From a virus, in the IMG/VR virus record IMGVR_UViG_3300022538_000539, positions 1-64,000 of that record: a stretch of DNA of 64,000 nt. The stretch is one strand, 5' to 3'. Numbering within the stretch: the stretch's first letter is position 1; each line of letters begins with the position of its first letter. The notes below the pieces were generated by a model. It did not search any database. It was not told the DNA's origin and saw nothing but the letters and a program-made list of their open reading frames with translations. The translations under genes were made by a program, and so were the position numbers. Below are positions 1 to 64,000 of the stretch, piece by piece.

Positions 1-112
1 AGGGGGTGATGGGATTCTCTACTATTTTGAACCTCTTCGAAACTACCCTAAATAACTCATAATCCCTATAAAATACCCTTGTTTTGTAAAAAAACACTTC
101 TTCTTTTTTTTA

Positions 113-142
113 TTAGACCTCTTTCTCGATTTGTTTTATAAT
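113..142 (+). promoter_or_regulatory. Candidate sigma-A-type promoter for the virion module
   Basis: A perfect -10 hexamer TATAAT (137-142) follows a TTAGAC -35-like hexamer (113-118) with an 18-base spacer. It lies 40 bases before the first gene of the plus-strand module. The rest of positions 1-175 contains no gene that I can see. In DNA this AT-rich, TATAAT alone is weak evidence, so the spacing and position carry the call. Confidence 0.4.
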
Positions 143-181
143 AGTGTCTAATGAATAACATTATAAAAAAAGTAGGTGGTG

Positions 182-2410
182 ATGGCAAAAATTAAAAATT
201 TAGAGATTCCTAAATTGCGACACTTTGTTGGCAACAAGACTTATGACAAGATTATTAAGTTTGCCAATGAAATAACTCTCCCTGCTCTTCAAAAAAAAGA
301 TGTTTTTACTCTTCCAGGAATAACTAGCAGAGCTAGATACATTACACCTGACCCACTCAAGTACATTCGTACTTATAGTCCAGACAGTATATCTTATAGT
401 ACATATGAAAAAATGACAGAAGACTACCAAATTCATGCAGGTCTTTGTATTATCAAACTTCCTATTGGTCAGATAACTTGGGACATAAAATGTAAAGACA
501 AAGAAGTTCGTTTATTTGTAAAACAAGAAATCAATAAATTATTACGTGGCTTAGTTAAAAATATGCTCACAGCAATAGAGTATGGTTTTGCACCACACGA
601 GAAAGTTTGGGAAGTAATTGCTGAATATAATCTTCAGGATGATAAGACAGATAAAATTACAACCAAAAAGAATATGGTTATTCTTAAAAAGATTAAATTA
701 GTTAAACCAGATAGTATAACTATAAACAGAGACCAACATCAAGATTACGCAGGACTTACACAAGAAGGAGTAGGTACTATCCCAACAGAGAAAACTCTAC
801 TCTTCTCGCATGATGTCCAATATGGTAATCTTTATGGAAGACCTCGTATTCGTGGAAGCTATCAGCCATGGTATTGGAGTCATCTCATAATTGCTTTTTG
901 TAATCGTTTTCATGAAAGATTTTCACAACCACTTATGTTAGGAAGAGCACCTGTAGGAACAAGTCAGACAGGTGTAGACAAAGATGGAAAACCTATAATG
1001 GAATCTAATATACAACTAATGCAGAATGTACTAGAAAGTGCTCAAGAAAGAACTAGTATAACTATACCGAGTAGTAGAAAAGAAGAAGCAGGATATGATT
1101 TAGAAATGCTTACTAGTGATACAAAGGGACAACAATTCTTGAATTATCTTCGACTTTTAGATGCTTGGAAACTCAGAGGTATGTTCATACCAGAAACAGT
1201 ACTAACTCAACCATATGAGAGTGGGGGAAGTTATGGTCTTGCACGTACACATACTAGTACTTTCATGAAAGGAGAAGAAGACTTAGTAATTAGTATAATA
1301 GATTGTATAAATAAACAACTCATACCTCAGTTAGTTGCTTATAACTATGGAAAGAAAGCACCTAAAGCTACTATGACTTTTTTAGCATTTTCAGATGAAC
1401 TAAGAAAGTTTCTTCAAAAAGTTTATAATAACATGATTCTCAAAGGAACAGCAATAGCAGGAGCTGACGAACTAGCAAGTGAACTCGGTATACCTATAAG
1501 TACAAAAAAAGCAATAGTACCACAAGAACTACCAGTTCCAGACGTTCCAAAAGGGCGAGGAGGAGGAAAACCAGAAGAGGTAGTTCCAAAAGCAAAGAAA
1601 GAAAAAGAAGAATTAAAAGGACATTATTACAATAATAAAGAATTAAAGGATTATGAATTAGTAGTTAATTTTGCAGAAATAGACAATTGGACAGATAAAG
1701 CAAAACAAAAATTTATAAATATAACCAAAAGTTTTAGAAAAAAATATGCAAATGCTATTTTGAAAGACCTTCAAAATGTTTATACAAAAAAACCTAAAAC
1801 AATAAAAAATTTCTTTAAAAAATATAAGACACCATATCTTGAAGAATATCAAGTAGCACTAGAAAAAATACTCAGAGACCTTTTCAAAAAAGGACGCAAG
1901 AGTGTTCGGCAAGAATTAGAAAAACGAATAGAACAAAAAGAATTGCAAGATGATACTCCACCTGATGAATTAATAGAAGATGAAAGAGTTGCAATGGAAG
2001 AACTTGAAGCATCAGCAGTAATAATTGCAATGTTAGATAATGATATACTTAATAGAAAATTATTCTGGGATATTTGGCAATATAGATTAAAGGGACTTGC
2101 TTTTGTTGCTATTATTACTATACTACGTCAAAGAATTTTAGATGAAATTAATAAATCTTTAATTAGAATGATAGGATATGCTGTACAACAAGCATTTATT
2201 TTTGGTAGAACTTTTCAAGCAAAGTTTGATGAAGATTTTTTAACAATAGCATACTATACAGCAATACTAGATAAAAGTACTTGTAGTTCTTGTGAAGGAT
2301 TAGATGGACAGGAATTTGTAGTAGGTTCAAGTGAATATTTTGCAAATATGCCACCCCATATGGATTGTGAAGGTGGAACAAGATGTCGTTGTATGTATAT
2401 CTATAAATAA
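182..2410 (+). CDS. Portal protein fused to minor head (Mu F / SPP1 gp7-like) protein
   Basis: Predicted dodecameric portal at the head vertex, carrying a minor head-morphogenesis domain at its C-terminus. The first ~470 residues match the DUF935/Mu gp29-like portal style, including a patch near residue 135 reading EYGFAPHEKVWEV. A Gly/Lys/Glu-rich linker follows, then a helical segment and a closing Cys/His cluster (CSSC, then HMDCEGGTRCRC) typical of Mu F-like head proteins. In Mu these are two genes; here they are one polypeptide of 742 residues. GTG codons at 176 and 179 are also in frame, but ATG 182 is preferred, with the AGGTGGTG purine tract just before it, although spacing is tight. 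The ligase-like gene follows after 14 bases. Confidence 0.85.
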   Translation: MAKIKNLEIPKLRHFVGNKTYDKIIKFANEITLPALQKKDVFTLPGITSRARYITPDPLKYIRTYSPDSISYSTYEKMTEDYQIHAGLCIIKLPIGQITWDIKCKDKEVRLFVKQEINKLLRGLVKNMLTAIEYGFAPHEKVWEVIAEYNLQDDKTDKITTKKNMVILKKIKLVKPDSITINRDQHQDYAGLTQEGVGTIPTEKTLLFSHDVQYGNLYGRPRIRGSYQPWYWSHLIIAFCNRFHERFSQPLMLGRAPVGTSQTGVDKDGKPIMESNIQLMQNVLESAQERTSITIPSSRKEEAGYDLEMLTSDTKGQQFLNYLRLLDAWKLRGMFIPETVLTQPYESGGSYGLARTHTSTFMKGEEDLVISIIDCINKQLIPQLVAYNYGKKAPKATMTFLAFSDELRKFLQKVYNNMILKGTAIAGADELASELGIPISTKKAIVPQELPVPDVPKGRGGGKPEEVVPKAKKEKEELKGHYYNNKELKDYELVVNFAEIDNWTDKAKQKFINITKSFRKKYANAILKDLQNVYTKKPKTIKNFFKKYKTPYLEEYQVALEKILRDLFKKGRKSVRQELEKRIEQKELQDDTPPDELIEDERVAMEELEASAVIIAMLDNDILNRKLFWDIWQYRLKGLAFVAIITILRQRILDEINKSLIRMIGYAVQQAFIFGRTFQAKFDEDFLTIAYYTAILDKSTCSSCEGLDGQEFVVGSSEYFANMPPHMDCEGGTRCRCMYIYK

Positions 2411-2424
2411 ATAGGAGTTTATGA

Positions 2425-4902
2425 ATGGTTGAAAATTTAAAACAGAAAACTAATTTGGAATTAAGAACTAAACATCAGCAAATACATAATTTGTATAAAC
2501 AAAAAGGGGAACAATCTTTTATAAAAACTCATACTTTAATAATAGTAGAAATGGGAAAAAGAAAAATTAAACATTATGTAGTTTCTGAATTAGATAGACA
2601 AACTAATCTATTAAGAAAAAAAGCAACAAGTACAAATATTATAGAAGAAACCTTAAAAAATAAAAAATTACAATTAGTAAAAGGTGCTTTACTTAAATTT
2701 ATTCAAGGTAAAAAAATTTTACTTGTGGATTATGAATCATCTTTATATGATACTTTACATAAATCAGGATACAATACATATGCTATTGCTTTAGAAAAAG
2801 AAGCAATTTCACCTAAAGTAATATTAGCAAGTAATTTGTATAAAATACCTTTTAATGATAATAATTTTGATACTGTAATATGTTATAAAAAAATTAAAAA
2901 TGAACTCGAAGACAAATTAATAGCAAAAGAATTAATTAGAATATCCTCAAATCAAGTAATCTTTTTACTAGATTTAGATGAAGGTTATTTTGATAGCACA
3001 GAAATATTAAAACAATGGTTAAATACAATAATTACTATACCACATAGTTTAGAATCAATAGGAGAAAATCAAATTGCTGTTCTTGCTTCAAAACAATTAA
3101 CTACTATAAAAAATGAATTAATTAATAATTTAGAAAGTTATATTGTTGTTCCAGATTTTATTCATTTAGTAGGTAGTGCTGTTGATACACCAAATCCTGA
3201 CAAGATAGATATTCTTTTTAGACAAGATTATAGAAATCCAACTTTAGAATTTCAATTTAAGAGGTTATTCCCTAAAGAGATAAGGAAAAAATTCCGTTTT
3301 ATTTATAATCCAGCAGGTGCTGATTCTGGCAATTATATTCCTTTATGTCATCTCGCAGTTATTAAAAAAAGAAATTATAAAAAAATGCATATAAAACCTG
3401 AATCACCTAAATTATTAGTAGGTAAATGGTTTAAACCTTTGAAATCAAAAGGTGGTATAAATAAACTAGAATTTTTTGAATTAGAAAATCTTTGGATAAA
3501 TTGGGCAGAAAGTTTAATTGATAAAGGAATTGCTGTAGAACCTAAATATTATGGATGTAGAATTCAATTACATAAAAAGGGGAAAAATATTGGTCTTTTT
3601 ATAGAAAATGATAAACAAAACCTTTTATATAAATTACCCAATATTCAAGAAGAAATTCTATCGTTTAAAGAAAAAGATTTTATATTAGATGGCAAATTAG
3701 TAATTTATAAATCCGAAGAATTGCCAATGAATAAAAATGAAATTATTAATTATTTATCACAACAAGCAATAGATGATACAAAAATTAAATTATTTCTTTT
3801 TGATTGTTTGAATCACAATGGTGAATATCTAAATAACAAACAATGGGCACAAAGACAAAGTTATTTAAGTAAAATTTTTATAAAAGATTTTAAATACTTA
3901 GAAAAAGTTGCATCAATAATTGTTAGAAGAAAAAGTGATTTATTTGATGCAATTAATCAAGTAAAAGAAATAATGAATAGTGAAGGTGCTATTCTTAAAT
4001 TATTAGACAGTACCTATCCAACAATTGGAAAAACAGATAATTGGGCAGAATTTTCAGAAATCCATGAAATTAATGTAAAAATTAAAGACATACATAGAAT
4101 TAAAAAAGATTTATATAATTATTCAATACAGATACTTGGAGAAAGAGGTCAATCAATAGATTGTGGTACAACTATGAATTCTTCTATTAGATGTAAAGAA
4201 GGGGATATAATTTCAATTGCTGTATTTAAAATTGAAGAAGATAAAGATAAATTTAATTTCTTATATCCTGTAATTAGAAAAAAATTATTGAGTAGAACTA
4301 TTCCTGATACTACTACTCTAGCACGAAGAATTGTTAAAAGAACAATAAATAGAACAGAAAAAGATGTAAATTATTTTTTATACAAATTAACATACAAATT
4401 AGGCACTATTACAATGGAATCAGGAATGAAAGGAAGATATGTTATTCAAACTCATCAAAAAAGAAAGTTTGTTTATTGTGATTTGAGAATGTTAGTAACA
4501 TCTCCAAAAGAAAGAACTTATTTAGAAGGACTTACTCTTGATACTCCTGGTAGTGTTGAAAAAAGAAATAAATTTACTAATCCTAAATTTGATGAAAAGA
4601 TAGTATGTCAAATTAAAGCAAAGCAATTAAAAGCGTGGATGAGAATAGAAGGTAATTACCCAGCAGGAAGTATAGGTGCAACTCGCTATAAATCAGGAAT
4701 TATTAGAATAATTAATAAGGGTAGTTTTATTTGTGGAGTACAAGATGAACATTACAAAGAATTTTGGTTTGAAACAAGTGATAAAAAAATAAAAGGTAGA
4801 TGGATACTACAATACGTACCTATTTCTGAAGGTTGGTCAAAAGTTAAAGGAAAAAGAATTTGGATATTAAGCAAGCCAAAAAAACAAAGTATGGAAACAT
4901 AA
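2425..4902 (+). CDS. Multidomain LigD-like protein beside the portal (methyltransferase-like, nucleotidyltransferase-like, ATP-ligase-like, phosphoesterase-like)
   Basis: Residues ~95-190 look like a degenerate Rossmann methyltransferase (IPFNDNNFDTVI). Residues ~245-265 carry a GSAV...DKIDIL signature resembling nucleotidyltransferases. Residues ~370-600 follow the ATP-dependent DNA ligase core: motif I EPKYYGCR with Lys374, LDGK at 421-424, the FDCLNHNGEYL segment, and EGAILK with Lys525. Residues ~670-815 align with the LigD 3'-phosphoesterase domain (QTH with His677, YCDLR with Asp686 and Arg688, GNYPAG, KIKGRW). Several catalytic residues differ from active enzymes: Asp to Tyr after motif I, Glu to Lys in LDGE, and loss of the second and third phosphoesterase histidines. 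The SD AGGAG precedes ATG. The position suggests a virion or head-assembly role; the enzymatic state is uncertain. Confidence 0.65.
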   Translation: MVENLKQKTNLELRTKHQQIHNLYKQKGEQSFIKTHTLIIVEMGKRKIKHYVVSELDRQTNLLRKKATSTNIIEETLKNKKLQLVKGALLKFIQGKKILLVDYESSLYDTLHKSGYNTYAIALEKEAISPKVILASNLYKIPFNDNNFDTVICYKKIKNELEDKLIAKELIRISSNQVIFLLDLDEGYFDSTEILKQWLNTIITIPHSLESIGENQIAVLASKQLTTIKNELINNLESYIVVPDFIHLVGSAVDTPNPDKIDILFRQDYRNPTLEFQFKRLFPKEIRKKFRFIYNPAGADSGNYIPLCHLAVIKKRNYKKMHIKPESPKLLVGKWFKPLKSKGGINKLEFFELENLWINWAESLIDKGIAVEPKYYGCRIQLHKKGKNIGLFIENDKQNLLYKLPNIQEEILSFKEKDFILDGKLVIYKSEELPMNKNEIINYLSQQAIDDTKIKLFLFDCLNHNGEYLNNKQWAQRQSYLSKIFIKDFKYLEKVASIIVRRKSDLFDAINQVKEIMNSEGAILKLLDSTYPTIGKTDNWAEFSEIHEINVKIKDIHRIKKDLYNYSIQILGERGQSIDCGTTMNSSIRCKEGDIISIAVFKIEEDKDKFNFLYPVIRKKLLSRTIPDTTTLARRIVKRTINRTEKDVNYFLYKLTYKLGTITMESGMKGRYVIQTHQKRKFVYCDLRMLVTSPKERTYLEGLTLDTPGSVEKRNKFTNPKFDEKIVCQIKAKQLKAWMRIEGNYPAGSIGATRYKSGIIRIINKGSFICGVQDEHYKEFWFETSDKKIKGRWILQYVPISEGWSKVKGKRIWILSKPKKQSMET

Positions 4903-4913
4903 TTATAAAAAAA

Positions 4914-4928
4914 GCGACGACGACGGCG
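4914..4928. other. GC-rich (GAC)n micro-island between A and T tracts
   Basis: Fifteen bases made almost only of G and C with a GAC triplet repeated three times, flanked by an A run on the left and a T run on the right. The segment is not self-complementary, so it does not look like a terminator. Function unknown. Confidence 0.4.
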
Positions 4929-4970
4929 TTTTTAAACATTTTAAAATACTAACAAAGGAGGAAAATATAA

Positions 4971-6821
4971 ATGTCATATGATTATTTACAAGAAGATTTC
5001 GAATTTGATAATTCTATGAATTCAAATGTCAATGCAATTATTGCATTTAAAGAAACTCCTTTATATCATTTTTATACTAAAAAATATGAGAAAGGACAAT
5101 ACAAACCATTTGCAATTGAACTTACTGAAGCAAATATGTATGCTCCTATAATGTTATTTCCTTATGGAACTTTTAATCATCCTATTTATGGCAAATTGAA
5201 ATTTAATGATAAATTTTTCACAGAAATAATGGAAAATTTTAGCAATAAAGTACGAAAAATTCAACCATTTATAGATGAACAACACAATGAAGGAAAAGCA
5301 TTAGGATGGATAACTTATCTCTACTTAGATGAAAAAGGTATGTGGGCAGATATAGATTGGAATGAAGATGGTGTTAATTTAATTAAGAAAGGTAGTTATA
5401 AATACATTTCTCCATGGTTCGGAGATTATGTAGATGAAGAATCAGGACAAGAGTACTCTAATGTACTCTATGGTGCTGCTCTTACTAACAGACCATTCTT
5501 GAAAGTAATGCCACCAATACAACTCTCAGAAGATGGTAAGGAACAAGAAAAATGTAAGATTTTGTATTTTGATGATTTAGAATCACAAGTAAGTGAAAAA
5601 ATAAATATGAATGAAATTAGATTATTAATAGAATCTTTTAATACTACAAAAGATAAAGAAATCAAAAATGCACTTAAAATAAAAATTTTAGATTATTTAA
5701 ACTTCGCCAAGGGAGGTGAAACACAAAAAATGAATACAAAAGAAAAGAAAACTCAAGTAGAAACAATAGGAAAAACTGACAAAATCATTACTGATGAAGA
5801 AAGAGAAGAAACTAGAAAAAGAACTACTGAAGAGGAAAGGGAAGAAACTAGAAAAAGAGTTGCTGATGGAGAAGTAATAGATGTTAAGAGAAAAGTTATA
5901 GAAGAAGAGATATACGAAATCAAAAGAAAAATTACTGAAGAAAGATTAGATGAAAAATCATATACAGAACTATATGAAAAATTGAAAGAACTAGATGAAA
6001 AGAAATTTCCAGTACCAAAAGGTGTAGATGAAGACAAGGTTAAAAAATGTATTAAAAAAATAAAAGGAACAAATCCAAGAACTAAAAAACCTTACACAGA
6101 TTCTGCAAAATGGGCAATCTGTGTGGCAGCACAACAAAAAGCAAAAGCAGAAGAAACAGAAAAGGTAGAAGAAAAGATAGAAAAACCTAAGAAAGAAGTA
6201 GTAGTAGAAGAAGTAAAAATTGAAAAAACAATTGATATTGAAAAAGTAGCTAAAGAATTAGCTAAAAATGTTAAAGAAACAAAAGAAGAAATTATTGAAG
6301 TAGAAAAAGTAGAAGTCGTAGCAGGTAAAACAGAAACTGATACTATTATAACTGAAAAAGTTGTAGAGGAAAAAGAAGTAATAGAAGAAGTAGTAGAAGA
6401 AAAATTGGAAGAAGAGGTAGACGAAAAGGATAAACTTCTACAAGCAAAAGATAGAGAAATCAGAGAATTAAAAGTTGAAAAAATACTAAATAAAAAATTA
6501 GTAGATAATAAAGTTCTTTCTGAAGTTGCTAAAAAAATAATAAAAGAAATCCTATTAGCAGAAAATACTAAAGAAATTAAATTAGAAGAAGGAGAACCTG
6601 TAGATTTACTTATTGCTTTTGATAAATTATTAGATGAAATACTAGTAATTGATGTATCAACTAAACTTGAAGAAGAAATGGATAAACCAGGAGACACACA
6701 AACACAATTCAATAGAGAAATAACAAGAATTCAAACAGAACATAAGTGTGATTATGAAAAAGCAATGGATATTCTACAAAAAGAAAAACCAGAATTAATG
6801 AAAGAAGCTCTGAGAGAGTAA
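4971..6821 (+). CDS. Mu I-like prohead protease with C-terminal scaffold domain
   Basis: Maturation protease that would cut the scaffold during procapsid maturation. Residues ~60-185 match the phage I-like protease family: FIDEQH (His105), GWITYLYLDEKGMWADI, YKYISPWF (Ser147) and ALTNRPFL. From residue ~254 the chain becomes a long, highly charged Glu/Lys coiled-coil, as expected for a scaffold. Residues ~345-392 hold a small motif common in phage head proteins (FPVPKGVDEDKVKKC ... SAKWAICVAAQQ). The SD AAAGGAGG precedes ATG 4971. An internal start at 5730 (separate entry) would make the scaffold alone, as in Mu I/Z and lambda C/Nu3. Confidence 0.85.
   Translation: MSYDYLQEDFEFDNSMNSNVNAIIAFKETPLYHFYTKKYEKGQYKPFAIELTEANMYAPIMLFPYGTFNHPIYGKLKFNDKFFTEIMENFSNKVRKIQPFIDEQHNEGKALGWITYLYLDEKGMWADIDWNEDGVNLIKKGSYKYISPWFGDYVDEESGQEYSNVLYGAALTNRPFLKVMPPIQLSEDGKEQEKCKILYFDDLESQVSEKINMNEIRLLIESFNTTKDKEIKNALKIKILDYLNFAKGGETQKMNTKEKKTQVETIGKTDKIITDEEREETRKRTTEEEREETRKRVADGEVIDVKRKVIEEEIYEIKRKITEERLDEKSYTELYEKLKELDEKKFPVPKGVDEDKVKKCIKKIKGTNPRTKKPYTDSAKWAICVAAQQKAKAEETEKVEEKIEKPKKEVVVEEVKIEKTIDIEKVAKELAKNVKETKEEIIEVEKVEVVAGKTETDTIITEKVVEEKEVIEEVVEEKLEEEVDEKDKLLQAKDREIRELKVEKILNKKLVDNKVLSEVAKKIIKEILLAENTKEIKLEEGEPVDLLIAFDKLLDEILVIDVSTKLEEEMDKPGDTQTQFNREITRIQTEHKCDYEKAMDILQKEKPELMKEALRE
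5730..6821 (+). CDS. Nested scaffold protein from an internal start
   Basis: An ATG at 5730, in frame with the protease gene (codon 254), is preceded by the near-perfect SD GGGAGGTGA at 5711-5719 with a 10-base spacer. It would yield a 363-residue, Glu/Lys-rich, largely helical protein with no protease domain. That is the classical arrangement of capsid protease and scaffold in Mu and lambda. What I see is the SD, the frame and the composition; production of a separate scaffold is inference from the family. The next genes are the decoration and major capsid proteins. Confidence 0.7.
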   Translation: MNTKEKKTQVETIGKTDKIITDEEREETRKRTTEEEREETRKRVADGEVIDVKRKVIEEEIYEIKRKITEERLDEKSYTELYEKLKELDEKKFPVPKGVDEDKVKKCIKKIKGTNPRTKKPYTDSAKWAICVAAQQKAKAEETEKVEEKIEKPKKEVVVEEVKIEKTIDIEKVAKELAKNVKETKEEIIEVEKVEVVAGKTETDTIITEKVVEEKEVIEEVVEEKLEEEVDEKDKLLQAKDREIRELKVEKILNKKLVDNKVLSEVAKKIIKEILLAENTKEIKLEEGEPVDLLIAFDKLLDEILVIDVSTKLEEEMDKPGDTQTQFNREITRIQTEHKCDYEKAMDILQKEKPELMKEALRE

Positions 6822-6896
6822 AAACAATTAATTAACTTATATAATAATATTTTAAATTTCTATAATAAAGTCTATTCCTTAAAAGACATAGGGATG

Positions 6897-6927
6897 GAGG
6901 AGGTTGGCAATACAATTGCCTATCCTC
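6897..6927 (+). promoter_or_regulatory. Leader hairpin upstream of the decoration-protein gene
   Basis: GGCAAT (6906-6911) pairs perfectly with ATTGCC (6915-6920) across a three-base loop. Outside it GAGGA (6897-6901) pairs with TCCTC (6923-6927). The lower stem buries a spare GGAGGAGG sequence, while the true SD (GGGAGGTGG) lies about 20 bases downstream. It may stabilise or tune translation of the abundant capsid mRNA. Upstream (6840-6866) there are TATAAT-like hexamers without a convincing -35. Confidence 0.5.
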
Positions 6928-6963
6928 TAATACAAAGTAGGGAAAAGGGAGGTGGACAATTAA

Positions 6964-7362
6964 ATGGCTCAAACTAGTATATATGGATTAGCAAAATCGT
7001 TTAAGGCAGCAGCAGACTATTCAACAACAGGACAATACTTATTTGTAGTAGAAAGTGCTGAAGGTGAATGTACAACTGCTGGTACTGCATCAGAATTCGT
7101 TATGGGTGTTCTACAAAATAAGCCAGAACAATATAAGTCAGCAAGAATTAGGATTGAAGGAACTACAAAACTAACTTCTGGAGACACTATTGTAATTAAT
7201 GATTTAATTGCTACAGATGCAAGTGGTAAGGGAGTTCCTATTACACCTGTAACATCTGGAGAAGTTATTAATCATATTCGTGGCGTAGCACTAACAGCAG
7301 CAAGTGTAGCAGATAAAACTTTTGAAATTCATCTAATAAATATGATTGCCTTAACTGCGTAA
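6964..7362 (+). CDS. Head decoration protein (DUF2190 family-like)
   Basis: A 132-residue protein lying between scaffold and major capsid gene, where capsid-stabilising decoration proteins sit. Small residues, Thr/Ser and beta strands dominate (SGDTIVINDLIATDASGKG, VINHIRGVALTAA), as in DUF2190 proteins. In contrast to most of the genome it is not Lys-rich, as is common for abundant virion proteins. A strong SD (GGGAGGTGG) precedes ATG. The leader contains a hairpin and the downstream gap contains a 14-bp hairpin. Confidence 0.7.
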   Translation: MAQTSIYGLAKSFKAAADYSTTGQYLFVVESAEGECTTAGTASEFVMGVLQNKPEQYKSARIRIEGTTKLTSGDTIVINDLIATDASGKGVPITPVTSGEVINHIRGVALTAASVADKTFEIHLINMIALTA

Positions 7363-7411
7363 TCTTAATATTCGATTAATAAATTATTACAAATGATTTT
7401 AGTTGTATGGA

Positions 7412-7455
7412 ATTAATTAAGTATTCTCTAAATTTTGATTAAATACTTAATTAAT
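7412..7455 (+). promoter_or_regulatory. 14-bp perfect hairpin between decoration and capsid genes
   Basis: The arm 7412-7425 (ATTAATTAAGTATT) is an exact inverted repeat of 7442-7455, with a 16-base loop. No T run follows directly, so it looks more like an RNA-processing or mRNA-stability element than a terminator. It lies 52 bases before the capsid start. Confidence 0.55.
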
Positions 7456-7507
7456 CTTTCTAAAAATATTTAACCTTTATTTTATAAAAACAGAGGTGAC
7501 AAAAAAA

Positions 7508-8419
7508 ATGCCTTTAAGTATAAGCGAAATTCACATAAACGAACCTTTAACAAACTTATCAGTAGCATATAGACCTGATGGTTTTGTAGCAAGAAGTTTA
7601 TTCCCAGTTCTTTCTGTTAAGAAAGAATCTGACATGTTCTTCACATATGGAAAAGAAAGTATGAAGATTTATGATGGTTTAAGAGCACCTGGTGCACCAT
7701 CCGTTGAAATCGATTACTCAATAGATACTGATACGTATTCTTGCGACGAAGAATCATACAAGCACGTAATTCCTGGTAGAATCAAAGATAATGCAGATAA
7801 ACCTCTTGACCCATTCAAAGATGCTACACTTTTCTTGAGTGATGTAATAATTACAAAAGAAGAGTATCATGCATATGCAGCAGCAACTCACGTAACAAGT
7901 GGTTTAGGAGAAGCAGCACACAAAACTACTCCTGGTACTCTTTGGGATGCAGCAACTGGTTCTACACCTGTTGAAGATATAGACAATGCAAAAGAAATAA
8001 TTCGTGGTAAGGTTTTCAAAGAACCTAATACTATGTTATTACCTCAAACTGTATTGGATGCTCTAAAAACTAATGCAGATATACTCAATAGAATTAAATA
8101 TACAAAACTTGGTGTTGTAACAATAGACCTATTAAGTGCTATTTTTGGGTTAAACGTTATAATAGCAAGAAGCGGATATGTAACAGATGCACTTGCTCAC
8201 ACATACATTTGGAACAAAGATGTTATAATTGCTTATGTTACTCCAAGACCTGGTTTAAGAACTGTATCCTTTGGATACACTTTCTTGGCTAGAGATAAAA
8301 GAGTACGTAAGTGGTTTGATAACGAAAGAGAAGCAGATATGATAGAAGTAAGTTCAATCTACGACCACAAGATAGTTTGCCAAGATGCTGGATACATGCT
8401 TGAAAACGTTATTGCTTAA
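7508..8419 (+). CDS. Major capsid protein
   Basis: A 303-residue protein that forms the capsid shell (HK97 fold expected). It follows protease/scaffold and decoration genes. The N-terminus (LSVAYRPDGFVARSLFPVLSV) and the segment RIKDNADKPLDPFKDAT are the style of capsid proteins found with Mu-like head genes. Sequence from residue ~150 onward contains VEDIDNAKEII and LPQTVLDALKTN, also typical of the family. A GTG at 7496 is in frame, but ATG 7508 fits better, with the SD AGAGGTGA at 7492-7499 eight bases before it. Flanking hairpins on both sides may protect this mRNA. Confidence 0.85.
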   Translation: MPLSISEIHINEPLTNLSVAYRPDGFVARSLFPVLSVKKESDMFFTYGKESMKIYDGLRAPGAPSVEIDYSIDTDTYSCDEESYKHVIPGRIKDNADKPLDPFKDATLFLSDVIITKEEYHAYAAATHVTSGLGEAAHKTTPGTLWDAATGSTPVEDIDNAKEIIRGKVFKEPNTMLLPQTVLDALKTNADILNRIKYTKLGVVTIDLLSAIFGLNVIIARSGYVTDALAHTYIWNKDVIIAYVTPRPGLRTVSFGYTFLARDKRVRKWFDNEREADMIEVSSIYDHKIVCQDAGYMLENVIA

Positions 8420-8440
8420 TTCTGAATAATTAAACTATTC

Positions 8441-8506
8441 ACAGGATATTTTATGTATACCTAGTGATATTTTAAAAAATGAATTATTAAAATATCCTGT
8501 TTTCTA
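8441..8506 (+). terminator. 12-bp hairpin with short T run after the capsid gene
   Basis: ACAGGATATTTT (8441-8452) pairs perfectly with AAAATATCCTGT (8489-8500), followed by TTTTCT. A second copy of GATATTTT inside the loop (around 8466-8473) can pair with the same 3' arm, so two alternative hairpins compete. It could act as a partial terminator or as a 3' stabiliser of capsid mRNA. Confidence 0.55.
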
Positions 8507-8591
8507 AAATTTTAAATGTAAAATAGTAATAAACAAATATAATAAAAAGAGGTTTTAAACTCTAAACTTAATAAAATTAAGAGGTAAAAAA

Positions 8592-9074
8592 TTGGCTTAT
8601 GCAACAGTAGATGATGTAAAAAAATATATAGCAAGATTTCCACTTACTGATGCTACTAAACCAACAGAAACACAAGTAGAAGGAATACTAACAGATATTG
8701 CTGCCGAAGTAGATTTTCTTATTTATAGTCTAGGATATGACTTGCCTATTCCTGAAACTGCTACTACTACTGCAGCATTTTTTAAAAAATTAGTTTCAGT
8801 AGGTACTGCTGGTTACATAATACTATCTAATCAACCTATGACAGAATATGGAACTGGTGTTGGTTCTTTAGCATTGAGATATATTGGAATTTATCACAAA
8901 TACTATGATAGATTGCAAAATGGATTTTATAAATTAGTTGATGTACCAGCAAGAGCAGGTACAAAAGCAGAAAGTTTATTTGGTAAACCTGCTTGCAACT
9001 ATTCATCTGAAGATGCACCAATATTTGAAAGAGAACCAATAGATGATTTTAAAATAGAAGATTTTGATATTTAA
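8592..9074 (+). CDS. Head-tail connector, Mu gp36/DUF1320-like
   Basis: A 160-residue adaptor expected to sit under the portal. The opening YATVDDVKKYI and the block VDFLIYSLGYDLPIP are characteristic of the DUF1320 (gp36-like) family. Translation starts at TTG 8592 behind a GAGGTAA SD; no ATG fits. A divergent paralogue of this protein is encoded at 21372-21716 in the tail/lysis region. The C-terminal ~50 residues are acidic and probably flexible. Confidence 0.75.
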   Translation: MAYATVDDVKKYIARFPLTDATKPTETQVEGILTDIAAEVDFLIYSLGYDLPIPETATTTAAFFKKLVSVGTAGYIILSNQPMTEYGTGVGSLALRYIGIYHKYYDRLQNGFYKLVDVPARAGTKAESLFGKPACNYSSEDAPIFEREPIDDFKIEDFDI

Positions 9075-9126
9075 TTACTTTAAAAGATGGTAACACTATA
9101 AAAGTGTGAGGGCAAAAGGGTAAATA

Positions 9127-9168
9127 TATTACTCAATGTTTTAGATATGGGGAATGTCTAGAGTAATA
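9127..9168 (+). promoter_or_regulatory. 8-bp hairpin in the leader of the gpG-like gene
   Basis: TATTACTC (9127-9134) pairs perfectly with GAGTAATA (9161-9168). A smaller ACACT/AGTGT hairpin lies ~30 bases upstream. The SD AAGAGG begins right after the stem, so the structure could influence translation. Confidence 0.4.
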
Positions 9169-9181
9169 AGAGGTTTAAATT

Positions 9182-9658
9182 ATGGCTAAATACGGAGTTA
9201 CTGTAAGTATAGAAAGTATGGATATTGCTCCAATAGTTTGGAAATTTGAAACTTTAAGCAGAAGACTTCCAGATTTTCAACCTATTTTTAGAGAAATATT
9301 AGCAGATTTTTGTAAGGAATTGGAAAAACAATTTGCTATGGAAGGTGGACATTTGAGTGGTAAATGGGATTCATTAAGTAAGTCTTATGGTGCTTGGAAA
9401 GAAAAATATTATCCTGGTACTACAATATTAGTAGCAACAGGTAGAATGCAATATCTTTCTACTGACCCAACTAAAAATGTGCATTTTACAAAGTCTGAAA
9501 TGATTAAGTATGTACCTACTTATTATACTATGTATCACCAAACTGGTACTTCAAAAATGGTTGCTAGACCTTTAGTTCAATTTATACCCTCTGATATACA
9601 GAAGAAATGGCGAAATATGATTAATGTTTGGATAAGAAATTTATGGGAGAAAAGTTAA
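9182..9658 (+). CDS. Virion morphogenesis / tail completion protein, Mu gpG-like
   Basis: A 158-residue protein of the Mu gpG / phage virion-morphogenesis family, which acts at the head-tail joint. Diagnostic blocks are ATGRMQYLS near residue 85 and the closing YHQTGTSKMVARPLVQFIPSD, corresponding to the family's HQ-G and A-RP-L motifs. Gene order (gp36-like, gpG-like, gp37-like, tube) agrees. The SD AAGAGG precedes ATG 9182. Confidence 0.75.
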   Translation: MAKYGVTVSIESMDIAPIVWKFETLSRRLPDFQPIFREILADFCKELEKQFAMEGGHLSGKWDSLSKSYGAWKEKYYPGTTILVATGRMQYLSTDPTKNVHFTKSEMIKYVPTYYTMYHQTGTSKMVARPLVQFIPSDIQKKWRNMINVWIRNLWEKS

Positions 9659-9715
9659 TAATAGATATAAATAAAAAATTTTGAATTAATTATTTTAAAA
9701 TAAAGGAAATTTATA

Positions 9716-10195
9716 ATGAGTAGTCGCAATATTGAAAGTATTATTGATAAATTAAAAGCTATTTTGGTTGAACATCTATCATCTAAATTAACTGATTTAG
9801 AAAATGAACATGATGATGGTATTCCATTAACTACACCTACAGTGTGTGAATACACAATTAGTCTTCCACAAGAGGATGAGTTTATAACTATTGTAGGTTC
9901 AACAACAGTAGTTAATCAACAGCAAAAACAATGGGCTTTAATGACTCATGGAATTTACTTAACAATTTGGGTAATTGATACAATAAGCACAGAACGAATT
10001 ACTAAAAGAATTTATAGATATATAAGAGGAATGTATGAAATACTTGCCGCACATCTTGATTTAGATTGTGATGGTATAATATTAAATTTTGAATCTATAA
10101 ATTATACTCCATTATATGAAACAAAAAGAGAAACTGTTTTTATGCAAGGAGCTTCAATATTGTTGCGTATAACAGTTGATGAGAATCTAATATAA
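9716..10195 (+). CDS. Tail terminator / gp37-like (DUF1834-like) neck protein
   Basis: A 159-residue protein in the position of the tail terminator, directly before the tail tube gene. It shows an alpha/beta pattern, with an N-terminal amphipathic helix (IESIIDKLKAILVEHL) followed by strands (GIYLTIWVID, GASILLRITVD). This resembles the Mu gp37/DUF1834 family; I rely on position as much as sequence. The SD AAAGGAA precedes ATG. Confidence 0.55.
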   Translation: MSSRNIESIIDKLKAILVEHLSSKLTDLENEHDDGIPLTTPTVCEYTISLPQEDEFITIVGSTTVVNQQQKQWALMTHGIYLTIWVIDTISTERITKRIYRYIRGMYEILAAHLDLDCDGIILNFESINYTPLYETKRETVFMQGASILLRITVDENLI

Positions 10196-10293
10196 AAATA
10201 ATATAATATATTATAAAAATTTAATTTAAAAAATTGTGTTATAACACACAAAACTTAACATAAGATATTTTTTAAAGGAGGTGCTAAATACAA

Positions 10294-11277
10294 ATGCCTA
10301 TAATTAGAAGTACAGAAGGATATTTAGGATTTGGTAAACAAAATGCACAAGGTACTGCCGTAACACCTACAGAACGTATATACTTATCAGGAGCAGAATC
10401 AATAGAAGCAACTCAAGAATTTGAAAACTACTGGGAACAAACAGGAGAGAGATTTCCTAGTTTTACTCTTAAAAAATTCCATAAACATGATGGTGGATTT
10501 CCTGCTTTTCTAAGACCAGATATTGGTGGTTATTTAACTGCTATGTTTGTAGGTGCAGATAATAAGTCAGGTACTACAGTTCCTTATACTCATATATTAA
10601 CAGTTGCTGATAGTGTTCCTTGGATGTCAATAGAACGTCAAGTAGGAGATACAGATAATGGTATTATAGAAAGAATAGCAGATTGTAAGTTTAATAATCT
10701 TACTATTTCAGCAGAAGCAGGAGTACCTGTAGTAATGGAAATGGAATTTCTTGGAACTCAAGCATCAATCGAAACAACTGCATCAACAGCAAGTTATGAT
10801 ACACAAAAACCATTTACTTTCAATCACGGAACTTTTACATTAGATGGTGGTACTACTACTGAAATTACTGCTTTTAGTTTATCTATGTCAAATAATCTAT
10901 CAGGAGATATTTTCTCTAGTGAAATTACAAGAGAAGATATACTTGAATTAGGATTTTCAGTTGATGTATCTTTTACTCTAAAATTTGTTGACACAGATTG
11001 GTATAAGAAAATATACTATGGTGGAACAGCAGGAACAGCTGTTCAAGATGAATTGTATTCAGGAGATTTTGATGTTGATTTAACTTATGGTAGTGGTACT
11101 GATGCAAGAGGTTATAAAATAGAACTTGAAAAAGTATACTTTACAACAGGAGCAGTCCACTTAACAAGCGAAGCAGAACCTATATACCAAGATTGCGAAG
11201 GATATATGGTTAAACCAGATTCTGGAACAGCAATTACAATAACAGTAAAAAATACTGACGACTCAGAATATCTATAA
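10294..11277 (+). CDS. Major tail tube protein
   Basis: A 327-residue, beta-rich, Gly/Thr-rich protein followed by the G/GT chaperone pair and the tape measure, which is the standard place of the tail tube gene. The block TEGYLGFGKQNAQGTAVTPTERIYLSG matches the N-terminus of long-tailed phage tube proteins. It is poor in lysine compared with its neighbours, as expected for an abundant virion protein. A strong SD AAAGGAGGTG precedes ATG. The ~100-base leader contains a TGTGTTATAACACA palindrome. Confidence 0.75.
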   Translation: MPIIRSTEGYLGFGKQNAQGTAVTPTERIYLSGAESIEATQEFENYWEQTGERFPSFTLKKFHKHDGGFPAFLRPDIGGYLTAMFVGADNKSGTTVPYTHILTVADSVPWMSIERQVGDTDNGIIERIADCKFNNLTISAEAGVPVVMEMEFLGTQASIETTASTASYDTQKPFTFNHGTFTLDGGTTTEITAFSLSMSNNLSGDIFSSEITREDILELGFSVDVSFTLKFVDTDWYKKIYYGGTAGTAVQDELYSGDFDVDLTYGSGTDARGYKIELEKVYFTTGAVHLTSEAEPIYQDCEGYMVKPDSGTAITITVKNTDDSEYL

Positions 11278-11339
11278 AAATAAATAATTAACAATTTAAG
11301 CCAGCAGTAAAATTTTATTTATAAGGAGGATTGAAAAAG

Positions 11340-11756
11340 TTGCCTATTAAATTAATAAATATAGACAGAATGTTATGTGAAGATATACCAATTCAGTTTG
11401 GTGGTAAAAAATACATTATCAAATCTGCTATTCCAGGTTTTATTACAGAAGAATTTTTGAATATAGCACAAGAATTAGCTGATAAAGACTTTATGGTGGA
11501 TTATGAGTTAGGTATGAAATATCTTCAAATAATTACAAAATTATTTCAAGCAAATGGACATGAAGTTACATTTGAAGAATTAAAACAATCAGGAGTTAGT
11601 GTAAGTCAAATTGTACTGCTGGCTGATTTAATTATAAGACTAATGTGGTTTAGACCAGATGATGTTCTTACAGTAACAGGTGAAATAAAAAAAGCAGAGA
11701 AGCTTCTGACAATCAGGAAACAGAAGATACAGCCGACCAAGAAGAAAAAGAAGTAG
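11340..11756 (+). CDS. Tail assembly chaperone G
   Basis: First part of the lambda G/GT-type chaperone pair that coats the tape measure during tail assembly. It is small, lies between tube and tape measure, and ends in a Lys-rich tail. The SD AAGGAGG (11323-11329) is only one base from the TTG at 11331, so the in-frame TTG at 11340, with a 10-base spacer, is the better start. A slippery A7 stretch at 11687-11693 should send some ribosomes into the -1 frame (next entries). Confidence 0.7.
   Translation: MPIKLINIDRMLCEDIPIQFGGKKYIIKSAIPGFITEEFLNIAQELADKDFMVDYELGMKYLQIITKLFQANGHEVTFEELKQSGVSVSQIVLLADLIIRLMWFRPDDVLTVTGEIKKAEKLLTIRKQKIQPTKKKKK
11687..11693 (+). promoter_or_regulatory. -1 ribosomal frameshift slippery site (A AAA AAA G)
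   Basis: The heptamer is read A-AAA-AAA in the frame of chaperone G. After a -1 slip the codons remain AAA AAA. The -1 frame has stops at 11651, 11660 and 11681 but is then open from 11684 through the downstream reading frame to 11986. Position near the end of G is typical for tail chaperones. Confidence 0.75.
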
Positions 11757-11761
11757 ATTTA

Positions 11762-11986
11762 ATGCAGTTTTATGCTAGTGTGTCTAAGATGTCTGGTATT
11801 GATTGGCATACTTTGCGAAAAAAATATTCTTTGCTACAAATGATTGCTATTGCAGAAGCATATACTGAATTAAATAAACAAGCAGAAGAACAAATGAATA
11901 TACCACAATACAAGAAAAACTTCAGGTCAAAATTAAATATTTTAAGAAAAGCTGAAGTAGCACATACTAAAAGAACTAAAAAATAA
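11762..11986 (+). CDS. Tail assembly chaperone T domain, expressed as G-T fusion by -1 frameshift
   Basis: This reading frame lies in the -1 frame relative to chaperone G and is continuous with it back to the slippery site at 11687-11693. Shifting there gives a G-T protein of about 215 residues, with an acidic Glu/Asp-rich linker and this T domain (FYASVSKMSGIDW, LRKKYSLLQMIAIAEAY). The ATG at 11762 has no good SD, so independent translation is unlikely. The T domain normally recruits tail-tube subunits to the tape measure. Confidence 0.75.
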   Translation: MQFYASVSKMSGIDWHTLRKKYSLLQMIAIAEAYTELNKQAEEQMNIPQYKKNFRSKLNILRKAEVAHTKRTKK

Positions 11987-12002
11987 TTTAAGGAATTAAA
12001 CT

Positions 12003-12149
12003 ATGAGTTATGTAAAATGGGGAAAGTCTTTATCTGATTGGTTTAATGATGAAATTAAAAAAATACAGATAAGATGTGAAAAGAAAAAAATTATATCTAT
12101 TTGGGATTTAAACCCTAAAAAAAGGAGAATTATAAAAAATGCCAGCTAA
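12003..12149 (+). CDS. Small basic protein before the tape measure
   Basis: A 48-residue frame (MSYVKWGKSLSDWFNDEI...) with an AAGGAA SD. It overlaps the tape-measure start by 11 bases. It is Trp- and Lys-rich with no recognised domain. Its position between the G/GT chaperones and the tape measure, and tight packing, support a real gene; it could instead be the remnant of a third chaperone frame. Confidence 0.45.
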   Translation: MSYVKWGKSLSDWFNDEIKKIQIRCEKKKIISIWDLNPKKRRIIKNAS

Positions 12150-15100
12150 ATTTGGATATACAGGTGGTGGTATGGGTGGTACAGGAACTACTGATATTCT
12201 ATTTCGTATGCGTGGTGATGCCAAACAACTAATAGGAGTAATAGGTGGTGTCGTAGGTGCATTCAAAGCAATGGATGTAAGTGCTACTATGATGGCAGCA
12301 AAAGTGACTAAAGGTTTTGATGTAATGAGTATTGCTATTGCAGGCATTGGTGCTATAACATTAGGATTTATGGCAAACTTTGCTAAATCTGCCGCAAGAA
12401 TAGAAGAGTTAGATGCTGTTTTGAAACTTGTAGCAGGTAGATTAGGATACACAGCACACGAAATTGATGGTATGATAAAGGAATTAGTAGAATATGGTAT
12501 TAGTATGGAAGTTGCTCGCCAATCACTCTTAACATTCACTCATGCTCATATGAAATTAGAAGAAGCAGTAAAATTAGCAAGAGTAGCCCAAGACCTTGCT
12601 GTTATTTCAGGACAGGACTCATCACAAACTTTCCAACATTTAACACTTGCTGTTGCAAAAGCAAATACTCGTATGCTTATGACTTTTGGTATTCTGACTA
12701 CAAATATAGCAGCATGGAGAACTCATGCTGAAGAAATAGGTAAAACTGTAGATGAACTAACTATTTTTGAAAAAAGACAAGCAGTTCTTAATGCTATATT
12801 CAAAGAATCAGAAGCAATGGCTGGAGCATATGAAATGGCTATGACTACTTCTGCTAAACAGTTAAGAACTTTCAACAGATATATCAAGGACTTGAAAGTA
12901 GAATTAGGTCAAGCACTACTTCCTGTATTTAATACTGTAATTTATAGTGCTACAAAAATGTTTGCAGCATGGAGAAATCTTTCAGATGGTACAAAAGGAC
13001 TTATAGGCAATGTTATGGTACTTGGTGGTACTTTTTTGATTGTCACAGGGAGTGTAATGAAACTTCTTTCTGCAGTAGATAAATTAGCAGATAGTTATGT
13101 TGCTTATTCTAATGCAGTACTAGCAGGAAATATAGAAATGCAAATTGCTAAAGCAAATATAATGTCTTGGGGATTAGCAGCAGGTACTATTGCTTTAATT
13201 ATAACTGGATTAGTGTATAGTTGGCAACAACAACAAAAAATAATAAGAGAAGCAAATGAAGAATTAGAAGAACATACTAAAATAGCAAAACATCTTGAAA
13301 TAGAATTAAGAAGACTAAAAGCAGAATTAGAAGCAGGAACTATAACTAATTTAGAATATACTGAAGCAGAATTAAAATTAAAAAAACAAATAGAAGAAAA
13401 TATTTATACATTTGAAGATTACATAGATAAACTTGGTATTCTTGCTAAACTTAGAATATTAGAAGCTAAAGGATTGACACATACAGTGCCATTATTTGCA
13501 GTTCAAGCAGACGCAATAAAACAAGCAGTTGTAGAATATGAAGCAATAACTGGTGAAATACTAGATTTAACAGAGTTACTTCCTCTCTTAACAAAAGTAA
13601 TGGGAGAACAAACTGTTGCAGAATTACTAGGAACACAAGCAGCAAAAAAACGTGAAGAAGCAGAAATGAAATTAAGAAGAGCATTTGAAGCAAGAAGACT
13701 AGCAGAAGAACTTGTTCAAAAACAAATAGAAGAACATGCGGAAACTATAGAACCTTTGAAAATGATGTATAAAGATTATTTAAATATTCAGTTAGATGTA
13801 GCAAAGAAAGAAGAAGATTTAGCAGATATAACAACTGACCTAATAGACCTAAGAAAAAAAGAAAATGAATTAATTCATGGTAAAACTACTGTAGTAATAT
13901 CAGCAGAAAAAGCATCAGATAAACATATTAAAGCATTAGAAAGAGAAAAATCAACATGGGTGACTCTTGATAAAGCCAAAAGAAGAGAAGCAAAAGGTGC
14001 AACAACAAGAGAACAACTGAATAAAAAAATAGAAGTATCACAAAGTAAATACAATAGAGCACTTGCAGATAGAATTGAATTAGAAGGAAAATTAGGTGGT
14101 ATTACTAAAACTACATTTGGTACAGAAGAAGAAATACTAGAAGTTCAAACAGAAATTGCTACAAAAATATTAGAAGAAAAACATGGTAGAGAAGAATTAA
14201 TAGAACTTCAAGAAAAACAAAGAACTGCTGTTTGGATGCTAAATAGCGAACTACTTGAAAATATAAAAGCAACAGAACGATTTTCAGAAGGTATTGTTAC
14301 ACTTCCAGAAGTCATAGAATTTTGGATAGAAAATAATATTTGGAAAAGTAAAGAAGAATTAGAAATCTTTGAAGAATTAGCAAAAAAATTAGAATATGTT
14401 GAAGGTAAATTCTTTATGGATGCTGAAGGTGCTTTATTTGATATCGAAGAATTAGGCAAAAGATATGGTTTATTAGAAGCACTCTTTGGAAAAGAAATGG
14501 CTATTAAATTAACTACTGTATGGGCACAAGAAGAAATAAAAACATTAAAAACTAAGACAGAAGGTTTAAAAGCAGATATTGAAGCAATTAATGACTTATT
14601 TACAGGAAAAAAACCTATAACAGTTGGTAAAGCATTCTGGCGACAAGAAATTGAAGATTTACAAAAAGAATTAGATATTGCAGAAAGTGATATTAAAACT
14701 TTATCAGCATTTCCATTTAATTTAGATACTACTGAAGCAGAAAAAAAAGTTGAAGATTTAGAAACTAGTATAGAAGAACTTCCAGGAGAACATAAAGTAA
14801 AAGTAGATATAGATAAAAGCGAATTTGATAGAGGACTTAATTATATTATTCGAAAATTAAATACAATATCTAGTGTTTCAGTTAGAGTAAATGTTTCAGC
14901 ACCAAGTTTACCTAGTATAGAAACAAGATTGAGTAAAATAGGTAAATATGGATTTCAATATGGAGGAATTTTTAGTCAACCAACTCTTGGATTAATTGGT
15001 GAAAAAGGAACAGAAGCAGTTATTCCTTTGACTAAGAAGTCTCCTTATCCAACAATACAACAAATGCAAAAAATGCTTGGAATAATACCATTCCAATATG

Positions 15101-15264
15101 GTGGAATTGTTGGCGACAAACATATAGGAACTACTAAAACTATATTTTCATCGCCAATAATAATTGAAAATCTCTCTGTGAGAGAAGAAGCAGATATTAA
15201 TAGAATAGCTGAACGATTAGAAAATATTAGAATTTCAAATTCAAGGTCAGGAGGTAATAAATAA
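12139..15264 (+). CDS. Tail tape measure protein
   Basis: The longest virion protein of the module (1041 residues); it sets tail length and fills the tail tube. It starts with a Gly-rich segment (FGYTGGGMGGTG), has hydrophobic helices around residues 75-100 and 290-360, and then a very long Glu/Lys coiled-coil. The last 100 residues carry the repeated element YGFQYGGIFSQPTLGLIGEKGTEAVIPL ending in FQYGGIVG, a hallmark of tape-measure C-termini. At roughly 0.15 nm per residue the tail would be about 150 nm, a siphovirus-type length; no sheath gene is present. The SD AAGGAG precedes ATG. Confidence 0.9.
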   Translation: MPAKFGYTGGGMGGTGTTDILFRMRGDAKQLIGVIGGVVGAFKAMDVSATMMAAKVTKGFDVMSIAIAGIGAITLGFMANFAKSAARIEELDAVLKLVAGRLGYTAHEIDGMIKELVEYGISMEVARQSLLTFTHAHMKLEEAVKLARVAQDLAVISGQDSSQTFQHLTLAVAKANTRMLMTFGILTTNIAAWRTHAEEIGKTVDELTIFEKRQAVLNAIFKESEAMAGAYEMAMTTSAKQLRTFNRYIKDLKVELGQALLPVFNTVIYSATKMFAAWRNLSDGTKGLIGNVMVLGGTFLIVTGSVMKLLSAVDKLADSYVAYSNAVLAGNIEMQIAKANIMSWGLAAGTIALIITGLVYSWQQQQKIIREANEELEEHTKIAKHLEIELRRLKAELEAGTITNLEYTEAELKLKKQIEENIYTFEDYIDKLGILAKLRILEAKGLTHTVPLFAVQADAIKQAVVEYEAITGEILDLTELLPLLTKVMGEQTVAELLGTQAAKKREEAEMKLRRAFEARRLAEELVQKQIEEHAETIEPLKMMYKDYLNIQLDVAKKEEDLADITTDLIDLRKKENELIHGKTTVVISAEKASDKHIKALEREKSTWVTLDKAKRREAKGATTREQLNKKIEVSQSKYNRALADRIELEGKLGGITKTTFGTEEEILEVQTEIATKILEEKHGREELIELQEKQRTAVWMLNSELLENIKATERFSEGIVTLPEVIEFWIENNIWKSKEELEIFEELAKKLEYVEGKFFMDAEGALFDIEELGKRYGLLEALFGKEMAIKLTTVWAQEEIKTLKTKTEGLKADIEAINDLFTGKKPITVGKAFWRQEIEDLQKELDIAESDIKTLSAFPFNLDTTEAEKKVEDLETSIEELPGEHKVKVDIDKSEFDRGLNYIIRKLNTISSVSVRVNVSAPSLPSIETRLSKIGKYGFQYGGIFSQPTLGLIGEKGTEAVIPLTKKSPYPTIQQMQKMLGIIPFQYGGIVGDKHIGTTKTIFSSPIIIENLSVREEADINRIAERLENIRISNSRSGGNK

Positions 15265-16046
15265 TGTCTTTAAGTTTTACTTACAATGAAGTTAGTTCTG
15301 CAACTTACATAGATTTAATAAGGAATGTAAAAAAATCATTAACTCCAGCAAGCATTATAAAAGAAATAAGCATACCAAGAAAAGATGGAATTCATTTTTT
15401 TGATAGAACATTTGATAAAAGAATAATTAGAATAGAAACATTGGTAAAAGGAACTTCTATAAGTAATTTACTTGATAAAATTGACAATTTGAATGAATTT
15501 TTATATAAAAGTGAACCAAAAAAATTAATATTTTCAGATGAAAATGATAAATATTTTAATGCTTTATTTGCTAATAAAACTCAAGTGATTAATAGAAGAA
15601 TTTGGCATGCTAATATTGATTTAGAATTTCATTGTTTTGACCCATTTGCTTATGCAGTATCAGGTAGTGAGGTTAATAAAACTGATATTACAACTAAAGG
15701 ATATACTTGGAATGTTAGTAATACAGGTCAATATTATGCTTACCCTATAATAACAATAACTTTTAATCAAAATCAAACTCATATTTATATTCAGAATAAC
15801 AGTGTAACAGGTTCAAGATTTGATATTTCTAAAAGTTTTAGTAATGGTAATATTTTAGTTGTAAATAATAAAACTATGGGAGTGACACTGGATGGTGTTT
15901 ATTCTCCAGCAGGATTTGGAGATGGTGGAGATAGTAAGGCAGAATTTATTTTATTAAGAGTAGGAAATAATCAATTTGAAGTTAGTACAACTGATGCAAC
16001 TTTAAATGTAGATATAAAAACAAATTTTAATAAAACTTATTTATAA
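15264..16046 (+). CDS. Distal tail protein (Dit)
   Basis: Hub protein joining tail tube and tip. It starts on the last base of the tape-measure stop codon (TAATG), implying coupled translation. Residues 1-140 match Sipho_tail/Dit N-domains (IIKEISIPRKDGIHFFDRTFDKR ... NLNEFLYKSEPKKLIFSDENDKYF ... EFHCFDPFAY). The C-terminal half is a beta-sandwich-like galectin-type domain. Confidence 0.8.
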   Translation: MSLSFTYNEVSSATYIDLIRNVKKSLTPASIIKEISIPRKDGIHFFDRTFDKRIIRIETLVKGTSISNLLDKIDNLNEFLYKSEPKKLIFSDENDKYFNALFANKTQVINRRIWHANIDLEFHCFDPFAYAVSGSEVNKTDITTKGYTWNVSNTGQYYAYPIITITFNQNQTHIYIQNNSVTGSRFDISKSFSNGNILVVNNKTMGVTLDGVYSPAGFGDGGDSKAEFILLRVGNNQFEVSTTDATLNVDIKTNFNKTYL

Positions 16047-16059
16047 AAAAGGAGGAAAA

Positions 16060-16569
16060 TTGATAAAGAAAGAAAAAATTCAAACATGTGAAATAATGAA
16101 TTTTAAAGAAGAATTCACTGTTATAAAATATAAGAATGATGAAGACTATAAAAAAAAGCAAGCATATCAAGTATTGACTGGGGTTTGTGAAGGTGGTATT
16201 AATTGTATGCTTAATGCTGGCATAACAGCGTTATGGAATTTAATGACTGGTGATAGTGCTAATCATTTAGATAACAGTAATGCCCAAATAGGAGTAGGAA
16301 ATTCAAATACAGTGGCAGAATCTACACAAACAGATTTGCAGGGAGGTAGTGTAGCTTGGAGTGTAATGGATGTAACTTTTCCACAAGTTTCTAATCAAAA
16401 AGTTACTTTTGCAGGAGATTTTGGTTCAGCAGAAGCTAATTTTCATTGGGAAGAATGTGCTGTTAGATATAGTACAGCAGGAACTGTACTTAATAGAGTA
16501 GTTGCAGATAAAGGAACTAAGTCAGTTGGAGAAACTTGGATAGCTAAATTAGAAATAACAGGTTCATAA
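16060..16569 (+). CDS. Tail-tip associated structural protein, unknown
   Basis: A 169-residue protein whose first 50 residues are Lys-rich and the rest Gly/Ser/Thr-rich (AQIGVGNSNTVAESTQTDLQGGS), a composition seen in virion proteins. It lies between Dit and a beta-helix spike. TTG 16060 is the likely start, behind GGAGG with a short four-base spacer; ATG at codon 14 has no SD. I do not recognise the family. Confidence 0.5.
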   Translation: MIKKEKIQTCEIMNFKEEFTVIKYKNDEDYKKKQAYQVLTGVCEGGINCMLNAGITALWNLMTGDSANHLDNSNAQIGVGNSNTVAESTQTDLQGGSVAWSVMDVTFPQVSNQKVTFAGDFGSAEANFHWEECAVRYSTAGTVLNRVVADKGTKSVGETWIAKLEITGS

Positions 16570-16583
16570 TAAAGGAGATTTAA

Positions 16584-18230
16584 TTGAAAATAGATTTATC
16601 AAAATATGATAAGTTATCAGACAAACAATGGAAAGATAAGGTAATTTATCGTGGATTACACATTAAATATAAGCATCAACTGAATAAACTTAAAAAACTT
16701 TATCCTAAAAAGATTGAAACATTACAAGATAGACTTAAATTTTTACAATTTGATACAGAGAAACCTGAATTTGATAAAACATTGAAATTGGTTGAAATTT
16801 TTGATTTAGAATTTTGTTTGAATAAACAATTATCAGAACTTGAAAATATAGTTAATGACAAAGTTGAATTTTTAAATAATAAAATAGAGCGAATAGTTGA
16901 TAAATATGCAGCAACTCTTAAAGAAATTGAGTTGAGAGATAAGAAATTGGTTAAACGAACCCCAAAAGGAACTGTATACTATATTGACTTGAATGCAGGC
17001 GATGATGGATTGGATGGCTTAACTACTGGAAATGCTTGGCTAACTTTAAATAAATATACAACAGTAGAAGCAAGAACTCCAGGAGATATAGCAAAAGTTA
17101 GAGCTGGAACATCTCAAATATTTGCAGGTAATTTAGCCCTTGATGAAGATGGGAATGTAGACAATCTAATAACAATTAAAGGTTGTAGTGTTGCAGATGA
17201 CCCGTGGAGTGATAGTTCTGATGTTAGACCTATTTTAGATTTTAATGATACTACTTATTTGGTTTATAGTGCTGGAGACCATCGTTGGAAATTTCAGAAT
17301 TTGGATTTTAAGGGAGGAAATAGTACCACTGACGCTTGTGTAAGTATTGATTCAAATAACACTTTTTTTGATAATTGCAGAATTTATGAAAATGGGTCAA
17401 CTGGCTTGCTTTTGAAAGGTAATAATGGAGCAGAAATTAGAGATTGTGAATTTTACAGTAATGTAGGCATAAATTTGTCCATAGGAGATATAGGAAATCT
17501 ATCTATCATAGGATGCACATTTAATGGAGGAACAGACACTACTAATTATGGAATTTATTACAATAACAGAGTTGAACCATTAGTATTAATAGATTGTAGT
17601 TTTGGACAAACTACTACTCACGATACAGTAGATATTCGTTTACTTTCAAATGGTAATTTGATTATGAGAAATTGTGTCTATAATTCTATTACATATTATG
17701 ATTATTATAATACAGATAAGGGACAAAAATTACGTAGCGAAGATGATGGACAAGTTTTTGAGGTTCATAAGACAAATACTTATGATGTAACTTTAGAAAG
17801 AGATACTGTGGTCACAAGACCAGGTGGTGCAGACAGTTCTTTAAAAATGACACCAAGTTCAAGAGTAGGACTATATAATAAGGTAAGTTCTTCTGGAGGA
17901 CAAGGAGAAATAGTAAGAGGAACTTTCAGAATTTGGTTGCAAGCAGATGTAGAAAAAACTATTAATATCTACATTAAAGGTTTTGGTTGGACGGGATTTC
18001 CAACAGTTGCACAATTATTTGTTCGAGCTTCTTATCTAAGTAATGCAGGAAATGCAAATAGAACAGAAATAGATAGTGATGAAGTAATAGCGAATAATGT
18101 TGATTGGGTTCCATTTCAAGTTACGTTGACACCTGCACGAACAGGGTTTGTTTATGTAGATGCGTTTATAGCCCATTACGAAGCAAGTAGTGGTATAAAC
18201 ATAGATATAGATACAAGTAATATAACATAA
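16584..18230 (+). CDS. Tail spike/adhesin with right-handed beta-helix
   Basis: Residues ~1-125 are helical and charged, likely for anchoring. Residues ~130-380 open with GTVYYIDLNAGDDGLDGLTTGNAW, a frequent N-terminal cap of pectate-lyase-like spikes. They continue with stacked beta-helix rungs (FQNLDFKGGN, FDNCRIYENGSTGLLLKG, IRDCEFYSN, IIGCTFNGG, LIDCSFG, MRNCVYNS). The last ~150 residues are a beta-sandwich, possibly carbohydrate-binding. It probably recognises or degrades host surface glycan. TTG 16584 is used, behind AAAGGAG at good spacing. Confidence 0.75.
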   Translation: MKIDLSKYDKLSDKQWKDKVIYRGLHIKYKHQLNKLKKLYPKKIETLQDRLKFLQFDTEKPEFDKTLKLVEIFDLEFCLNKQLSELENIVNDKVEFLNNKIERIVDKYAATLKEIELRDKKLVKRTPKGTVYYIDLNAGDDGLDGLTTGNAWLTLNKYTTVEARTPGDIAKVRAGTSQIFAGNLALDEDGNVDNLITIKGCSVADDPWSDSSDVRPILDFNDTTYLVYSAGDHRWKFQNLDFKGGNSTTDACVSIDSNNTFFDNCRIYENGSTGLLLKGNNGAEIRDCEFYSNVGINLSIGDIGNLSIIGCTFNGGTDTTNYGIYYNNRVEPLVLIDCSFGQTTTHDTVDIRLLSNGNLIMRNCVYNSITYYDYYNTDKGQKLRSEDDGQVFEVHKTNTYDVTLERDTVVTRPGGADSSLKMTPSSRVGLYNKVSSSGGQGEIVRGTFRIWLQADVEKTINIYIKGFGWTGFPTVAQLFVRASYLSNAGNANRTEIDSDEVIANNVDWVPFQVTLTPARTGFVYVDAFIAHYEASSGINIDIDTSNIT

Positions 18231-18238
18231 GGAGAAAA

Positions 18239-18736
18239 ATGTCAATACTAAGTTATGAATGGGTTGGTGGATTACCGGTTCAGACAGATGATACCAATTT
18301 TGAGTGGTCAGGCGGACTTCCTTATGTATTTTATGAAGTATCAGGAATTATAATAAAAACTTTTGAAGATACATTTACAGGAACTGATAGTTTATTAACT
18401 AATAAGGATTTAATCTTTTCAGATACATTATTAGGAACAGATGCTTGGACGCTACCTGAAGTAATACAAAGAATATTTAGTGATGTTTTTGTAGGTTCAG
18501 ATAATTTTCTAAGAGATTTAACTGCTTTATTTGAAGATGCATTTTTAGGAACTGATGTATTTAGATTAGATAAAACTGTAGTATTTTCAGATTCATTTTC
18601 AGGAGTTGATGTATTTTTAGTTGATAAAGAAGCTAAATTTGTTGATGTATTTTCAGCTATTGAGAAATTTTATGCATCTTATCCTTATCCTAAAAATTTA
18701 AAAAGAAAAATTATTATAATTAGGGATATAAAATGA
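18239..18736 (+). CDS. Tail fibre-like protein with six ~18-20-residue repeats
   Basis: After an N-terminal segment with two Trp-Gly-Gly-Leu-Pro motifs come six tandem units of the form F-x-D-x-F-x-G-x-D-x-F/L, for example FEDTFTGTDSL, FSDVFVGSDNF, FEDAFLGTDVF and FSDSFSGVDVF. Such repeats build elongated fibres or linkers. The C-terminus is basic (NLKRKIIIIRDIK). It overlaps the Tal gene by four bases (ATGA). The family is not recognised beyond the repeat. Confidence 0.55.
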   Translation: MSILSYEWVGGLPVQTDDTNFEWSGGLPYVFYEVSGIIIKTFEDTFTGTDSLLTNKDLIFSDTLLGTDAWTLPEVIQRIFSDVFVGSDNFLRDLTALFEDAFLGTDVFRLDKTVVFSDSFSGVDVFLVDKEAKFVDVFSAIEKFYASYPYPKNLKRKIIIIRDIK

Positions 18737-20151
18737 CAAAGCCAAATGTAATCAGTATAACAAAACCAATTGAACTTATAATTAATAAAGAAATTAATGG
18801 ATTATGGTTTGCTGATTTAGAAATACAGAAGGACAGCTATATTAAACCAGAGTGTTATATAGAAATAGATGATGAACTTTATATTGCTAAGAAAATAAAT
18901 AAAATAAGAGATAAGGAAAAAACAATTTACAAAGTTAAACTTGAACATTTAATGGTAGAACTTATTGACCTTACTGTTAATAAATTTGATTATGAAAATA
19001 AAACTCCTACATATATATTAACAAGTTTTCTAATTGGTACTAGTTGGAGTATTGGAACTGTTAATATAACATCTCCAATAGATTTAAAAAGTGAAAAAAG
19101 AATAACAATATTAAAAGCACTCAATTTGCTTGCCAATAAATGTAGTGGAGAACTTAATTTTTCAGTAAATAGAATTGTAGACCTTAAAACTCAAATAGGT
19201 TCTGTAACAGAATTACAACTCAGATATGATAAAAATTGCGATTATATAGAAAAACAAGAAGATGCATCACAACTTTGTACAAGATTATATTGTTATGGTA
19301 AAAATGATTTAACAATAGAAAGTGTGAATGAAGGAAAAATATATCTTGATAGTTCTTATATAAATAATTATAAATATAGAAAAGAAAAAGTAATATATAC
19401 AAATATTTCAGATGTAAATAAACTCAAAACTTATGCAGAAGCATATCTTGCTGTTTATGAAGTGCCATTTTTAAATTACAAAGTAAATTTAGCAGATTTA
19501 ACAAGATTTAGGATTTGGCAGCACGAAATTATAAATCTTGGAGATACATTAAGAGTTTATGATGATGAACTTGATTTGAATGTAAAAATTAGAGTAAAAA
19601 AAATCGTAAAAGATTATTCAAAGCAAAGTATATATATAGAACTTGCTAATAAATTTGATATAATTACAAAAACACTTGCAAATCTCTTGGAAACTCTTTC
19701 AAATATAGTTTTTGATAATGATAGTCAAGCTCTTGATATAAGAGATGTTGAATTTAAAGAGGATGCAATTTCAGTAGATGCAATAAAAGATTTACCAATT
19801 GTTCCTGTAATTTTTGTAGGAGGAAATTTAAGAGTTGGAATTTACCAAGGTGCTGTTATTTGGATGCATGAACCTTGCACTGCAATAGAGATAATGGCTT
19901 ACATAAAGTGGATACCATTAGTTGGTAATGTTACTATTACATTAAATCACAATGGAACTCCTGTAGGACAATTAACCCTGCCTCAAGGTGAGTATGTAGC
20001 ACCTGGAGAAGGAGAAGTAGGAGTAGGTACAACACTAGAAGTTGATTTTTCTTTGGTTCGTTTTGATAGATTGAATATTGATATAGATGCAATTGAAGAC
20101 TCAGATGGAGATGGTAATGGTATAATTGTAGAATTGAGGTGTGTAAGATGA
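18733..20151 (+). CDS. Tail-associated (Tal) baseplate hub protein, prophage endopeptidase tail-like
   Basis: A 472-residue protein with the T4 gp27-like fold expected for the Tal family. Residues 1-350 show the pattern of phage minor structural proteins: short beta strands (LWFADLEIQ, YIEIDDELYIAKKI), then FRIWQHEIINLGDTLRVYDDEL and IRVKKIVKDYSKQSIYIELAN. The last 120 residues form a separate beta-rich domain with Gly-rich turns. It follows a fibre gene with an ATGA overlap and is followed by another overlapping fibre-like gene. Confidence 0.7.
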   Translation: MTKPNVISITKPIELIINKEINGLWFADLEIQKDSYIKPECYIEIDDELYIAKKINKIRDKEKTIYKVKLEHLMVELIDLTVNKFDYENKTPTYILTSFLIGTSWSIGTVNITSPIDLKSEKRITILKALNLLANKCSGELNFSVNRIVDLKTQIGSVTELQLRYDKNCDYIEKQEDASQLCTRLYCYGKNDLTIESVNEGKIYLDSSYINNYKYRKEKVIYTNISDVNKLKTYAEAYLAVYEVPFLNYKVNLADLTRFRIWQHEIINLGDTLRVYDDELDLNVKIRVKKIVKDYSKQSIYIELANKFDIITKTLANLLETLSNIVFDNDSQALDIRDVEFKEDAISVDAIKDLPIVPVIFVGGNLRVGIYQGAVIWMHEPCTAIEIMAYIKWIPLVGNVTITLNHNGTPVGQLTLPQGEYVAPGEGEVGVGTTLEVDFSLVRFDRLNIDIDAIEDSDGDGNGIIVELRCVR

Positions 20152-21308
20152 GTAAACCAAGAATATATTTTGATGATTGTGAAAGATTTAATGGTTTATG
20201 TTATTTCCCTTATCATTATTTTGATTCGCAATGGACTTGGATGCCTAAAGCACCTAGTTGTCAATATTGTTATTCACCCAAATTTGATTCTGATGAAAGA
20301 CAAGGAGATACAAGTATATTAATTTCAAGCAATATTTATAGAATACATACAGGATTTTCTCCTGGAGACCCACAAAATTGTTGGATAATGGATGGTACAG
20401 ATTTAGATGTATCTGGTTTAATAGGATTAGAACCTGCTGGAACTGCAACTTTTACTTTTTTAGATGTTATACCAGGTAATAGAAATTGGAAATTAAAACC
20501 TAGTTTGGCTTGGAATAGTTGTGATGAAGATAGTGGTATGGCTGGAAATAATAATGTTTATATAATTGCTGAGAATGGAACAAAAATAGGTATACATTCT
20601 CGCAATGAAACATGGTATCAATTTCCCATAATAGTTCATAATTTGTATTCTTATATTACTATAAATGATGTAGTTCAAGATAGTTGGTATAAGCATATAG
20701 ATGGAACAGCAGAAACACAACCCAATCTATCTTGGTCTTATTTAGAGAAAATAGGAAATACTTATACATACCATATTATGTATGGTTTAGAAGATGAATA
20801 TGATGCAATATCTGCTACTGCATCTTTATCAGAAGTTGAAATATTTAAATATGTAGCACCTACTGTGAATTACCTTAATGATATGATATCTGCTGGATAT
20901 AATTGGTATTATACATCAAGTTATGGAACAAGTTATATTTATAAAAATTTATATGATGCAGGAATAGACCAACAATATCTAATGTTTTGTAATAAAATTT
21001 GGTTTGCTATAAAATCTAATAAGGTAGGCACTTATTTAAAATTTTGTTTAGGATATAATACTTGGGATGAATGGGAACATAATATTACTATTAATGAAGC
21101 TGATAAATGGGAATGGAAATCCATAGATATAACAGGTATTCCCCTTGCGATAATTGAAAATGGATTTAAATATATTGGTTTCAAATATATTCATAATGAA
21201 TTAGAAACAGAATATGATGATTTTGCATTTAGATATGATGCAATTTATGCTGACCCAGGTGATGTAAATTATTGGGTAGAAGTTGTTAGTTATGCCTTTG
21301 TAATGTAA
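20148..21308 (+). CDS. Tail fibre/tip protein, unknown
   Basis: A 386-residue beta-rich protein rich in Tyr, Trp and Cys (CERFNGLCYF, CQYCYS), with no recognised domain. Aromatic, Gly/Asn-rich jelly-roll-like segments suggest a carbohydrate-binding tail component. ATG 20148 overlaps the Tal stop (ATGA) and is preferred over the in-frame GTG at 20139. The following 60 bases hold no gene apart from an 11-codon frame. Confidence 0.5.
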   Translation: MSKPRIYFDDCERFNGLCYFPYHYFDSQWTWMPKAPSCQYCYSPKFDSDERQGDTSILISSNIYRIHTGFSPGDPQNCWIMDGTDLDVSGLIGLEPAGTATFTFLDVIPGNRNWKLKPSLAWNSCDEDSGMAGNNNVYIIAENGTKIGIHSRNETWYQFPIIVHNLYSYITINDVVQDSWYKHIDGTAETQPNLSWSYLEKIGNTYTYHIMYGLEDEYDAISATASLSEVEIFKYVAPTVNYLNDMISAGYNWYYTSSYGTSYIYKNLYDAGIDQQYLMFCNKIWFAIKSNKVGTYLKFCLGYNTWDEWEHNITINEADKWEWKSIDITGIPLAIIENGFKYIGFKYIHNELETEYDDFAFRYDAIYADPGDVNYWVEVVSYAFVM

Positions 21309-21371
21309 AAAATAAATTAAGGAATAATATGTGGATAGACAATATTTTAATTGAAATAAAATAATTAAGAA

Positions 21372-21716
21372 ATGAATTATACAACTATAAAAAATATTAA
21401 AAAATATATAACATTTGAATTAACATCAGATAGTAAAAAATATATATATAGAAAATGTAAAGATTTGTCAAATGAAGTAAATATATTACTTAAAAATTTA
21501 GGATATATTTTGCCTATTCCAAAAAGTGCTACTATTACAAAAGAATTTTTAAATAGAATTATTACATTAGGCGTTGTTGGCTATGCAATCTATGAATATG
21601 ATAAAGATAATTACAAATATATAGCAGAACAATATTTAAAAACATTCAATAAAAATTTTAAAAAAATTAAAGATAAAAAAATAATTTTCTATGAATTAAG
21701 TAAAAAAAATAATTAA
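21372..21716 (+). CDS. Divergent second copy of the gp36/DUF1320-like connector
   Basis: A 114-residue protein that aligns with the head-tail connector at 8592-9074. Both share an opening around IKKYI/VKKYI, the block LLKNLGYILPIPKSAT (versus LIYSLGYDLPIPETAT) and a downstream TLGVVGYAIYE (versus SVGTAGYIILS). It is far more Lys/Ile/Asn-rich than the first copy and lacks its C-terminal extension. It lies between tail-tip and lysis genes, where no connector is expected. It may be a duplicated gene with a new role or a decaying copy. Confidence 0.6.
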   Translation: MNYTTIKNIKKYITFELTSDSKKYIYRKCKDLSNEVNILLKNLGYILPIPKSATITKEFLNRIITLGVVGYAIYEYDKDNYKYIAEQYLKTFNKNFKKIKDKKIIFYELSKKNN

Positions 21717-21726
21717 AGGGTAGAAA

Positions 21727-21996
21727 ATGGATAACACAAAAATTAATATTAATGGAAATGAATATACCAAAGCAGAATTGAGAAAAAGACCAAATAAAGA
21801 ATTGCATCTTGAAGTTCTATTAGCTGTAAGCGATATACAAACAGATTTTAAAGTTATCAAAGAACATATAAAAACACAAGATGATGCTAACAATGAAAGA
21901 TTTAAACTTCATAGAGCATTGATTATAAGTGTTATTTTTGGTTTATTAGCATCGCTTGCTGGTGTGACAATTTCTCTTATCAAATTATTTGTATAA
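21727..21996 (+). CDS. XhlA-like membrane protein (lysis accessory / holin-like)
   Basis: An 89-residue protein with a coiled-coil first part and one C-terminal membrane span (ALIISVIFGLLASLAGVTISLI). This is the layout of hemolysin XhlA-type proteins that assist phage lysis. It precedes peptidoglycan-active genes. A conventional multi-span holin is encoded separately at 36958-37314 on the other strand. Confidence 0.6.
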   Translation: MDNTKININGNEYTKAELRKRPNKELHLEVLLAVSDIQTDFKVIKEHIKTQDDANNERFKLHRALIISVIFGLLASLAGVTISLIKLFV

Positions 21997-22017
21997 AAAA
22001 AAATAAAAGGAGGAAAA

Positions 22018-22833
22018 ATGGGTATTGCTGAAAAACATGAAAAAATGTTATATCCAATGGTAAGAATTACTGCTGAAAAAACACATGGTTCTGGAACAAT
22101 AATCTATTCAGAACCAAATCCAAAAAATAAAAATAGATATGACACATACATTCTTACTAATGAACATGTTATTGATTTTTTAATTAAAATAGAAAAAAAG
22201 TGGTCTAATATATTTAAAAGAAAAATTGAAAAAGATATTCTGGGAACACCAGAAATAGAAACTTTTAAATATGAATGGAGTTCAAGAATTTATACATCAG
22301 AAGGAAATAAAGCAAGTATTGTTGCTTATGATAAAGAAGAAGACCTTGCACTACTTAAATTACGTTCCCCAGAGAAATATCCTTATCCTGCTAAATTATA
22401 TCCTATTGATAAAGTAAAAGAACTCAAATGCTTCATGGGTACTTATACAATAGGATGTGGATTAGGAGAAAAACCTGTTATAACACAAGGATTTTTAAGT
22501 GGTTTTGGATATGAAATAGAAAATAAAGAATTCATAATGAATACAGCACCTAGTATATTTGGCAATTCAGGTGGAGCATGTTTTCTTGAAAGTACAAACA
22601 GATTTATAGGAGTACCTTCAAGATTATCTGTAATATTATTAGGTTTTTCCGCTGATGCTATAACTCATATGGGATATATAATTCCTATATGGCGTGTATG
22701 CAAATTTTTAAAAGACCAATATTTCCATTTCATCTATGATAATAATTATACATTAGAACAATGTGAACAAATGAAAAAAGAAGCAAAAGAAAGAGATGAA
22801 CTGAAAATGTTAAAACGTCTTAAATCAGAATAA
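22018..22833 (+). CDS. Trypsin-like serine protease
   Basis: A 271-residue S1-like peptidase with a readable catalytic triad: His50 in LTNEHVI, Asp109 in EEDLALLKL and Ser184 in GNSGGACF. A substrate-pocket-like segment follows. No signal peptide is visible. The last 30 residues are a charged helix. Trypsin-like proteases are unusual in phage tail/lysis modules; it could process virion proteins or act on host surface proteins. The SD AAAAGGAGG precedes ATG. Confidence 0.75.
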   Translation: MGIAEKHEKMLYPMVRITAEKTHGSGTIIYSEPNPKNKNRYDTYILTNEHVIDFLIKIEKKWSNIFKRKIEKDILGTPEIETFKYEWSSRIYTSEGNKASIVAYDKEEDLALLKLRSPEKYPYPAKLYPIDKVKELKCFMGTYTIGCGLGEKPVITQGFLSGFGYEIENKEFIMNTAPSIFGNSGGACFLESTNRFIGVPSRLSVILLGFSADAITHMGYIIPIWRVCKFLKDQYFHFIYDNNYTLEQCEQMKKEAKERDELKMLKRLKSE

Positions 22834-22846
22834 AAAAAGGTAAACA

Positions 22847-24013
22847 ATGAAGTATGTAGGTACACTGCATAATGCTGGTAAATTACTTATTCCTAATGGT
22901 CTAAATGCTGTGCATCTTCGTCAATATATAAATCAATATAATTACAATATTATAGAATATATGAATAAAAAACCTCAAAATGCTGGCAATAGACAATGGA
23001 ATATTTATCAAGTTTCTAATAGAACTTATCATCAGCAATTAAAAGAAACTAAAAATAGTGATTTAACTCTATTATGTCCTTTAAATGTAGAAGGAAATAC
23101 AAGTCATTTTTATAAATTACAAGAATTTGTAAAAGAACTTATTAACTATACATTTAATATGGGACATAAAAATATTGCAATAGTTGCTCTTAATGAACCT
23201 TTTGAATATCTTAATTTAGATGGTTATTTTGGTTGGTGTTTAGATATTAGAAATGGTATTCTACAATCAAAAAGACCTAGTACTCCAATAATAATAGGAA
23301 ATGAAAAAATTAAAACTAGTACAGAACAACATTATTACAGCAGAATGATTACAGATTATATATGGAGATTACATAAAAATATCTATATAGGATTTCAATC
23401 TCTTGGAACTAGTGCTAGTAGAATGAAAGAGTATTTTGAAAAAGCACAAGATAATAATTGGAAAATAATGGATGTAGAATTTGGTGATGAATGTAAAGAA
23501 ATTAATCATTATGATACGACAAAATGTTTAAATAATTTAAAAAACAAATTTAATTTAGAATTAACTTATGATATAGAAGGATGTTTTTTAGTTTTTCCAT
23601 ATCAAAAACAAAATGCTTATTATAATCGTATGTCTTTTAATTTTATTGACAATAATTTAAATATTGTTAAAAAAAGAAAAGCATGGAATATAAAAAATTA
23701 TATATTATCAAAATGGAAACCAATTAAGGAGGATAAATTGAAAATAGCAAAATATTATCAAAAAGAAGATTTTGGTGATTCTGTAATTGACTGGATACAA
23801 GCACAATTAATATATCAAGGATATTTATCAGAAGATTTTAAGAATTTTGGTACTTTTGATGTTGAAACAGAAGAAGCTGTTATTGAGTGGCAAGAAGCTA
23901 ATGGTGTTGCTTCTACAGGCAAAATCTCAAAATATCATATTTATAGAATGACTGAGCAATCACCTGAAGGTATGCTTTCTGCCTTCATAAATCTTATAAT
24001 ATATGCAAGTTAA
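22847..24013 (+). CDS. Glycosidase-like lysin with C-terminal peptidoglycan-binding domain
   Basis: Residues ~1-290 look like a TIM-barrel hydrolase of the GH-A clan type: IAIVALNEPFEY gives the Asn-Glu-Pro acid/base motif (Glu117), and MDVEFGDE offers a candidate nucleophile (Glu211). Residues ~305-375 match a PG_binding_1 domain (DSVIDWIQAQLIYQGYL, GTFDVETEEAVIEWQEANGV). Together they suggest a cell-wall or capsule-degrading enzyme. An internal start at 23738 may make the binding domain alone. The substrate cannot be told from sequence. Confidence 0.6.
   Translation: MKYVGTLHNAGKLLIPNGLNAVHLRQYINQYNYNIIEYMNKKPQNAGNRQWNIYQVSNRTYHQQLKETKNSDLTLLCPLNVEGNTSHFYKLQEFVKELINYTFNMGHKNIAIVALNEPFEYLNLDGYFGWCLDIRNGILQSKRPSTPIIIGNEKIKTSTEQHYYSRMITDYIWRLHKNIYIGFQSLGTSASRMKEYFEKAQDNNWKIMDVEFGDECKEINHYDTTKCLNNLKNKFNLELTYDIEGCFLVFPYQKQNAYYNRMSFNFIDNNLNIVKKRKAWNIKNYILSKWKPIKEDKLKIAKYYQKEDFGDSVIDWIQAQLIYQGYLSEDFKNFGTFDVETEEAVIEWQEANGVASTGKISKYHIYRMTEQSPEGMLSAFINLIIYAS
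23738..24013 (+). CDS. Nested cell-wall-binding domain from an internal TTG start
   Basis: Inside the preceding gene a perfect SD (AAGGAGGAT, 23726-23734) stands three bases before an in-frame TTG (codon 298). This would make a 91-residue protein consisting of only the peptidoglycan-binding domain. Secondary translation of binding domains is known for several Gram-positive phage endolysins, where free domains assemble with the full-length enzyme. Here it is an inference from the SD and frame. Confidence 0.5.
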   Translation: MKIAKYYQKEDFGDSVIDWIQAQLIYQGYLSEDFKNFGTFDVETEEAVIEWQEANGVASTGKISKYHIYRMTEQSPEGMLSAFINLIIYAS

Positions 24014-24034
24014 TTCTAATAAGGAGTAAATTAA

Positions 24035-25675
24035 ATGATAAAGAAAATTTATCTTGAAGGAGAGAATATAAATTTTGTAGATGGAGTTCAAACTACACCA
24101 AGAAAACTTGATGAGATTGTGAAAGGTTCTCATTCAGCACATAAAACAAGACACGAAAGTGGTGGTTCTGATAAAATTACTCCAATTGCTGAAGATATTG
24201 AAATAGAAGAAATAGGTGAAGCTACCTATGATGACATTCAGAATTGGATTAATAATACACAATCATCAGGATATATAGAAGGTGGATTAATTGAAGCTCG
24301 TGTTCCAGCTGATGGTAAAGTAGATATATCAGAAGTTAAAGGGTTTCTTAAAATTACTGATAGTAATATAGGAGTAACAAAATCTTTTAATTTAGCTAGG
24401 ACAACAGAATTTGTATTAGCTAGTGAAGGGACGAATTATATTTATGTATGGTATGATACAGGCACACCTAAATTTGCTGTAACAACCACACGTGCCGATA
24501 TTAAAACTACTTGGATGTTTACTTTAGGCAGAGTTTATAAAGATGGAAATGATACTCATATAATCCAATCAGGCGTACAATTACCAAATTTTTTAAGAGA
24601 AAGCCACGAAAGACTTTTAGCAGTTAGAAGATTTGAGCGTGCTTCTGGTGGAACAGTAACAGAAAATGGAAACAGATTTTTACAATCACAAGCAGGAGTA
24701 TTTTATTTAGGGAATAATAAATCAATTACCACAGGTGTTAATACCAATAATGAAGATACATTCACAAGACATTATCATTCAGGTGGAGTGTGGACTTCTG
24801 ATATTAAATCTCAAATTGCAGAAGGTGGTGCTAGTTTCTACAAATATGATGATGGTGCAACTTTACAAAATCTTAGCAACAATAAATATGGAGTCTTCTG
24901 GGTATTTATACATTTTGATGGTGATTTGCATGTTGTAGTGGGTAGAGGTGATTATAAACTTGCAGAAGCTCAAACAACAACTGTACCAACAATACCAAAT
25001 GAGATAAATGATTTTGCAACATTGGCAGCAAAAATAATACTTTTAGAAGGTGAACCTAATTTTTTTAGTATTCAAACTGCTTATGAGGTATTTTTCCCAC
25101 TTGATGGTGGATTTGACCATAATGACTTAGGCAATATTCAAGGTGGTGCAGTTAATAACTATTACCATTTGTCTTCAACAGAATTAGAAGCATTAAATAA
25201 ACAAACAATAAGATTTAAACCTGTAGATGCAGTATTACCAACAGCTAATTCACCAGAATTAGTTCAAATAAATGGAACTAATCATAGTTATCCTGTTTTA
25301 GATTTTGATAAAACAACAGATGAAAAATGTGATTGGCATTTTACTATACCAGCTAATTGGGGTAGTGAAAATATTACTGCAAGGATTAAGTATATTGCGA
25401 ATGTAACATCTGGTGATGTAATGTGGGTTATGAGTTACAAAGGAATATCTGAAACTGAAAATATAGACCAAACATTAACAGATGAAGTATTTCCTGCTGA
25501 TACAGTAGATGGGACTGCTAACAGATTATGTATAGCAAGTAAAGCATTCTCATTAACAGGAATAACTGCTGGAGAATGGGTAATATTAAAATTAACAAGA
25601 AATGCTGATGATGGTGGAGACACATTAGATGCAGATGCAAGATTATTAGAAATAGTAATTGAATGGAATATTTAA
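24035..25675 (+). CDS. Tail fibre / receptor-binding protein
   Basis: A 546-residue protein. The N-terminal HSAHKTRHESGGSDKI is the His/Gly/Ser motif found near the N-terminus of many tail fibres and baseplate proteins. FDHNDLGNIQGGAVNNYYHLSSTE near residue 365 is another common fibre motif preceding the receptor-binding domain. The C-terminal ~140 residues form a beta-rich domain (DWHFTIPANWGSENITARIKY). It is likely to determine host range. An AAGGAG SD precedes ATG. Confidence 0.7.
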   Translation: MIKKIYLEGENINFVDGVQTTPRKLDEIVKGSHSAHKTRHESGGSDKITPIAEDIEIEEIGEATYDDIQNWINNTQSSGYIEGGLIEARVPADGKVDISEVKGFLKITDSNIGVTKSFNLARTTEFVLASEGTNYIYVWYDTGTPKFAVTTTRADIKTTWMFTLGRVYKDGNDTHIIQSGVQLPNFLRESHERLLAVRRFERASGGTVTENGNRFLQSQAGVFYLGNNKSITTGVNTNNEDTFTRHYHSGGVWTSDIKSQIAEGGASFYKYDDGATLQNLSNNKYGVFWVFIHFDGDLHVVVGRGDYKLAEAQTTTVPTIPNEINDFATLAAKIILLEGEPNFFSIQTAYEVFFPLDGGFDHNDLGNIQGGAVNNYYHLSSTELEALNKQTIRFKPVDAVLPTANSPELVQINGTNHSYPVLDFDKTTDEKCDWHFTIPANWGSENITARIKYIANVTSGDVMWVMSYKGISETENIDQTLTDEVFPADTVDGTANRLCIASKAFSLTGITAGEWVILKLTRNADDGGDTLDADARLLEIVIEWNI

Positions 25676-25706
25676 TATAAATATAAATTATTTTGGAGTA
25701 TATTAA

Positions 25707-25961
25707 ATGATAGTAATCCAAGAAGAAATAAATTTTGAAGATGGACAAGGAACTTTAAAAATTGACCAAATAACATTTGAAATTGGACAAGGTGCTCTAA
25801 CTTGTGAAGAAATAATTTTTGGGGTTCTTATAATTGAAATATTAAATCTAAATTCAATTATTAGTATTTTATTAAATTTAGAAAGTAAACAAATAAAACA
25901 AGTGGATTTAGATTCGTCTGTTACACAAATTATAGATAAGGAGAGTAAAATATATGACTAA
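25707..25961 (+). CDS. Small acidic tail-module protein, unknown
   Basis: An 84-residue protein with a repeated Phe/Leu-x-x-Gly-Gln-Gly motif (NFEDGQGTLKI, TFEIGQGALTC) and a hydrophobic middle (LIIEILNLNSIISILLNL). It overlaps the next gene by eight bases. No family is recognised. Confidence 0.45.
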   Translation: MIVIQEEINFEDGQGTLKIDQITFEIGQGALTCEEIIFGVLIIEILNLNSIISILLNLESKQIKQVDLDSSVTQIIDKESKIYD

Positions 25962-26256
25962 AATATACAAAGACCAAGAAAATCTCAGAATCAGACTTAC
26001 AACAGGAGTAAATATAACTAATGCTACAGTAAAGCAAATAAAATATGAAAAACCAGATGAAACTACAGGTTTTTGGAATGCAGAAGTAGATGATGTAATA
26101 AATGGAATTATTTATTATGATGTTAAGATAACAGAGAATGGTGCAGATATAGACCAAGTAGGTATATGGAAATTCTGGGCTTGGATAACTTTCTCTGATG
26201 ATAGAAGTGCTCCAGGAGAAGTTGTTAGAGTAAGAGTATACACAGAAGGAGCTTAA
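25954..26256 (+). CDS. Small baseplate/tail accessory protein (BppU-N-like fold suspected)
   Basis: A 100-residue all-beta protein (VNITNATVKQIKYEKP, IWKFWAWITFSDDRSAPGEVVRVRV), similar in style to small immunoglobulin-like phage proteins found beside fibres and endolysins. It ends two bases before the endolysin start, whose SD (AAGGAG) lies in its last codons, implying co-translation. Confidence 0.45.
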   Translation: MTKIYKDQENLRIRLTTGVNITNATVKQIKYEKPDETTGFWNAEVDDVINGIIYYDVKITENGADIDQVGIWKFWAWITFSDDRSAPGEVVRVRVYTEGA

Positions 26257-26257
26257 A

Positions 26258-27331
26258 ATGAAAATAAAACATAATCACTCATTATTTAAAATTCCAAATT
26301 TAACATCAGAACAATTAGCAGAACCTTTTAAAATAAAAAATCCAGATAAATATAAAAAAGCATTAAGACTTGCTAAATTATATATTAAATGGTGTAAAAA
26401 ATTCTGTATAGAAGTATTACTTGCTTGGACTCAAATGATACATGAAACAGGTTGGTTAAAATATAGAGGAATTGTTCCTGAAAGTGCAAATAATTTCTGT
26501 GGTCATGGAGCAACTGGTGCTAAAGGAGTATATACTATTTTTGAAACTGAAGAATTAGGTATTCTTGGTCATCTAACTCATCTTGCTTGGTATATATTTC
26601 CTGAACATATGGCAATTAAAGATGAAAATGGAGATTTATATTGCAGTACAAAATATGATATTAGACATTTTGGTAAAAATCATGTATATAATGGAAATTA
26701 TAATTTGAATACATTAAATGGAAGATGGGCTGTTCCAGGAAAAACTTATGCTCAAGCAATTACTAATATTGCTAATTATATTCTTAATTATAAACAAGAA
26801 ATAGAAAATAAAGTAAAATTTGACCTCATAATTCAAATGGGACATGTAGGCAGAACAAGAGGAGCAACAGGAGCCAGAAATGAACAAAAATTTACAAAAG
26901 CATTAGGAGAAGCTTTATATAAAAAAATGAAAAAAACAAATCTTAAAATCCGACTTATGGGAGCAGATAACTGGCTTAAAAATAAACCCAATTTATGTAA
27001 ATGTTTCTTTTCAATTCATTATGATGGTTCTCTTAATAAAAATGCCAAAGGAAGTAGTGTAGGGTATCCAGAAAATTCTAATCCTATGTTTGCTCACAAA
27101 ATGCATAATACTTATACAAAATTATCAAAATTTCCTCAAAGAAGAGATAATTATACAAAAGGACTTAAAAATTATTATGCTTGGAGAAAAAACTATGTAA
27201 TTGCAGATTATTATTGTTTATTAGAACATGGTTTTGGTACAAATGTGTATGAATGTGGCTGGATGTTTTTGAATATAGAGGAAATTGCTGAATGTCATTA
27301 CAAATCAATTATTGAATTCTTAAATGAATAA
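26258..27331 (+). CDS. Bifunctional endolysin: glucosaminidase-like plus amidase_3
   Basis: Residues ~15-185 resemble glucosaminidase domains (LLAWTQMIHETGWLKY with catalytic-type Glu63, then NNFCGHGATGAKGVYTIF and LGILGHLTHLAWY). Residues ~188-357 are an N-acetylmuramoyl-L-alanine amidase (amidase_3) with zinc ligands His196 (QMGH), Glu209 (RNEQ) and His254 (FSIHYDG), and catalytic Glu323 (LLEHGF). It would cut both glycan strands and stem peptides of host peptidoglycan. No signal peptide is visible, so it should depend on a holin. Confidence 0.85.
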   Translation: MKIKHNHSLFKIPNLTSEQLAEPFKIKNPDKYKKALRLAKLYIKWCKKFCIEVLLAWTQMIHETGWLKYRGIVPESANNFCGHGATGAKGVYTIFETEELGILGHLTHLAWYIFPEHMAIKDENGDLYCSTKYDIRHFGKNHVYNGNYNLNTLNGRWAVPGKTYAQAITNIANYILNYKQEIENKVKFDLIIQMGHVGRTRGATGARNEQKFTKALGEALYKKMKKTNLKIRLMGADNWLKNKPNLCKCFFSIHYDGSLNKNAKGSSVGYPENSNPMFAHKMHNTYTKLSKFPQRRDNYTKGLKNYYAWRKNYVIADYYCLLEHGFGTNVYECGWMFLNIEEIAECHYKSIIEFLNE

Positions 27332-27758
27332 AATGGAAAAACAAAAATTACCAAAAAAAATAAAAAGAAAATTATCTGATTTTAAATGGAAAACTGGATA
27401 TTTTTATTCTAAAAAAAATAAAAAAAAGTATAAATTTAGAAGTTCATATGAAAAAGCAATTTTCAAAATATTAGAAAATGATAAAAATGTCATTAAATAT
27501 GAATATGAACCTATTATACTTTTCTTTCATTATAAAGGCAGAATGAAAAGATACTTTCCAGATTTATTAGTTCAATATACAAATAATTCTTATAAATTAA
27601 TAGAAATAAAACCCAAATGGAGATTTTTAAATATTTCTTTATATTTAAAATCACAGTTGTTAGTAGCAAAAGATTATGCAGAAAGACATAATATGATTTT
27701 CGAAGTATGGAATTGGAATGAAAAAGAAAATAAAATTGAAATTATTGATTGGAAGTAA
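27324..27758 (+). CDS. TnsA-N-like PD-(D/E)XK endonuclease
   Basis: A 144-residue basic protein with the TnsA N-terminal nuclease pattern: RSSYEKAIFKIL with a leading Glu, YFPDLLVQY with the catalytic Asp, and KLIEIKPKW with Glu-x-Lys. Similar small nucleases occur in phages as head-completion or homing enzymes. It overlaps the endolysin stop by eight bases; ATG 27333 is an alternative start. It precedes an HNH gene. Confidence 0.6.
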   Translation: MNKMEKQKLPKKIKRKLSDFKWKTGYFYSKKNKKKYKFRSSYEKAIFKILENDKNVIKYEYEPIILFFHYKGRMKRYFPDLLVQYTNNSYKLIEIKPKWRFLNISLYLKSQLLVAKDYAERHNMIFEVWNWNEKENKIEIIDWK

Positions 27759-27761
27759 GTA

Positions 27762-28208
27762 ATGTCATCAGGAATGTATTTAAGAACAGAAAAACATAAA
27801 GGTAAAAATGCTCCTAATTACAAAGATGGAAGAACACTGAAAAAATATTATTGTACGAACTGTGGAAAAGAATTATCATATTACACTGCTAAAAGATGTC
27901 AAAGTTGTGCTAATAGAAAAAATTTTAGTGGTAAAAATAATCCTAATTGGCAAGGAGGTAATTCATTCAAACCATATTCTCCAAAATTCAATAATAATTT
28001 AAAAGAGAAAATTAGAAACAGAGATAATAAAACTTGTCAATTATGCAATAAAACAGAAAAACAAAATGGTAGAAATTTATCAATTCATCATATAGATTAT
28101 AATAAAAAAAATAGTAATCCAAATAATCTAATAACCTTATGTATAAGTTGCAATTTTAAAGTTAATTATAATAGAAATTATTGGATTAAATATTTTAGAA
28201 AAAAATAA
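27762..28208 (+). CDS. HNH homing endonuclease
   Basis: A 148-residue protein. Residues ~30-50 hold a zinc ribbon (YYCTNCGKEL ... RCQSC). A NUMOD3-type NNPNWQGG segment follows, then the HNH nuclease: CQLC, IHHIDYNKKN and LCISC. The middle closely matches the HNH at 30965-31420 (NNPNWQGG, FKPYSPKFNN), and its N-terminus matches the HNH at 32681-33160 (DGRTLKKYYC), showing domain shuffling among the phage's own HNH genes. It is the last plus-strand gene and converges with the minus-strand block 13 bases away. Confidence 0.75.
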   Translation: MSSGMYLRTEKHKGKNAPNYKDGRTLKKYYCTNCGKELSYYTAKRCQSCANRKNFSGKNNPNWQGGNSFKPYSPKFNNNLKEKIRNRDNKTCQLCNKTEKQNGRNLSIHHIDYNKKNSNPNNLITLCISCNFKVNYNRNYWIKYFRKK

Positions 28209-28221
28209 TGAAATTATCAAG

Positions 28222-28554
28222 TTAGATTTTCCCAAGTTTTTCTAATGCCTCGCCATATTCCTCTAAAATTTCTTCAAAAAATTTATGAAATTCTATCCAT
28301 TTAATATGTAATTTATATGCCTCATCTATTGCTTCCTGCGGTGTTTTACAAACAGGAGATAGATGTCTTTCTCTTATTTTTTCAGACTTTCCTTGTAATG
28401 GCAAATAACAAATTAATCCATCATTTAATAGACTTTCTTTACCCTGACAAAAAAATCCTACTATCCAAAATCTTTCCTTTTTAGTAGGATTTTCATTTTT
28501 TCCCCACAAAGTATCAAATTCAGCTTTTATATATTTATCAAGATTTATTTTCAT
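28222..28554 (-). CDS. Conserved-looking hypothetical protein
   Basis: A 110-residue charged helical protein with no recognised domain. It carries a central CYLPLQGKSEKIRERHLSPVC segment and a Glu-rich amphipathic C-terminus. The 17-base overlap with the upstream gene (28538-28822) suggests translation coupling. Confidence 0.55.
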   Translation of the reverse strand: MKINLDKYIKAEFDTLWGKNENPTKKERFWIVGFFCQGKESLLNDGLICYLPLQGKSEKIRERHLSPVCKTPQEAIDEAYKLHIKWIEFHKFFEEILEEYGEALEKLGKI

Positions 28555-28822
28555 TTTTCACCTTCTTACATAACCAATGATTTCTCATCTTGGCTGTGCT
28601 TCCCAAAAAATTTTCACAACTTTTACAACATTTAATCCAAACTTTTTTATCCTTTTTTTTAGAGTAAGGACAATCTACATACATCTTTTTTTCACTTCCA
28701 AGTCTGTATAATCCCAAAGCATAATATTGCACTCCTTTTTCATCAAGTTCTTTATAGAGTGCATAATCCCTATGTTCTGGAGCAACATTTTGTAATTGTT
28801 CTCTTGTTCTGTGTTTAACCAT
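28538..28822 (-). CDS. Small putative zinc-binding protein
   Basis: A 94-residue basic protein with five cysteines in its second half (VDCPYS, KCCKSCENF, HWLCKK), plausibly a zinc knuckle. It is the first protein gene after the tRNA array in the direction of transcription. SD AAAGGTG. Function unknown. Confidence 0.55.
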   Translation of the reverse strand: MVKHRTREQLQNVAPEHRDYALYKELDEKGVQYYALGLYRLGSEKKMYVDCPYSKKKDKKVWIKCCKSCENFLGSTAKMRNHWLCKKVKNENKS

Positions 28823-28846
28823 TTATTTCACCTTTATATATTAATT

Positions 28847-28922
28847 TGGAGCCAGCAGTCGGGTTCGAACCGACGACCTGTTCATTACAAGTGAACTGCT
28901 CTGCCAACTGAGCTACACTGGC
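28847..28922 (-). tRNA. tRNA-Thr(TGT)
   Basis: Acceptor GCCAGTG pairs with TGCTGGC, allowing wobble. The anticodon loop CTTGTAA lies in a GTTCA/TGAAC stem, the T-loop is TTCGAAC, and CCA is encoded. It abuts the next tRNA with no spacer. Confidence 0.9.
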
Positions 28923-28997
28923 TGGAACTGGTGATGGGACTTGAACCCACAAAACTGACTTGGAAGGACAGCATTTTGCCAATTAAATTACACCAGC
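28923..28997 (-). tRNA. tRNA-Gly(TCC)
   Basis: Acceptor GCTGGTG/CACCAGT, anticodon loop CTTCCAA, T-loop TTCAAGT, CCA encoded. The anticodon stem has one T-T mismatch. Confidence 0.85.
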
Positions 28998-29072
28998 TGG
29001 GGTAAGTGGCGAGACTTGAACTCGTATCTCATTGGTTCACAGCCAACACGCATTAACTTATGCTACACTTAC
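28998..29072 (-). tRNA. tRNA-His(GTG)
   Basis: Acceptor GTAAGTG/CACTTAC, anticodon loop CTGTGAA, discriminator C73 as expected for His, CCA encoded. The base before position 1 is C, so the usual G-1 is not encoded. Confidence 0.88.
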
Positions 29073-29073
29073 G

Positions 29074-29147
29074 TGGCAAATCCACAAGGACTCGAACCTT
29101 GAACTTCTGTTTTGGAGACAGATATTTTTCCATTAAACTATGGATTT
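29074..29147 (-). tRNA. tRNA-Trp(CCA)
   Basis: Acceptor AAATCCA/TGGATTT, anticodon loop CTCCAAA, T-loop TTCGAGT, discriminator G and CCA encoded. Anticodon CCA reads only UGG, consistent with UGA being a stop in this genome. Confidence 0.9.
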
Positions 29148-29223
29148 TGGTAACAGAGGAGGGACTTGAACCCCCAACCTTCTGGATGTAAGCCAGACAA
29201 TCTACCATTGATAATACTCTGTT
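29148..29223 (-). tRNA. tRNA-Val(TAC)
   Basis: Acceptor AACAGAG/CTCTGTT, anticodon loop CTTACAT in a TCTGG/CCAGA stem, T-loop TTCAAGT, A73 and CCA encoded. Confidence 0.9.
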
Positions 29224-29297
29224 TGGCTGAGAAGAAAGGATTCGAACCTCTATCAATGGATTCAAAGTCCACTATCCTACCATTAGACGACTTCTCA
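29224..29297 (-). tRNA. tRNA-Gln(TTG)
   Basis: Acceptor TGAGAAG/CTTCTCA, anticodon loop CTTTGAA, discriminator G73, CCA encoded. Upstream on the minus strand its 5' end directly follows a CCA-ended mini-hairpin (29298-29324). Confidence 0.88.
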
Positions 29298-29324
29298 TGG
29301 ATTTAGTTATTATTTAAACTAAAT
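29298..29324 (-). ncRNA. CCA-ended mini-hairpin in the tRNA array
   Basis: On the minus strand ATTTAGTT pairs with AACTAAAT across an 8-base loop and is followed at once by CCA, which abuts the 5' base of tRNA-Gln. The spacing is that of a tRNA 3' end. It may be the relic of a lost tRNA or a deliberate mini-substrate for tRNA enzymes. Confidence 0.45.
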
Positions 29325-29357
29325 TTTTTATTAAACCATAAAATATAATTATCAAAT

Positions 29358-29434
29358 TGGTATTCAGGGTAGGACTCGAACCTACATTAAACAGATTCTA
29401 AGTCTGCTGTGTTTGCCAATTACACCACCTGAAC
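29358..29434 (-). tRNA. tRNA with Leu anticodon TAG, short variable loop
   Basis: Acceptor GTTCAGG/CCTGAAT, D stem GTGT/ACAC, anticodon loop CTTAGAA, T stem GTAGG/CCTAC, A73 and CCA encoded. The variable loop is only about five bases (class I), unlike normal bacterial tRNA-Leu, which has a long variable arm. Confidence 0.85.
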
Positions 29435-29512
29435 TGGTGCTTGAAACAGGATTCGAACCTGTATAAAATGGATTTTGAATCCACTATGTTTGCCTAATTA
29501 CATCATTCAAGC
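29435..29512 (-). tRNA. tRNA with Leu anticodon CAA, short variable loop
   Basis: Acceptor GCTTGAA/TTCAAGC, D stem ATGT/ACAT, anticodon loop TTCAAAA, T-loop TTCGAAT, A73 and CCA encoded. The variable loop is about five bases, so it lacks the class II arm expected for Leu. Confidence 0.85.
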
Positions 29513-29589
29513 TGGTGTACAAGGTCAGATTCGAACTGACAAAAGATGGATTTTAAGTCCATTATGTTTACCAATTACATCACTTGTAC
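29513..29589 (-). tRNA. tRNA with Leu anticodon TAA, short variable loop
   Basis: Acceptor GTACAAG/CTTGTAC, D stem ATGT/ACAT, anticodon loop CTTAAAA in an ATGGA/TCCAT stem, A73 and CCA encoded. The variable loop is about five bases. It is clearly related to the two preceding Leu-anticodon tRNAs. Confidence 0.85.
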
Positions 29590-29666
29590 TGGTAGCGGGA
29601 GTGGGATTCGAACCCACGACCTTCTGGTTATGAGCCAGTTTATCTACCTGACTGATATATCCCGCT
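29590..29666 (-). tRNA. tRNA-Met(CAT), elongator-like
   Basis: Acceptor AGCGGGA/TCCCGCT, anticodon loop CTCATAA, T-loop TTCGAAT, CCA encoded. There is no C1-A72 mismatch and no run of three G-C pairs in the anticodon stem, so it is not an initiator. Lysidine-modified Ile cannot be excluded. Its first base is shared with the neighbouring CCA. Confidence 0.82.
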
Positions 29667-29742
29667 GGTCAGAGTGAAAAGATTTGAACTTTTGACCTCA
29701 TGTTCCCAAAACACGCGTTCTACCAGACTGAACTACACTCTG
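29666..29742 (-). tRNA. tRNA-Pro(TGG)
   Basis: Acceptor CAGAGTG/CACTCTG, anticodon loop TTTGGGA in a CGTGT/ACATG stem, T-loop TTCAAAT, A73 and CCA encoded. Confidence 0.9.
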
Positions 29743-29819
29743 TGGTGGAACGAACAGGACTCGAACCTACATCTTCCTGATTAAAAGTCAGACGCTTTAC
29801 CATATTAAGCTATCGTTCC
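29743..29819 (-). tRNA. tRNA-Lys(TTT)
   Basis: Acceptor GGAACGA/TCGTTCC, anticodon loop CTTTTAA, T-loop TTCGAGT, A73 and CCA encoded. Confidence 0.9.
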
Positions 29820-29822
29820 TAG

Positions 29823-29895
29823 TTGTATTGATGAGATTTGAACTCATATCTTGATGATTAAGAGTCATCTGTTTTACCAATTAAACTACAATACT
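29823..29895 (-). tRNA. tRNA-Lys(CTT)
   Basis: Anticodon loop CTCTTAA in a GATGA/TCATC stem, T-loop TTCAAAT. The acceptor pairs only GTATTG/CAATAC cleanly. The 3' end reads CTA instead of CCA, so it is the only tRNA here without an encoded CCA. It may be slightly decayed. Confidence 0.8.
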
Positions 29896-29971
29896 GGCTG
29901 TGCAGGTAGGATTCGAACCTACATCTTTGGGATTAACAGTCCCACATTTTACCAATTAATACTACTACACA
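29895..29971 (-). tRNA. tRNA-Asn(GTT)
   Basis: Acceptor TGTGTAG/CTGCACA with one G-T pair, anticodon loop CTGTTAA, T-loop TTCGAAT, G73 and CCA encoded. A CCA-ended mini-hairpin lies directly upstream. Confidence 0.88.
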
Positions 29972-29998
29972 TGGATTATAAGTCCTCACGCTTATAAT
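29972..29998 (-). ncRNA. CCA-ended mini-hairpin in the tRNA array
   Basis: On the minus strand ATTATAAG pairs with CTTATAAT across the 8-base loop CGTGAGGA, followed at once by CCA next to the 5' end of tRNA-Asn. A related hairpin without CCA lies at 30007-30024. Confidence 0.45.
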
Positions 29999-30006
29999 AC
30001 TACAAT

Positions 30007-30024
30007 ATAAGTCCCTGTGCTTAT
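30007..30024 (-). ncRNA. Hairpin related to the CCA-ended mini-hairpin
   Basis: ATAAG pairs with CTTAT around the 8-base loop CACAGGGA, similar in position and purine pattern to the loop CGTGAGGA of the neighbouring hairpin. The remaining sequence to 30089 is AT-rich with no gene seen. Confidence 0.3.
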
Positions 30025-30089
30025 CAAAGGCAACCTATATAATTTTATCTCTTATCAAAATTTATGATAATTTTTTATATTAGATATTT

Positions 30090-30178
30090 TGGCGGAAGAG
30101 ACAGGATTCGAACCTGTGTGGGTTTTACCCCAATGGATTAGCAGTCCATCTCGATAAACCTGACTCTGACACTCTTCC
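30090..30178 (-). tRNA. tRNA-Ser(GCT)
   Basis: Acceptor GGAAGAG/CTCTTCC, anticodon loop CTGCTAA, a proper class II variable arm (TGGGG/CCCAC), G73 and CCA encoded. An HNH gene separates it from the next tRNA. Confidence 0.9.
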
Positions 30179-30186
30179 TGGATTAA

Positions 30187-30609
30187 TTATTTCTCCTTCA
30201 ATCCATATTTTCCATCAAACCATTTCAAATAATCATCAATTCCTTGTTTTCCATATTTATAATAAATATAATCATATGCTCTTTGATGTAATAATCCATG
30301 TTTTGAATTTGATAATAATATAATTTCATCATTATTTTCTTTTAAATAAATATGATGCTTACATAATATATTTCTTGCTTTTTCTCTAAATTCAGAATTT
30401 TGCCATTGTTTCTTTGTTGCTATCCTTAAATTTTTTTTATGTTCATCAGTTAATTTTCTACCTGTAAGTGCTTTGCTTATTTTTTTTCTAGTTTTTTCAG
30501 AATATTTTTTAGTTTTTAAATTATGTCCATTAATATACTTATTTCCTAATTTTACAATTTGTCCACATCCACACTTACAATATTTTATTTTAATTTCACA
30601 TAATTTCAT
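30187..30609 (-). CDS. NUMOD3/HNH-type homing endonuclease in the tRNA array
   Basis: A 140-residue basic protein. Residues ~10-20 hold a small Cys cluster (CKCGCG). NUMOD3 DNA-binding repeats follow (SEKTRKKISKALTGRKLTDEHKKNL), then a His-rich nuclease end (LCKHHIYLKENNDEIILLSNSKHGLLH). It sits cleanly between two tRNA genes and does not interrupt either. It ends close to the tRNA-Ser 5' side, after AATCCA. It is related to the HNH at 32681-33160 in the last 60 residues. Confidence 0.75.
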   Translation of the reverse strand: MKLCEIKIKYCKCGCGQIVKLGNKYINGHNLKTKKYSEKTRKKISKALTGRKLTDEHKKNLRIATKKQWQNSEFREKARNILCKHHIYLKENNDEIILLSNSKHGLLHQRAYDYIYYKYGKQGIDDYLKWFDGKYGLKEK

Positions 30610-30642
30610 TTTATTCTCCTAATTGATATAAATATTAAATTC

Positions 30643-30728
30643 TGGTAGACGAGGTAGGATTCGAACCTACGAAGCTCTCAGCAATGGTATATAAGACCAT
30701 CTCCTTTAACCTGCTTGGATACTCGTCC
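30643..30728 (-). tRNA. Class II tRNA with Ile anticodon TAT
   Basis: Acceptor GGACGAG/CTCGTCT, anticodon loop CTTATAT in an ATGGT/ACCAT stem, A73 and CCA encoded. It has a long variable arm of ~13 bases (GCT/AGC stem), which tRNA-Ile never normally has. The body closely resembles the tRNA-Tyr at 31682-31767, so this looks like a Tyr-type body with a changed anticodon. Confidence 0.82.
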
Positions 30729-30817
30729 TGGTAGACAGGATAGGATTTGAACCTATGAAACTTTAATAGTAATGGCATATCAGACCATTCTCTTTGACCA
30801 AACTTGAATACCTGTCC
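30729..30817 (-). tRNA. Class II tRNA with Ile anticodon GAT
   Basis: Acceptor GGACAGG/CCTGTCT, anticodon loop CTGATAT in an ATGGT/GCCAT stem, A73 and CCA encoded, and a ~15-base variable arm with an ACT/AGT stem. With its neighbour it is the only source of Ile anticodons in the set. Confidence 0.82.
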
Positions 30818-30889
30818 TGGAGACAGAGAGGGGAGTCGAACCCCTGTGGATAGTTTTGCAGACTACCTCGATTCCAAATCTACTCTGTC
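30818..30889 (-). tRNA. tRNA-Cys(GCA)
   Basis: Acceptor GACAGAG/CTCTGTC, anticodon loop CTGCAAA, T-loop TTCGACT, CCA encoded. The D arm is short (GAT/ATC around TTGGA). Confidence 0.83.
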
Positions 30890-30965
30890 TGGTGGAGAAA
30901 TTTGGAATTGAACCAAAACCTACAGGTCTTCAACCTATCGTGCAGACCTCTTACACCATTTCTCC
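30890..30965 (-). tRNA. tRNA-Phe(GAA)
   Basis: Acceptor GGAGAAA/TTTCTCC, anticodon loop TTGAAGA in an ATAGG/CCTGT stem, T-loop TTCAATT, A73 and CCA encoded. Its 5' base touches the stop codon of the neighbouring HNH gene. Confidence 0.88.
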
Positions 30966-31420
30966 TATCTTATTTGATTATGACATCTAATACATAAAGT
31001 TAATAAATTATCTAATTTATTATTTTTCTTATTATCATTAATATGATGAACATGCAATTTTTGATTATATTTTTTAATATATTCCTCCTGAGTTATTCCA
31101 CATTTTTGACAAATATGATTATCTCGTTCCCTAATAAATTCTTTTAACTTATTATTAAATTCTGGAGAATAAGGTTCAAATGATTTGCCACCTTGCCAAT
31201 TAGGATTATTTTTACCTCTCATAATTTTTTTAATTGTTTTTCTATATTTAGGATTTTTCCAAACTTGTTCCATACTTTTACTAACACTTATGCTTATATT
31301 TTTCCTATGTTCTTCAGTAAGTTTTTTACCTTTATGTGCTTTACTTATTTTCTTTTTAACTTTTTTAGAAACTATATGTCCTTTAACAAATCTTCCTTTA
31401 TTATTTCTATCTTTGTTCAT
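30965..31420 (-). CDS. NUMOD3-HNH homing endonuclease in the tRNA array
   Basis: A 151-residue protein with NUMOD3-type repeats (KKVKKKISKAHKGKKLTEEHRKN), then NNPNWQGG and a C-terminal HNH nuclease: CQKC, VHHINDNKKNN and LCIRCH. It lies between tRNA-Phe and tRNA-Asp and touches the tRNA-Phe 5' end. It shares its C-terminal half with the HNH at 27762-28208. Confidence 0.8.
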   Translation of the reverse strand: MNKDRNNKGRFVKGHIVSKKVKKKISKAHKGKKLTEEHRKNISISVSKSMEQVWKNPKYRKTIKKIMRGKNNPNWQGGKSFEPYSPEFNNKLKEFIRERDNHICQKCGITQEEYIKKYNQKLHVHHINDNKKNNKLDNLLTLCIRCHNQIR

Positions 31421-31439
31421 TTTTATCCCCCATATTTTT

Positions 31440-31516
31440 TGGCGACACTAACGGGATTTGAACCCGTATCTCTTGCGTGACAGGCAAGTGTCATAACCTG
31501 ATTAGACCATAATGTC
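31440..31516 (-). tRNA. tRNA-Asp(GTC)
   Basis: Acceptor GACATTA/TAGTGTC, anticodon loop CTGTCAC in a CTTGC/GCAAG stem, G73 and CCA encoded. Confidence 0.9.
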
Positions 31517-31591
31517 TGGTAGAACTAGTGAGAATCGAACTCACATCATATGCTTGAAAGGCATATATCCTAACCATTAGACCATAGTTCC
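31517..31591 (-). tRNA. tRNA-Glu(TTC)
   Basis: Acceptor GGAACTA/TAGTTCT, anticodon loop CTTTCAA in a TATGC/GCATA stem, T-loop TTCGATT, A73 and CCA encoded. Confidence 0.9.
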
Positions 31592-31681
31592 TGGCGGAAA
31601 GAGTAGGATTCGAACCTACGGAAGTTTTACCTTCAATAGTTTTCAAGACTATCACAATAAACCTGACTCTGACATCTTTCC
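31592..31681 (-). tRNA. tRNA-Ser(TGA)
   Basis: Acceptor GGAAAGA/TCTTTCC, anticodon loop CTTGAAA in an ATAGT/ACTAT stem, class II variable arm (GAAG/CTTC), G73 and CCA encoded. Confidence 0.9.
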
Positions 31682-31767
31682 TGGTGGAGAGAATAGGATT
31701 TGAACCTACGAACCCATACGAGAGCAGTTTTACAGACTGCCTGCTTTAACCACTTGCATATCTCTCC
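31682..31767 (-). tRNA. tRNA-Tyr(GTA)
   Basis: Acceptor GGAGAGA/TCTCTCC, anticodon loop CTGTAAA in a GCAGT/ACTGC stem, long variable region, A73 and CCA encoded. It is the likely relative of the two Ile-anticodon class II tRNAs. Confidence 0.9.
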
Positions 31768-31844
31768 TGGTACGCCTGGTAGGACTTGAACCTACATCTT
31801 GCGGATTAGAAGTCCACTGTTCTATTCCATTAAACTACAGACGT
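31768..31844 (-). tRNA. tRNA-Arg(TCT)
   Basis: Acceptor ACGTCTG/CAGGCGT with one G-T pair, anticodon loop CTTCTAA in a GTGGA/TCCGC stem, A73 and CCA encoded. Confidence 0.88.
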
Positions 31845-31920
31845 TGGTGGAGATAGAGGGACTTGAACCCACAACTTCAGGGTGCAAACCTAATGTTTTT
31901 CCAATTAAAACTATATCCCC
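31845..31920 (-). tRNA. tRNA-Ala(TGC)
   Basis: Acceptor GGGGATA/TATCTCC, anticodon loop TTTGCAC in a TTAGG/CCTGA stem, A73 and CCA encoded. The G3-U70 pair that marks tRNA-Ala is present. Confidence 0.9.
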
Positions 31921-31999
31921 TGGAGTGCCTGATGAGATTCGAACTCACAATCTATGGGTTCGTAGCCCATTGTTTTATATCCAATTAAACTACAGACAC
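31921..31999 (-). tRNA. tRNA-Arg(ACG)
   Basis: Acceptor GTGTCTG/CAGGCAC, anticodon loop CTACGAA in an ATGGG/CCCAT stem, T-loop TTCGAAT, CCA encoded. A34 would need conversion to inosine by host TadA to read CGC and CGA. It is the first tRNA of the array in transcription order. Confidence 0.9.
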
Positions 32000-32012
32000 T
32001 TAAATAAAAAAT

Positions 32013-32047
32013 ACTTATTTTTTTAAAAGAAATAAGTAGAAAACTTT
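32013..32047 (-). ncRNA. H-type pseudoknot RNA element K1
   Basis: Minus strand order: AAAG, UUUUCU, ACUUAUUU, CUUU, UAAAA, AAAUAAGU. Stem 1 is AAAG/CUUU and stem 2 is ACUUAUUU/AAAUAAGU, interleaved as in an H-type pseudoknot, with a U-rich first loop and an A-rich last loop. It matches six elements at 35349-35812 in layout but not in stem sequence. Confidence 0.55.
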
Positions 32048-32096
32048 GTGGATTTAATTAATATGTTTAAATTATAAATGAATTTATTTAAAACAT

Positions 32097-32162
32097 CTAA
32101 TTCATACCTCCACTAAACCATTCTAAATGTTCTTCTATTTGCTTACAATTTTCTTTCGGCAT
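32097..32162 (-). pseudogene. 22-codon remnant of an HNH/NUMOD3 endonuclease
   Basis: A tiny frame beginning MPKENCKQIEEHLEWF resembles the N-terminus shared by the phage's HNH proteins (MPKKGYKQTEEH at 33160 and MAKKGYKQTEEH at 36488) and stops after 21 residues. It is probably what remains of a lost copy. Translation is unproven. Confidence 0.4.
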
Positions 32163-32199
32163 CTTACCTTCTTATATTTATTTCTAATTATTTATTAAT

Positions 32200-32302
32200 G
32201 GATATTTTTTAAATCGGTTGTGTTTATTCTGTAAGATAGAGCAAACACACTTGGATAAATCTCTAACTTACATTTGCCTATTTAAGAAATATAGAAATAT
32301 CC
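32200..32302 (-). ncRNA. Structured RNA element with 8-bp closing stem
   Basis: GGATATTT and AAATATCC form a perfect 8-bp closing stem across ~100 bases. Inside, GTAAG/CTTAC and TAGAG/CTCTA form an 11-position stem with one mismatch (32231-32241 with 32261-32271). No reading frame is seen. It lies in the gene-free stretch 32163-32544. Confidence 0.45.
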
Positions 32303-32358
32303 AAAAACTATATTTCGCAAAATTTTTATAAATACTGTTTAGTAATTTAAAACCCAAA

Positions 32359-32442
32359 CAAGTATAAGAACTCCTTCTACACTTGGTAGATGAGATTATA
32401 CCTGCCTTTGCCATCAACTTTGCTAACGCAGTTGCAGGTATA
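32359..32442 (-). ncRNA. Two adjacent strong hairpins
   Basis: The first (32359-32385) pairs CAAGTGTA..GAA with TTC..TATACTTG around a GGAG loop on the minus strand. The second (32397-32442) has a perfect 9-bp stem TATACCTGC/GCAGGTATA enclosing a smaller AACT/AGTT hairpin. A further 8-bp pairing GAAGTTTT/AAAACTTC spans ~32450-32496, and a small GGG-CGT-CCC hairpin lies near 32517. No protein gene is present. Confidence 0.4.
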
Positions 32443-32544
32443 TTTTAATGAAGTTTTTTTATAACTATTCATCCCTAACAACAACTAGAAAACTTCAAAA
32501 CTAATTGGTTCTTTTGGGACGCCCATCAGCTTGACACATTTTTA

Positions 32545-32599
32545 ATGGCGAAAAGTATAATTTATCTACTAAATACATAATAGGAACTTTCTATGCCAT
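32545..32599 (-). ncRNA. Covarying stem-loop RNA family, copy R1
   Basis: Minus strand: outer stem ATGGC/GCCAT, conserved AUA, middle stem GAAAGU/ACUUUU, conserved UCCUAUU, inner hairpin AUUUA-GUAGA-UAAAU, and a conserved C before the closing strand. Compared with copies R2-R4 the middle stem changes on both sides (G-C to A-U), which supports RNA pairing. Confidence 0.65.
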
Positions 32600-32609
32600 A
32601 TTCTTTATA

Positions 32610-32676
32610 AATAGCGAGAAGTAAATCTTTAGACAGGGTCTCCCCTGTATATAAAATAGGAACTTCTTATGCTATT
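32610..32676 (-). ncRNA. Covarying stem-loop RNA family, copy R2
   Basis: Outer stem AATAGC/GCTATT, AUA, middle stem AGAAGU/ACUUCU, UCCUAUU, inner stem ACAGGG/CCCUGU capped by the GNRA tetraloop GAGA on the minus strand. It lies four bases beyond the stop of the HNH gene. Confidence 0.7.
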
Positions 32677-32680
32677 ATTT

Positions 32681-33160
32681 TTATTTAATTAAATTCAATA
32701 TAGTATCTCTAAACCATATAAGATAATCATCAATCTTACCAATTTCTACTAAATAATTATATGCTTTTACATGTAGTTTTCTATGTTCAGAATTTGTTAA
32801 AAATAAAACTCTCTTATCATCACCATCTAAATCAATATGATGCTTGTGTAATATATCTTTATGTTTTTTTCTAAATTTAGAATTTTGCCATACTTTTTTC
32901 ATAGTTTTACTTTTTTTCTTCTTAACTTCAAATCTATTTCCTACTTCTCTACTTGCACAACTTCTACATCTTTTAGCACCATAAACAATTTCCTTTCTAC
33001 AATCTATACAATAATATTTTTTTAAAGTTCTACCATCAATATAACTTGGATGTTTTATACCATCTTTAAATTCAGTTTCAAATGAATAATGTTTATTCTT
33101 GTGAGCAATTCTTAATTTTTCTTTATGTTCTTCTGTTTGTTTATATCCTTTTTTAGGCAT
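32681..33160 (-). CDS. NUMOD3/HNH-type homing endonuclease
   Basis: A 159-residue protein. The N-terminus MPKKGYKQTEEHKEKLRIAHK is a NUMOD3-like DNA-binding start. Residues ~40-70 hold DGRTLKKYYC, then CRKEI and RCRSC (zinc ribbon). The end has HKHHIDLDGDDKRVLFLTNSEHRKLH, a His-Me-finger-like nuclease region. It lies directly between the 661-residue gene and RNA copies R1/R2. The N-terminal region is shared with the HNH at 27762 and the C-terminal region with the HNH at 30187. Confidence 0.75.
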   Translation of the reverse strand: MPKKGYKQTEEHKEKLRIAHKNKHYSFETEFKDGIKHPSYIDGRTLKKYYCIDCRKEIVYGAKRCRSCASREVGNRFEVKKKKSKTMKKVWQNSKFRKKHKDILHKHHIDLDGDDKRVLFLTNSEHRKLHVKAYNYLVEIGKIDDYLIWFRDTILNLIK

Positions 33161-33164
33161 TATT

Positions 33165-35150
33165 TCACTTTAATAATCCCAGAATTGTATCTTTTTCTAA
33201 ATCTTCTGGTGCAAGAGAAATATCGTAATCTTTTTTATCACTAGTAATTTCTGCACCTGCCATTTCTAAAATATCATTTAATTTAATAGTATTTCCATAA
33301 AAGTTAAATAGATATTTTCTACTATGTTCAGTAAAATTTGCATTATAAGAAGTTATTGAACATCCTATATGTGTTTCAGCAAAATAAAATCTGTTTTCAT
33401 TAGGATTTGTAATTATAAGTCCTAATATTTTTTGTTGTTGTTTGATATTACTATGACATACTACTGCAACATTATTTGGATTTACCATATAGTTCTTTCC
33501 AAAATTAGATATCTTTTCTTCTGCTATAACTATCTTAAATGGTACTTCAATATTTTCATCAAAATTATAATAATTTACAAATAGAATTAATGCATCATCT
33601 TCTTGTTTTCTAACATAAAATAATTCAGTAGCCCCTTTTTGTGCATCTGTTAAATCTCCTGAAAACAAAATATCTCCTTCATCTGACCTATAACTAGCAT
33701 CCCATCCTATTTTTGTGCTTTTGGAAATTACAGATAAATCTAAATCAATTCTATTACCTTTAACATTTTCCCAATATACCCCAAAGACCATATCTCTGGG
33801 AATTGTTACATAAGTACCAGATGGAAAATTACCTGTAAATTGTTTCTCTGTTGCTGGTAAGGTATATGTTATATTCTCTGGAATATAAATTTTCTTACCT
33901 TTAACATTTTTGCTAATATCTTCTACTATTGAATTTAAAACAATATCTAATACTTGTTTTGCTCCTTCTTTATTATCAAAATTAAAATCAGTTGCATATC
34001 CTTTACCATTTCTAATTCTATATAATATGCTATCAACATCTTTTGTTCTATATTTCAAAGCATATGCTAATCTTATTTTTCTAAAAGTATTAACTTTGTT
34101 TAATTCATTTTCTAAAATAAAATCATATACGCCCAACCCTTTTTTCAATTTAGTAGTAATGCTATTTAAATAATCTATTGGCATTGGTTTATGATACTTT
34201 TTAGCAAGTCTTCCAATTCTATTTACTATTGTTTTTAATTGTCTATTTGTTCTCAATGCTAACCATAAAGGTTTAAATCTATAAAATATTTCTGCTAATT
34301 TTTCAAATCCATATTGTCTTTTATATTGTTCCAATAAATTAACAATATGTATATCTTTTTTTTCCTTAACTGCTGCTATAAGTCCAGGACTTTTAATTAA
34401 CAAAGTGTTTCCTGTAATTTTATAAATAATAAATCTTAAAAATTCAACTGGATTTTCAGGTATTAAGTTTAAATAACTATACATAGTCGCTTTAATTTCT
34501 TTATTTCTAATAGTAGCCAAGTCTTGTTCATCTACTCCCACAAACAATGCTATATCTATTACATCTTTAATAGTATCTTCTGCAAGAGCAATACCCATAT
34601 TAAGCAAATTCATTAATTTTTCTTTCAATTCTTTTTTAGTATAACCTTGTATTACTACCAATTTAATATTATCTATTTCAAGTCCTGGAATATTCAATTT
34701 TTCTTTTGGTATATAAATATAACCACTATCTATTGATTTATCTACATCAAAGTCTTCAAGTTCTAATATTTTCTTACCAAGATTATCTACGCCCCATTGT
34801 GCTCCTTTTTCTACTACATATTCTGCTGGATAATCACTTTCTACACCATAAGTAGTTAAATAATGAGCCAACTGTTCTACTACTAATTGCTCCATAGGAG
34901 TATCCTTAACTTTTAACCAAGACTTATGAAAAGAAGCATTTAATTTTTCAGCAGTCATTCCATATATGTCTTGCACCATTTCAATAAGTTCAACATAGTT
35001 TGTATAATTACAAGCAATCTCTGGTGCAAAAACAAAACCCATTTTAATAGTATTCGCCAAAAGGTCTAAATCACTTACTTTATAAGTTCGTGCTTTCAAT
35101 CTTTTTGATTTTACTGGTAATCCTTTAAATAATCTAATACTTGCTTTCAT
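33165..35150 (-). CDS. Large protein of unknown function with helical middle and possible TerD-like C-terminal domain
   Basis: A 661-residue protein. Residues ~170-400 are helix-rich, with basic, aromatic stretches (EFLRFIIYKITGN, LAEIFYRFKPLWLAL, RIGRLAKKYHKPMP, FRKIRLAYALKYR). They end with ILYRIRNGKGYA, a pattern compatible with RNA binding. Residues ~445-560 are beta-rich (VTIPRDMVFGVYW, NRIDLDLSVISKS, GDILFSGDLTDA, ALILFVNYYNF) and resemble TerD/stress-protein domains. It is flanked by RNA copies R3/R4 upstream and by an HNH gene and R1/R2 downstream. I cannot name its function; an RNA-binding or ribonucleoprotein role is inference from context. SD AAAGGAG. Confidence 0.6.
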   Translation of the reverse strand: MKASIRLFKGLPVKSKRLKARTYKVSDLDLLANTIKMGFVFAPEIACNYTNYVELIEMVQDIYGMTAEKLNASFHKSWLKVKDTPMEQLVVEQLAHYLTTYGVESDYPAEYVVEKGAQWGVDNLGKKILELEDFDVDKSIDSGYIYIPKEKLNIPGLEIDNIKLVVIQGYTKKELKEKLMNLLNMGIALAEDTIKDVIDIALFVGVDEQDLATIRNKEIKATMYSYLNLIPENPVEFLRFIIYKITGNTLLIKSPGLIAAVKEKKDIHIVNLLEQYKRQYGFEKLAEIFYRFKPLWLALRTNRQLKTIVNRIGRLAKKYHKPMPIDYLNSITTKLKKGLGVYDFILENELNKVNTFRKIRLAYALKYRTKDVDSILYRIRNGKGYATDFNFDNKEGAKQVLDIVLNSIVEDISKNVKGKKIYIPENITYTLPATEKQFTGNFPSGTYVTIPRDMVFGVYWENVKGNRIDLDLSVISKSTKIGWDASYRSDEGDILFSGDLTDAQKGATELFYVRKQEDDALILFVNYYNFDENIEVPFKIVIAEEKISNFGKNYMVNPNNVAVVCHSNIKQQQKILGLIITNPNENRFYFAETHIGCSITSYNANFTEHSRKYLFNFYGNTIKLNDILEMAGAEITSDKKDYDISLAPEDLEKDTILGLLK

Positions 35151-35173
35151 TTAATCTCCTTTCAAAATTTTTA

Positions 35174-35232
35174 GTGGCGAGAAGTAAATGTCAATCTGCC
35201 CGAAGGCAGGAAATAGGAACTTCTTATGCCAC
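35174..35232 (-). ncRNA. Covarying stem-loop RNA family, copy R3
   Basis: Outer stem GTGGC/GCCAC, AUA, middle stem AGAAGU/ACUUCU, UCCUAUU, inner stem CUGCC/GGCAG capped by a UUCG tetraloop on the minus strand. It lies 23 bases before the 661-residue gene, so it could also be part of that gene's leader. Confidence 0.7.
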
Positions 35233-35269
35233 ATTATACAATTTCTTTAAACTTATTTATACCTATTTT

Positions 35270-35334
35270 GATGACGAGAAGTAAAATGCAAATAGGGTTT
35301 CCCCTATATATTAATAGGAACTTCTTATGTCATC
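35270..35334 (-). ncRNA. Covarying stem-loop RNA family, copy R4
   Basis: Outer stem GATGAC/GTCATC, AUA, middle stem AGAAGU/ACUUCU, UCCUAUU, inner stem AUAGGG/CCCUAU capped by a GAAA tetraloop on the minus strand. Confidence 0.7.
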
Positions 35335-35348
35335 TTTGTTAAATTTTT

Positions 35349-35379
35349 GGAGTAGTTGTTAAGTACAACTACCAAAACT
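35349..35379 (-). ncRNA. H-type pseudoknot-like RNA element K7
   Basis: Minus strand: AGU, UUU, GGUAGUUGU, ACU, UA, ACAACUAC. Stem 2 is strong; stem 1 is only three pairs, so a simple hairpin is also possible. It shares CAGUUUU..GUAGUUGUAC with K6. Confidence 0.45.
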
Positions 35380-35445
35380 GACATGCTCACTTTCAGCTTC
35401 TAGGATATCTTAGCTGAGACAAACCTTGCGATTCATAAGCACATT

Positions 35446-35476
35446 AATAATTGTTACAGTACAACTACTAAAACTG
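35446..35476 (-). ncRNA. H-type pseudoknot RNA element K6
   Basis: Minus strand: CAGU, UUU, AGUAGUUGU, ACUG, UA, ACAAUUAUU. Stem 1 is CAGU/ACUG; stem 2 has nine pairs including two G-U wobbles. Relative to K7 the 3' arm carries C-to-U changes that keep pairing. Confidence 0.55.
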
Positions 35477-35526
35477 GGGGATTAACTCAAATGATAAAGC
35501 ATCAATTTGATATTACCCATCCACCA

Positions 35527-35562
35527 CTTTATTTTTTTCAAGAGTAATAAAGAAAACTCTTG
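35527..35562 (-). ncRNA. H-type pseudoknot RNA element K2
   Basis: Minus strand: CAAGAG, UUUU, CUUUAUU, A, CUCUUG, AAAAA, AAUAAAG. Stem 1 is six pairs and stem 2 seven pairs, with a pure U first loop and a pure A last loop. Confidence 0.6.
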
Positions 35563-35628
35563 TGGAAGAACAACATACTGCCAATATGATTTCTGACTTT
35601 CAACTAAATATAATAATCAAAATTAAAA

Positions 35629-35669
35629 CTGGATTCTTATTTATAGAAGACAACCCAGCTAAAACTTCT
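35629..35669 (-). ncRNA. H-type pseudoknot RNA element K5
   Basis: Minus strand: AGAAG, UUUUAG, CUGGGUU, GU, CUUCU, AUAAAUAAG, AAUCCAG. Stem 1 is AGAAG/CUUCU; stem 2 is CUGGGUU/AAUCCAG with one G-U pair. Between 35580 and 35628 a further AT-rich repeat-like stretch is present but not resolved. Confidence 0.55.
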
Positions 35670-35692
35670 GCCCCATGACGAAATGAGTACCA

Positions 35693-35728
35693 AGTTATTT
35701 TTTCTTAAAAGAAATAACTAAAACTTTT
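35693..35728 (-). ncRNA. H-type pseudoknot RNA element K3
   Basis: Minus strand: AAAAG, UUUU, AGUUAUUU, CUUUU, AAGAAA, AAAUAACU. The stems are AAAAG/CUUUU and AGUUAUUU/AAAUAACU, directly adjacent for coaxial stacking. UACCA/UGGUA flanks could close a larger unit. Confidence 0.6.
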
Positions 35729-35773
35729 GTTCCAGTGATGAAACTGGTATACACAATGACCTGTCAAGCTTGG

Positions 35774-35812
35774 TATTATTTTTTGATAAAGAAGAAATAA
35801 TAAAAACTTCTT
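35774..35812 (-). ncRNA. H-type pseudoknot RNA element K4
   Basis: Minus strand: AAGAAG, UUUU, UAUUAUUU, CUUCUU, UAUCAAA, AAAUAAUA. Six-pair stem 1 and eight-pair stem 2 are directly adjacent. It is the first pseudoknot of the group in transcription order, just after the HNH gene. Confidence 0.6.
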
Positions 35813-35876
35813 GTGCGTGTCGTCTAGTAGCACAAAACCACATCTCCAAAACCAAAGTTATTTTATCAAAGAACAA

Positions 35877-36488
35877 TTAAATATTTTCACTATCACTAAA
35901 TTTAAAATCATCACATATTTCCAGATTTAACTTAGATTTTGCTATATAACCCTCTTTTAATTCAAATTTATTTACTATCATTTTGCAATAGTTTATAAAT
36001 TCTTTATGTGTTCTATTAGATTTAGTTGTATTACATTTGTGACAAATAATCTGAACATTATTCATATTTAATATTTTCTCATTATCAATTCTATCAAGTG
36101 CTGGTGAATTATCTTGTATACCTTTTCCTCTATTATAATTCATTTTCACATTACAATATGTACAATATTTAATATTTTTTGCTAATATTATCAATTCATT
36201 TCTAGAAATATTTACTTGATATTTTCTTTTATGTTTACTTATTGTACTGTTAACCCATAAATAATAAGAATCAGAACTTCTTCCATCTATCCAATTAGGA
36301 TTATTTTCACCACATAATACTATACTTAAATTTCTTTTATGCTCTTCAGTTAATTTTCTACCTTTTAATGTCTTACTTATTTTCTTTTTAGTTTTCTCAG
36401 ACCGATTTTTATTTTTCCAATATTTTGCACTATTCTCACTTAATTTTTTTTTGTGCTCTTCTGTTTGTTTATACCCTTTTTTAGCCAT
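35877..36488 (-). CDS. NUMOD3-HNH homing endonuclease
   Basis: A 203-residue protein. Its N-terminal NUMOD3-type region begins MAKKGYKQTEEHKKKL and continues SEKTKKKISKTLKGRKLTEEHKRN. The nuclease part has a zinc pair (YCTYCNVKMNY), LDRIDNEKILNMNNVQIICHKCNTTK and a basic C-terminus. This is a fuller HNH than the others here. It lies immediately upstream of the pseudoknot array on the same strand. Confidence 0.8.
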   Translation of the reverse strand: MAKKGYKQTEEHKKKLSENSAKYWKNKNRSEKTKKKISKTLKGRKLTEEHKRNLSIVLCGENNPNWIDGRSSDSYYLWVNSTISKHKRKYQVNISRNELIILAKNIKYCTYCNVKMNYNRGKGIQDNSPALDRIDNEKILNMNNVQIICHKCNTTKSNRTHKEFINYCKMIVNKFELKEGYIAKSKLNLEICDDFKFSDSENI

Positions 36489-36491
36489 TTT

Positions 36492-36635
36492 TCATTTTTT
36501 TGTCACAAATTTCCTAAATAATCTTTCTGAAAATTTTAAATATTCACAATTATTTACTTTATTACATTTAACGCTTTTACACCATCTTCTATTAATCAAT
36601 ATTTTTTCTTTTTCTACCCAACATTTATTTTTCAC
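36492..36635 (-). CDS. Small Cys-containing basic protein
   Basis: A 47-residue frame starting at GTG 36635 behind GAGG with a seven-base spacer. It has four cysteines (KCW, WCKSVKC, NNCEY) that could bind zinc. It ends just before the HNH start. Weakly supported, but the SD and Cys pattern favour a gene. Confidence 0.4.
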   Translation of the reverse strand: MKNKCWVEKEKILINRRWCKSVKCNKVNNCEYLKFSERLFRKFVTKK

Positions 36636-36682
36636 AATTTATCCTCTATATATATTATACTACATTTTTATATAAAAATCCA

Positions 36683-36877
36683 CTAAATCATTTTATTTTT
36701 TTTTCTTGTATTAAAACCACATTTGAACCTATAAATAAAACCTTGACCATTATAGGTTCTTTTCATCTTTATTTTCTTACATTTAGGGCATTTATATATT
36801 TTCTTTCTTTTTCTCCCTAACATAAGAATTTCTTTTGTATATCCACACTTTAGACACTTGTATATAAATAATGGCAT
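36683..36877 (-). CDS. FmdB-like zinc ribbon protein
   Basis: A 64-residue protein opening MPLFIYKCLKCGYTKEI, with a second pair CPKCK, the layout of the FmdB/CxxC-CxxC family of small regulatory zinc ribbons. The C-terminus is basic. Function in phages is not established. SD AAGGATG. Confidence 0.7.
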   Translation of the reverse strand: MPLFIYKCLKCGYTKEILMLGRKRKKIYKCPKCKKIKMKRTYNGQGFIYRFKCGFNTRKKNKMI

Positions 36878-36892
36878 AACTCATCCTTTTTA

Positions 36893-36953
36893 TTAAGACT
36901 AGCAATAATTCAAGCCAGCAGTATTTTGCTTTATTCTATATTGCTAGTCTTAA
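36893..36953 (-). terminator. 15-bp perfect inverted repeat after the holin gene
   Basis: TTAAGACTAGCAATA (36893-36907) is an exact inverted repeat of 36939-36953, with a 31-base loop. It begins five bases after the holin stop on the minus strand and precedes the FmdB-like gene. No long T run follows, so attenuation or mRNA protection is as likely as termination. Confidence 0.5.
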
Positions 36954-36957
36954 ATTT

Positions 36958-37314
36958 TTATTCAGTTTCTACAGTAGGCATAATTACTTTAACATGCTTC
37001 CATATACTACTTACTAAATCAGCAACTATAAAAGCATATGCTACAGTAGCAAAAGTTAATAATGGAGTTGTAACTATTTCTGGAAATTTCCAATATACCA
37101 TAGCAACTGGAATACTACCAAAAGCCCCCCACACTATTATGTATGGGAAAATATTAGTACCCAAAAAATCTAAAAGGTATTTAAAATTAAATTCTTTCTT
37201 TTTAAATGCTGCTGCTACTCCTAGAATTACATCTAAAACTACTAACAAAATAATACCACCAATGCCTAACAATAAATAACTGAGTTCTTTTAATATATTA
37301 GTAGGAAACCACAT
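36958..37314 (-). CDS. Holin
   Basis: A 118-residue membrane protein with about three spans (ELSYLLLGIGGIILLVVLDVILGVA, then IFPYIIVWGAFGSIPVAMVYW, then LLTFATVAYAFIVADLV). The motif LDVILGVAAAFKKKEFNFKYLLDFLG is typical of phage holin families of Firmicutes phages. It would permeabilise the membrane for the endolysin encoded 10 kb away on the other strand. Very strong SD AAAGGAGGTG. Confidence 0.8.
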   Translation of the reverse strand: MWFPTNILKELSYLLLGIGGIILLVVLDVILGVAAAFKKKEFNFKYLLDFLGTNIFPYIIVWGAFGSIPVAMVYWKFPEIVTTPLLTFATVAYAFIVADLVSSIWKHVKVIMPTVETE

Positions 37315-37345
37315 TTTTATTTCACCTCCTTTAATTTTATTTTTT

Positions 37346-37519
37346 TTATAATTTTTCCATATTATTCATAATTTTTAATAATGCTTTTTGAACAACTTTA
37401 TTTAAAGCATTCAATTCTTCTCTCATTTCCTTAGTAATACTTTGTTGTGACATTTGTATAATTTTCTCTTTTGTTTTTATAAGAATTTCTAAAGCATATA
37501 AATATTCAATATTTTTCAT
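37346..37519 (-). CDS. Small helical protein, paralogue of 38020-38205
   Basis: A 57-residue helical protein (NIEYLYALEILIKTKEKI ... ELNALNKVVQKALLKIM) with SD AAGGAG. It aligns with the protein at 38020-38205 along its length. Unknown function. Confidence 0.6.
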   Translation of the reverse strand: MKNIEYLYALEILIKTKEKIIQMSQQSITKEMREELNALNKVVQKALLKIMNNMEKL

Positions 37520-37552
37520 TACTTTTCGTCTCCTTATTACTTTATAATTAAT

Positions 37553-37732
37553 TTATCTTTCTAATTTTCCATCTGTATATTCGCCATTTACTTTAACACC
37601 CCATATCACAATATTACCAAAAGTACTATCTTCTGTCAATACTATTTCAATGCTATCAATTTGTTTTTTAGAATGAGTTGTTTTAACCTTATCTAAAACT
37701 TGTTTTTCAAGATTTGTTAATATAACTTTCAT
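37553..37732 (-). CDS. Small hypothetical protein
   Basis: A 59-residue protein (MKVILTNLEKQVLDKV ... NIVIWGVKVNGEYTDGKL) with an SD AGAGGTGA that overlaps the end of the upstream gene. Mixed alpha/beta, no recognised domain. It fits the tight operon. Confidence 0.6.
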   Translation of the reverse strand: MKVILTNLEKQVLDKVKTTHSKKQIDSIEIVLTEDSTFGNIVIWGVKVNGEYTDGKLER

Positions 37733-37733
37733 T

Positions 37734-38006
37734 TTATTTCACCTCTCTTGTCAGAGTAAATTTTTTATCATTAATAATAAAGTTTCCCATAAAATTTTGA
37801 ACATTTTGAGCATTTAAAACAAATCCCTTAAAAGATAATTCATCACCATTATCAATTATCTTGATTATATTTGGATGCAAAAAATTATACCAAAATCCTC
37901 CTTTTTCATTTTCTTCTGTTCCTTTATAATCCAAAGTAAATGTCTTACTATTAAAAATCAACTCAACACTATCTTTTACACACAAACAGTATGTTAGTTC
38001 TTTCAC
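37734..38006 (-). CDS. Hypothetical protein
   Basis: A 90-residue beta-rich protein (CLCVKDSVELIFNSKTFTLDYKG, DELSFKGFVLNAQ) with no recognised domain. It sits in a run of small genes between holin and exonuclease. Confidence 0.55.
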   Translation of the reverse strand: MKELTYCLCVKDSVELIFNSKTFTLDYKGTEENEKGGFWYNFLHPNIIKIIDNGDELSFKGFVLNAQNVQNFMGNFIINDKKFTLTREVK

Positions 38007-38019
38007 TTATTTCATCTCC

Positions 38020-38205
38020 TTATTCTTCTAATTCCTTTTGTATTTGATGCAAAGTTTTTAATATTAACCTTTGAATATTATTATTTAGTTTTTTTAAATT
38101 TTTTAATTCATCTTTACTTGCAAATTCTCTTAATTTTAAAATTTCTTTTTTCGCTTTTATAAGCACTTGTAAAGTAAATGAATAATTATCATTATATCTT
38201 TCCAT
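38020..38205 (-). CDS. Small helical protein, paralogue of 37346-37519
   Basis: ATG 38205, behind the strong SD AAAGGAGGTG, gives a 61-residue helical protein (YSFTLQVLIKAKKEIL, LKKLNNNIQRLILKTL). A longer in-frame start at 38313 lies inside the upstream gene in another frame and is not believed. The start overlaps the upstream stop (TAATG). Confidence 0.6.
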   Translation of the reverse strand: MERYNDNYSFTLQVLIKAKKEILKLREFASKDELKNLKKLNNNIQRLILKTLHQIQKELEE

Positions 38206-38357
38206 TATTTCACCTCCTTTGTTGCATCTTTCATTTTTAACATTTCTCTCAAATTTTTTCTTATTTTCTTTAATTCCCTCATCTGTCCCTCTATCATCAT
38301 TAAAGAATGCCATAGAGTATCTTGATTAACTTGCGTAAAATTCGCTACTTTTTTCAT
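38205..38357 (-). CDS. Small basic helical protein
   Basis: A 50-residue frame (MKKVANFTQVNQDTLWHSLMMIEG ...) with SD GGAGGCGA and a TAATG overlap with the next gene. Likely a Met/Lys-rich amphipathic helix. It explains why the longer start of the following frame is spurious. Confidence 0.55.
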   Translation of the reverse strand: MKKVANFTQVNQDTLWHSLMMIEGQMRELKKIRKNLREMLKMKDATKEVK

Positions 38358-38381
38358 TTATTTCGCCTCCTTTTTATTTTA

Positions 38382-38573
38382 TTAGAAATCTAAAATATCA
38401 TCTAGAAATTTTAAATGTAGAAAATTTCTAATCTTATTTATTCTTGTTTCCAATTCATTCACTGCCCCAGTAAGTTCATTTACATTCTCAATAAGTTTAT
38501 TCACTTCTTCAACAATAACTTTTAATGCTTCATCAACAGTTATATCTTTTTTTCTTTCTCTTTTTTCGTTCAT
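38382..38573 (-). CDS. Small coiled-coil protein
   Basis: A 63-residue protein with heptad-like repeats (VEEVNKLIENVNELTGAVNELETRINKI). ATG 38573 is chosen because the SD AAAGGAG is six bases before it and directly abuts the ATG at 38579. Unknown function. Confidence 0.55.
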   Translation of the reverse strand: MNEKRERKKDITVDEALKVIVEEVNKLIENVNELTGAVNELETRINKIRNFLHLKFLDDILDF

Positions 38574-38575
38574 TT

Positions 38576-38944
38576 TCATCTCCTTTTAATTACTTCATTA
38601 AAAAGTTTCTTTTGTTCATCAGTTAATTCTTTGTACATACCAATTATACCTTCTAATGCATTCATTTTGTCAACTACTTGTTCAATAGTTTTTATATCTT
38701 TTTTCTTTTCCTCTAACATTTCATCCTCTTTGTAACCAGTGCCTATTTTATCATCTGTAAAATGAATGCCATATTCTATATAATAACCATCTTCTATTGC
38801 TTTCATTTCAAGCTTTTCTGCACCTTCTATTGCATCCTCAAGTGATTTTCCCTTATATACTACATTTCCATATCCAGTTGAAGCACACATATGCATTACT
38901 TTAAAATTCTTTTTACTAATTAATAAATAATTATCTGCACTCAT
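38576..38944 (-). CDS. Hypothetical phage protein (MSADNY type)
   Basis: A 122-residue protein beginning MSADNYLLISKKNFKVMHMCAS and continuing GKSLEDAIEGAEKLE. Proteins with this opening are common among phages but without known function. The C-terminal half is helical. SD AAAAGGAG. Confidence 0.6.
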   Translation of the reverse strand: MSADNYLLISKKNFKVMHMCASTGYGNVVYKGKSLEDAIEGAEKLEMKAIEDGYYIEYGIHFTDDKIGTGYKEDEMLEEKKKDIKTIEQVVDKMNALEGIIGMYKELTDEQKKLFNEVIKRR

Positions 38945-39090
38945 TAATTCTCCTTTTTACTATTTTTAATAATTTTTATTGTTGCATCTATTATATTAAT
39001 TACACACCTCCAAAAATACAGATATCCTCCAAAAACTAATATTTTTATTAACCAATGTGCTTTATTCAATTCTTCAAAAAAATTATTCAT
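38944..39090 (-). CDS. Small single-span membrane protein
   Basis: A 48-residue frame with one hydrophobic segment (WLIKILVFGGYLYFWRCVINII) and a basic C-terminus. SD AGAGG; its stop overlaps the next start (TAATG). Confidence 0.5.
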   Translation of the reverse strand: MNNFFEELNKAHWLIKILVFGGYLYFWRCVINIIDATIKIIKNSKKEN

Positions 39091-39094
39091 TTTT

Positions 39095-39289
39095 TTAACC
39101 TCTTATATAATAATATCCAAAAATTATCACAAAAATCCACCATAATATTAAGACAAATTTTCCTGTTTTAGATAATGTTGTATATGTTTCTACATATAAC
39201 ATACTCTTTAAAACTTTAAATACCTTTTTAAAAACATATATCACATCACTAAATAAAATGTCATATAACCATTTAAAAAATTTTATCAT
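39095..39289 (-). CDS. Small membrane protein
   Basis: A 64-residue protein with a C-terminal span (FVLILWWIFVIIFGYYYI) and an amphipathic N-terminal helix. Its start overlaps the upstream stop. Possibly lysis- or membrane-associated; unknown. Confidence 0.5.
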   Translation of the reverse strand: MIKFFKWLYDILFSDVIYVFKKVFKVLKSMLYVETYTTLSKTGKFVLILWWIFVIIFGYYYIRG

Positions 39290-39771
39290 TATTTTTCCTT
39301 TCTTAATGGTAAAAGTTCTCCTAAAATTGATTCTCTAACACTTTGAAAAGCATCAATACAACATTCTGCTCTAAATTCATTTTCTTTATTTTTAGAGTGC
39401 TTTAACTTATATCGCCAATATTTAATACATCTATCTAAATATTCTTTTAGTACTTTGCTTTCTATATAATCTTTCATTTGTTCCTCCTCTCCAAATACTT
39501 CTTCATGAGTCAAAAATCTTCCTTCTTTTGCATCTTTCATTCCTGCTTTTATATTCTTAATAAATTCATCTGAAAACACTAAATTTTTTTCATTACACAA
39601 TTTTTTGAAAAATTTACTAAAGAAAAAAATTTCCAAACCTATAAATTCATTAGTTTCTGGGTCAAGTCTCAATAAAATATCATTTGCCAATTCAATTGTA
39701 ACAGCAGGTCTATTATCTATTAAAAACATAAAAGTATCCTCATCTTTATTATATAATATTTTAACTTTCAT
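39289..39771 (-). CDS. DUF2283-like N-terminal domain protein
   Basis: A 160-residue protein. Residues 1-50 (YNKDEDTFMFLIDNRPAVTIELANDILLRLDPETNEFIGLEI) match the DUF2283 pattern of small strand-strand proteins; the rest is helical with several cysteines. Unknown function. Confidence 0.5.
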   Translation of the reverse strand: MKVKILYNKDEDTFMFLIDNRPAVTIELANDILLRLDPETNEFIGLEIFFFSKFFKKLCNEKNLVFSDEFIKNIKAGMKDAKEGRFLTHEEVFGEEEQMKDYIESKVLKEYLDRCIKYWRYKLKHSKNKENEFRAECCIDAFQSVRESILGELLPLRKEK

Positions 39772-39932
39772 ATTTCCTCTCTTTTCTCTAAAATAAGATT
39801 GATAAAAGCACTAACCTCGTTTAAGTTTTTACAATGTTTAATCATATATACAAATTCTCGAGTAGTTAATTCTAATTTTCTTTCTTTTTCGTCATCATTT
39901 ATATCCCAAATTAAAGTTGCTTTAAATATCAT
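39768..39932 (-). CDS. Small hypothetical protein
   Basis: A 54-residue frame (MIFKATLIWDINDDEKERKLEL ...) with SD AAGGAG. It ends with an ATGA overlap with the next gene, good evidence for translation. Confidence 0.55.
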   Translation of the reverse strand: MIFKATLIWDINDDEKERKLELTTREFVYMIKHCKNLNEVSAFINLILEKREEI

Positions 39933-39940
39933 ATTTCTCC

Positions 39941-40636
39941 TTATATTGAGGTCTTACTTATTCTTACATATTTAATTACTCTTCGTGTTAATAAATCTGT
40001 TGAGTCCACATCTTCTTTGCAATGCTTGTATACATGAAGCAATGATGGTATATGACCAGACTGAGCACGATTCCAAACCTCTGTATTATATCTATGACCC
40101 TTTGATTCAATACCAAAAAAATCACAAGCTGTTTCCATTCTATATCTATGTAATGATAGTTTAGTTTTACACATATCATATATATCAGTTACATATATAC
40201 TTTTATATATAGGAAAATCTAAACCATATCTTTCAGCTCTTGACCTTACAAATGGTAAATCGTGTCTTCTGTCTTTTCCATAATAAACTAAAATTCTATC
40301 AAACTTCTTAATATCCTCACATAATTTCGTTAGTAGTTTCTTGTCCTGATGTTGACTTCTAACCTCTTTTTGACTTAACAGATAACTTTCATACTTATTT
40401 TTACCATAATGTTTAATGTAATAACAAAAGCAATATCCCCAATTAGCTTTCAAGTTAGTTGTTTCAATGTCCAATATACCTATTTTTTCAGGTAAAGACA
40501 TAATATCTTTGATGCCTTCTGGATAATCATTAATAAAACAATTATAATGTTCCAAATAGGTATGATGATGCTTGCATGAGTGAGTTCCTAACCAAATAAG
40601 TTCACTCTTAAGTAAACGATGAACAGGTGCTCTCAT
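39941..40636 (-). CDS. RNase H-like 3'-5' exonuclease (DEDD type)
   Basis: A 231-residue protein. Residues ~50-60 hold GILDIETTNL (Asp-x-Glu motif I), ~115-135 hold ILVYYGKDRRHDLPFVRSRAE, and ~205-215 hold CKEDVDST, the spaced acidic residues of the DEDD nuclease fold (YprB/RNase_H_2 type). An N-terminal Cys/His stretch (THSCKHHHTYLEHYNCF) could bind zinc. Likely a DNA or RNA trimming enzyme. SD AAAGGAGG. Confidence 0.7.
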   Translation of the reverse strand: MRAPVHRLLKSELIWLGTHSCKHHHTYLEHYNCFINDYPEGIKDIMSLPEKIGILDIETTNLKANWGYCFCYYIKHYGKNKYESYLLSQKEVRSQHQDKKLLTKLCEDIKKFDRILVYYGKDRRHDLPFVRSRAERYGLDFPIYKSIYVTDIYDMCKTKLSLHRYRMETACDFFGIESKGHRYNTEVWNRAQSGHIPSLLHVYKHCKEDVDSTDLLTRRVIKYVRISKTSI

Positions 40637-40679
40637 TCTTGTCCTCCTTTAATTATTTTTATTATTTTAATTATATTCA

Positions 40680-41843
40680 TTATAAATCTTTCTCCACTTT
40701 CTTTAAAAAATTAACCCAATATTTTTCCCATATTGTTTCATATTCAAAATTTTTCGCCCATTTTAATGATTTATCCTTATAAAAATTTTTATTCTTTTTT
40801 AAATTAAGATATACCTTTTCCATTTTTTTAACTATATCCTTAGTAACTGGTTTTTTTCTAAAACTACTAAAAAGTGTTAATTCTGGTTCTCCTACTCTAA
40901 CTAATTCACCTGCTCCAACTAACTCAGGCATAGAACTAAAATTAGAAACAATAACAGGAAGTCCTACTGCTTGTGCTTCTATTATTGGCAAACCAAAACC
41001 TTCACCTGCTGAACAACACATCAAAACATCCATAGAATTATATATTTTATTCATTGCTGTTGGATTTAAACTCATTAAATATTCATATTTATTAATAATT
41101 TTAATTGCTTTATCAAGTTTTAATCTTATTATATAATCTACAAGAGGAACAGAAAAAGTCTGTACTTTTGTTGAGGAATGTATATACATTTTAGTATCAG
41201 GATATTTCTTGTGTATTTTTTGAAAAGCCCTCAATTGTCTATCAAATTGTTTCCTATCAGTTTCATCACTATTTGCTGCAACTATCCCAAAAACAAAATC
41301 CTTTTCATCAAAACCTAATATTTTTTTACATTTATTCCTTACGTCCTCTTTTAATGGATAATAACTTATTGGGTCAAAACCTAATGGTATGTATTCAGAA
41401 TATATACCAGCATTTTTTAATTGTTTAACCGCAAATTTTGAATAGTTTATACTTTTCCATGCTCCCTTTAAATGATTAAGCACTGTATTAGATGCAGGAG
41501 TATGGTCAATTGGAAAATAAGGTATCCATCTTTTGAATCTTTTTCCATATCCTTGAAGTATATAAACATCACACAAAGTTATTATTAAATCTCTTTTAAA
41601 TCTATCAAAATAATATTTCACAATATCATAACCATATCTTTCATAACCTGTAGGAAGTATTAAACAAGAATAATTTTTCCCATAATATTTCAAATTATAT
41701 TGTAAAACACCATTCTGCAAACCATAATGTGCCATAATTATAACATCATAACCTTCTTTAATTAATTTGGCAGCAAATAAATTTGTCTGGACACCATATC
41801 CAGAAGGACAAAAAGGTGCTGTGGATTCTAATAATATTTTCAT
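40680..41843 (-). CDS. Glycosyltransferase family 4-like
   Basis: A 387-residue GT-B enzyme. The N-terminal Rossmann domain opens FCPSGYGVQTNLFAAKLIKEGYDV. The C-terminal domain has FGIVAANSDETDRKQF, then the nucleotide-sugar motif SAGEGFGLPIIEAQAVGLPVI with the E-x7-E pair. It is paralogous to the GT4 at 53691-54947. It may glycosylate virion proteins, host surface or modified DNA. SD AAGGAG. Confidence 0.8.
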   Translation of the reverse strand: MKILLESTAPFCPSGYGVQTNLFAAKLIKEGYDVIIMAHYGLQNGVLQYNLKYYGKNYSCLILPTGYERYGYDIVKYYFDRFKRDLIITLCDVYILQGYGKRFKRWIPYFPIDHTPASNTVLNHLKGAWKSINYSKFAVKQLKNAGIYSEYIPLGFDPISYYPLKEDVRNKCKKILGFDEKDFVFGIVAANSDETDRKQFDRQLRAFQKIHKKYPDTKMYIHSSTKVQTFSVPLVDYIIRLKLDKAIKIINKYEYLMSLNPTAMNKIYNSMDVLMCCSAGEGFGLPIIEAQAVGLPVIVSNFSSMPELVGAGELVRVGEPELTLFSSFRKKPVTKDIVKKMEKVYLNLKKNKNFYKDKSLKWAKNFEYETIWEKYWVNFLKKVEKDL

Positions 41844-41851
41844 ACTTCTCC

Positions 41852-42181
41852 TTAAATAGTAGTATCTATATACATTAGGTTTGAATTTTTATTTTTCTTT
41901 ACTTTGGATTCAAAATTAATAACAGCAACTTGTATTGTATTAGCAACTATTTCTATTTCTCTTAACATACTTATTGTAGTTTCCAAATAACGTAACAAAT
42001 TTTGATTGTTTTTTGTTATAACTCTTGACTCATTTAAAAGTGGTAATTCTAAATGACCTAATTTTACAAACTGTATTGCATCGCCTTTCTTCAAATCAAA
42101 ATACTGTACCATAGATACTTGTATTCTATGTGTTAAAACTAACATTTTTTGTAATTGTTCGAGCATATTTCTAAAATGCAT
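41852..42181 (-). CDS. Hypothetical protein
   Basis: A 109-residue helical protein (LEQLQKMLVLTHRIQVSMVQYFDL ... LREIEIVANTIQVAVINFE) with no recognised domain. It overlaps the ParB-like gene by one base and may act with it. Confidence 0.5.
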   Translation of the reverse strand: MHFRNMLEQLQKMLVLTHRIQVSMVQYFDLKKGDAIQFVKLGHLELPLLNESRVITKNNQNLLRYLETTISMLREIEIVANTIQVAVINFESKVKKNKNSNLMYIDTTI

Positions 42182-43077
42182 TATTCCTTCTCAATCATTT
42201 TTTCTAATTTAAAAAAAAGAGATGTTAACATAAATTTTAAAGTATTCACTTGATAATCTTTTAAATTAGTATTTGATTTTATATTTTCCAATAACCATTC
42301 TAAATGAGTGATTGTATTAGACAATGTTGTACGAAGTTTATTATAATACATTCCTGTATATTTTATTTTATCTCGTTCTCGTTTGATTTCTTTTGTCCAT
42401 TCTACTGCAGTCATAAAACCATATTTTAGAATATTTTCTTGGTCTTCTTTTTTAATATATTGAAAGTAAGGAATTAAATTTGTGATAAATGATACAGGAA
42501 GTAATTTTTTCTTTTTTAAATCCTTAATTTCACTAGCAAGTTGCAATCTTTCTTCTATTGTTAAATATTCAAATCTAGAAACAATTCGTGCTGTTAGTAC
42601 TTCAAATTGTATCAATTTTCCTTCATCTACACCATACCCTAAACTTAACCAAAACTTTCGTAATTTTCTTAAATAACTTGCATCTATTCCTAATTTTTTA
42701 CCAAGTTGTGAACTATTCATTCCTGTTTTTTTAAACAAATTATAAATTGCTCTTGCTTTATCTGGAAATGTAGGCAGATTTTTACTATTTAGACAAATAG
42801 AAACTTGACGAAATAAATTATCATCATTATTGTCAAGAACTATACAATTAATAGTATTTTGTTTCAACAACTTTATTGCTCTAAATCTTCGTTCACCATC
42901 TATTAATTTGTACTTATTTCTAAAAGGTTTAACCATTATAGGATTTAATAATCCAACTTCCTTAATATTTGTGGCAAGTTTCTTTACATCAATGGTTTTA
43001 TTGACACGTGGATTAGCTTTATCTAAAACAATATCCTTTATATTAATTTCTCTTAATTTTTGTTTTAATTTTTTCAT
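42181..43077 (-). CDS. ParB/sulfiredoxin-like N-terminal domain protein
   Basis: A 298-residue protein. Residues ~10-95 form a ParB-like domain: KDIVLDKANPRV, LATNIKEVGLLNPIMVKP, KLIDGERRFRAIKLL. Residues ~115-140 look like a helix-turn-helix (MNSSQLGKKLGIDASYLRKL). The remainder is helical. Next to terminase genes this could be a DNA-binding partner in genome packaging, a partition protein or a regulator. Confidence 0.75.
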   Translation of the reverse strand: MKKLKQKLREINIKDIVLDKANPRVNKTIDVKKLATNIKEVGLLNPIMVKPFRNKYKLIDGERRFRAIKLLKQNTINCIVLDNNDDNLFRQVSICLNSKNLPTFPDKARAIYNLFKKTGMNSSQLGKKLGIDASYLRKLRKFWLSLGYGVDEGKLIQFEVLTARIVSRFEYLTIEERLQLASEIKDLKKKKLLPVSFITNLIPYFQYIKKEDQENILKYGFMTAVEWTKEIKRERDKIKYTGMYYNKLRTTLSNTITHLEWLLENIKSNTNLKDYQVNTLKFMLTSLFFKLEKMIEKE

Positions 43078-43121
43078 CTCTTTATATAATTATACTATAA
43101 AATATTTATTTATTTCTTAAC

Positions 43122-43607
43122 TTATTTACTTTCTGCACCATCTTTTGCTCTAATCATAACAGTTTTTAACATATCTTCTATCTCAGGGTGGTCTTTGAGA
43201 AATTTCTCTGCCTCTTTTTGTTCTTTTTGTTTTAATAACTTTTCCATTCCTTTTTTCATTTCATCTTTTCTTTTATCTTTAGTTATTATTAATCCTGCTT
43301 TATTTTCCCATTCAATAATTGCTTTAATTCTAACATGAGGTGGAACATCTTCATCAAGACACAATTTTAAATGTTCCTTTTGTACATCTTGTGCTTGTCT
43401 TACAAATTCACCCATTGCTTCTACTCTTCTCTCGCCATAATGTTTTTCCATTTCTTTTTTAAATAACTCAGATTTCTTCCATTGTCTAACTGTATCGGGT
43501 TGAACACCTACATTTATAGCAACTTCTTTTGTACTTTTTCCTAAAGTTAATAAGTAAGCAGCATATTTATGTTTATCTGAAAGTTTAATTAAAATTATTT
43601 TTTTCAT
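43122..43607 (-). CDS. Terminase small subunit
   Basis: A 161-residue protein with an N-terminal helix-turn-helix (AAYLLTLGKSTKEVAINVGVQPDTVRQWKKS) followed by helices and a Lys/Glu-rich C-terminus. It lies 9 bases from the large subunit gene. DNA recognition for packaging is the expected role. SD AAGAGG. Confidence 0.75.
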   Translation of the reverse strand: MKKIILIKLSDKHKYAAYLLTLGKSTKEVAINVGVQPDTVRQWKKSELFKKEMEKHYGERRVEAMGEFVRQAQDVQKEHLKLCLDEDVPPHVRIKAIIEWENKAGLIITKDKRKDEMKKGMEKLLKQKEQKEAEKFLKDHPEIEDMLKTVMIRAKDGAESK

Positions 43608-43616
43608 TTTTACCTC

Positions 43617-45218
43617 TTATTTAAAAACTCTTCTCCCCTTTGGGATATCTCTTAAAAATATACTTTTATTTTTTGATGTTTCAAATTTTTTACCTAATCT
43701 ATAACTAAATACTAATGGTTGTTTTTTCATAATATATTTTATTACCATTTCTAAAGCATCCAAAATATCATCATGTGCTATACGAGGAAAACCCAAATAT
43801 TCTTTTTTTAAATCTGTCATATCTTTTTTAATAAAAATTTTACCTGCTTCAAAAACTGGTGAAAGTGTAGTAATAATTCTGTATTCCTTGCTAACACCTG
43901 TGTGTGAAACACCAGTTATTGGCAAAATTGTATCATGTAATAATTGTTGTTTCAATGCTGCTTGATAACTATTTGTTTCCATAACTATTTGTCTTACTTG
44001 ATAAATATCTGCTTGTGTCTTAACTATTTTTAGTTGTTTAGGAAATTTTGTTTTAGTTCTATAATAACCAATTATATAAACATCATTCATTTTATTAACT
44101 GCTACAGTAATATCTACAAAATAATCTGCTCTTAATGTTTCAGATACTGCTACATCTACTCCTTGATAATATTGATAATCATCAGTAGGCAATGTATCGT
44201 AATATCTTAGCCAATCAATATCAAACTCTTGTCCTCTCATTAGAGTAGGATTATTTTGTTTTTCTCTTTCAAAATAAGGTGGTGTTGAGCCAAGTCTATC
44301 TAGTAATAATGTTTTTATATCCCATAGTAGAGGTGCTAATACCTCCCAAGTACCTGTTACTTCTACATCTACTACCAATCCCTCTTTGTCTTTTATATAA
44401 AAATCTCTTTCAGGATAAGCAGTAGGATTTCTAAAATGAGCTTCCCAATTATTTGGATATTTTATTATTGCCTTATCTATTGTTTTATGCCAGATAGCAT
44501 TATCTAATATTTTATCATAAAGGTCATCCCAGTGCTTACGAGTACCTATAACATAAGTATGAGTTGTAGGTTCTGCAAGTTGTCCAATTGTACCAAAAAA
44601 CCAGTTATTAACACTTTCTCTTCTGCTCAAAGTTTTAGTATTTTCATCATCAATTGGGTCATCTATTATCATATAATCAAAATGACTTCCTGTAATACTA
44701 CCAAGAACACCTATTGCCTCTATTGTTGGGTCACGCATACTTGCTCCTTCACTTCTCTTTACATAGATTTGAGTTTCAGTCCATGTACCCTTACGCTGTG
44801 TCCATGCATTCATATCATCAGGCATATATACATCACCATATACTGCAAGAAGTTTTTTATTATAAAGTAATTGTTCTTTTACATCTTTAAGAAACTTCAT
44901 AGATTGTTTAAGAGACTTACTTGCTATAAGTATTCTAACATCTGGAACATTACATATTGCCCAAATTGGAAAAATTTCAGTGAATATTTTACTTTTACCA
45001 TGGTCACGTGGTGATAATTGTAAGTGTTTTTTATATTTTAAATTTTCTATCCATTTTACTTGATGTGGAAATATTTTAAAATCTTTGAAAAATATTTTGC
45101 CAAAAAATATTATATCTTTTTTACAAAGTGCTTTAATAATTTTTTTATTTGTAATAAGATTGCTTGCTAATTCAGCAAAACTACTTGTTTTCTTCTGTTT
45201 TTTTATAGTATTACCCAT
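43617..45218 (-). CDS. Terminase large subunit
   Basis: A 533-residue packaging motor. The ATPase has a Walker A-like LSPRDHGKS (~68-76) and Walker B with YMIIDDPIDDE. The C-terminal RNase H-like nuclease has GVDVAVSETLRADYFV, the METNSYQAAL block, and a late Asp cluster (AHDDILDALE). Its distance from the portal gene and its opposite strand are unusual. It overlaps the RuvC-like gene by 16 bases. Confidence 0.9.
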   Translation of the reverse strand: MGNTIKKQKKTSSFAELASNLITNKKIIKALCKKDIIFFGKIFFKDFKIFPHQVKWIENLKYKKHLQLSPRDHGKSKIFTEIFPIWAICNVPDVRILIASKSLKQSMKFLKDVKEQLLYNKKLLAVYGDVYMPDDMNAWTQRKGTWTETQIYVKRSEGASMRDPTIEAIGVLGSITGSHFDYMIIDDPIDDENTKTLSRRESVNNWFFGTIGQLAEPTTHTYVIGTRKHWDDLYDKILDNAIWHKTIDKAIIKYPNNWEAHFRNPTAYPERDFYIKDKEGLVVDVEVTGTWEVLAPLLWDIKTLLLDRLGSTPPYFEREKQNNPTLMRGQEFDIDWLRYYDTLPTDDYQYYQGVDVAVSETLRADYFVDITVAVNKMNDVYIIGYYRTKTKFPKQLKIVKTQADIYQVRQIVMETNSYQAALKQQLLHDTILPITGVSHTGVSKEYRIITTLSPVFEAGKIFIKKDMTDLKKEYLGFPRIAHDDILDALEMVIKYIMKKQPLVFSYRLGKKFETSKNKSIFLRDIPKGRRVFK

Positions 45219-45703
45219 TGTTCTTTTACTCCAAATTCATAAATGCAAATAGCATCTGCTACATCTTGTGAAATTTTATACATTCTAAACTTATCTTTAA
45301 TATATTGCATAATATCTTTTTTAGTTGCATTGCCATTGCCTACTATTTCTTTTTTCCATGTCTTATTGTGAATTTCTCTAAATTTAATACCATATTTTAT
45401 TAATAAAGCCAATAACATACCTGAAACTTGATTAACCATCTTAACACTTTTATGTCTCAGAGCAATAACTGGCTCTTCTATATAAGCAACACGAACTTCA
45501 GCATTTTCTAAAAAATAATTAAATTCTTTTAATAAATATTCAAATCTCTCTTTAAAATTTTTAAGTTTTGTTTGTATATAATAATAATCAATACCAAGTT
45601 TATTTTCATTTATAGATGTAAAGGCAATAGCAATATTTTTACTGCTAAAATCAATTCCTATATATTTAGTTGCCCACATTGTTTCTCTTCGACTAGTCAC
45701 CAT
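45203..45703 (-). CDS. RuvC-like Holliday junction resolvase
   Basis: A 166-residue RNase H-fold nuclease: KYIGIDFSSKNIAIAF (first Asp), VAYIEEPVIAL (Glu), and a C-terminal DVADAICIYEF (Asp pair). It would resolve branched DNA before packaging, in keeping with its place beside terminase. ATG 45703 has the SD GGAG nine bases upstream; ATG at codon 9 is possible. Confidence 0.75.
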   Translation of the reverse strand: MVTSRRETMWATKYIGIDFSSKNIAIAFTSINENKLGIDYYYIQTKLKNFKERFEYLLKEFNYFLENAEVRVAYIEEPVIALRHKSVKMVNQVSGMLLALLIKYGIKFREIHNKTWKKEIVGNGNATKKDIMQYIKDKFRMYKISQDVADAICIYEFGVKEQWVIL

Positions 45704-46313
45704 ATTTAAATGCTCCTTTTATATTTATATTTTTAATAAAGGATAATCTGTGATAAGGAGAAATACCATAGTGTTCTAATGCCATTCTGTGTTCTGTTGT
45801 TCCATATCCTTTATTATCTCTAAAATTATATACTGGAAAATCATAATGTATCATTTTCATTTTATTATCTCTAAATACTTTTGCCAAAATAGATGCCAAA
45901 GCAACAGATTTATATTTCTCATCTGCTTTTGGTTCTATTTTTATTGCAACATTATCATCAATTAGTAATTTTATCATAGATTTGTTTTTTAATCCTGAAA
46001 CCCAATCAATATAAATTCTTTGAGGTTTATATTTCATAAAAAAAGTAATTATATCTAAAATAATTTCTTGATTAGCAACCTGTATTCCATATTCATCAAT
46101 AAAATAAGCATCTTTTAAAGACCAATAAGACAATATATCCTTATTATTTTCAATTTTAAATGCTACACTTTCTCTTTCTCGTGATGTTAATTGTTTACTA
46201 TCTTTAAAAATACCTTGTATTCTTTTGCCATCTGTTTTCATTAAAATACCACAAGCAACAATATCACCTGCCCAAGCACCACGTCCAACTTCATCAATGC
46301 CAAGTACATACAT
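45693..46313 (-). CDS. rnhB: Ribonuclease HII
   Basis: A 206-residue RNase HII. The diagnostic GIDEVGRGAWAGDIVACG starts at residue 5. Later motifs are DSKQLTSRERE, IYIDWVS, ADEKYKSVALASILAKVFRD and GYGTTEHRMAL. It removes ribonucleotides or RNA primers from DNA. It overlaps the RuvC-like gene by 11 bases. Confidence 0.9.
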   Translation of the reverse strand: MYVLGIDEVGRGAWAGDIVACGILMKTDGKRIQGIFKDSKQLTSRERESVAFKIENNKDILSYWSLKDAYFIDEYGIQVANQEIILDIITFFMKYKPQRIYIDWVSGLKNKSMIKLLIDDNVAIKIEPKADEKYKSVALASILAKVFRDNKMKMIHYDFPVYNFRDNKGYGTTEHRMALEHYGISPYHRLSFIKNINIKGAFKYGD

Positions 46314-46813
46314 TATACAATGCCTTTCTTTACCAAATTGATACGACGATACATTTCTTTTTGTATAGCATCGTAATACTTCTCGTATGAACGTAATAAT
46401 GCTTTTAACAATTTAACTTCAGCTTGGTAAATTTGTATTTTTTTAACCCATTTTACTACATCCTTATTAGTTGAAACTTTTGCTTCAATAATTGATTTCA
46501 AAAGTTTCTTTTGACTATAACTTGGTGTTTCCCTTATCCATGCCTGACTATTATAAAAATTATAAGCATTCTGTGAATAAATTAAAGTAATTTCAACCAT
46601 AGACAATTGACTATAAGCATAACTTGCATATGCTGCATAATAAGAAGAAATAATTCCTAAATCACCACTAGTTAATACAGTTAAATTAACAGGAAAAGGA
46701 ACACATTTTTTTTGCATAGGAGATTTGACTTTTGGCTTATCTATTCTTTCAAAACCTCTTTTTTCCATTCCATTTAATACAAATTCTTGTAATTCTTTTT
46801 CGTCATATATCAT
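46313..46813 (-). CDS. Hypothetical protein
   Basis: A 166-residue helical protein with a Tyr/Ala-rich middle (SSYYAAYASYAYSQLSMVEITLIYSQNAYNFY). The start overlaps the upstream stop (ATGA). It lies in a nuclease cluster and might be a structural or DNA-binding accessory; no family recognised. Confidence 0.5.
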   Translation of the reverse strand: MIYDEKELQEFVLNGMEKRGFERIDKPKVKSPMQKKCVPFPVNLTVLTSGDLGIISSYYAAYASYAYSQLSMVEITLIYSQNAYNFYNSQAWIRETPSYSQKKLLKSIIEAKVSTNKDVVKWVKKIQIYQAEVKLLKALLRSYEKYYDAIQKEMYRRINLVKKGIV

Positions 46814-47112
46814 TTCTTACCTCTTTTTTTAACTTTGTAATTAACAGGAACATAAATAATTTTTTGTTTTGATTGTAAATTTCCTGGTATAATAATTTTC
46901 TTTTTTAATTGTTCTTGTTGTAATTTTCTTTGTACATAATTTATAGTATCTAATATAAAAACTTCAAATGATACAGGTAAAATAATTCTATATATCTTAT
47001 TATTACAATCAACCATAACAAATTGATTTGCTTGAAAATCATCAGGAAATTTAATACCCTGTAGTATAATTTCTTGTGTTTCACTTTTTACTTTTTTATT
47101 AGTCTTTTTCAT
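46810..47112 (-). CDS. Hypothetical protein
   Basis: A 100-residue basic protein (IILQGIKFPDDFQANQFVMVDCNNKIYRIILPVSFE) with beta strands and a Lys-rich C-terminus. ATG 47112 follows the SD GGAG. The longer start at 47130 lies within the upstream gene and has no SD. Confidence 0.5.
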   Translation of the reverse strand: MKKTNKKVKSETQEIILQGIKFPDDFQANQFVMVDCNNKIYRIILPVSFEVFILDTINYVQRKLQQEQLKKKIIIPGNLQSKQKIIYVPVNYKVKKRGKK

Positions 47113-47920
47113 TATTTCTCCAACATTCATTTATATATGCACAATATTCTTTTTTACATTGTTTTTTATCAAAATAATGTCTATTTGGTATTTTTCTTTT
47201 TTTAATTTTTCCCATAATATTTTTGCATCTATCAATTAAATTTTTAATATATGCTTCATTTTTATAAATTGTTACTTCAAATTGTCTAGAATTATTACGA
47301 TTGTGTGCAAGAATAGTTGCTTTATCTAATTCTGTAACATACATATAAAACTGTGCTTGCATATACATTCCTATACCTGAAATATTAGTCTTAAGAAATT
47401 TTTCAGGATTTGTTTTAAACTGATTAAAATATCGTTCCAGAAGAGTTTTGACATCTATTACTCTCTTGTCACCCTTGTATTCAATAATAAAATCTGGTTT
47501 TATAAGAAGAATTATTTCATTGCCATCATCATCTTTTATGCTTTTTCTTATAAATTTCTCTTTATAATTTTCTGATACTAAACCTGCCATTGGAAATAAA
47601 TATTCTTCATACATTTTGTGTAACCAAGTACCACTATCCATATTAATTTGTTGGTCAGGTTTTATTAATTTAATATCTGGTGGAATAATAAAAGAATAAT
47701 AAATACTTCTATCACATTGTTTTCTTAAAAGACTATACGAAAAATATTTTTTTAATTTTTTCCTTTTTTTACTTTCTTGCATTTGCTTATCCATATATTT
47801 TTTCTTAATATAAGGCATTACAAAAGGTTCTATTTTAACTTTTATATCATTTAGTTGTCTGGTTTTTTTTAAAGCACTAATTAATTGTTCTATACCATTC
47901 ATTCCGATTTCTTCTGTCAT
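47099..47920 (-). CDS. Cas4/RecB-family PD-(D/E)XK exonuclease with Fe-S cysteines
   Basis: A 273-residue nuclease. The RecB core has SGTWLHKMYEEYL (His), LIKPDFIIEYKGDKRVIDVKT (Asp and D-x-K), and MYMQAQFYMYVTEL (Gln/Tyr motif). One Cys (RKQCDRS) near residue 68 and three C-terminal cysteines (KKQCKKEYCAYINECW) match the 4Fe-4S layout of Cas4 and AddB. Likely a recombination or DNA-end-processing enzyme working with RecA. SD GGAGAGG. Confidence 0.8.
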   Translation of the reverse strand: MTEEIGMNGIEQLISALKKTRQLNDIKVKIEPFVMPYIKKKYMDKQMQESKKRKKLKKYFSYSLLRKQCDRSIYYSFIIPPDIKLIKPDQQINMDSGTWLHKMYEEYLFPMAGLVSENYKEKFIRKSIKDDDGNEIILLIKPDFIIEYKGDKRVIDVKTLLERYFNQFKTNPEKFLKTNISGIGMYMQAQFYMYVTELDKATILAHNRNNSRQFEVTIYKNEAYIKNLIDRCKNIMGKIKKRKIPNRHYFDKKQCKKEYCAYINECWRNNEKD

Positions 47921-48216
47921 ACTTCCTCTCCTTCATCTTTTAATTTCCATTCTCCATAATCTTTACAGAATAATAAAAATGCCCAATTTGCCATTTTAAC
48001 CAAAGCCAACATTAATTTAGTATTTAAATACTCAAATAAATGTTTCATAACCTGAATCAAACAAAAAGTATCAGCACCAAAAACATCGCAAATAAAATCA
48101 GTTGCTTCTCTTTTTTCATTAAATGCATATCTTTTTGTTCCTTTTTGCAAACTTTTCCACATTAAAGCAGTAAATTCTTTAAATAATTTTTTCTTAATTG
48201 CAACATTAGTATCCAT
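47917..48216 (-). CDS. Hypothetical protein
   Basis: A 99-residue protein with conserved-looking aromatic and Cys residues (FICDVFGADTFCLIQVMKHLFEYL, WAFLLFCKDYGEWKL). It overlaps the nuclease gene (ATGA). No family recognised. SD GAAAGGAG. Confidence 0.5.
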   Translation of the reverse strand: MDTNVAIKKKLFKEFTALMWKSLQKGTKRYAFNEKREATDFICDVFGADTFCLIQVMKHLFEYLNTKLMLALVKMANWAFLLFCKDYGEWKLKDEGEEV

Positions 48217-48542
48217 TATACTCCTTTCTTATATATTATACCACTTCGTTGCCATTTTGTTGCTGTTCCAGCACATGGCTTAGGTATTTCAATACTAAAC
48301 TCTAAATTAGGAAATATTTTTCGTGTTTCCTTATTCAATTCTACTTCATCAAACATCATTTCTACTTCTCTAGCGGTTGAAAAAGGAATTACAATATTTT
48401 TACAAAAAATAATTTTTATATTTCCATTTTCTGTTTTTACAATATATTCTTCATTTGTTATCCAGCATTTATTTTCTAATTGTTGTTTAATAAAATCTAT
48501 ATACCTAACATATTCTATAAATTTATACTTTTTTTTATCCAT
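48216..48542 (-). CDS. Hypothetical protein
   Basis: A protein of ~108 residues (WITNEEYIVKTENGNIKIIFCKNIVIPFSTARE). ATG 48542 overlaps the upstream stop and is more likely than the in-frame TTG at 48557. Unknown function. Confidence 0.5.
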   Translation of the reverse strand: MDKKKYKFIEYVRYIDFIKQQLENKCWITNEEYIVKTENGNIKIIFCKNIVIPFSTAREVEMMFDEVELNKETRKIFPNLEFSIEIPKPCAGTATKWQRSGIIYKKGV

Positions 48543-48867
48543 CTCTAATAAATCCAAATTTATAATTTGAAAACATTTCTCCTAATTCTTCTTCTAATTC
48601 AGTTAATTTAAAATAATTTTCCCAATCATCAAGCTTCATTGTATACATTATGTGTATTTCTTTGTTTATAATTAATGAATTCTTGTTAGTTTGTACAGAT
48701 TCCCACCAAATTCCTTTTCTAGGTACAGGCATTTTTGTAACTATTTGTATGCCTTCTATCTGTATATCTTCAAAATTTTTGTCTATATACTTAATCATTT
48801 TTTTTATTACTTTAATTTCTTTTTTATTTTCTATTTTTTCAATTTTTATTTTTTTATTATAAATCAT
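48535..48867 (-). CDS. Hypothetical protein, paralogue of 48872-49192
   Basis: A ~110-residue protein. ATG 48867 is behind AAGGAAG. Its second half matches the upstream neighbour (YTMKLDDWENYFKLTELEEELGEMFSNYKF versus YTLKSTDWKPYFKLQYLKEFLEEIFPKYTF), so the two arose by tandem duplication. Unknown function. Confidence 0.5.
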   Translation of the reverse strand: MIYNKKIKIEKIENKKEIKVIKKMIKYIDKNFEDIQIEGIQIVTKMPVPRKGIWWESVQTNKNSLIINKEIHIMYTMKLDDWENYFKLTELEEELGEMFSNYKFGFIRDG

Positions 48868-48871
48868 TATT

Positions 48872-49192
48872 TTAACTTCCTTGAAATTCAAATGTATATT
48901 TTGGAAATATTTCTTCTAAGAATTCCTTTAAATATTGCAATTTAAAATATGGTTTCCAATCAGTTGATTTTAATGTATATATCACTAGTATTGTAGCAAC
49001 TTTGTGAAAAACTTTTATTCTATCGAATTGTACTTCTTTTATGTTTAGGTCAATATAATTAAGCATATTGTTCACTTCTTTGTCTTTATTTTTAGTTTCT
49101 CGTGTTTCCTGTGACTGACCATAAAGTTTCATCATTGCTTTATATACTCCTTGACTTACAATTAAACCATCTGGTTGAGGTTTATTTAACAT
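48872..49192 (-). CDS. Hypothetical protein, paralogue of 48535-48867
   Basis: A ~106-residue protein starting at ATG 49192, which overlaps the upstream gene. It shares its C-terminal ~60 residues with its downstream neighbour. The N-terminal part differs. Unknown function. Confidence 0.5.
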   Translation of the reverse strand: MLNKPQPDGLIVSQGVYKAMMKLYGQSQETRETKNKDKEVNNMLNYIDLNIKEVQFDRIKVFHKVATILVIYTLKSTDWKPYFKLQYLKEFLEEIFPKYTFEFQGS

Positions 49193-49685
49193 CTTTCTTA
49201 GCAACTCCTGCAACTCTTATTTGTACCCATTCTCCTGCTTTAGCATTATCTAGTGCTGTACCAACCCAAGAAGTTGTTTTACTAGTATCTGACACATCAT
49301 CCCAAATAATATAATCATAGTGTTGTCCACCAGCAGTAGTATCCCAATCATAAGTCCAATCAATATCAGCAGTATCTGAAGCAGTTTTATCCCATGGATA
49401 TTCAGGCATTTTATCTCCACATATAAATACATTGTCTACATGAAAAGCAATTAGTATTTGAGGATATTCTCTATGCAACCATTCCATAATCTTTTTTAAT
49501 TTCTCTTTTAAGTTTCCATTAGTTGCATTATTAATTGCAATTGTTTTATCTTTAGAAAAGAAAACTACATTATTATATGTTTTATTTTCAGTATCCAACA
49601 TCTGATAAATTGTAAATTTATCAAAAGGTAGATTATCAACAATACAACTAATAAGTTTTTCTAATAATTCTTTATTTCCCTTCAT
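49182..49685 (-). CDS. Hypothetical two-part protein
   Basis: A 167-residue protein. The first 95 residues look like its small neighbours (charged alpha/beta). The last ~70 residues are Asp/Thr/Gly-rich and low in lysine (DIDWTYDWDTTAGGQHYDY), a virion-like or lectin-like composition. The change in composition suggests a fused domain. Confidence 0.5.
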   Translation of the reverse strand: MKGNKELLEKLISCIVDNLPFDKFTIYQMLDTENKTYNNVVFFSKDKTIAINNATNGNLKEKLKKIMEWLHREYPQILIAFHVDNVFICGDKMPEYPWDKTASDTADIDWTYDWDTTAGGQHYDYIIWDDVSDTSKTTSWVGTALDNAKAGEWVQIRVAGVAKKDVK

Positions 49686-49809
49686 TGCACCAATCCTTTA
49701 AAAACTTTTTAATTGTTTTATTTAAATAAATATCAAGATACTTACACCATTTAGTGATTTTGCCTTTTACTTTTTTTCTTGAATAATACTTACAACTTGA
49801 ACATCTCAT
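49672..49809 (-). CDS. Small Cys-rich protein
   Basis: A 45-residue frame (MRCSSCKYYSRKKVKG ...) with CxxC and two further cysteines, possibly zinc-binding. It starts with an ATGA overlap with the upstream stop, and its end overlaps the next start. Packing supports translation. Confidence 0.5.
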   Translation of the reverse strand: MRCSSCKYYSRKKVKGKITKWCKYLDIYLNKTIKKFLKDWCNEGK

Positions 49810-50474
49810 AATTTTAATCCTATCTCCTTTAAAGCTTTTAGCCAAATTTCTCCATCATCCTTATCGCAACTAAATATTGTATTCATCATAGGATGAAACC
49901 AAGATGTTTTATTTGCTTGGTGAAAAATTATTCGTTCCATAAATTCATCTTTTTCAGTTGAAACTAATAAATCAAAAATACTAGAATATTTATCAAAATA
50001 TTTTCGTAAAGTATATTTAAAAAGAGCAGGAAAATCAAGTGTTTGCCTTAATACTCCAAAAAATATTCTTGTATAATTTCTAATATCCTTTTCTAATAAA
50101 TCTAAACTTATAAGAGTTGAAAAAAATAAATAATTTCTGAATTCTTCTTCTTTGTTTTCATTGGCATAGGGCAATACTAATTTTTTTTGGTGAGGATATT
50201 CTAATTCCTCATACACATCCAAACCTTTAGTTAAAAACCAATTCTCACAATAATCAACAATATTATTGGGATTATTTTTTCTATCAATAAAATAACTTAA
50301 TCTTACACCATCAGCATTGTGTATATACCACCCTGTAGTCAAATTATTAAATCTACCATCTATTAATAAATCATTTACAATATCTAATGTTTGATAATAT
50401 TGCTCTCTTTTATTATAATGTTGTTTTTTTATATAAAATCTTCCAAACAAATCTTTGGTACAAATACTTAACAT
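49806..50474 (-). CDS. Hypothetical protein
   Basis: A ~222-residue protein, aromatic-rich with helical and strand segments (FGRFYIKKQHYNKREQYYQTLDIVNDLLIDGRFNNL; FHPMMNTIFSCDKDDGEIWL). ATG 50474 is behind AGAGG and is preferred over 50492. It precedes a Cys-rich gene. No family recognised. Confidence 0.5.
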   Translation of the reverse strand: MLSICTKDLFGRFYIKKQHYNKREQYYQTLDIVNDLLIDGRFNNLTTGWYIHNADGVRLSYFIDRKNNPNNIVDYCENWFLTKGLDVYEELEYPHQKKLVLPYANENKEEEFRNYLFFSTLISLDLLEKDIRNYTRIFFGVLRQTLDFPALFKYTLRKYFDKYSSIFDLLVSTEKDEFMERIIFHQANKTSWFHPMMNTIFSCDKDDGEIWLKALKEIGLKL

Positions 50475-50713
50475 TTTTCCTCTTTTAAACATTTAGGAGT
50501 AACCATTCTTGGTTTTGCTTTTTCTATTTTTGTTATTTTAATCTCAATAGTATATTCTTTTATTGGTGGCATTGGTACATAAACATCGTATTCTATATCT
50601 TGTTCACAATAAAGTGGACAATTGAATTCATGATTTCCTGCTGTATCTAAATTACAACAAGTACACATATCAATAAACTGATATTCTTTTCCATCTGTCG
50701 TTGTAATTTTCAT
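50468..50713 (-). CDS. Small Cys-rich protein
   Basis: An 81-residue protein with cysteine clusters (MCTCCNLDTAG, NCPLYC) and later strands. Possible zinc-binding accessory. A strong SD AAAGGAGG precedes ATG. It overlaps the methyltransferase gene by four bases. Confidence 0.5.
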   Translation of the reverse strand: MKITTTDGKEYQFIDMCTCCNLDTAGNHEFNCPLYCEQDIEYDVYVPMPPIKEYTIEIKITKIEKAKPRMVTPKCLKEEKC

Positions 50714-51288
50714 TTTACCTCCTTTTCAATTATATTTTTTTTAATTATTATTTGATATTTTTTTTCTAAAATTTCATATTGATTTTTAAAACAAGCTAAA
50801 AAAGAATCAATTCCCAATTTAGGTCTTTCTATTTCACTTTCTCCACCATACCATTTATAATCATCAAAAATAATTAACCCTCCTTGTTTTAATAAAAACC
50901 AAGATAACACAGCATCTGATAAAACATCACAAGCTATATGAGAGCCATCAATATAAATAACATCAAAAAATTGTTCCCATCTATTTGTTCTTAAAATATC
51001 AATAGAACGACCAATTAATAAATGAACTCTATCTTTCCATAATTTTGTATTCTGAATAAACTTTTCTTTTAATCTAGACAAATCCATGCCTTTATGCTCT
51101 GCTCCACCCTCAAAGGTATCAATTGCAAATACTTGTGCTTTTGAAAAATTCTTTAATATCCAACAAGTAGCCATTCCTTCAAAACAACCAATTTCTAAAT
51201 AATTAAATTCTTTATTTTTATAAATAGGAATTAAAAATCTTTTAAAATTACTTTTTGCTGTAATTTTAAACCAATTTTGTGTATACAT
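50710..51288 (-). CDS. Class I SAM-dependent methyltransferase (Methyltransf_24-like)
   Basis: A 192-residue Rossmann enzyme: NYLEIGCFEGMATCWIL (motif I), VFAIDTFEGG, VIYIDGSHIACDV and LIIFDDYKWYGG. The IDGSH motif points to the macrocin/TylF-like O-methyltransferase group, often acting on sugars. It lies in a block with glycosyltransferases. Confidence 0.75.
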   Translation of the reverse strand: MYTQNWFKITAKSNFKRFLIPIYKNKEFNYLEIGCFEGMATCWILKNFSKAQVFAIDTFEGGAEHKGMDLSRLKEKFIQNTKLWKDRVHLLIGRSIDILRTNRWEQFFDVIYIDGSHIACDVLSDAVLSWFLLKQGGLIIFDDYKWYGGESEIERPKLGIDSFLACFKNQYEILEKKYQIIIKKNIIEKEVK

Positions 51289-51293
51289 AATAA

Positions 51294-51965
51294 TTATTTA
51301 CCTTTTCTAATTTTCAAAAATAAAGTAATAAATGGAATATCAGCATATGCCTGTCCTAAATCATTTGTTTTTCTTATTTCTATATTAAGACCAAAACAGA
51401 GCTTATCAATTTTTTCTCTATTATAGATTCTCATATAAGAGTTATCCGTTTCTGAATATTCCTTACTTTGTTTAGAATTATATTCGGTTGTCAGAAGCAA
51501 TAAACCATTAGGTTTCAAAACTCTCATCATTTCTGATATAGCTCCAAAATCATTATCAATATGTTCAATTGTAGAAATTGACAATACTTTATCAAAACTA
51601 TTATCACTATATTGGAGATTACAAACATCTGCTATTTCAGCACTAACTTTGCCTTGAGATTTTATTTCAACTTGTCTCATCCATTCTTCAGGAGAAGTCA
51701 ATTTAGATTGTTTATAATATGTTCTTTTTGCCCAAGCCATATTATCAGTTGTTATTACTGACTTAACTAATGGTGCTAAAAATATACTAAAATAACTTTG
51801 AAGTGCTCCTGTATCTAAAACTACATCCTTTGGTTTAAATTCTCCATATTCAAGAATTTGTTCAAAATCCCAGCCACGAAAATTAGACAAATAAACCTTA
51901 TCACCATCAAAAATCTTATCTAAATAATTAATAATTTCATTACTTTTAATTATAGTTTTACTCAT
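51294..51965 (-). CDS. Class I SAM-dependent methyltransferase (Methyltransf_11-like)
   Basis: A 223-residue protein with DVVLDTGALQSYFSIFLAP (motif I), ADVCNLQYSDNSFDKVLSISTIEHI (motifs II/III) and MMRVLKPNGLLLLTTEY, the standard Methyltransf_11 series. The substrate is unknown; a sugar or glycan is suggested by its neighbours. Its start overlaps the upstream glycosyltransferase stop. Confidence 0.75.
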   Translation of the reverse strand: MSKTIIKSNEIINYLDKIFDGDKVYLSNFRGWDFEQILEYGEFKPKDVVLDTGALQSYFSIFLAPLVKSVITTDNMAWAKRTYYKQSKLTSPEEWMRQVEIKSQGKVSAEIADVCNLQYSDNSFDKVLSISTIEHIDNDFGAISEMMRVLKPNGLLLLTTEYNSKQSKEYSETDNSYMRIYNREKIDKLCFGLNIEIRKTNDLGQAYADIPFITLFLKIRKGK

Positions 51966-52600
51966 ACTGGTTGTCTGCCTACATATTTCTTTAAATCTGG
52001 ACTAGCTAATAAATCTGGAATTGGTTGTCCTGGATAATATCTAGCATATCTTCCTTTTGCATCTAATGCCCAACCATAATGAAAAATTATAGCATTAGGA
52101 ACAAGTGTATATTCAGATATAGGACGAGGATTACCAACCTTATAAACAATTTCATGGATTACATTTTTCCAATAATAACCCAATCCTAATCTTATAGCTC
52201 TGCCTTGAGTATCTGGAAATAATTTGTATTTAAAATGTTTTGTATCTCCAAAAAATTCTATTCTTGGAAAAACTAAAAATTCATTCTTTTTATTATTCAT
52301 AAACAATTTTGCTTCTTCAATTCCCTCTTTAAACATACACTCATCAGCATCGAGCATAAAAAGCCAATCATAACCTTTCTCTTCTGCTTTTTTAACACAA
52401 TAAGTTCTTGCTTCGCCAAAATTATTATTCCATGGTCTATTAAATACTTCTGCTCCATATCCTTGTGAAATTTCAACTGTTTTATCAGTAGATTCTGCAT
52501 CAATTACTATAAAATGTTCAAAACAAGGAGCAATAATTGGTAGATGTCGTTTTAACATAAATTCCTCATTCTTTGTTATCATTCCAAGTACTATTTTCAT
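51962..52600 (-). CDS. Glycosyltransferase family 2-like
   Basis: A 212-residue GT-A enzyme: GMITKNEEFMLKRHLP, FIVIDAESTDKTVEI, ARTYCVKKAEEKGYDWLFMLDADE with a metal-binding Asp-x-Asp-like DADE. It belongs to the GT2 group that includes Kdo/heptose and glucosyl transferases. ATGA-type overlaps with both neighbours imply one translational unit. Confidence 0.8.
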   Translation of the reverse strand: MKIVLGMITKNEEFMLKRHLPIIAPCFEHFIVIDAESTDKTVEISQGYGAEVFNRPWNNNFGEARTYCVKKAEEKGYDWLFMLDADECMFKEGIEEAKLFMNNKKNEFLVFPRIEFFGDTKHFKYKLFPDTQGRAIRLGLGYYWKNVIHEIVYKVGNPRPISEYTLVPNAIIFHYGWALDAKGRYARYYPGQPIPDLLASPDLKKYVGRQPV

Positions 52601-53694
52601 TTAATTGCCTCCAATTTCTTTAAAATATCATCTCCAACTACTTTCATATTTAATTTATTTTTAACAAAATCTTGAGCTAATTTACCTTTTTGAATAGTTA
52701 ATTTTCTGTTAGAATACGCTTCCCACATACTAATTGCTAAATTACTATCATTAGGTTCTGCCCACAATTGAGAAGAATTATACCACTGAATATGTTCCAT
52801 TCCAAATACATTAATTAATTTATATTCAAGCAACCAAGAATTTTTATTATTAAGAAATTTATGAATACCACCAAAATTAGTAGATATAATAGGAGTAGCA
52901 ACTGACATAGCTTCCATTTGTGGATAACCCCAACCTTCTCCTCTGTGAGGAGCAACAAAACAATTACCTGTTTTATGTAATCTCATAATATCATAAGTAC
53001 TTAATTCTTCAAGAAATAAAAATATTTTAGGATAATGTTTTAAATTTAATTCTTCTTTCCATTTATAAATATTATCCTTAATTGTTTTTGTTCCATCTTT
53101 TAAAAAATTACTTTGATAAACTTTCAATAACAAAGCAACATCATTTTTATTCGCAAAAGTTTTCCAATAAGTTTTGAGTAGCATTTTAGGATTTTTTCTT
53201 TCTGTCCACTCAAATATAGAATAAAAAAGAAAACCTTTAAATCCCTTAATTTTAATAGGTTTATATTCATTTTTGATTTCAATAGGTTGTTTAATAACTT
53301 TAATAGGAACAATAACACCACTATCTTTAAAAGTATTAGCAGAAACATGAGAAGAAGTCCAAATCTCACTCATCTTGTTCATACAATCTACCCAATATTT
53401 ATCCACCCCTAATACTTCCCAAAATAACATTCCAATATTATATTTATTTTTTTCTCTTGCAAAAATTGCATATTCAGGTGTAAACATTATTATTTTAATA
53501 TCATAATTAAGTTTCTTATTTGCTAATTTTTTTGCTTGTTTTGCACCTTCATCTAAATTATCCATTTCTGCACGAATAAGTGCAACTTCTGTTGTTACAT
53601 TGATACCAGCTTCTAACATAGCTTGAAGTAAACTTCTTGCTGCTCGACCATAACCACTATAACTAAGAAACCAAGATGTAAATTTTATATTCAT
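52597..53694 (-). CDS. Glycosyltransferase family 4-like
   Basis: A 365-residue GT-B enzyme. The N-terminus reads FTSWFLSYSGYGRAARSLLQAMLEAG. The C-terminal donor-binding part has FVAPHRGEGWGYPQMEAMSVATPIISTNFGG, where EGWGYPQMEA is the E-x7-E motif. It has overlapping starts with neighbours on both sides. Confidence 0.8.
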   Translation of the reverse strand: MNIKFTSWFLSYSGYGRAARSLLQAMLEAGINVTTEVALIRAEMDNLDEGAKQAKKLANKKLNYDIKIIMFTPEYAIFAREKNKYNIGMLFWEVLGVDKYWVDCMNKMSEIWTSSHVSANTFKDSGVIVPIKVIKQPIEIKNEYKPIKIKGFKGFLFYSIFEWTERKNPKMLLKTYWKTFANKNDVALLLKVYQSNFLKDGTKTIKDNIYKWKEELNLKHYPKIFLFLEELSTYDIMRLHKTGNCFVAPHRGEGWGYPQMEAMSVATPIISTNFGGIHKFLNNKNSWLLEYKLINVFGMEHIQWYNSSQLWAEPNDSNLAISMWEAYSNRKLTIQKGKLAQDFVKNKLNMKVVGDDILKKLEAIK

Positions 53695-54947
53695 ACTTTT
53701 TCTACCTCTAACAAATCATTGATTGTATTGTAAGTAATCTGTTTAATATTATTGTTAGCTAAATTTATTTTTGTATGTTTAAATTCTTTTTTTATTTTTC
53801 CAAAAAATCCTTTCATATAATTTTTCCACACATATTCCATATCCCATTTTTTAGCAGTTTTTAAACACCCCTCTTTGTAATAATCAGGATTTCTTTTTAA
53901 ATTTAAATAAACAATTTCCATTTTTCTAATTATATCATCAATGTCTGGTTTTTTTCTCCAACTTCCATAATATGTCATATGTATATCTTTTGTTTTTACT
54001 AACTCACCATTTATACCCGGTTCTACAATATCAGGCATTGAACTAAAATTAGTAGCAATAACAGGAGTACCTGCTGATATACTTTCTATAAGAGGAACTC
54101 CAAATCCTTCTCCACTTGAACAATTCATTAAACAATCTATTACATTATAAATTTTATTTACTTCTACTTGGGATAAACCAATAAGACATTGCCATTTATC
54201 TATTACTGTTACATACTCATCTAATTTAAGAGTTTTTACATAATCTCTAATAGGAATACAAGGCATTCCAAGACGAATATCATTTGTGTGTATAAATAAT
54301 CTAACATTAGGATATTTTTTAACAAATTGTTTAAAAGCAAGTAACTGACTTCCAAATTCTTTTCTATCTTCATAATCTAAATTTGCTGCTACTATTCCAA
54401 ATACAAAATTTCTTTTATTAAAACCTAAAGTTGTTTTTTTATTTTCTATATTAATAGGTTTAAAAATAGTACTATCAACACCAAAAGGCAAATAAGTTGC
54501 ATTAATTCCTACTTTCTTAAGTTCTTTAATAGCAAATTTACTATAAGATACAGGTTTCCAACAACCTCGTAAATTATGATAGACAAATCTACTTACAGGT
54601 TGATGGTCTACTGGAAAAATTGCTATCCATTTATTTGGAAATCTTTCTCCATAATTTCTAAGAACAAAAACATCACAATGAGTAATAATAATATCACAAT
54701 TAAATCTTTTAAAATAATAATCAATTATATCTTGACAATGATTCTGATATCCTGTAGGCAAAACTACAATAGGATAAAATTTATTTCTATATTTAAGAGA
54801 ATAAGTAAGTGACGCTTCATTCAAACCATAATTAGAAGCCCAAATTACTTCATGATTATTTTGTAATAATTTTACTGCCAATAATGTTCCTTGAACAGAA
54901 TATCCAGTATGACAAAAAGGTGCTGTAGTTTGAAGTAATATTTTCAT
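53691..54947 (-). CDS. Glycosyltransferase family 4-like
   Basis: A 418-residue GT-B enzyme paralogous to that at 40680-41843; the two share FCHTGYSVQGTLLA/FCPSGYGVQTNLFA, FPVDHQPVS/FPIDHTPAS, FGIVAANLDYEDRKEF and EGFGVPLIESISAGTPVI. The last ~35 residues are an added basic tail. It overlaps the bL27 start by one base (TAATG-like), so bL27 and glycan genes are translated from one message. Confidence 0.8.
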   Translation of the reverse strand: MKILLQTTAPFCHTGYSVQGTLLAVKLLQNNHEVIWASNYGLNEASLTYSLKYRNKFYPIVVLPTGYQNHCQDIIDYYFKRFNCDIIITHCDVFVLRNYGERFPNKWIAIFPVDHQPVSRFVYHNLRGCWKPVSYSKFAIKELKKVGINATYLPFGVDSTIFKPINIENKKTTLGFNKRNFVFGIVAANLDYEDRKEFGSQLLAFKQFVKKYPNVRLFIHTNDIRLGMPCIPIRDYVKTLKLDEYVTVIDKWQCLIGLSQVEVNKIYNVIDCLMNCSSGEGFGVPLIESISAGTPVIATNFSSMPDIVEPGINGELVKTKDIHMTYYGSWRKKPDIDDIIRKMEIVYLNLKRNPDYYKEGCLKTAKKWDMEYVWKNYMKGFFGKIKKEFKHTKINLANNNIKQITYNTINDLLEVEKV

Positions 54948-55207
54948 TATTCCCCTTCTTTTAATACATTTATACTTTTTTTTATTTTAGATAATTGTTT
55001 AAAAAATACAGTTCCTGAAACTTTAGCAAAAAGTGTAAAATCTCTTCCTCTTCCTACATTTAATCCAGCTTTATAATGACTACCTCTTTGTCTGATAAGA
55101 ATTTCTCCACCATTTACAAATTGTCCACTAGAATGTTTTATTCCTAAACGCTTTGAACTGCTTTCTCTTCCATTGCGTGATGTACTTTTGCCTCTTGTTT
55201 TTGCCAT
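54947..55207 (-). CDS. rpmA: Ribosomal protein bL27 (phage-encoded)
   Basis: An 86-residue basic protein matching bL27 along its length: STSRNGRESSSKRLGIK near the start, then GEILIRQRGSHYKAGLNVGRGRDFTLFAK and a variable C-terminus. bL27 sits by the ribosomal peptidyl-transferase centre and its N-terminal tail reaches the tRNA acceptor ends. In Firmicutes the host protein carries an N-terminal extension removed by the protease Prp; here the chain starts directly near the mature end (MAKTRGKST). It sits in the glycosyltransferase operon, a position without ribosomal neighbours. SD AAAGGAA. Confidence 0.88.
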   Translation of the reverse strand: MAKTRGKSTSRNGRESSSKRLGIKHSSGQFVNGGEILIRQRGSHYKAGLNVGRGRDFTLFAKVSGTVFFKQLSKIKKSINVLKEGE

Positions 55208-55336
55208 TTATTTTTCCTTTATAAATTTTGCATAAAAATAATCTTCTACAAACATATATAATAATACTGAAATTGTTATTGTAAGCCATCCAAATAAAAT
55301 ACCAGCAAACATCCACCAAAATTCATTCCAATTCAT
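55208..55336 (-). CDS. Small single-span membrane protein
   Basis: A 42-residue frame, Trp-rich at the N-terminus, with one span (FAGILFGWLTITISVLLYMFV) and a basic end. It begins one base inside the upstream stop and ends directly before bL27. SD GGAAG. Unknown function. Confidence 0.5.
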   Translation of the reverse strand: MNWNEFWWMFAGILFGWLTITISVLLYMFVEDYFYAKFIKEK

Positions 55337-55893
55337 TATTTTACTTCCTTTCTTAATTTTAATATTACAAATGGTTTTCTTACACTAGTATTAAATCGTT
55401 CTGCACTTTCAAGTGCTAATTTTATTCTATCTTCAGATTTTAAAGAAGCATTCTTTGTAGAATAAAGACTACCCAAAGCAATATCTGCTCCACAACCAAC
55501 ACTAATAAAGTTATCAACCATTTCACCAACTTGATAATCACTATCAATAATAAATAATCTACCTTTAAAACCAACCAAAAATGTTCCACCTTTTTCTGCT
55601 TTATTCTTTTCTTGTGCAAAACCACCTTCTTTTAAACATTTTCTTACTTTATTTATAAATGTAGTCACCATGTAATTGTATAAATCTGTATCACCATAAA
55701 ACTTAGGTGGTGTAAAACCATATCTTAAAAGTTGTCCCATTCTAAAACTGCCAGTAAATCCCATAATATAACCTTCATTTATAAATATTTTTTCATCTGC
55801 CCTAACAAATAAACTATATCCACTAATTCCTGCACTATCACCACCCATATAAATATCACCATTCTTATCTAATAATCCCACTATACAAGTCAT
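55336..55893 (-). CDS. Proteasome-beta/HslV-like Ntn hydrolase
   Basis: A 185-residue protein starting MTCIVGLLDKNGDIYMGGDSAG; removal of Met would expose Thr2, the N-terminal nucleophile of this superfamily. GGDSAG supplies the Asp and VRADEKIF the Lys of the active site, followed by MGFTGSFRMGQLL. Such proteins occur in some large phages; they may act as proteases or structural hydrolases. SD GGAGGAG. Confidence 0.75.
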   Translation of the reverse strand: MTCIVGLLDKNGDIYMGGDSAGISGYSLFVRADEKIFINEGYIMGFTGSFRMGQLLRYGFTPPKFYGDTDLYNYMVTTFINKVRKCLKEGGFAQEKNKAEKGGTFLVGFKGRLFIIDSDYQVGEMVDNFISVGCGADIALGSLYSTKNASLKSEDRIKLALESAERFNTSVRKPFVILKLRKEVK

Positions 55894-56202
55894 TTACTCC
55901 TCCTCTATAATAATTAAAAAATTAATAGGATAATTCTTAAAGGTAATTCTCATTACAGGTATCTTTTCTGTATCAATAGCATGTTTAACTAAATTTTTAA
56001 GGTCTTCTAATTTAATACTAATACTTTTCTTACTAGTAAATTTATCCTGTATGAGTAATTTATTAGTTCTTACATCTTCTTTGTATCCAGAAAAAGCACC
56101 ACTACCTGCTTGTTTTTTGCCTTTGTATTTTTTAGCAGTTTTATTTTCTTGGTCTTTATAATCTTTAGTCATCATCCAACGAGGATATTTCATTTTTTTC
56201 AT
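55894..56202 (-). CDS. Small PD-(D/E)XK-like nuclease family protein
   Basis: A 102-residue basic protein containing GSGAFSGYKEDVRTNKLLIQDKFTSKKSISIKLEDLKN, the pattern of a small phage nuclease family in which DVR...LIExK carries the active site. Here the Glu is replaced by Gln (LIQDK), so activity is uncertain. It overlaps the upstream gene by four bases. Confidence 0.5.
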   Translation of the reverse strand: MKKMKYPRWMMTKDYKDQENKTAKKYKGKKQAGSGAFSGYKEDVRTNKLLIQDKFTSKKSISIKLEDLKNLVKHAIDTEKIPVMRITFKNYPINFLIIIEEE

Positions 56203-56549
56203 ATTATAACTCCTCTTTTTAATTCACAATGATATATCATTTTTGAATCCATACTAAAAATCATAATTTTAAATGGAACATCCCAATAATTTTTACTCAA
56301 TATTTCTAATATATATTTCATTTTATTATCCTCATTTGAACCAGAATAATAATACTTTTTTACTTCAAAATCTATATATATTATATTCCCATCATCAACC
56401 ATTCCTATTTTATTTATTAATTTCATATTTAAAGAAAGGAAAGTTAAAAAATTTGCTATTTCCTTTCTTCTTTTTTTCACTACTTTATATACCATAAATT
56501 CGCTATTAATAGTATGAGTATATACTGATTGTTTTTTCATTCTATTCAT
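56199..56549 (-). CDS. Small hypothetical protein, paralogue group A
   Basis: A 116-residue protein. Its layout (YKVVKKRRKEIANFLTFLSLNMKLI, then two strands and ILEILSKNYWDVPFKIMI) is repeated in the proteins at 56542-56802 and 56802-57140, so three tandem copies exist. Unknown function; possibly rapidly evolving host-interaction proteins. Confidence 0.5.
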   Translation of the reverse strand: MNRMKKQSVYTHTINSEFMVYKVVKKRRKEIANFLTFLSLNMKLINKIGMVDDGNIIYIDFEVKKYYYSGSNEDNKMKYILEILSKNYWDVPFKIMIFSMDSKMIYHCELKRGVII

Positions 56550-56802
56550 ATTCTCTTAAAAGCATCCAATTATTATCATAAATTTTAATATTAAGAGGAA
56601 TTTCCTTATATTTATGTTGCAATATTTGTGCTACTTTTTTTATTCTATTCCCATCATAAAGAATAAATTTATCTATCATAAAATGTATATATGTATTATT
56701 ACCACTAGTAGTCATTTTTGTTTCCATAATTAATTTATCATTAGAAACAATTAAATGTAAAAAATTTTTTATTTCGTTTCTTTTTTCTTTTATTTTTTTC
56801 AT
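56542..56802 (-). CDS. Small hypothetical protein, paralogue group A
   Basis: An 86-residue short member of the same family (EKRNEIKNFLHLIVSNDKLI ... VAQILQHKYKEIPLNIKIYD). It overlaps the neighbours on both sides. Unknown function. Confidence 0.5.
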   Translation of the reverse strand: MKKIKEKRNEIKNFLHLIVSNDKLIMETKMTTSGNNTYIHFMIDKFILYDGNRIKKVAQILQHKYKEIPLNIKIYDNNWMLLREYE

Positions 56803-57140
56803 TATCTTCTATCAAAACTGCTAAAACTTTCATATTGATTACCTTTTGTATTCTGAATGTGAATTATAAAAAAAATATTATTATACTTTTCATAAAGTAT
56901 ATTTCCTACTTGTTTTATTTTATTACTCAATATGCTATTGTAATTATTCATACTAAATACAATTAAAATATATTTCTCTCTATTGTGCATCAATATATTC
57001 TTTATTGATTTCATATTGCGAGAAATCAAAACTAAAAAATTTGCTATTTCTTCTTTGTTTTCTTTTGTTATTTTGTATATTAAAAATCCATCACTAACAC
57101 TATCATTATATACGAATTGTTTTTTCACTTTATTCATCAA
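56802..57140 (-). CDS. Small hypothetical protein, paralogue group A
   Basis: A 112-residue member of the same family (YKITKENKEEIANFLVLISRNMKSI ... VGNILYEKYNNIFFIIHIQ). It shares MNKVKKQFVYNDSVS with MNRMKKQSVYTHTIN of the 56199-56549 copy. Unknown function. Confidence 0.5.
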   Translation of the reverse strand: MMNKVKKQFVYNDSVSDGFLIYKITKENKEEIANFLVLISRNMKSIKNILMHNREKYILIVFSMNNYNSILSNKIKQVGNILYEKYNNIFFIIHIQNTKGNQYESFSSFDRR

Positions 57141-57146
57141 CTTTCA

Positions 57147-57224
57147 TTATTGAAATAGTAAAATAATTTGTACTATTAAACAAATAAAAATAAGTATTCC
57201 TATTTTAACTAAATCTATTTCCAT
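57147..57224 (-). CDS. Possible membrane microprotein
   Basis: A 25-residue frame with a single hydrophobic span (VKIGILIFICLIVQIILLF). Its ATG overlaps the recA stop (TAATG) and an AAGGA lies upstream. It is tiny, so support is limited. Confidence 0.35.
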   Translation of the reverse strand: MEIDLVKIGILIFICLIVQIILLFQ

Positions 57225-58213
57225 TATATATCCTTAATATATTTAATCCCTTTTTTAATTTCTTCATTTAATGTATTAATTAAATCTTTATTTTTCATAA
57301 TTTCTTTTCTTAATTTTTTAATACCATGATATTTTGTTCCCTTGTATTCATACCATCCAGCTGATTTGCTTTTAATATATCCTAAATCTAAAGCAACTTG
57401 TATATACTGTGGAGCATTATCTATACTACCATCATAATAAAATGGAAAACTACAAGTTTGCTGTGGAGGAGCAACTTTACTTTTAGTTATATCACAAACT
57501 ACATAATGTCCTATTCTTTTTTTCTTGTATTCTATCCATTGACCTCTTTTAACTTTTATCATTATTGTACTAATAAAATCTAATCCTCTACCTCCTGGTC
57601 TTGTATATGGACTGCCATATAATATTCCTATTTTTTCTCTTACTTGATTAATCATAAAAATAATAGTATTTTTATTAACAGCAATAAGTTTTCTAAGTGC
57701 TTTATTCATCATCCTTGCAGCAACACCCATTTGTTGGTCTTCCATTTTGCTTTCTAATTCTACAAGAGGTACTAAACTTGCTATACTATCTAATACAACT
57801 ATTGAAAACATATCTGGTACTACAAGACTTTCCATTATATCTAATGCTTCTTCTCCATAACTTGGTTCACTAATATATAATTCTTTATTATTTACTCCTA
57901 ATTTTGTAGCCCAATTTTTATCATAAGTTTTTTCAGTATCTATAAAAGCACATTTTTCTCCTCTTTTTTGAGCAGCAGCAATAGTTTTAAGAGAAAGTAG
58001 TGTTTTTCCACTATTAAAAGTTCCATATACTTGAATAAGTCTTCCTCTTGGTATTCCACCACCTAATATATAATCAAGTATAGGAATACCAGTACTAACT
58101 ACCTCATACTTCATATCACTTGCTCTCATAAGTACTTTTTTTCCAAACTTTTTATTCAGTACTGTAATTAATTCATCTATATCCATAAGCAATAATTTAC
58201 CAATATCTGACAT
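57224..58213 (-). CDS. recA: RecA-like recombinase
   Basis: A 329-residue RecA. Walker A is GTFNSGKT at residues 64-71; other motifs are IDTEKTYDKNWATKLGVN, VVLDSIASLVPLVELE and FMINQVREKIG. It is slightly shorter than bacterial RecA, missing much of the C-terminal lobe. Its start overlaps the DnaE stop, making a replication/recombination unit. Confidence 0.9.
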   Translation of the reverse strand: MSDIGKLLLMDIDELITVLNKKFGKKVLMRASDMKYEVVSTGIPILDYILGGGIPRGRLIQVYGTFNSGKTLLSLKTIAAAQKRGEKCAFIDTEKTYDKNWATKLGVNNKELYISEPSYGEEALDIMESLVVPDMFSIVVLDSIASLVPLVELESKMEDQQMGVAARMMNKALRKLIAVNKNTIIFMINQVREKIGILYGSPYTRPGGRGLDFISTIMIKVKRGQWIEYKKKRIGHYVVCDITKSKVAPPQQTCSFPFYYDGSIDNAPQYIQVALDLGYIKSKSAGWYEYKGTKYHGIKKLRKEIMKNKDLINTLNEEIKKGIKYIKDI

Positions 58214-61200
58214 TATTTTAACTCCTTTAGTTTCTTTATCTTATTCCCTGCTTTTGAATTAAAAACTAATCCACCCCTATCATTTTTCTCAAGATGCATA
58301 GCATATATTTCTCCTACTTCTAAATATTCTTTATACTTTTTAGTAGCATCAGACCAAAAAATAACATTCTTGGCTATTTCATTTTCATCTGAAAGTTTAA
58401 GAAAAGTCATTATTTTGCCTTTTTTAGTTATCCAAAAATGATAATTCTCTATAACAGTAGCAAAAGAATAACTACTTCTTATAAATACTTTTTTTCTATC
58501 TGATAAAGTTTTAAGATTATATTTTTTAATTATTGTTCTGTATTTATCAAAAAGATTTTCAAAAAGTCTACAATTTTTAATCTTTTTATCTAATACAAAC
58601 ATTTCAGAAGCATATACTCTATCTTTTTCTTTTAAAACTTTTCCTATTATACTTACAGGTTTATTCATACCTTCTTCTAACATCCAAACCTTATATTTTT
58701 CAAATACTTCTGGTTTCATATTGACAGAAATAACTCCTTGTCCATTAGATATACTTAGATTACAATACATCCTTTCTGATTCTTTTGCACTAAATAATGT
58801 ACTACCTTTTACATTTTTTACTGTTTCTTTATATTTTTTTGAATTAATACTCACAATAATACCTGATATAACAACTAAATCTCTTGCACATTCTATTACT
58901 TTTACATAATTTTTTATATAATATTGTTTATAAAAATTACTTAAATTACTAATAAAATTTTGCTCAATCTTTCTCCATTTAGAAAAATTAATTAACTTTT
59001 TGATTACATCAGTAGAATATTCTTCTTTCATTGGTTTTGTATTTGCAACTTCATCTATAATTGTTATTTTCTTTTTTAATAAATCATCTAAATTATTTAA
59101 AGTTTCTATTTCATTTGGAAACCAACATTTAAAAACACCTGCTTTAATTAAATTTTTAATTCTTGCTGAATTTACTGTTCTTCGTTCAATTTTATCTAAA
59201 AAATCTATCCAATCTTTAAAAGTTTGTTTTTCAATAATGTGATTACTTGCTCTATTGCCCATCCCCATGATTTGATTAAAACCTTGTCTAATAGCATTTT
59301 TCTCGATAGAATATTCAATTGTAGATTTATTTATATCAGGTGGTAAAATTTCTATACCATATCTATTGCACTCTTGTAACAAGTTTTGTTCATTCTTTTT
59401 ATCTACTATTAAATTGCTAATTAAAAATTCTAATGGATAATAAACTTTTAAATACATATTAATATATCCTAACAATGAATAAGCAACAGCATGTGCTTTA
59501 TTAAAAGTCCAACTTCCATAATGCATATATCCTCTGTACATATTGCTTGCAGTTATTCTTGGAATACCCTTCTTAACAGCATTTTCAATAAATTTATCTT
59601 GCTTATCCAAAAAATATTCTGCACCTAAAGTTTTACTTATTGCCTGTCTAATTTGCGATATTTCTATCCAATTAAAATTGCCTATATTAGATAAAATTTC
59701 CATTAGTTGTTCTTGAAAAATTACTTCACCATAAGTAGATTTTAAAATATGTTCTATATCAGGATGTTCATATTTAATTTTTTTTCTACCTTTTTGTACA
59801 TCTATATATCTTTTAGTAGCACCAGAACCAAGAGTTCCAGGTCTAGAAATAGCATTAGCATGTGCTAAATGTTCAAATTTAGTGATTTCCATATTATTAC
59901 ATAATTTACGAAAAGCATATGTATCAAATTGAAAAATACCAATAGTATTTGCTTTATCAAATTCTTTTATTATTTTTTTATCATCTAACTTTAAATTATA
60001 TACATCTATATCCTTATTGTGTCTTTTCTTAATTAAATCTAAAGTTTTTTGTATAATAGTAAGATTAGATAATCCTAATACATCGAGTTTAAGAAGATTT
60101 AATTCTCCTTCTTTACTATCATTCTTATCAAATGGTATTGCTGTTCCTAAATTAGTTCTTATTAAACCACAATATTCAGTTAAATCTTGTAGCGAAATTA
60201 TTAAACCAGCAGCATGTACACCATGATGTCGTACTCGTCCTTCTAATTTTTGTGCTACTTTTATTACTTGTGGATATTTATTGGCAAATATTTTTGCTTC
60301 TTTAAATGTTTTAATACTATCTTCTATTGTAAATGTCTGATGTGTTTTTGCGAAAGACCCTTGTAAAATATATTTAGTGATTTTATTTGCTTCTTTAAGC
60401 GGAACATCAAATACTCTACACACATCTTTTAATACAGCTCTACCTTTTAAAAGAGAATGCGTAATCATATGTGCTACATGATTTTTGCCATATTTTCTTT
60501 TTAAATATTCTTTAATTTCATGTCTTCGGTTATCTTGAAAATCTATGTCAATATCAGGCAAATCATCTCTACTTGGTGAAATAAATCTAAAAAACAATAA
60601 ATTATGTTTTATTGGGTCAACATTTGTTATATTTAAGCAATAAGCAAGTAATGAACTTGCAACAGAACCACGTGCTGTACCTACCATAATTATTTGTGAT
60701 TTTGCCCACTTAATTAAATCCCAGACAATTAAAAAATATTTTTCAAACTGTAAACTTGTTATTAAATCATATTCTTCTTTAAGTCGTTTTAAATATTCCT
60801 TTTTTTGATGCAAATTTTTGTTTTTTAAACCCTGAAAAGATAAATACCAAAGCCATTCTTTATAATTATTAAATTTTTTTGGTAAAAATAAACTAGGAAG
60901 CATTTTATGTATGCTAGGTATTTTAAAATCTATATTGATTTTATTGGCAATTTTTAAAGTATTATTCATTGCTTCTTTAATAATTTTATCACTTATTTTA
61001 GAATGATATTTTTTACAAGTATCAATCATTTCATCTGCTGTTTTTAAATATATTCCTTCCAAATCAAAAATTGTTCTATTTTTATCATAGTATTTTTCTT
61101 TATATCCTATACAATGCATAACATCTCTTACCCATGAATCATTTTGATTAAGATAATGTATATCATTTGTTAGCACAAGAGGAAGTTTATATCTTTTACT

Positions 61201-61821
61201 TAATTCTATTAAAGATAAATTAACCATTCTTTGTGCATCCATATTATGTGGTTGTAATTCTAAATAATAATCATCTTTAAATAATTTTTTCATAAATTTA
61301 ATATGCTTATCTATCTTAACAAAATTATTATTCTGTATATTATAACCTAAAAAACCATCTCCACAACCAGACAAAGCAATTAAATTACTAGTTTGAATTT
61401 GATTAAGATAATCCCAAGAAATTCTTGGTTTATAATAAAAATGATTTTCATCATTAGCATAACTAATTAATTTGCAAAGTTCTTTAAAACCCTCATAATT
61501 TTTTGTAAGTAATACAAGATGATATACTGTTTGTTTTATAGTCCTAAATCCTTGTTTTTTCTCTTCATCTACAACTTGAATGCCTTTTGTATTAGCATCT
61601 TGAACTACATAAAATTCACAACCAAGAATTGGTTTAATATTTTTTTCTTTACAATTTTTATAAAATCTCCATAATCCAGAAATACTAGCATGGTCTGTAA
61701 GAGCAAGTGCTTTAAAACCTAATTGATGTGCTTTTTCAACTAATTCTTTGGGTTTAGGAATAGCATCGAATAAACTAAAATGTGAGTGACAATGTAAATG
61801 TACAAAATCTTTATTTTTCAT
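58213..61821 (-). CDS. dnaE: DNA polymerase III alpha subunit (DnaE-type)
   Basis: About 1200 residues. The N-terminal PHP domain is complete (FVHLHCHSHFSLFDAIPKP, LTDHASISGLWRFY, ILGCEFYV). Catalytic palm motifs are GTARGSVASSLLAYCL and PDIDIDFQDNRR around residues 393-445. A C-terminal OB-like region contains VVISGIIVSIN. It belongs to the bacterial-type C-family, so the phage uses its own replicase. ATG 61821 is preferred over an in-frame TTG at 61857 that lacks a good SD. Confidence 0.9.
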   Translation of the reverse strand: MKNKDFVHLHCHSHFSLFDAIPKPKELVEKAHQLGFKALALTDHASISGLWRFYKNCKEKNIKPILGCEFYVVQDANTKGIQVVDEEKKQGFRTIKQTVYHLVLLTKNYEGFKELCKLISYANDENHFYYKPRISWDYLNQIQTSNLIALSGCGDGFLGYNIQNNNFVKIDKHIKFMKKLFKDDYYLELQPHNMDAQRMVNLSLIELSKRYKLPLVLTNDIHYLNQNDSWVRDVMHCIGYKEKYYDKNRTIFDLEGIYLKTADEMIDTCKKYHSKISDKIIKEAMNNTLKIANKINIDFKIPSIHKMLPSLFLPKKFNNYKEWLWYLSFQGLKNKNLHQKKEYLKRLKEEYDLITSLQFEKYFLIVWDLIKWAKSQIIMVGTARGSVASSLLAYCLNITNVDPIKHNLLFFRFISPSRDDLPDIDIDFQDNRRHEIKEYLKRKYGKNHVAHMITHSLLKGRAVLKDVCRVFDVPLKEANKITKYILQGSFAKTHQTFTIEDSIKTFKEAKIFANKYPQVIKVAQKLEGRVRHHGVHAAGLIISLQDLTEYCGLIRTNLGTAIPFDKNDSKEGELNLLKLDVLGLSNLTIIQKTLDLIKKRHNKDIDVYNLKLDDKKIIKEFDKANTIGIFQFDTYAFRKLCNNMEITKFEHLAHANAISRPGTLGSGATKRYIDVQKGRKKIKYEHPDIEHILKSTYGEVIFQEQLMEILSNIGNFNWIEISQIRQAISKTLGAEYFLDKQDKFIENAVKKGIPRITASNMYRGYMHYGSWTFNKAHAVAYSLLGYINMYLKVYYPLEFLISNLIVDKKNEQNLLQECNRYGIEILPPDINKSTIEYSIEKNAIRQGFNQIMGMGNRASNHIIEKQTFKDWIDFLDKIERRTVNSARIKNLIKAGVFKCWFPNEIETLNNLDDLLKKKITIIDEVANTKPMKEEYSTDVIKKLINFSKWRKIEQNFISNLSNFYKQYYIKNYVKVIECARDLVVISGIIVSINSKKYKETVKNVKGSTLFSAKESERMYCNLSISNGQGVISVNMKPEVFEKYKVWMLEEGMNKPVSIIGKVLKEKDRVYASEMFVLDKKIKNCRLFENLFDKYRTIIKKYNLKTLSDRKKVFIRSSYSFATVIENYHFWITKKGKIMTFLKLSDENEIAKNVIFWSDATKKYKEYLEVGEIYAMHLEKNDRGGLVFNSKAGNKIKKLKELK

Positions 61822-61844
61822 TATTTCATATTCCAATGTTTTTT

Positions 61845-62366
61845 TTACCCTGTCCAAATATATTTTTTAAAAGTTCCATTTTTTATTTCTTTTAAGTGTT
61901 GTTTTAATGCTTCAATTCCATTAGCATAACCTATACAAGCATGAGCCATCATTAAGTTTAACTTTCTATACATTACATTAGAATAAGCAAGTATAGGAGT
62001 TTTAACTTGATAAGCAATTCCCATTTCAAATGCAACACTACAATCCCAATCATCTATTATAGCCAATACAAAATCTGCATTTTTTACTTCTTTTATATTT
62101 CTATTAAATGCTTTTTGACGTTCTTTGAAAGAATCAAAATTTACAATAAGATTATCATCTTTTGGACTAAATACTTCAAATCCAAAATGTTCACATAATA
62201 ATTTAAGAGTATCTACTAACTTCTGTTGCTTGTCATTAAAAAATGGAGCAACAAGATAAATTCTTTTTTTACTTTCCTTTTTTACTTCTATATTCATACC
62301 ACTAAATAAATCTTTTGTTTTTATTTTTTTCTTTTTTTCTGTTAATACAATATTTTCTTTATTCAT
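61845..62366 (-). CDS. Nucleoside 2-deoxyribosyltransferase-like protein
   Basis: A 173-residue protein. The core reads RIYLVAPFFNDKQQKLVDTL, VFSPKD, VKNADFVLAIIDDWDCSVAFEMGIAYQVKTPILAYS, matching the nucleoside 2-deoxyribosyltransferase fold (Glu nucleophile in FEMG). It could remodel nucleotide pools or act as a signalling-nucleotide hydrolase. The N-terminal ~30 residues are an added basic extension. SD AAAGGAG. Confidence 0.75.
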   Translation of the reverse strand: MNKENIVLTEKKKKIKTKDLFSGMNIEVKKESKKRIYLVAPFFNDKQQKLVDTLKLLCEHFGFEVFSPKDDNLIVNFDSFKERQKAFNRNIKEVKNADFVLAIIDDWDCSVAFEMGIAYQVKTPILAYSNVMYRKLNLMMAHACIGYANGIEALKQHLKEIKNGTFKKYIWTG

Positions 62367-62392
62367 TTTTTCTCCTTTTTTATTATTTAATT

Positions 62393-62566
62393 TTACTTAC
62401 TAGTTGGTGATTGCATTTTATAATCGTCAATTATTCCTTTCTCTGTCTTATCTAAAAAAAATCTTAATGTAGAAAGACTTAATTTAAGTTCTTCTGCAAA
62501 TTCAGCTTCAGACATATAACCTCTATAGAAACTAATTAATAATTCAAAGAACTGTTCTATTTTCAT
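62393..62566 (-). CDS. Small helix-turn-helix-like protein
   Basis: A 57-residue protein (FYRGYMSEAEFAEELKLSLSTLRFFLDKT) with a pattern compatible with a small HTH regulator. SD AAAAGGAG precedes ATG 62566. Unknown role. Confidence 0.5.
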   Translation of the reverse strand: MKIEQFFELLISFYRGYMSEAEFAEELKLSLSTLRFFLDKTEKGIIDDYKMQSPTSK

Positions 62567-62592
62567 TTTTTCTCCTTTTCTAATAATTTTAT

Positions 62593-62805
62593 TTATCTAA
62601 TACTTCCTCTTTGTGTCACTAAAGATAATTCATTTAATTGCTTTGCTATTTTATTAATATCTGCTTTTTCATAAACCACTAATTGTTGAATAGTTATAGG
62701 TTTTGAATAATTCTTTAATATATTTTTCATTTCAATTTCTAAATCAAATGTTTTTGTTTTTAATTTAGATATATCTTTTTTTATTTTTTCTAGTTCTTTT
62801 TCCAT
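62593..62805 (-). CDS. Small coiled-coil protein
   Basis: A 70-residue protein with an N-terminal heptad segment (LEKIKKDISKLKTKTFDLEIEM) and a C-terminal winged-helix-like end (ITIQQLVVYEKADINKIAKQLNEL). Unknown function; perhaps a small regulator. Confidence 0.5.
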   Translation of the reverse strand: MEKELEKIKKDISKLKTKTFDLEIEMKNILKNYSKPITIQQLVVYEKADINKIAKQLNELSLVTQRGSIR

Positions 62806-62873
62806 TTTTCTCCCTCAAAATAGTTTAGGTTTATTATTTATGTTTCATAAAATACCAATAATTCATCTTAGTA

Positions 62874-63782
62874 TCATAATAATAATCTTCTTCCTATTTC
62901 AGTTATTACATTTGTAGTTACTGCATTACCCAACATTTTATATCTCTGTGTATCACTTACTCCCTCTGTCCAACCATCAGGGAAACCTTGCAGTCTTTCA
63001 CATTCTGTTGGAGTTAATCTTCTAATTTTAGAATCTTCAATCATTGGAATATGATGTCCACCACTTGAAGTTGGTATAGTAGGACTTATTCCTTTTTTGT
63101 TATATGTTCTATATGCTTGTCCTCCATCTCTGATTTTTTCAAGAACATAGGTTTCATTGGAAAATCCTGTGGAATAGTTTGTCCGGAGTGTATTACTAAC
63201 TTGTTCTGAAAATTTTTGCTTCTTGTCATTATTAAATTCATTTGTATTTCTGAAAGGAAATACTTTTGGTCTACTTGTTCCTCTAATATGTCCAATAATG
63301 AACACTCTTTCCCTATTCTGTGGGACTCCGAAATTCTTGCTGTTAAGCACCTGCCATTGAAGGTCATACCCCAATTCATCAAGGGTTGAGAGCATAATCT
63401 TGAAGGTTCTTCCTTTGTCGTGTGACAAAAGTCCTTTGACATTTTCAAGAAGTAAATATCTTGGTTTTTTGGCATTGAGTATCCTTGCGATATCAAAGAA
63501 GAGAGTGCCTCGTGTATCTTCAAATCCTTTTCTGTGCCCAGCAATTGAGAAAGCTTGGCAAGGAAATCCTGCTGTGAGTAAGTCGTGATTGGGGACTTCA
63601 GTAGCTTCAATTGTTCTGATGTCTCTTGTATCTGGTTTTTCTCCAAAGTTTTTTTCATAGATTTTGACTGCGTATTTATTCCATTCATTTGCCCAAACAT
63701 ATTCATATTTTCCTGTTTTTTCAAGCCCATATCTAAATCCACCTATACCTGCAAAAAGTTCTACTAATTTTATATTTTTCAT
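62874..63782 (-). CDS. dcm: DNA (cytosine-5-)-methyltransferase
   Basis: A 302-residue C5-MTase with all core motifs: LFAGIGGFRYGLEKTG (I), GFPCQAFSIAGHRKGF with catalytic Cys (IV), LLENVKGLLSHDKG (VI), NSKNFGVPQNRERVFIIG (VIII) and MLGNAVTTNVI (X). There is no restriction partner nearby, so it probably protects phage DNA against host nucleases. Its sequence is less Lys-rich and less AT-rich than its neighbours, hinting at recent transfer. Confidence 0.9.
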   Translation of the reverse strand: MKNIKLVELFAGIGGFRYGLEKTGKYEYVWANEWNKYAVKIYEKNFGEKPDTRDIRTIEATEVPNHDLLTAGFPCQAFSIAGHRKGFEDTRGTLFFDIARILNAKKPRYLLLENVKGLLSHDKGRTFKIMLSTLDELGYDLQWQVLNSKNFGVPQNRERVFIIGHIRGTSRPKVFPFRNTNEFNNDKKQKFSEQVSNTLRTNYSTGFSNETYVLEKIRDGGQAYRTYNKKGISPTIPTSSGGHHIPMIEDSKIRRLTPTECERLQGFPDGWTEGVSDTQRYKMLGNAVTTNVITEIGRRLLL

Positions 63783-63805
63783 TTTTCATTCTCTTAATAA
63801 AATTT

Positions 63806-64000
63806 TTAAAAACTAGCAATTTCAGAACTAGATGTACTATCGTTTTCCTCATCAAAAGAATTATAAGTTTTTACAATTGATTCTATATCTTGTTTGTTGT
63901 AAATACGAATAGTATCTTTCAACTCAGAAAATTGTTTCATATCTACCTTTGGTGCTTTTGTTGGACTTTCTGGAATAAAATAATATTTTGTATCTAATCC
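63806..64000 (-). CDS. 3' end of a further gene, cut by the window edge
   Basis: An open frame of 64 residues enters from the right edge and stops at 63806. It has a Ser/Asp/Glu-rich end (SFDEENDSTSSSEIASF), a tail type seen in single-strand DNA-binding proteins, but this is too little to name it. Partial. Confidence 0.55.
   Translation of the reverse strand, partial: GLDTKYYFIPESPTKAPKVDMKQFSELKDTIRIYNKQDIESIVKTYNSFDEENDSTSSSEIASF

Follow-up and report, generated by a model that had tools for sequence, protein, structure and literature searches.

A probably degenerate member of a portal-linked family of viral polyproteins with DNA repair-type domains

The window analysed here comprises bases 1-64000 of a 115,399-base IMG/VR virus record. 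Near its start, on the + strand, a single open frame of 825 codons spans exactly positions 2425-4902, with an AGGAG ribosome site upstream and a third-position GC content of 10%; a frame of this length would arise by chance with a probability of about 5e-31 in DNA of 27.6% GC. The open frame, the codon statistics and the profile matches described below mark it as one whole gene for a four-part protein of 825 aa. As a preliminary description of this DNA had noted, the gene adjoins that of the portal, which lies directly upstream (176..2410, +). The portal is Mu-like (Portal_Mu, E 1.5e-28; phrog_113, E 6e-49) and continues into a MuF-like C-terminus; its match to the SPP1 gp7 family (E 4.5e-5) lies under the family cut-off. 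Directly downstream is a Mu-like I protease (4971..6821, +; Mu-like_Pro, E 8e-15) with a long charged C-terminus that is a probable scaffold, and the major head protein is encoded at 7496..8419 (+; phrog_1005, E 3e-67). Since the window also encodes a bacterial-type DNA polymerase III alpha subunit, RecA and 26 tRNA genes, the last clustered on the minus strand at 28847-31999, the host is most likely a bacterium. Three glycosyltransferase genes (40680-41843 and 52597-54947), a ParB-like gene (42181-43077) and a C5 DNA methylase gene (62874-63782) are present as well.

From N to C terminus, the protein consists of a class-I methyltransferase-like part (aa 95-222, 2707..3090), a Pol-beta-type nucleotidyltransferase (NTase)-like part (aa 233-320, 3121..3384), an ATP-ligase core made of an adenylation domain (aa 329-545, 3409..4059) and an OB-fold domain (aa 546-645, 4060..4359), and a LigD-type 3'-phosphoesterase (PE)-like domain (aa 665-825, 4417..4899), all on the + strand. 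An N-terminal helical module (HxxxH ... EMxxRxxxH; 2458..2604, +) is common, by alignment, to the relatives L006, L007, L018 and L042. When the window protein was searched alone with Pfam, the ligase was the sole confident domain and the other three parts stayed below threshold, so relatives were needed for the assignment. Profiles built from relatives, with the window excluded, matched the window protein at E 1.1e-5 for the methyltransferase, 3.4e-19 for the NTase, 2.1e-47 for the ligase and 9.8e-28 for the PE, while the best score from 200 shuffled copies was 6.8 bits across all four tests. The four parts proposed in the preliminary description, with the ligase before the PE, were thus each recovered.

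In the ligase, Pfam DNA_ligase_A_M matches aa 366-541 (E 8e-21), the ligase profile finds DNA ligases in the PDB with E down to 1e-25, and the predicted window structure superposes aa 329-645 on DNA ligase I (Z 23.4, 304 residues, 3.8 A), the match extending through the OB fold to aa 641-645. The model of the whole window protein is of modest quality (mean pLDDT 69.5), and it is poor over the NTase part. The methyltransferase part of relatives matches Methyltransf_11 with E 1e-8 to 1e-17. For the NTase, a profile search of the PDB gave chance matches only, with no solved structure reached by sequence, so that the assignment rests on the motif G[GS]...D-x-D...D in a 19-sequence alignment; it is the least certain of the domain assignments.

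The PE has no Pfam match in the window protein, and LigD_N matched none of the 11 PE members of the family. Its fold was assessed on the domain of relative L007, modelled alone (mean pLDDT 87.2), to which the window is linked by homology. Six LigD-type PE entries lead the structure matches (Z 9.0-13.2, the best being 3p43 over 123 residues at 2.5 A), followed by an entry at Z 4.5; Foldseek placed its best LigD-PE entry at E 1.5e-4, and the PE profile returned only two PDB matches up to E 10, both LigD-PE chains (E 0.3, no more than suggestive). The preliminary description had held that its reading would fail if domain searches did not return ligase or phosphoesterase folds, and both came back, the former in the window and the latter in L007. 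In BFVD, the L007 PE model also matched an unnamed viral protein of 827 aa, A0A516LT18 (E 3.4e-4), a possible further relative.

Relatives were sought by tblastn in 50,697 phage records and by motif scans of IMG/VR contigs. The former gave one window-like match, the 'ATP-dependent DNA ligase' AJP62006 of the archaeal virus ANMV-1; the latter, with QDxHYKEF, YWEGGExF and VExKYNG, yielded L006, L007, L018, L020, L027, L031, L041, L042, L044, L048, L050, L053 and L055-L061. No useful family member came from searching viral contigs with a single protein, whether the window protein, the window portal or the ANMV-1 protein. In L008/L009 the equivalent parts are divided among several frames. Altogether, more than 20 other viral records, ANMV-1 among them, contain relatives, although the independent lineages are fewer than the records because some are near-copies or overlap (e.g. 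L017/L018/L051 and L055/L056/L058/L060). An ordinary archaeal DNA ligase from a genome-contig scan (L005) and a protein from a Halobaculum plasmid, its gene not surrounded by head genes, were set aside, and the matches of L006 in Bacillus and Lactococcus phages were ordinary ligases or XkdF alone.

The position of the gene among head genes is a property of the family. Wherever neighbours could be read, a portal or MuF gene lies upstream and a scaffold or capsid gene downstream. In L006, L018 and L042 the order is terminase, portal, MuF, polyprotein gene, scaffold and capsid protein; L020 and L044 show it as far as their contigs extend, and every identifiable neighbour on the remaining contigs is consistent with it. 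Portals of unrelated types occur at these loci, as do three kinds of protease: a separate Mu-like I protease in the window, a protease/major-head gene after the polyprotein gene in L027, and XkdF in most relatives. The slot of the polyprotein is therefore kept while portal and protease types change. In twelve members (L006, L018, L020, L031, L042, L044, L048, L050, L053, L055, L057 and L059) the polyprotein itself carries XkdF, the head-maturation protease, as a C-terminal fusion, and in L007 XkdF is the next gene, not fused. XkdF (PF14550) was not found in the 115 kb record of the window phage, nor in the L027 and ANMV-1 records; the fusion is common in the family, not universal.

The family core, as read from sequence, would comprise the Pol-beta-type NTase, the ATP-ligase core and the LigD-type PE, with variable added enzymes and usually a C-terminal XkdF. 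A D12 DNA adenine methylase domain is added in L042 and a metallo-beta-lactamase fold in L027, and in the L055 group the PE precedes the ligase. Two D12 stretches were also seen at the polyprotein N-terminus in L059 (1-5136), and a uracil-DNA glycosylase (UDG) domain (E 4e-15) between ligase and PE in L050 (1860-4874, - strand). L041 has a polyprotein reduced to PE and XkdF, with no ligase found in its 100 kb record, and a 1208 aa MuF-like protein (10352-13978, - strand) that matches the HipA_C kinase weakly (E 0.0016). Just upstream of the L007 polyprotein, at 5312-7246, is a MuF-like protein with a DRAT-type ADP-ribosyltransferase domain (E 5e-11). At 6875-7900 in L018, the N-terminal ~330 aa of the product look kinase-like by eye (SFPDLWMRN...YYIDYEGETF), without a Pfam match. 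The ANMV-1 'MutT-like phage hydrolase' (L002, KP703175.1, 1913-3193), upstream of the ligase gene, is a portal (PF06381, E 3e-22; phrog_146, E 2e-30).

Comparison of catalytic residues sets the window protein apart from its relatives. In the methyltransferase, the window has VDYESS where relatives have the glycine-rich SAM loop GxGxG. In the NTase, Asp262 alone is left of the three carboxylates, Lys260 and His309 having replaced the others, while the D-x-D and the third Asp are intact in 18/18 other aligned sequences. The metal-site motif of the PE (4447..4488, +) reads Gln675-x-His677 ... Tyr684-x-Asp686-Leu-Arg688, with His at the Tyr684 position in relatives; H...H-x-D is intact in all 18 other sequences in which the motif was found, ANMV-1 lacking the preceding Gln and the following Arg. 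Aligned with PaLigD, His677 corresponds to His42 and Asp686 to Asp50, both kept, and Tyr684 to the lost His48; alanine at any one of these three positions kills PaLigD, each residue being essential (PMC8656161). Of the missing phosphoesterase histidines reported earlier, the loss at His48 therefore stands, whereas His42 is present, and the His84 position is not special to the window since it is replaced in almost the whole family.

The ligase changes reported earlier agree with the alignment. Motif I (3544..3555, +), usually KxDG and in this family KxNG, reads Lys374-Tyr-Tyr-Gly377 in the window, with Tyr376 for Asp; motif III (3685..3696, +), usually DGE, reads Leu421-Asp-Gly-Lys424, with Lys for Glu; motifs IV/V (3979..3999, +; Ser519-Glu520-Gly521...Lys525) are intact, so that Lys374, Glu520 and Lys525 of the catalytic set are kept. 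Among bacterial-type members, motif I is KxNG in 16/18, KFGG in L042 and KYYG in the window. This need not mean an inactive ligase, since the ligase of African swine fever virus (ASFV) carries Asn at this position and yet ligates (PMC6344480), a stand-alone animal virus enzyme that provides a parallel at the residue level only. At motif III (n=18), Glu is found in eight members (L027, L048, L055-L057 and L059-L061), Asp in seven, Cys in one, Ser in one and Lys in the window; since the Glu is replaced in about half, ligation is uncertain even in the relatives.

At positions that do not vary in the other members, the window keeps 11 of 28 residues in the methyltransferase, 4 of 7 in the NTase, 16 of 26 in the ligase and 15 of 21 in the PE, and in three of the four parts it has lost more of them than any other member. 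It alone breaks the NTase, PE and methyltransferase signatures, the other members having mostly intact active sites. At least three of its four parts thus look catalytically broken, and much of the family may be active with the window copy as an outlier. The losses fit relaxed constraint, and a long branch alone could yield the same: in the tree, the window, the only sequence of its type known (n=1), has a long branch and falls to the non-KxDG side, with weak support. The preliminary description had missed that the protein belongs to a separate family, linked to the portal, in which the other members retain most active sites, and that most of the alterations are specific to the window phage.

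The earlier label 'LigD-like' is apt in part. LigD and stand-alone LigD-type 3'-phosphoesterases resemble the family in the ATP-ligase core and PE joined in a single chain, in the PE fold (Z 9-13 for the L007 domain) and in the metal-site residues of relatives. Unlike LigD, the family has no POL (AEP) domain, carries an extra NTase and methyltransferases, places the ligase before the PE (reversed in the L055 group) and is located at the portal, and the window copy has changed catalytic residues. Pfam gave no match to a POL primase-polymerase domain in the window protein, and the NCBIfam LigD models match it over the ligase part only. Neither Ku nor an NAD-dependent ligase was found in 12 viral records, several of which are fragments, and the host may supply Ku. 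To judge from its sequence, the window protein is not LigD proper, having no POL domain, a different order and no Ku found, nor is it a canonical DNA ligase, with two motif residues changed.

Another comparison is with AJP62006, from a virus of uncultured archaea whose description never mentions 'ligase' in its main text (PMC4372165). It is homologous to the window protein over NTase, ligase and PE (24% identity, E 5e-29) and its gene adjoins the portal gene; it differs in its archaeal setting, in lacking the methyltransferase part, in an extra C-terminal stretch, and in having KFDG and GE intact. The family also resembles the polyvalent proteins, with P1 DarB as archetype, large multi-enzyme chains encoded with portal-terminase head genes, and shares with them several enzymatic domains in a single chain in that context. 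Polyvalent proteins in portal/MuF contexts are thought to be packaged and delivered, and Mu gp30, with a predicted inactive RNase-like domain, is a precedent among them (Iyer et al. 2017, PMC5512222). DarB itself is a head-packaged and probably delivered protection protein whose gene neighbours those for the prohead protease and the portal (PMC9024508). An NTase-ligase-PE core joined to a maturation protease is a different domain set; the main text of the polyvalent-protein paper does not mention LigD, DNA ligase or XkdF (PMC5512222), and we found no description of such a protein in the open-access papers that were covered, although an earlier account may exist elsewhere. Repair-type domains in a head gene cluster, called unexpected at the outset, are so as a domain set, but the slot is one that holds delivered enzymes in other phages.

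Taken together, the reading we favour, at roughly 60%, is that the window gene is a degenerate member of a family of portal-linked DNA repair and modification polyproteins, likely non-catalytic here, whose relatives are carried in the virion. Loss of catalysis is proposed because the methyltransferase, NTase and PE have lost catalytic residues and the ligase has altered ones; carriage of repair or modification functions is favoured because of the DNA-repair domain set, the protease fusion and the DarB-like slot. To go by sequence, the domains are those used in DNA strand-break or base-excision repair, and the protease fusion points to incorporation in the prohead. From the observed domains, residues, synteny and fusions we infer the following course for intact relatives. 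The polyprotein would be made together with the head genes and enter the prohead through its protease part; its enzyme part would be freed by cleavage during maturation, remain in the head and travel with the DNA, on which it would clean 3' ends, add nucleotides and seal nicks, some relatives also methylating DNA or removing uracil. In the window phage, fold, frame and position are kept while activity would have been lost, and the protein most likely serves, with no catalytic role, as a DNA- or nucleotide-binding component inside the head. On this reading the early idea of a virion protein, or of domains put to another use, would have been right, packaging being predicted. Weighing against the favoured reading are the lack of XkdF in the record of the window phage, whose protease is of another kind and separately encoded, the motif III changes in relatives and the modest quality of the window model.

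Three other readings bear on the same observations. An enzyme that works at the portal in the infected cell, mending nicks and 3' ends during packaging and never delivered, would account for the linkage to portal and protease, for the repair set of NTase, PE and ligase (with UDG in L050), and for the polyprotein being the sole ligase found in most of these viral records. We consider it unlikely, as fusion to a protease that is incorporated in the prohead favours a location within the head, and effector-type domains are present in adjoining MuF proteins (DRAT in L007 and, weakly, HipA_C in L041). Less probable still is that a KxNG ligase, NTase and PE repair cleaved tRNAs early in infection: the L027 ligase also matches Pfam RNA_ligase (E 1.4e-6), jumbo phages have NTases alongside RNA ligases (PMC7824862) and the window phage has its many tRNA genes, yet by profile and fold the ligase core is closest to DNA ligases, and the substrate of the accessory enzymes, D12 methylases and UDG, is DNA. 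Least probable of all is that, throughout the family, the enzyme folds have a purely structural role, in head or scaffold, and never act on nucleic acid. The invariable head-cluster position, the alteration of motif III in many members and the loss of most catalytic residues from the window copy would fit it, but across deep divergence the relatives keep the carboxylates of the NTase, the metal site of the PE and the glycine motif of the methyltransferase, which makes a catalysis-free reading hard to sustain.

Beyond this locus, the favoured reading suggests a wider proposal, which we hold tentatively and at slightly less than even odds: that bacterial and archaeal tailed viruses have a single-chain DNA repair kit in the head, produced as a fusion with the maturation protease, and deliver it with the genome, which it mends or marks on entry. 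The kit would consist of the Pol-beta-type NTase, a KxNG ligase and the LigD-type PE, at times with a glycosylase and a DNA methylase, and in some lineages, that of the window phage included, it would have become a pseudoenzyme part of the head. If the predictions for the intact relatives are right, the virions of tailed phages would contain the phage's own machine for processing ends and sealing nicks, its output matched to that of the capsid through fusion with the capsid's maturation protease. Such a machine would tie the maturation of the capsid to counter-defence and to genome repair on entry, and the repair of phage genomes by virion proteins would become directly testable. The window copy would then clearly exemplify the conversion of a multi-domain enzyme into a head protein that has no catalytic role.

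Follow-up and report, generated by a model that had tools for sequence, protein, structure and literature searches.

Why phages carry tRNA genes has been an open question for more than 50 years. Morgado and Vicente (2019; PMC6409571), who defined a viral tRNA gene cluster as at least 15 tRNA genes at a density of at least two per kb, described 228 clusters of 15-37 genes, 8 of which hold all 20 isotypes. In nuclease-evading systems (PMC10264068, PMC11555353, PMC13096335), a host nuclease cuts a host tRNA and a phage tRNA, changed relative to its host counterpart at the cleavage site in the anticodon or variable loop, restores infection; for example, where host tRNA-Tyr is cut in its variable loop by Septu/retron-Eco7, a phage tRNA-Tyr rescues infection (PMC13096335). 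Against nuclease escape stands a computational study of phage Sf14, with 26 tRNAs, in which escape from anticodon nucleases was excluded (PMC12482277).

The array described here lies in the virus record IMGVR_UViG_3300022538_000539, whose first 64,000 nucleotides form the window analyzed. By density and gene number it belongs with the surveyed clusters and, by anticodon, with their all-20-isotype subset (PMC6409571); the survey counts agree with the original prediction that complete sets are rare, and a near-complete array of this kind is uncommon yet already known.

A packed array of 26 tRNA genes

ARAGORN identified 26 tRNA genes, all on the minus strand, at positions 28847-31999, and Rfam RF00005 recovered the identical 26, with scores from 71.1 down to 40.5 bits (Cys), all above the gathering score of 29 bits. 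Two independent methods thus bear out the predicted 26-gene array, and the failure of several genes in model scoring, which the original prediction had named as counting against it, was not seen (0 of 26). In 21 of the 26, pairing is complete in the acceptor, anticodon, and T stems, and each of the other five has a single mismatch there. The genes are clustered in 3,153 bp, about 8 per kb, with no further tRNAs outside the array in the 115,399-bp record. The anticodons represent all 20 amino acids, matching the isotype list proposed earlier. In the following list, every tRNA was called by both ARAGORN and Rfam, with features of tRNA-His also read from the sequence.

28847-28922, minus: tRNA-Thr(UGU)
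28923-28997, minus: tRNA-Gly(UCC)
28998-29072, minus: tRNA-His(GUG), without G18G19 or encoded G-1
29074-29147, minus: tRNA-Trp(CCA)
29148-29223, minus: tRNA-Val(UAC)
29224-29297, minus: tRNA-Gln(UUG)
29358-29434, minus: tRNA-Leu(UAG), class I, 77 nt, long variable arm absent
29435-29512, minus: tRNA-Leu(CAA), class I, 78 nt
29513-29589, minus: tRNA-Leu(UAA), class I, 77 nt
29590-29666, minus: tRNA-Met(CAU), initiator-like body (A11-U24), yet an A1-U72 pair
29666-29742, minus: tRNA-Pro(UGG), its final A being the first base of tRNA-Met
29743-29819, minus: tRNA-Lys(UUU)
29822-29895, minus: tRNA-Lys(CUU), 3' end C-T-A, A1-A72 mismatch
29895-29971, minus: tRNA-Asn(GUU)
30090-30178, minus: tRNA-Ser(GCU), class II
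30187-30609, minus: homing-endonuclease-like ORF, 140 aa, within the array (phrog_314, 4e-6; phrog_655, 5e-5)
30643-30728, minus: tRNA-Ile(UAU), class II, 86 nt, D-arm and variable arm of Tyr type
30729-30817, minus: tRNA-Ile(GAU), class II, 89 nt, Tyr-type architecture like tRNA-Ile(UAU)
30818-30889, minus: tRNA-Cys(GCA), the lowest-scoring of the set (40.5 bits), D-loop of 3 nt
30890-30965, minus: tRNA-Phe(GAA)
30965-31420, minus: HNH endonuclease ORF, 151 aa, within the array (PF01844, 1.5e-5; phrog_8446, 6e-21)
31440-31516, minus: tRNA-Asp(GUC)
31517-31591, minus: tRNA-Glu(UUC)
31592-31681, minus: tRNA-Ser(UGA), class II
31682-31767, minus: tRNA-Tyr(GUA), class II
31768-31844, minus: tRNA-Arg(UCU)
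31845-31920, minus: tRNA-Ala(UGC)
31921-31999, minus: tRNA-Arg(ACG), U73

The unusual features of tRNA-His, tRNA-Cys, tRNA-Arg(ACG), and tRNA-Lys(CUU) may weaken their function, so the completeness of the set is established at the level of the anticodon rather than of aminoacylation.

Most genes abut directly, as had been noticed: 17 of the 25 junctions have no spacer, two are one-base overlaps (Met/Pro and Lys(CUU)/Asn), two have 1-2 bases, and four are long gaps (60, 118, 464, and 474 bp), two of which are occupied by the HNH/homing-endonuclease ORFs; two more endonuclease ORFs lie close to the array. CCA is encoded by 25 of the 26 genes, with tRNA-Lys(CUU) the single exception, again as predicted. 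Where a zero-spacer junction follows an encoded CCA, a single RNase P cut would give both mature ends. The proposed action of RNase P at direct junctions fits this, whereas the 3' trimming proposed alongside it would be unneeded at such junctions; from the general rules of tRNA processing, trimming would be required at the four long gaps, the 1-2-base gaps, and tRNA-Lys(CUU).

The genome also encodes an RlaP RNA-repair protein (PF10127, 1.5e-26) and an RNA ligase (PF09414, 6e-16). Megablast returned no near-identical phage, the DNA polymerase has relatives in IMG/VR with no more than 37% identity, and a terminase search gave two distant loci; none of the three yielded a close family in which to gauge conservation of the array.

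Codon use and the genetic code

With wobble, the array reads 99.98% of phage codons, missing only CGG, which has 5 occurrences among about 31,600 codons; strict Watson-Crick pairing accounts for 55%. Among the dominant A-ending codons are AAA, GAA, TTA, and ATA (104.5, 63.5, 50.6, and 47.9 per thousand). The claim that the anticodons suit this AT-rich codon choice holds only for U34 tRNAs, where a choice exists. AUA is decoded directly by the UAU anticodon of tRNA-Ile, so TilS/lysidine is not needed.

ARAGORN found no suppressor anticodon (CTA, TCA, or TTA) in the array, and ORFs end in TAA (103), TGA (41), or TAG (11); with no suppressor tRNA and no depleted stop codon, stop-codon recoding was rejected. 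DNA polymerase homologue columns at ATA and ATT hold Ile most often, followed by Val/Leu, which indicates that these codons mean Ile and led us to reject Ile codon recoding as well. At the sequence level, codon use and the DNA polymerase homologues support the standard code.

Reversed variable arms in tRNA-Leu and tRNA-Ile

The original prediction overlooked that tRNA-Leu is class I and tRNA-Ile class II in this array. All three tRNA-Leu (77-78 nt) have a 4-nt variable loop before N48 and so depart from the long variable arm (class II) of bacterial tRNA-Leu; with the anticodon masked, their bodies best fit class I phage tRNA-Leu. The LeuRS elements A73, A15-U48, G18G19, and A20a, listed in a study in which E. 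coli tRNA-Leu remained active without its variable arm (PMC9976931), are present in all three genes, and tRNA-Leu(UAG) also retains A14. Since many other tRNAs of the array have A15-U48, this pair is not specific for Leu identity and was dropped as a Leu-specific mark. These tRNAs have lost the variable arm while keeping the published essential LeuRS elements, and they would presumably be charged by host LeuRS. Class I tRNA-Leu is common among phages: in a phage sample not selected on Leu, with tallies taken inside the retrieved phage loci, it makes up 50 of 120 distinct tRNA-Leu.

Both tRNA-Ile (86 and 89 nt) carry 12-14 nt before C48, departing from the class I form with a short variable loop that is expected of bacterial tRNA-Ile. 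Their variable arm consists of a 3-bp stem followed by UU before C48, as in tRNA-Tyr, and their anticodon loops, CTTATAT and CTGATAT, together with A37 and A73, give them the anticodon and both bases expected of Ile. The stems are fully paired, with three double compensatory changes between the two genes and six to eight relative to the class II tRNA-Ile(GAU) of another phage; class II tRNA-Ile(GAU) is rare among phages and hardly occurs in cellular genomes (257 Gb). Because the acceptor and anticodon helices show complete pairing and covary, and the form recurs in other phages, we rejected a prediction artefact; the same recurrence dismisses the idea that the form is unique to this phage. Both tRNA-Ile thus combine Tyr-type class II bodies with Ile anticodons, their helices having been kept through compensatory changes, and host IleRS would presumably charge them.

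It is quite improbable that these tRNAs, rather than accepting Ile, receive Tyr or Ser or serve as nuclease decoys. Their bodies score better on class II models for Tyr, Asn, and Ser than on ordinary Ile, and, when they are set against the E. coli elements, A38 of the E. coli type is missing and C12-G23 is present. Yet misreading would be costly, because Ile codons account for about 9.7% of all codons and the homologue columns point to Ile; moreover, the base of the variable arm is Tyr-type (2 nt before C48), not Ser-type (0-1 nt), a Tyr anticodon is absent, and A73, A37, and C4-G69 are consistent with Ile.

A short arm in tRNA-Leu and a long one in tRNA-Ile reverse the bacterial rule, and the oddity recurs in other phages. 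A Bacillota control of low sensitivity gave 15 class II matches in 11 of 299 genomes versus one class I match, ending in G73, and a literature search of openly licensed papers found no report of the swap. We offer only tentatively, and consider rather unlikely, the idea that remodelling of the variable arm is systematic in phages with big tRNA sets (lost from Leu; gained by Ile, mostly UAU and here also GAU), hiding essential tRNAs from host nucleases that recognize or cut the arm while keeping synthetase recognition. The swap may bear on phage escape from tRNA-cutting defences, and it offers a concrete, cheap test: do phage tRNA-Leu and tRNA-Ile survive defences that cut the arm? It also poses the question of whether a class II tRNA is a substrate for bacterial IleRS, and phage tRNAs can be misnamed or overlooked by annotation that expects class II Leu and class I Ile.

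Possible roles of the array

We posit, with a probability of about 0.6, that the array is a compact tRNA operon supplying the phage with an almost complete decoding set of its own, allowing translation to continue when host tRNAs are degraded, nuclease-cut, or limiting. Presumably transcribed as a single unit, the set would replace host tRNAs that run short or are cut; host tRNA loss would be the selective pressure, and the RNA ligase and RlaP could repair tRNAs in the same setting. The earlier suggestion that host tRNAs are lost or insufficient is consistent with the near-full codon coverage, with tRNAs that cannot shift synonymous supply, and with the presence of the RNA ligase and RlaP.

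A set that reads all used codons but one separates host-tRNA replacement from codon compensation, in which the array would merely boost the supply for codons on which the AT-rich phage draws more heavily than its host does. Compensation gains from the match of U34 tRNAs to the dominant A-ending codons and from the direct reading of AUA by tRNA-Ile(UAU), but we find it doubtful: it requires no complete set, the Watson-Crick match reaches just 55% of codons, and tRNAs for eight amino acids, namely, Met, Trp, and those with both-codon-reading G34 tRNAs (Phe, Tyr, His, Asn, Asp, and Cys), cannot alter synonymous supply and thus are not explicable by codon bias. Very improbable, in our judgment, is a neutral or mobile-element-driven build-up in which tRNA genes, many of them barely useful, are collected and amplified by HNH/homing endonucleases and recombination. 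The two endonuclease ORFs within the array and the two nearby fit such a history, as do the same tRNA-endonuclease association in FelixO1 and T5 and the amplification of tRNA genes in T6 by SegB (PMC13096335); however, the array holds one gene per required anticodon with almost no redundancy and near-perfect coverage, and its helices are intact with compensatory changes, unlike unselected accumulation.

Comparison with known systems

Relative to the surveyed clusters (PMC6409571), the record is shorter (115 kb versus a median of 148 kb) and carries the Leu/Ile arm swap, which goes unmentioned in the survey text, where the word "variable" is absent. Shigella phage Sf14 and Salmonella phage FelixO1 (PMC12482277; NC_005282) resemble it in having 25-26 tRNAs; FelixO1 shares HNH genes between tRNAs and three class I tRNA-Leu (78-79 nt), but its tRNA-Ile(GAU) is an ordinary class I tRNA of 76 nt, and the Sf14 set extends to 19 amino acids. 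T5-like phages (T5, AY543070; Providencia PR1) likewise carry 20 or more tRNAs, although these are scattered across about 13 kb rather than packed. T5 has HNH endonucleases among its tRNAs, as here, but its tRNA-Leu(UAG) (85 nt) and tRNA-Ile (77 nt) are both ordinary; Providencia PR1 has class I tRNA-Leu, as here, and also a class II tRNA-Asn. An IMG/VR phage with 34 tRNAs (L207/L411) combines the same Tyr-type class II tRNA-Ile(GAU) with class I tRNA-Leu, but it is a separate virus contig and differs in possessing class II forms of tRNA-His and tRNA-Met, as well as some tRNA-Leu that are class II.

The array and its setting

ARAGORN places 26 tRNA genes between 28847 and 31999, and the Rfam tRNA model (curated threshold 29 bits) recovers the identical 26, every one passing, with scores from 71.1 down to 40.5 bits; the array of the original prediction stands, and no tRNA gene lies outside it in the rest of the 115,399-bp record. 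Its reading that all genes but one encode CCA and that most abut is likewise borne out: CCA is present in 25 of 26 (Lys-CTT being the exception) and the spacer is zero at 17 of 25 junctions. ORFs of HNH/homing-endonuclease type split the array at two points, and two further ones are found close to it.

Window 28847-31999, minus strand: tRNA array
Window 26-28 kb, plus strand: adjoining late genes (head closure, endolysin)
Window 28000: GC skew sign change, at the array
Window 32000-32680: no clear gene over about 680 bp, immediately upstream of the array
Window 32783-32756, minus strand: sigma-70-like site upstream of the array, a kind of match little above chance

The skew flip marks the border between the plus-strand structural and lysis genes and the minus-strand part of the genome; terminase and DNA polymerase are on the minus strand. 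A ParB-like protein (42181-43077) adjoins terminase, and several glycosyltransferases are found at 40680-41843 and 52597-54947.

Exchange of variable arms between tRNA-Leu and tRNA-Ile

Among bacterial tRNAs, Leu, Ser and Tyr species carry a long variable arm (class II) and the remainder are class I (PMC7609411). The array swaps this feature, a point not remarked in the original prediction: its three tRNA-Leu have a short variable loop (77-78 nt), and its two tRNA-Ile (86 and 89 nt) a stem-loop arm. In two bacterial genomes taken as controls, all tRNA-Leu seen were 82-89 nt and the single tRNA-Ile seen was 75 nt.

With the anticodon masked, class I tRNA-Leu of other phages fit the Leu bodies best, clearly for one of the three and narrowly for two. 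Charging by LeuRS is likely, judging from sequence, because A73, A15-U48, G18G19 and A20a, the essential elements for the E. coli enzyme, are kept and variants lacking the variable arm are still active (PMC9976931, a review); A15-U48 is widespread among the array tRNAs, hence not Leu-specific.

Both Ile bodies are fitted better by class II models of Tyr, Asn and Ser than by ordinary Ile. Their arms consist of a 3-bp stem, then UU ahead of C48, matching the phage's own tRNA-Tyr; its tRNA-Ser differs, with 0-1 nt at that place. We infer that they likely derive from a tRNA-Tyr-type gene by anticodon change. Fully paired acceptor, anticodon and T stems, together with compensatory double changes (three between the two genes, 6-8 relative to another phage's class II tRNA-Ile(GAU)), point to selection on structure. 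Insertion of Tyr or Ser is unlikely, because when the phage DNA polymerase is aligned with up to 80 IMG/VR homologues, Ile is the commonest residue in the ATA and ATT columns, followed by Val and Leu.

Distribution among phages and cellular genomes

Pattern scans found long-armed tRNA-Ile to be numerous in viral contigs, comprising a large 91-94-nt Ile-UAU family and a handful of Ile-GAU, of which the nearest match to the array's comes from a 34-tRNA IMG/VR phage. Loci picked for ordinary, class I Ile-GAU held class I forms in 50 of 120 distinct tRNA-Leu and class II forms in 14 of 27 tRNA-Ile(UAU) and 0 of 91 tRNA-Ile(GAU), this last figure being biased by that choice; in loci picked for class II Leu, the class II counts were 9/17 for tRNA-Ile(UAU) and 0/15 for tRNA-Ile(GAU). 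Across 257 Gb of cellular genomes, the class II Ile-GAU pattern matched 99 stretches, only two of which fold accordingly, each a lone tRNA bearing G73. Class I tRNA-Leu, as in the array, also occur in FelixO1, Acinetobacter Acibel004 and Providencia PR1 but not in T4 or T5. Short-armed Leu and long-armed Ile-UAU are common among phages, and long-armed Ile-GAU, the array's form, is rare.

Other unusual forms were seen. The 91-94-nt family (viral loci L086-L183) conserves an AGATT-like loop in the long arm despite divergent bodies. A 37-tRNA phage array (L407) has single Met, Thr, Ile, Cys, Asn and Lys tRNAs of 84-89 nt and a 78-nt tRNA-Leu(UAG). Class II tRNA-Asn of 85-86 nt occur in Acibel004 (L214:1670-1755) and PR1 (L215:2023-2107), and another phage (L408) combines class II Ile, Met and Asn tRNAs with an 81-nt CUA-anticodon tRNA that ARAGORN labels Pyl.

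Decoding capacity and proposed role

Over 155 non-overlapping ORFs of the whole record (~31,600 codons), wobble reading by the array covers every sense codon except CGG (five uses), or 99.98% of codons; strict Watson-Crick matching covers 55%. For eight amino acids the array tRNAs cannot shift the balance among synonymous codons: Met and Trp have a single codon, and Phe, Tyr, His, Asn, Asp and Cys are read with G34. This speaks for replacement rather than codon compensation. A UAU anticodon decodes AUA, which makes up 48 per thousand codons, so a lysidine-modified host tRNA is not required. The genetic code looks standard, since ORFs stop at TAA (103), TGA (41) and TAG (11) and none of the 26 tRNAs is a suppressor.

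We posit that the operon most likely furnishes a substitute tRNA pool for the phage. At a zero-spacer junction one RNase P cut finishes two ends at once, the 3' CCA of one tRNA and the 5' end of the next, an arrangement that would suit fast release. Two genes elsewhere in the record would fit RNA damage as a threat:

Record 75849-76526 (L001:12850-13527): RlaP, RNA repair pathway, PF10127
Record 83244-83969 (L002:1244-1969): RNA ligase, PF09414

That loss of the Leu arm and gain of the Ile arm act as a disguise against host nucleases targeting variable arms has, in our estimate, about one chance in five. Two stretches of the record, L002 and L003, also encode peptide deformylase (1e-37) and a DNA polymerase III beta clamp; the Thoeris inhibitor Tad4 is matched there weakly (1e-6). 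The host probably uses Shine-Dalgarno sites, as the core precedes 77 of 133 genes versus 25.7 in shuffles.

Some genes call for caution: tRNA-His lacks G18G19 and an encoded G-1, tRNA-Cys (the array's lowest score) has a 3-nt D-loop, tRNA-Arg-ACG has U73, and tRNA-Lys-CTT has an A1-A72 mismatch besides its missing CCA. The tRNA-Met is initiator-like (A11-U24), yet its 1-72 pair is A1-U72, so it may serve either initiation or elongation.

Relation to known arrays

A survey (PMC6409571) lists 228 viral genomes with clusters of 15-37 tRNA genes, of which eight hold the full 20 isotypes, and at least six of the IMG/VR loci used for comparison cover all 20 amino acids. The array is a further case of this known kind, and its variable-arm pattern is the aspect worth following. 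Sf14 likewise has 26 tRNAs, but for 19 amino acids (PMC12482277).

Follow-up and report, generated by a model that had tools for sequence, protein, structure and literature searches.

The stretch of DNA analysed here (the window) spans bases 1-64000 of a virus record 115,399 bases long and carries a tRNA array in which Leu and Ile tRNAs have exchanged shapes. The features that matter are the following:

28847-31999, minus strand: tRNA array, 26 tRNAs for all 20 amino acids
29358-29434, minus strand: tRNA-Leu(TAG), class I, 77 nt, variable loop TTAAT, G1-U72
29435-29512, minus strand: tRNA-Leu(CAA), class I, 78 nt, variable loop TTTAT, G1-C72
29513-29589, minus strand: tRNA-Leu(TAA), class I, 77 nt, variable loop CTTTT
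30643-30728, minus strand: tRNA-Ile(TAT), class II, 86 nt, arm T-GCT-GAG-AGC-TTC (13 nt)
30729-30817, minus strand: tRNA-Ile(GAT), class II, 89 nt, arm T-ACT-ATTAA-AGT-TTC (15 nt)
31682-31767, minus strand: tRNA-Tyr(GTA), class II, G1-C72, arm ending TTC, the comparison body for the Ile pair

ARAGORN and Rfam RF00005 agree on the array. Nearly all of its 26 tRNAs encode CCA and most genes are placed end to end; searching the record over its full 115,399 bases turned up no others. The tRNA-Lys(CTT) call at 29822-29895 has an odd 3' end, AAC instead of CCA, and shares one base with the tRNA-Asn call. HNH/NUMOD3 homing-endonuclease-like genes lie within or beside the array (27762-28208, 30965-31420 and 35877-36488), and the genes at 30187-30609 and 32681-33160, which have no Pfam match, look like them by eye. 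No close relative of the window phage emerged from searches with its terminase. Nor was there a match to PF00133 (tRNA-synt_1, the Ile, Leu, Val and Met synthetase family) in the 115-kb record, possibly a genome fragment; therefore charging of the Leu and Ile tRNAs needs host enzymes, unless a missing part of the genome encodes them.

Leucine tRNAs without a long arm

Bacterial tRNA-Leu is normally class II, with a long variable arm. The sequence-only reading had given all three window Leu tRNAs variable loops of about five bases, and the analysis bears this out, with 5 nt in each. It had also taken the shapes as a sign of anticodon switching. We cut out the variable region, masked the anticodon and compared the remaining tRNA bodies with about 2,060-2,100 viral tRNAs, a procedure whose leave-one-out accuracy for Leu is 42/43. 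The nearest bodies of the window Leu tRNAs are Leu, mostly class II (7, 8 and 10 of the top 12), and the body closest of all to Leu(TAA) belongs to L496, a class II tRNA-Leu(TAA) from another phage. Leu-type bodies with mostly class II neighbours indicate that, judged by sequence, these are ordinary tRNA-Leu bodies from which the long arm has been deleted, and do not support the anticodon switch proposed for them. The next-best matches within the window (Gln, Asn and Arg) were also considered as sources of switched Leu tRNAs, and were ruled out against about 2,100 viral tRNAs.

Such a loss agrees with what is known of recognition. For E. coli LeuRS, A73 is important and the anticodon and long variable arm are not required, while the essential elements include A15-U48, G18G19 and A20a (PMC9976931). 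All of these, along with A14, are present in 3/3 window Leu tRNAs. Thus the window tRNAs have the body and recognition elements of bacterial tRNA-Leu, and differ from it in having 5-nt loops where it has a long arm. The same elements persist in viral class I Leu tRNAs generally, with A73 in 171/172, A15-U48 in 146/172 and A20a in 139/172; among class I non-Leu viral tRNAs A20a occurs in 58/1198.

The earlier reading had proposed to examine related phages for the same architecture; for Leu, it is widespread among phages. In an isotype-unselected viral sample, drawn by a T-arm pattern, with class set by length (at least 81 nt being class II) and distinct sequences counted regardless of kinship, the class I share is 24/61 for Leu, 0/45 for Ser and 2/20 for Tyr (Leu versus Ser, p=1.7e-7). 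When the viral collection was scanned with a class I tRNA-Leu(TAA) pattern, ARAGORN confirmed such a tRNA in nearly all loci among the matches listed; across 120 of these loci, Leu(TAA) was short in at least 116 cases and long in 3. Named phages have it too: tRNAs annotated as tRNA-Leu, 74-79 nt and without a long arm, are found in Escherichia phage T5_ev212, Acinetobacter phage Acibel004, Vibrio phage 1.208.B and Rhodococcus phage Trina, and Citrobacter phage Moogle has three, the same CUA/UUG/UUA trio as the window. Where Ile tRNAs are present in the stretches read of the named phages they are ordinary class I, unlike those of the window. For the Moogle-like phage Sf14, published isotype scores assign all three Leu tRNAs to Leu, while 14/26 of its tRNAs have an isotype inconsistent with the anticodon (PMC12482277). 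Animal mitochondrial tRNA-Leu is likewise recognised by its LeuRS without a long arm (PMC9976931), as proposed here, but it is of separate origin and served by an organellar synthetase. We found no literature description of class I tRNA-Leu in phages, in a search whose coverage excluded most subscription journals. Many phages thus share the Leu half of the swap, which is consistent with what LeuRS is known to recognise.

A host with the same shapes was also looked for. Scanning 595 bacterial genomes with a class I Leu(TAA) pattern gave 15 matches, and scanning 299 with one for class II Ile(GAT) gave a single match; ARAGORN recognised none of them as a tRNA of the kind sought. These scans used exact patterns in phyla picked from DnaE neighbours, and constrain the host weakly, as they may miss the actual one.

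Isoleucine tRNAs on a Tyr/Ser-type body

The Ile(TAT) and Ile(GAT) tRNAs are, as first read, the only two with Ile anticodons among the 26, and their arms of 13 and 15 nt are paired, with a 3-bp stem in both. Alternative folding had been raised as a possible objection; in the Rfam alignment both tRNAs are cloverleaves of the standard form whose variable region holds an added insertion. Under unconstrained ViennaRNA folding only Leu CAA and Leu TAA reach a minimum that resembles a cloverleaf; the others, the phage tRNA-Tyr included, do not, and hence this folding does not discriminate. Both Ile tRNAs have G15-C48, A73, G1-U72, C4-G69, A37 and U38. The resemblance to the phage's own tRNA-Tyr also held up, in that the nearest bodies within the window are each other, then Tyr and Ser; the arms end in TTC as in the window tRNA-Tyr, and G15-C48 is shared with Tyr and Ser. 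In the viral comparison they lie nearest to class II bodies, namely those of the L623 Ile(GAT), of Tyr and of Ser, and these neighbours fail to separate Tyr from Ser as the source. An anticodon switch, not supported for Leu, is thus plausible for the Ile pair, whose sequences combine a Tyr/Ser-type body with an Ile anticodon. In mitochondrial alloacceptor remolding an anticodon change likewise gives a tRNA a new identity (PMC4783518); the window case differs in lying in a phage and in having a class II body taken to Ile, if that was the direction.

How rare is this architecture? In the unselected viral sample class II accounts for 3/43 Ile tRNAs, all TAT and differently shaped, and for 0/26 of those with GAT. 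Targeted scans nevertheless show class II tRNA-Ile again in other phages rich in tRNAs: class II Ile(GAT) with Tyr-like arms was found in the tRNA-rich records L138, L212, L588, L620, L623, L626, L662 and L672, and the stretches read of G001 and G006 contain no other Ile tRNA. When the scan was narrowed to the same anticodon stem it gave three loci, including L623; ARAGORN calls a class II Ile(TAT) in L814 and no tRNA in L813. The Ile half of the swap is a rarer variant of tRNA architecture, and it most likely continues to serve isoleucine.

These findings raise the possibility that class II Ile is an old phage isotype, passed on both by descent and by exchange between phages rich in tRNAs, instead of having switched recently from the tRNA-Tyr of the window phage. 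Ile(TAT) has its nearest body in L623, a class II Ile(GAT) whose record has no terminase match to the window phage, and several similar tRNAs sit in other records. Yet the pair resembles Tyr and Ser too, the sample of similar tRNAs is small, and tRNA trees are poorly resolved, the argument resting on nearest neighbours. We hold this refinement of the main view to be a real prospect, at somewhat under even chances.

Other long-armed tRNAs occur in the viral collection. A separate family of class II tRNA(TAT), 89-96 nt long (L035, L072, L091, L094, L538, L683, L684, L687, L725, L730, L731, L756 and others), has one named-phage match, annotated tRNA-Ile. The variable arm contains [CT]AGAT in 19/26 distinct sequences of this family and in 2 of about 380 other class II tRNAs; in 18 of the 19 it forms a loop of 7 nt, YAGATNN, with CAGATAA and CAGATTA as frequent forms. 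A stem of 3-5 bp closes this loop, which resembles the tRNA-Ile(GAT) anticodon loop CTGATAA. Single Ser-like class II tRNAs have a GAT anticodon in viral contigs L157, L228, L596, L667, L584, L594, L645, L648 and L652, and TAT in L336, L716, L699 and L758; several of these Ser-like tRNAs carry G73, by which charging by SerRS is conceivable. Long arms are also seen on Asn, Met, Trp, Glu, Gln, Val, Lys, Cys and Thr tRNAs of tRNA-rich phages (L787-L796, L815 and L816).

Charging and codon meaning

A question arises, which synthetase charges the Ile pair? The identity rules applied here are those of E. coli, and may differ in the phage's host. Among bacterial tRNA-Ile traits the pair has the GAT/TAT anticodon, A37 and A73, and lacks the class I architecture. 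The bacterial tRNA-Tyr traits G34, U35, A36 and G1-C72 are not found together in either tRNA (GAT/TAT, with A35 and G1-U72); G1-C72 is the first pair in 25/26 viral class II Tyr, and G1-U72 in 7/12 viral class I Ile(TAT). Where bacterial tRNA-Ser has G73, both have A73, and where LeuRS elements would be A15-U48 and A20a, they have G15-C48 and U or C at position 20a. Given that the elements for LeuRS (A15-U48 and A20a), SerRS (G73) and TyrRS (U35) are all absent, elimination favours IleRS, which would be the likeliest enzyme for the pair. A38 is important for E. coli IleRS, and both window Ile tRNAs have U38; bacteria, moreover, do not usually read AUA with a UAU anticodon. Minor determinants of E. 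coli IleRS are C4-G69, U12-G23 and C29-G41 (PMC9976931). C4-G69 is present in both tRNAs. Against IleRS, U38 and G29-C41 in both and C12-G23 in Ile(TAT) depart from E. coli tRNA-Ile, on a manual reading of positions 12, 29, 37 and 38.

The unexpected charging by Tyr-, Ser- or Leu-tRNA synthetase suggested earlier, here in the form of mischarging that causes low-level mistranslation, draws on the Tyr/Ser-like body and on U38 with the inverted 29-41 pair, which may weaken recognition by IleRS. It also has a precedent in the nematode nev-tRNA-Ile(UAU), a long-arm tRNA with an isoleucine UAU anticodon, like the window pair, that is leucylated in vitro (PMC4300185). The window pair differs from it in its Tyr/Ser-like bodies and its lack of LeuRS elements, as judged by the bacterial elements, from which those of the nematode enzyme may differ. 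Opposing mischarging are A73 in place of G73, A35 in place of U35, G15-C48, the missing A20a and U72 in place of C72, and wrong residues would land at very common codons. With the main determinants of each enzyme missing, and with Ile and Leu codons at Ile and Leu positions in DnaE (below), the suggestion is not supported, and we regard mischarging as improbable. Slightly less probable still is that partial charging of these tRNAs with another amino acid creates programmed ambiguity at Ile codons during infection.

U38 in the Ile anticodon loops bears on a further explanation, that the altered shapes were selected as protection from host factors that read the variable region, either anticodon nucleases or toxins that modify tRNA. 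Phage tRNAs are reported to evade tRNA-targeting defences by anticodon-loop mutations (PMC10264068). Arm loss, however, tracks a synthetase that ignores the arm (Leu, not Ser), and drift with synthetase constraint suffices to account for it; we consider selection by nucleases unlikely, if less so than mischarging.

The meaning of the codons was read from one long gene:

58213-61857, minus strand: DNA polymerase III alpha (DnaE), used to test Leu/Ile codon meaning

DnaE, its I and L residues masked, served as the query in an alignment with 80 bacterial homologues. Its Leu codons score +75.0 nats for Leu and -30.1 for Ile, and its Ile codons +46.9 for Ile against -84.1 for Leu, -177.9 for Tyr and -159.3 for Ser; for ATA codons alone, Ile scores only +5.6 and Leu -34.1. 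Columns with at least 85% Ile have ATT, ATA, ATC and one ATG, and those with at least 85% Leu have TTA or CTT in 14/19. The exchanged shapes, along with tRNAs for every one of the 20 amino acids, in principle enough for a private code, might have meant that anticodon-switched tRNAs swap the code during infection, so that Leu codons would yield Ile and vice versa. The DnaE test strongly rejects this, with Leu codons on Leu and Ile codons on Ile; the Leu bodies are Leu and the Ile bodies lack LeuRS elements. There is no Leu/Ile code swap in DnaE, and we give such a swap in the phage practically no credence. The test reflects selection on codons, which host tRNAs may also read, and reports what the codons mean in phage proteins, not what the tRNAs carry.

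Taken together, the evidence points to Leu and Ile tRNAs that both still deliver their normal amino acids, as far as charging can be judged from sequence. We think it probable that a single account covers both halves, arm-less true tRNA-Leu alongside Tyr/Ser-derived Ile tRNAs, both decoding normally. The phage carries a full tRNA set, whose members would retain only what host synthetases require. The dispensable variable arm would have been deleted from true tRNA-Leu bodies, which host LeuRS may charge via A73 and the D/T-loop hinge elements that are still present. A class II Tyr/Ser-type tRNA, to judge from body similarity, would have become the Ile tRNAs by anticodon change to GAT and TAT; IleRS would charge them via the anticodon, A37 and A73, and the observed absence of LeuRS elements, G73 and U35, together with U72, would keep LeuRS, SerRS and TyrRS off. 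Decoding normally, the Leu and Ile tRNAs would aid translation in this AT-rich phage, where ATA is a heavily used codon (374/762 Ile codons in 13 ORFs).

The division into class I and class II is usually treated as fixed for each tRNA family, and in phages it is not. There Leu often loses its arm and Ser almost never does, while Ile, Asn, Met and others sometimes carry one, as if nature had run an experiment on the actual requirements of each bacterial synthetase. Leu versus Ser is the one case checked with a clear rule, and it agrees with the known behaviour of E. coli LeuRS. For phage annotation, the variable arm is a poor guide to isotype.
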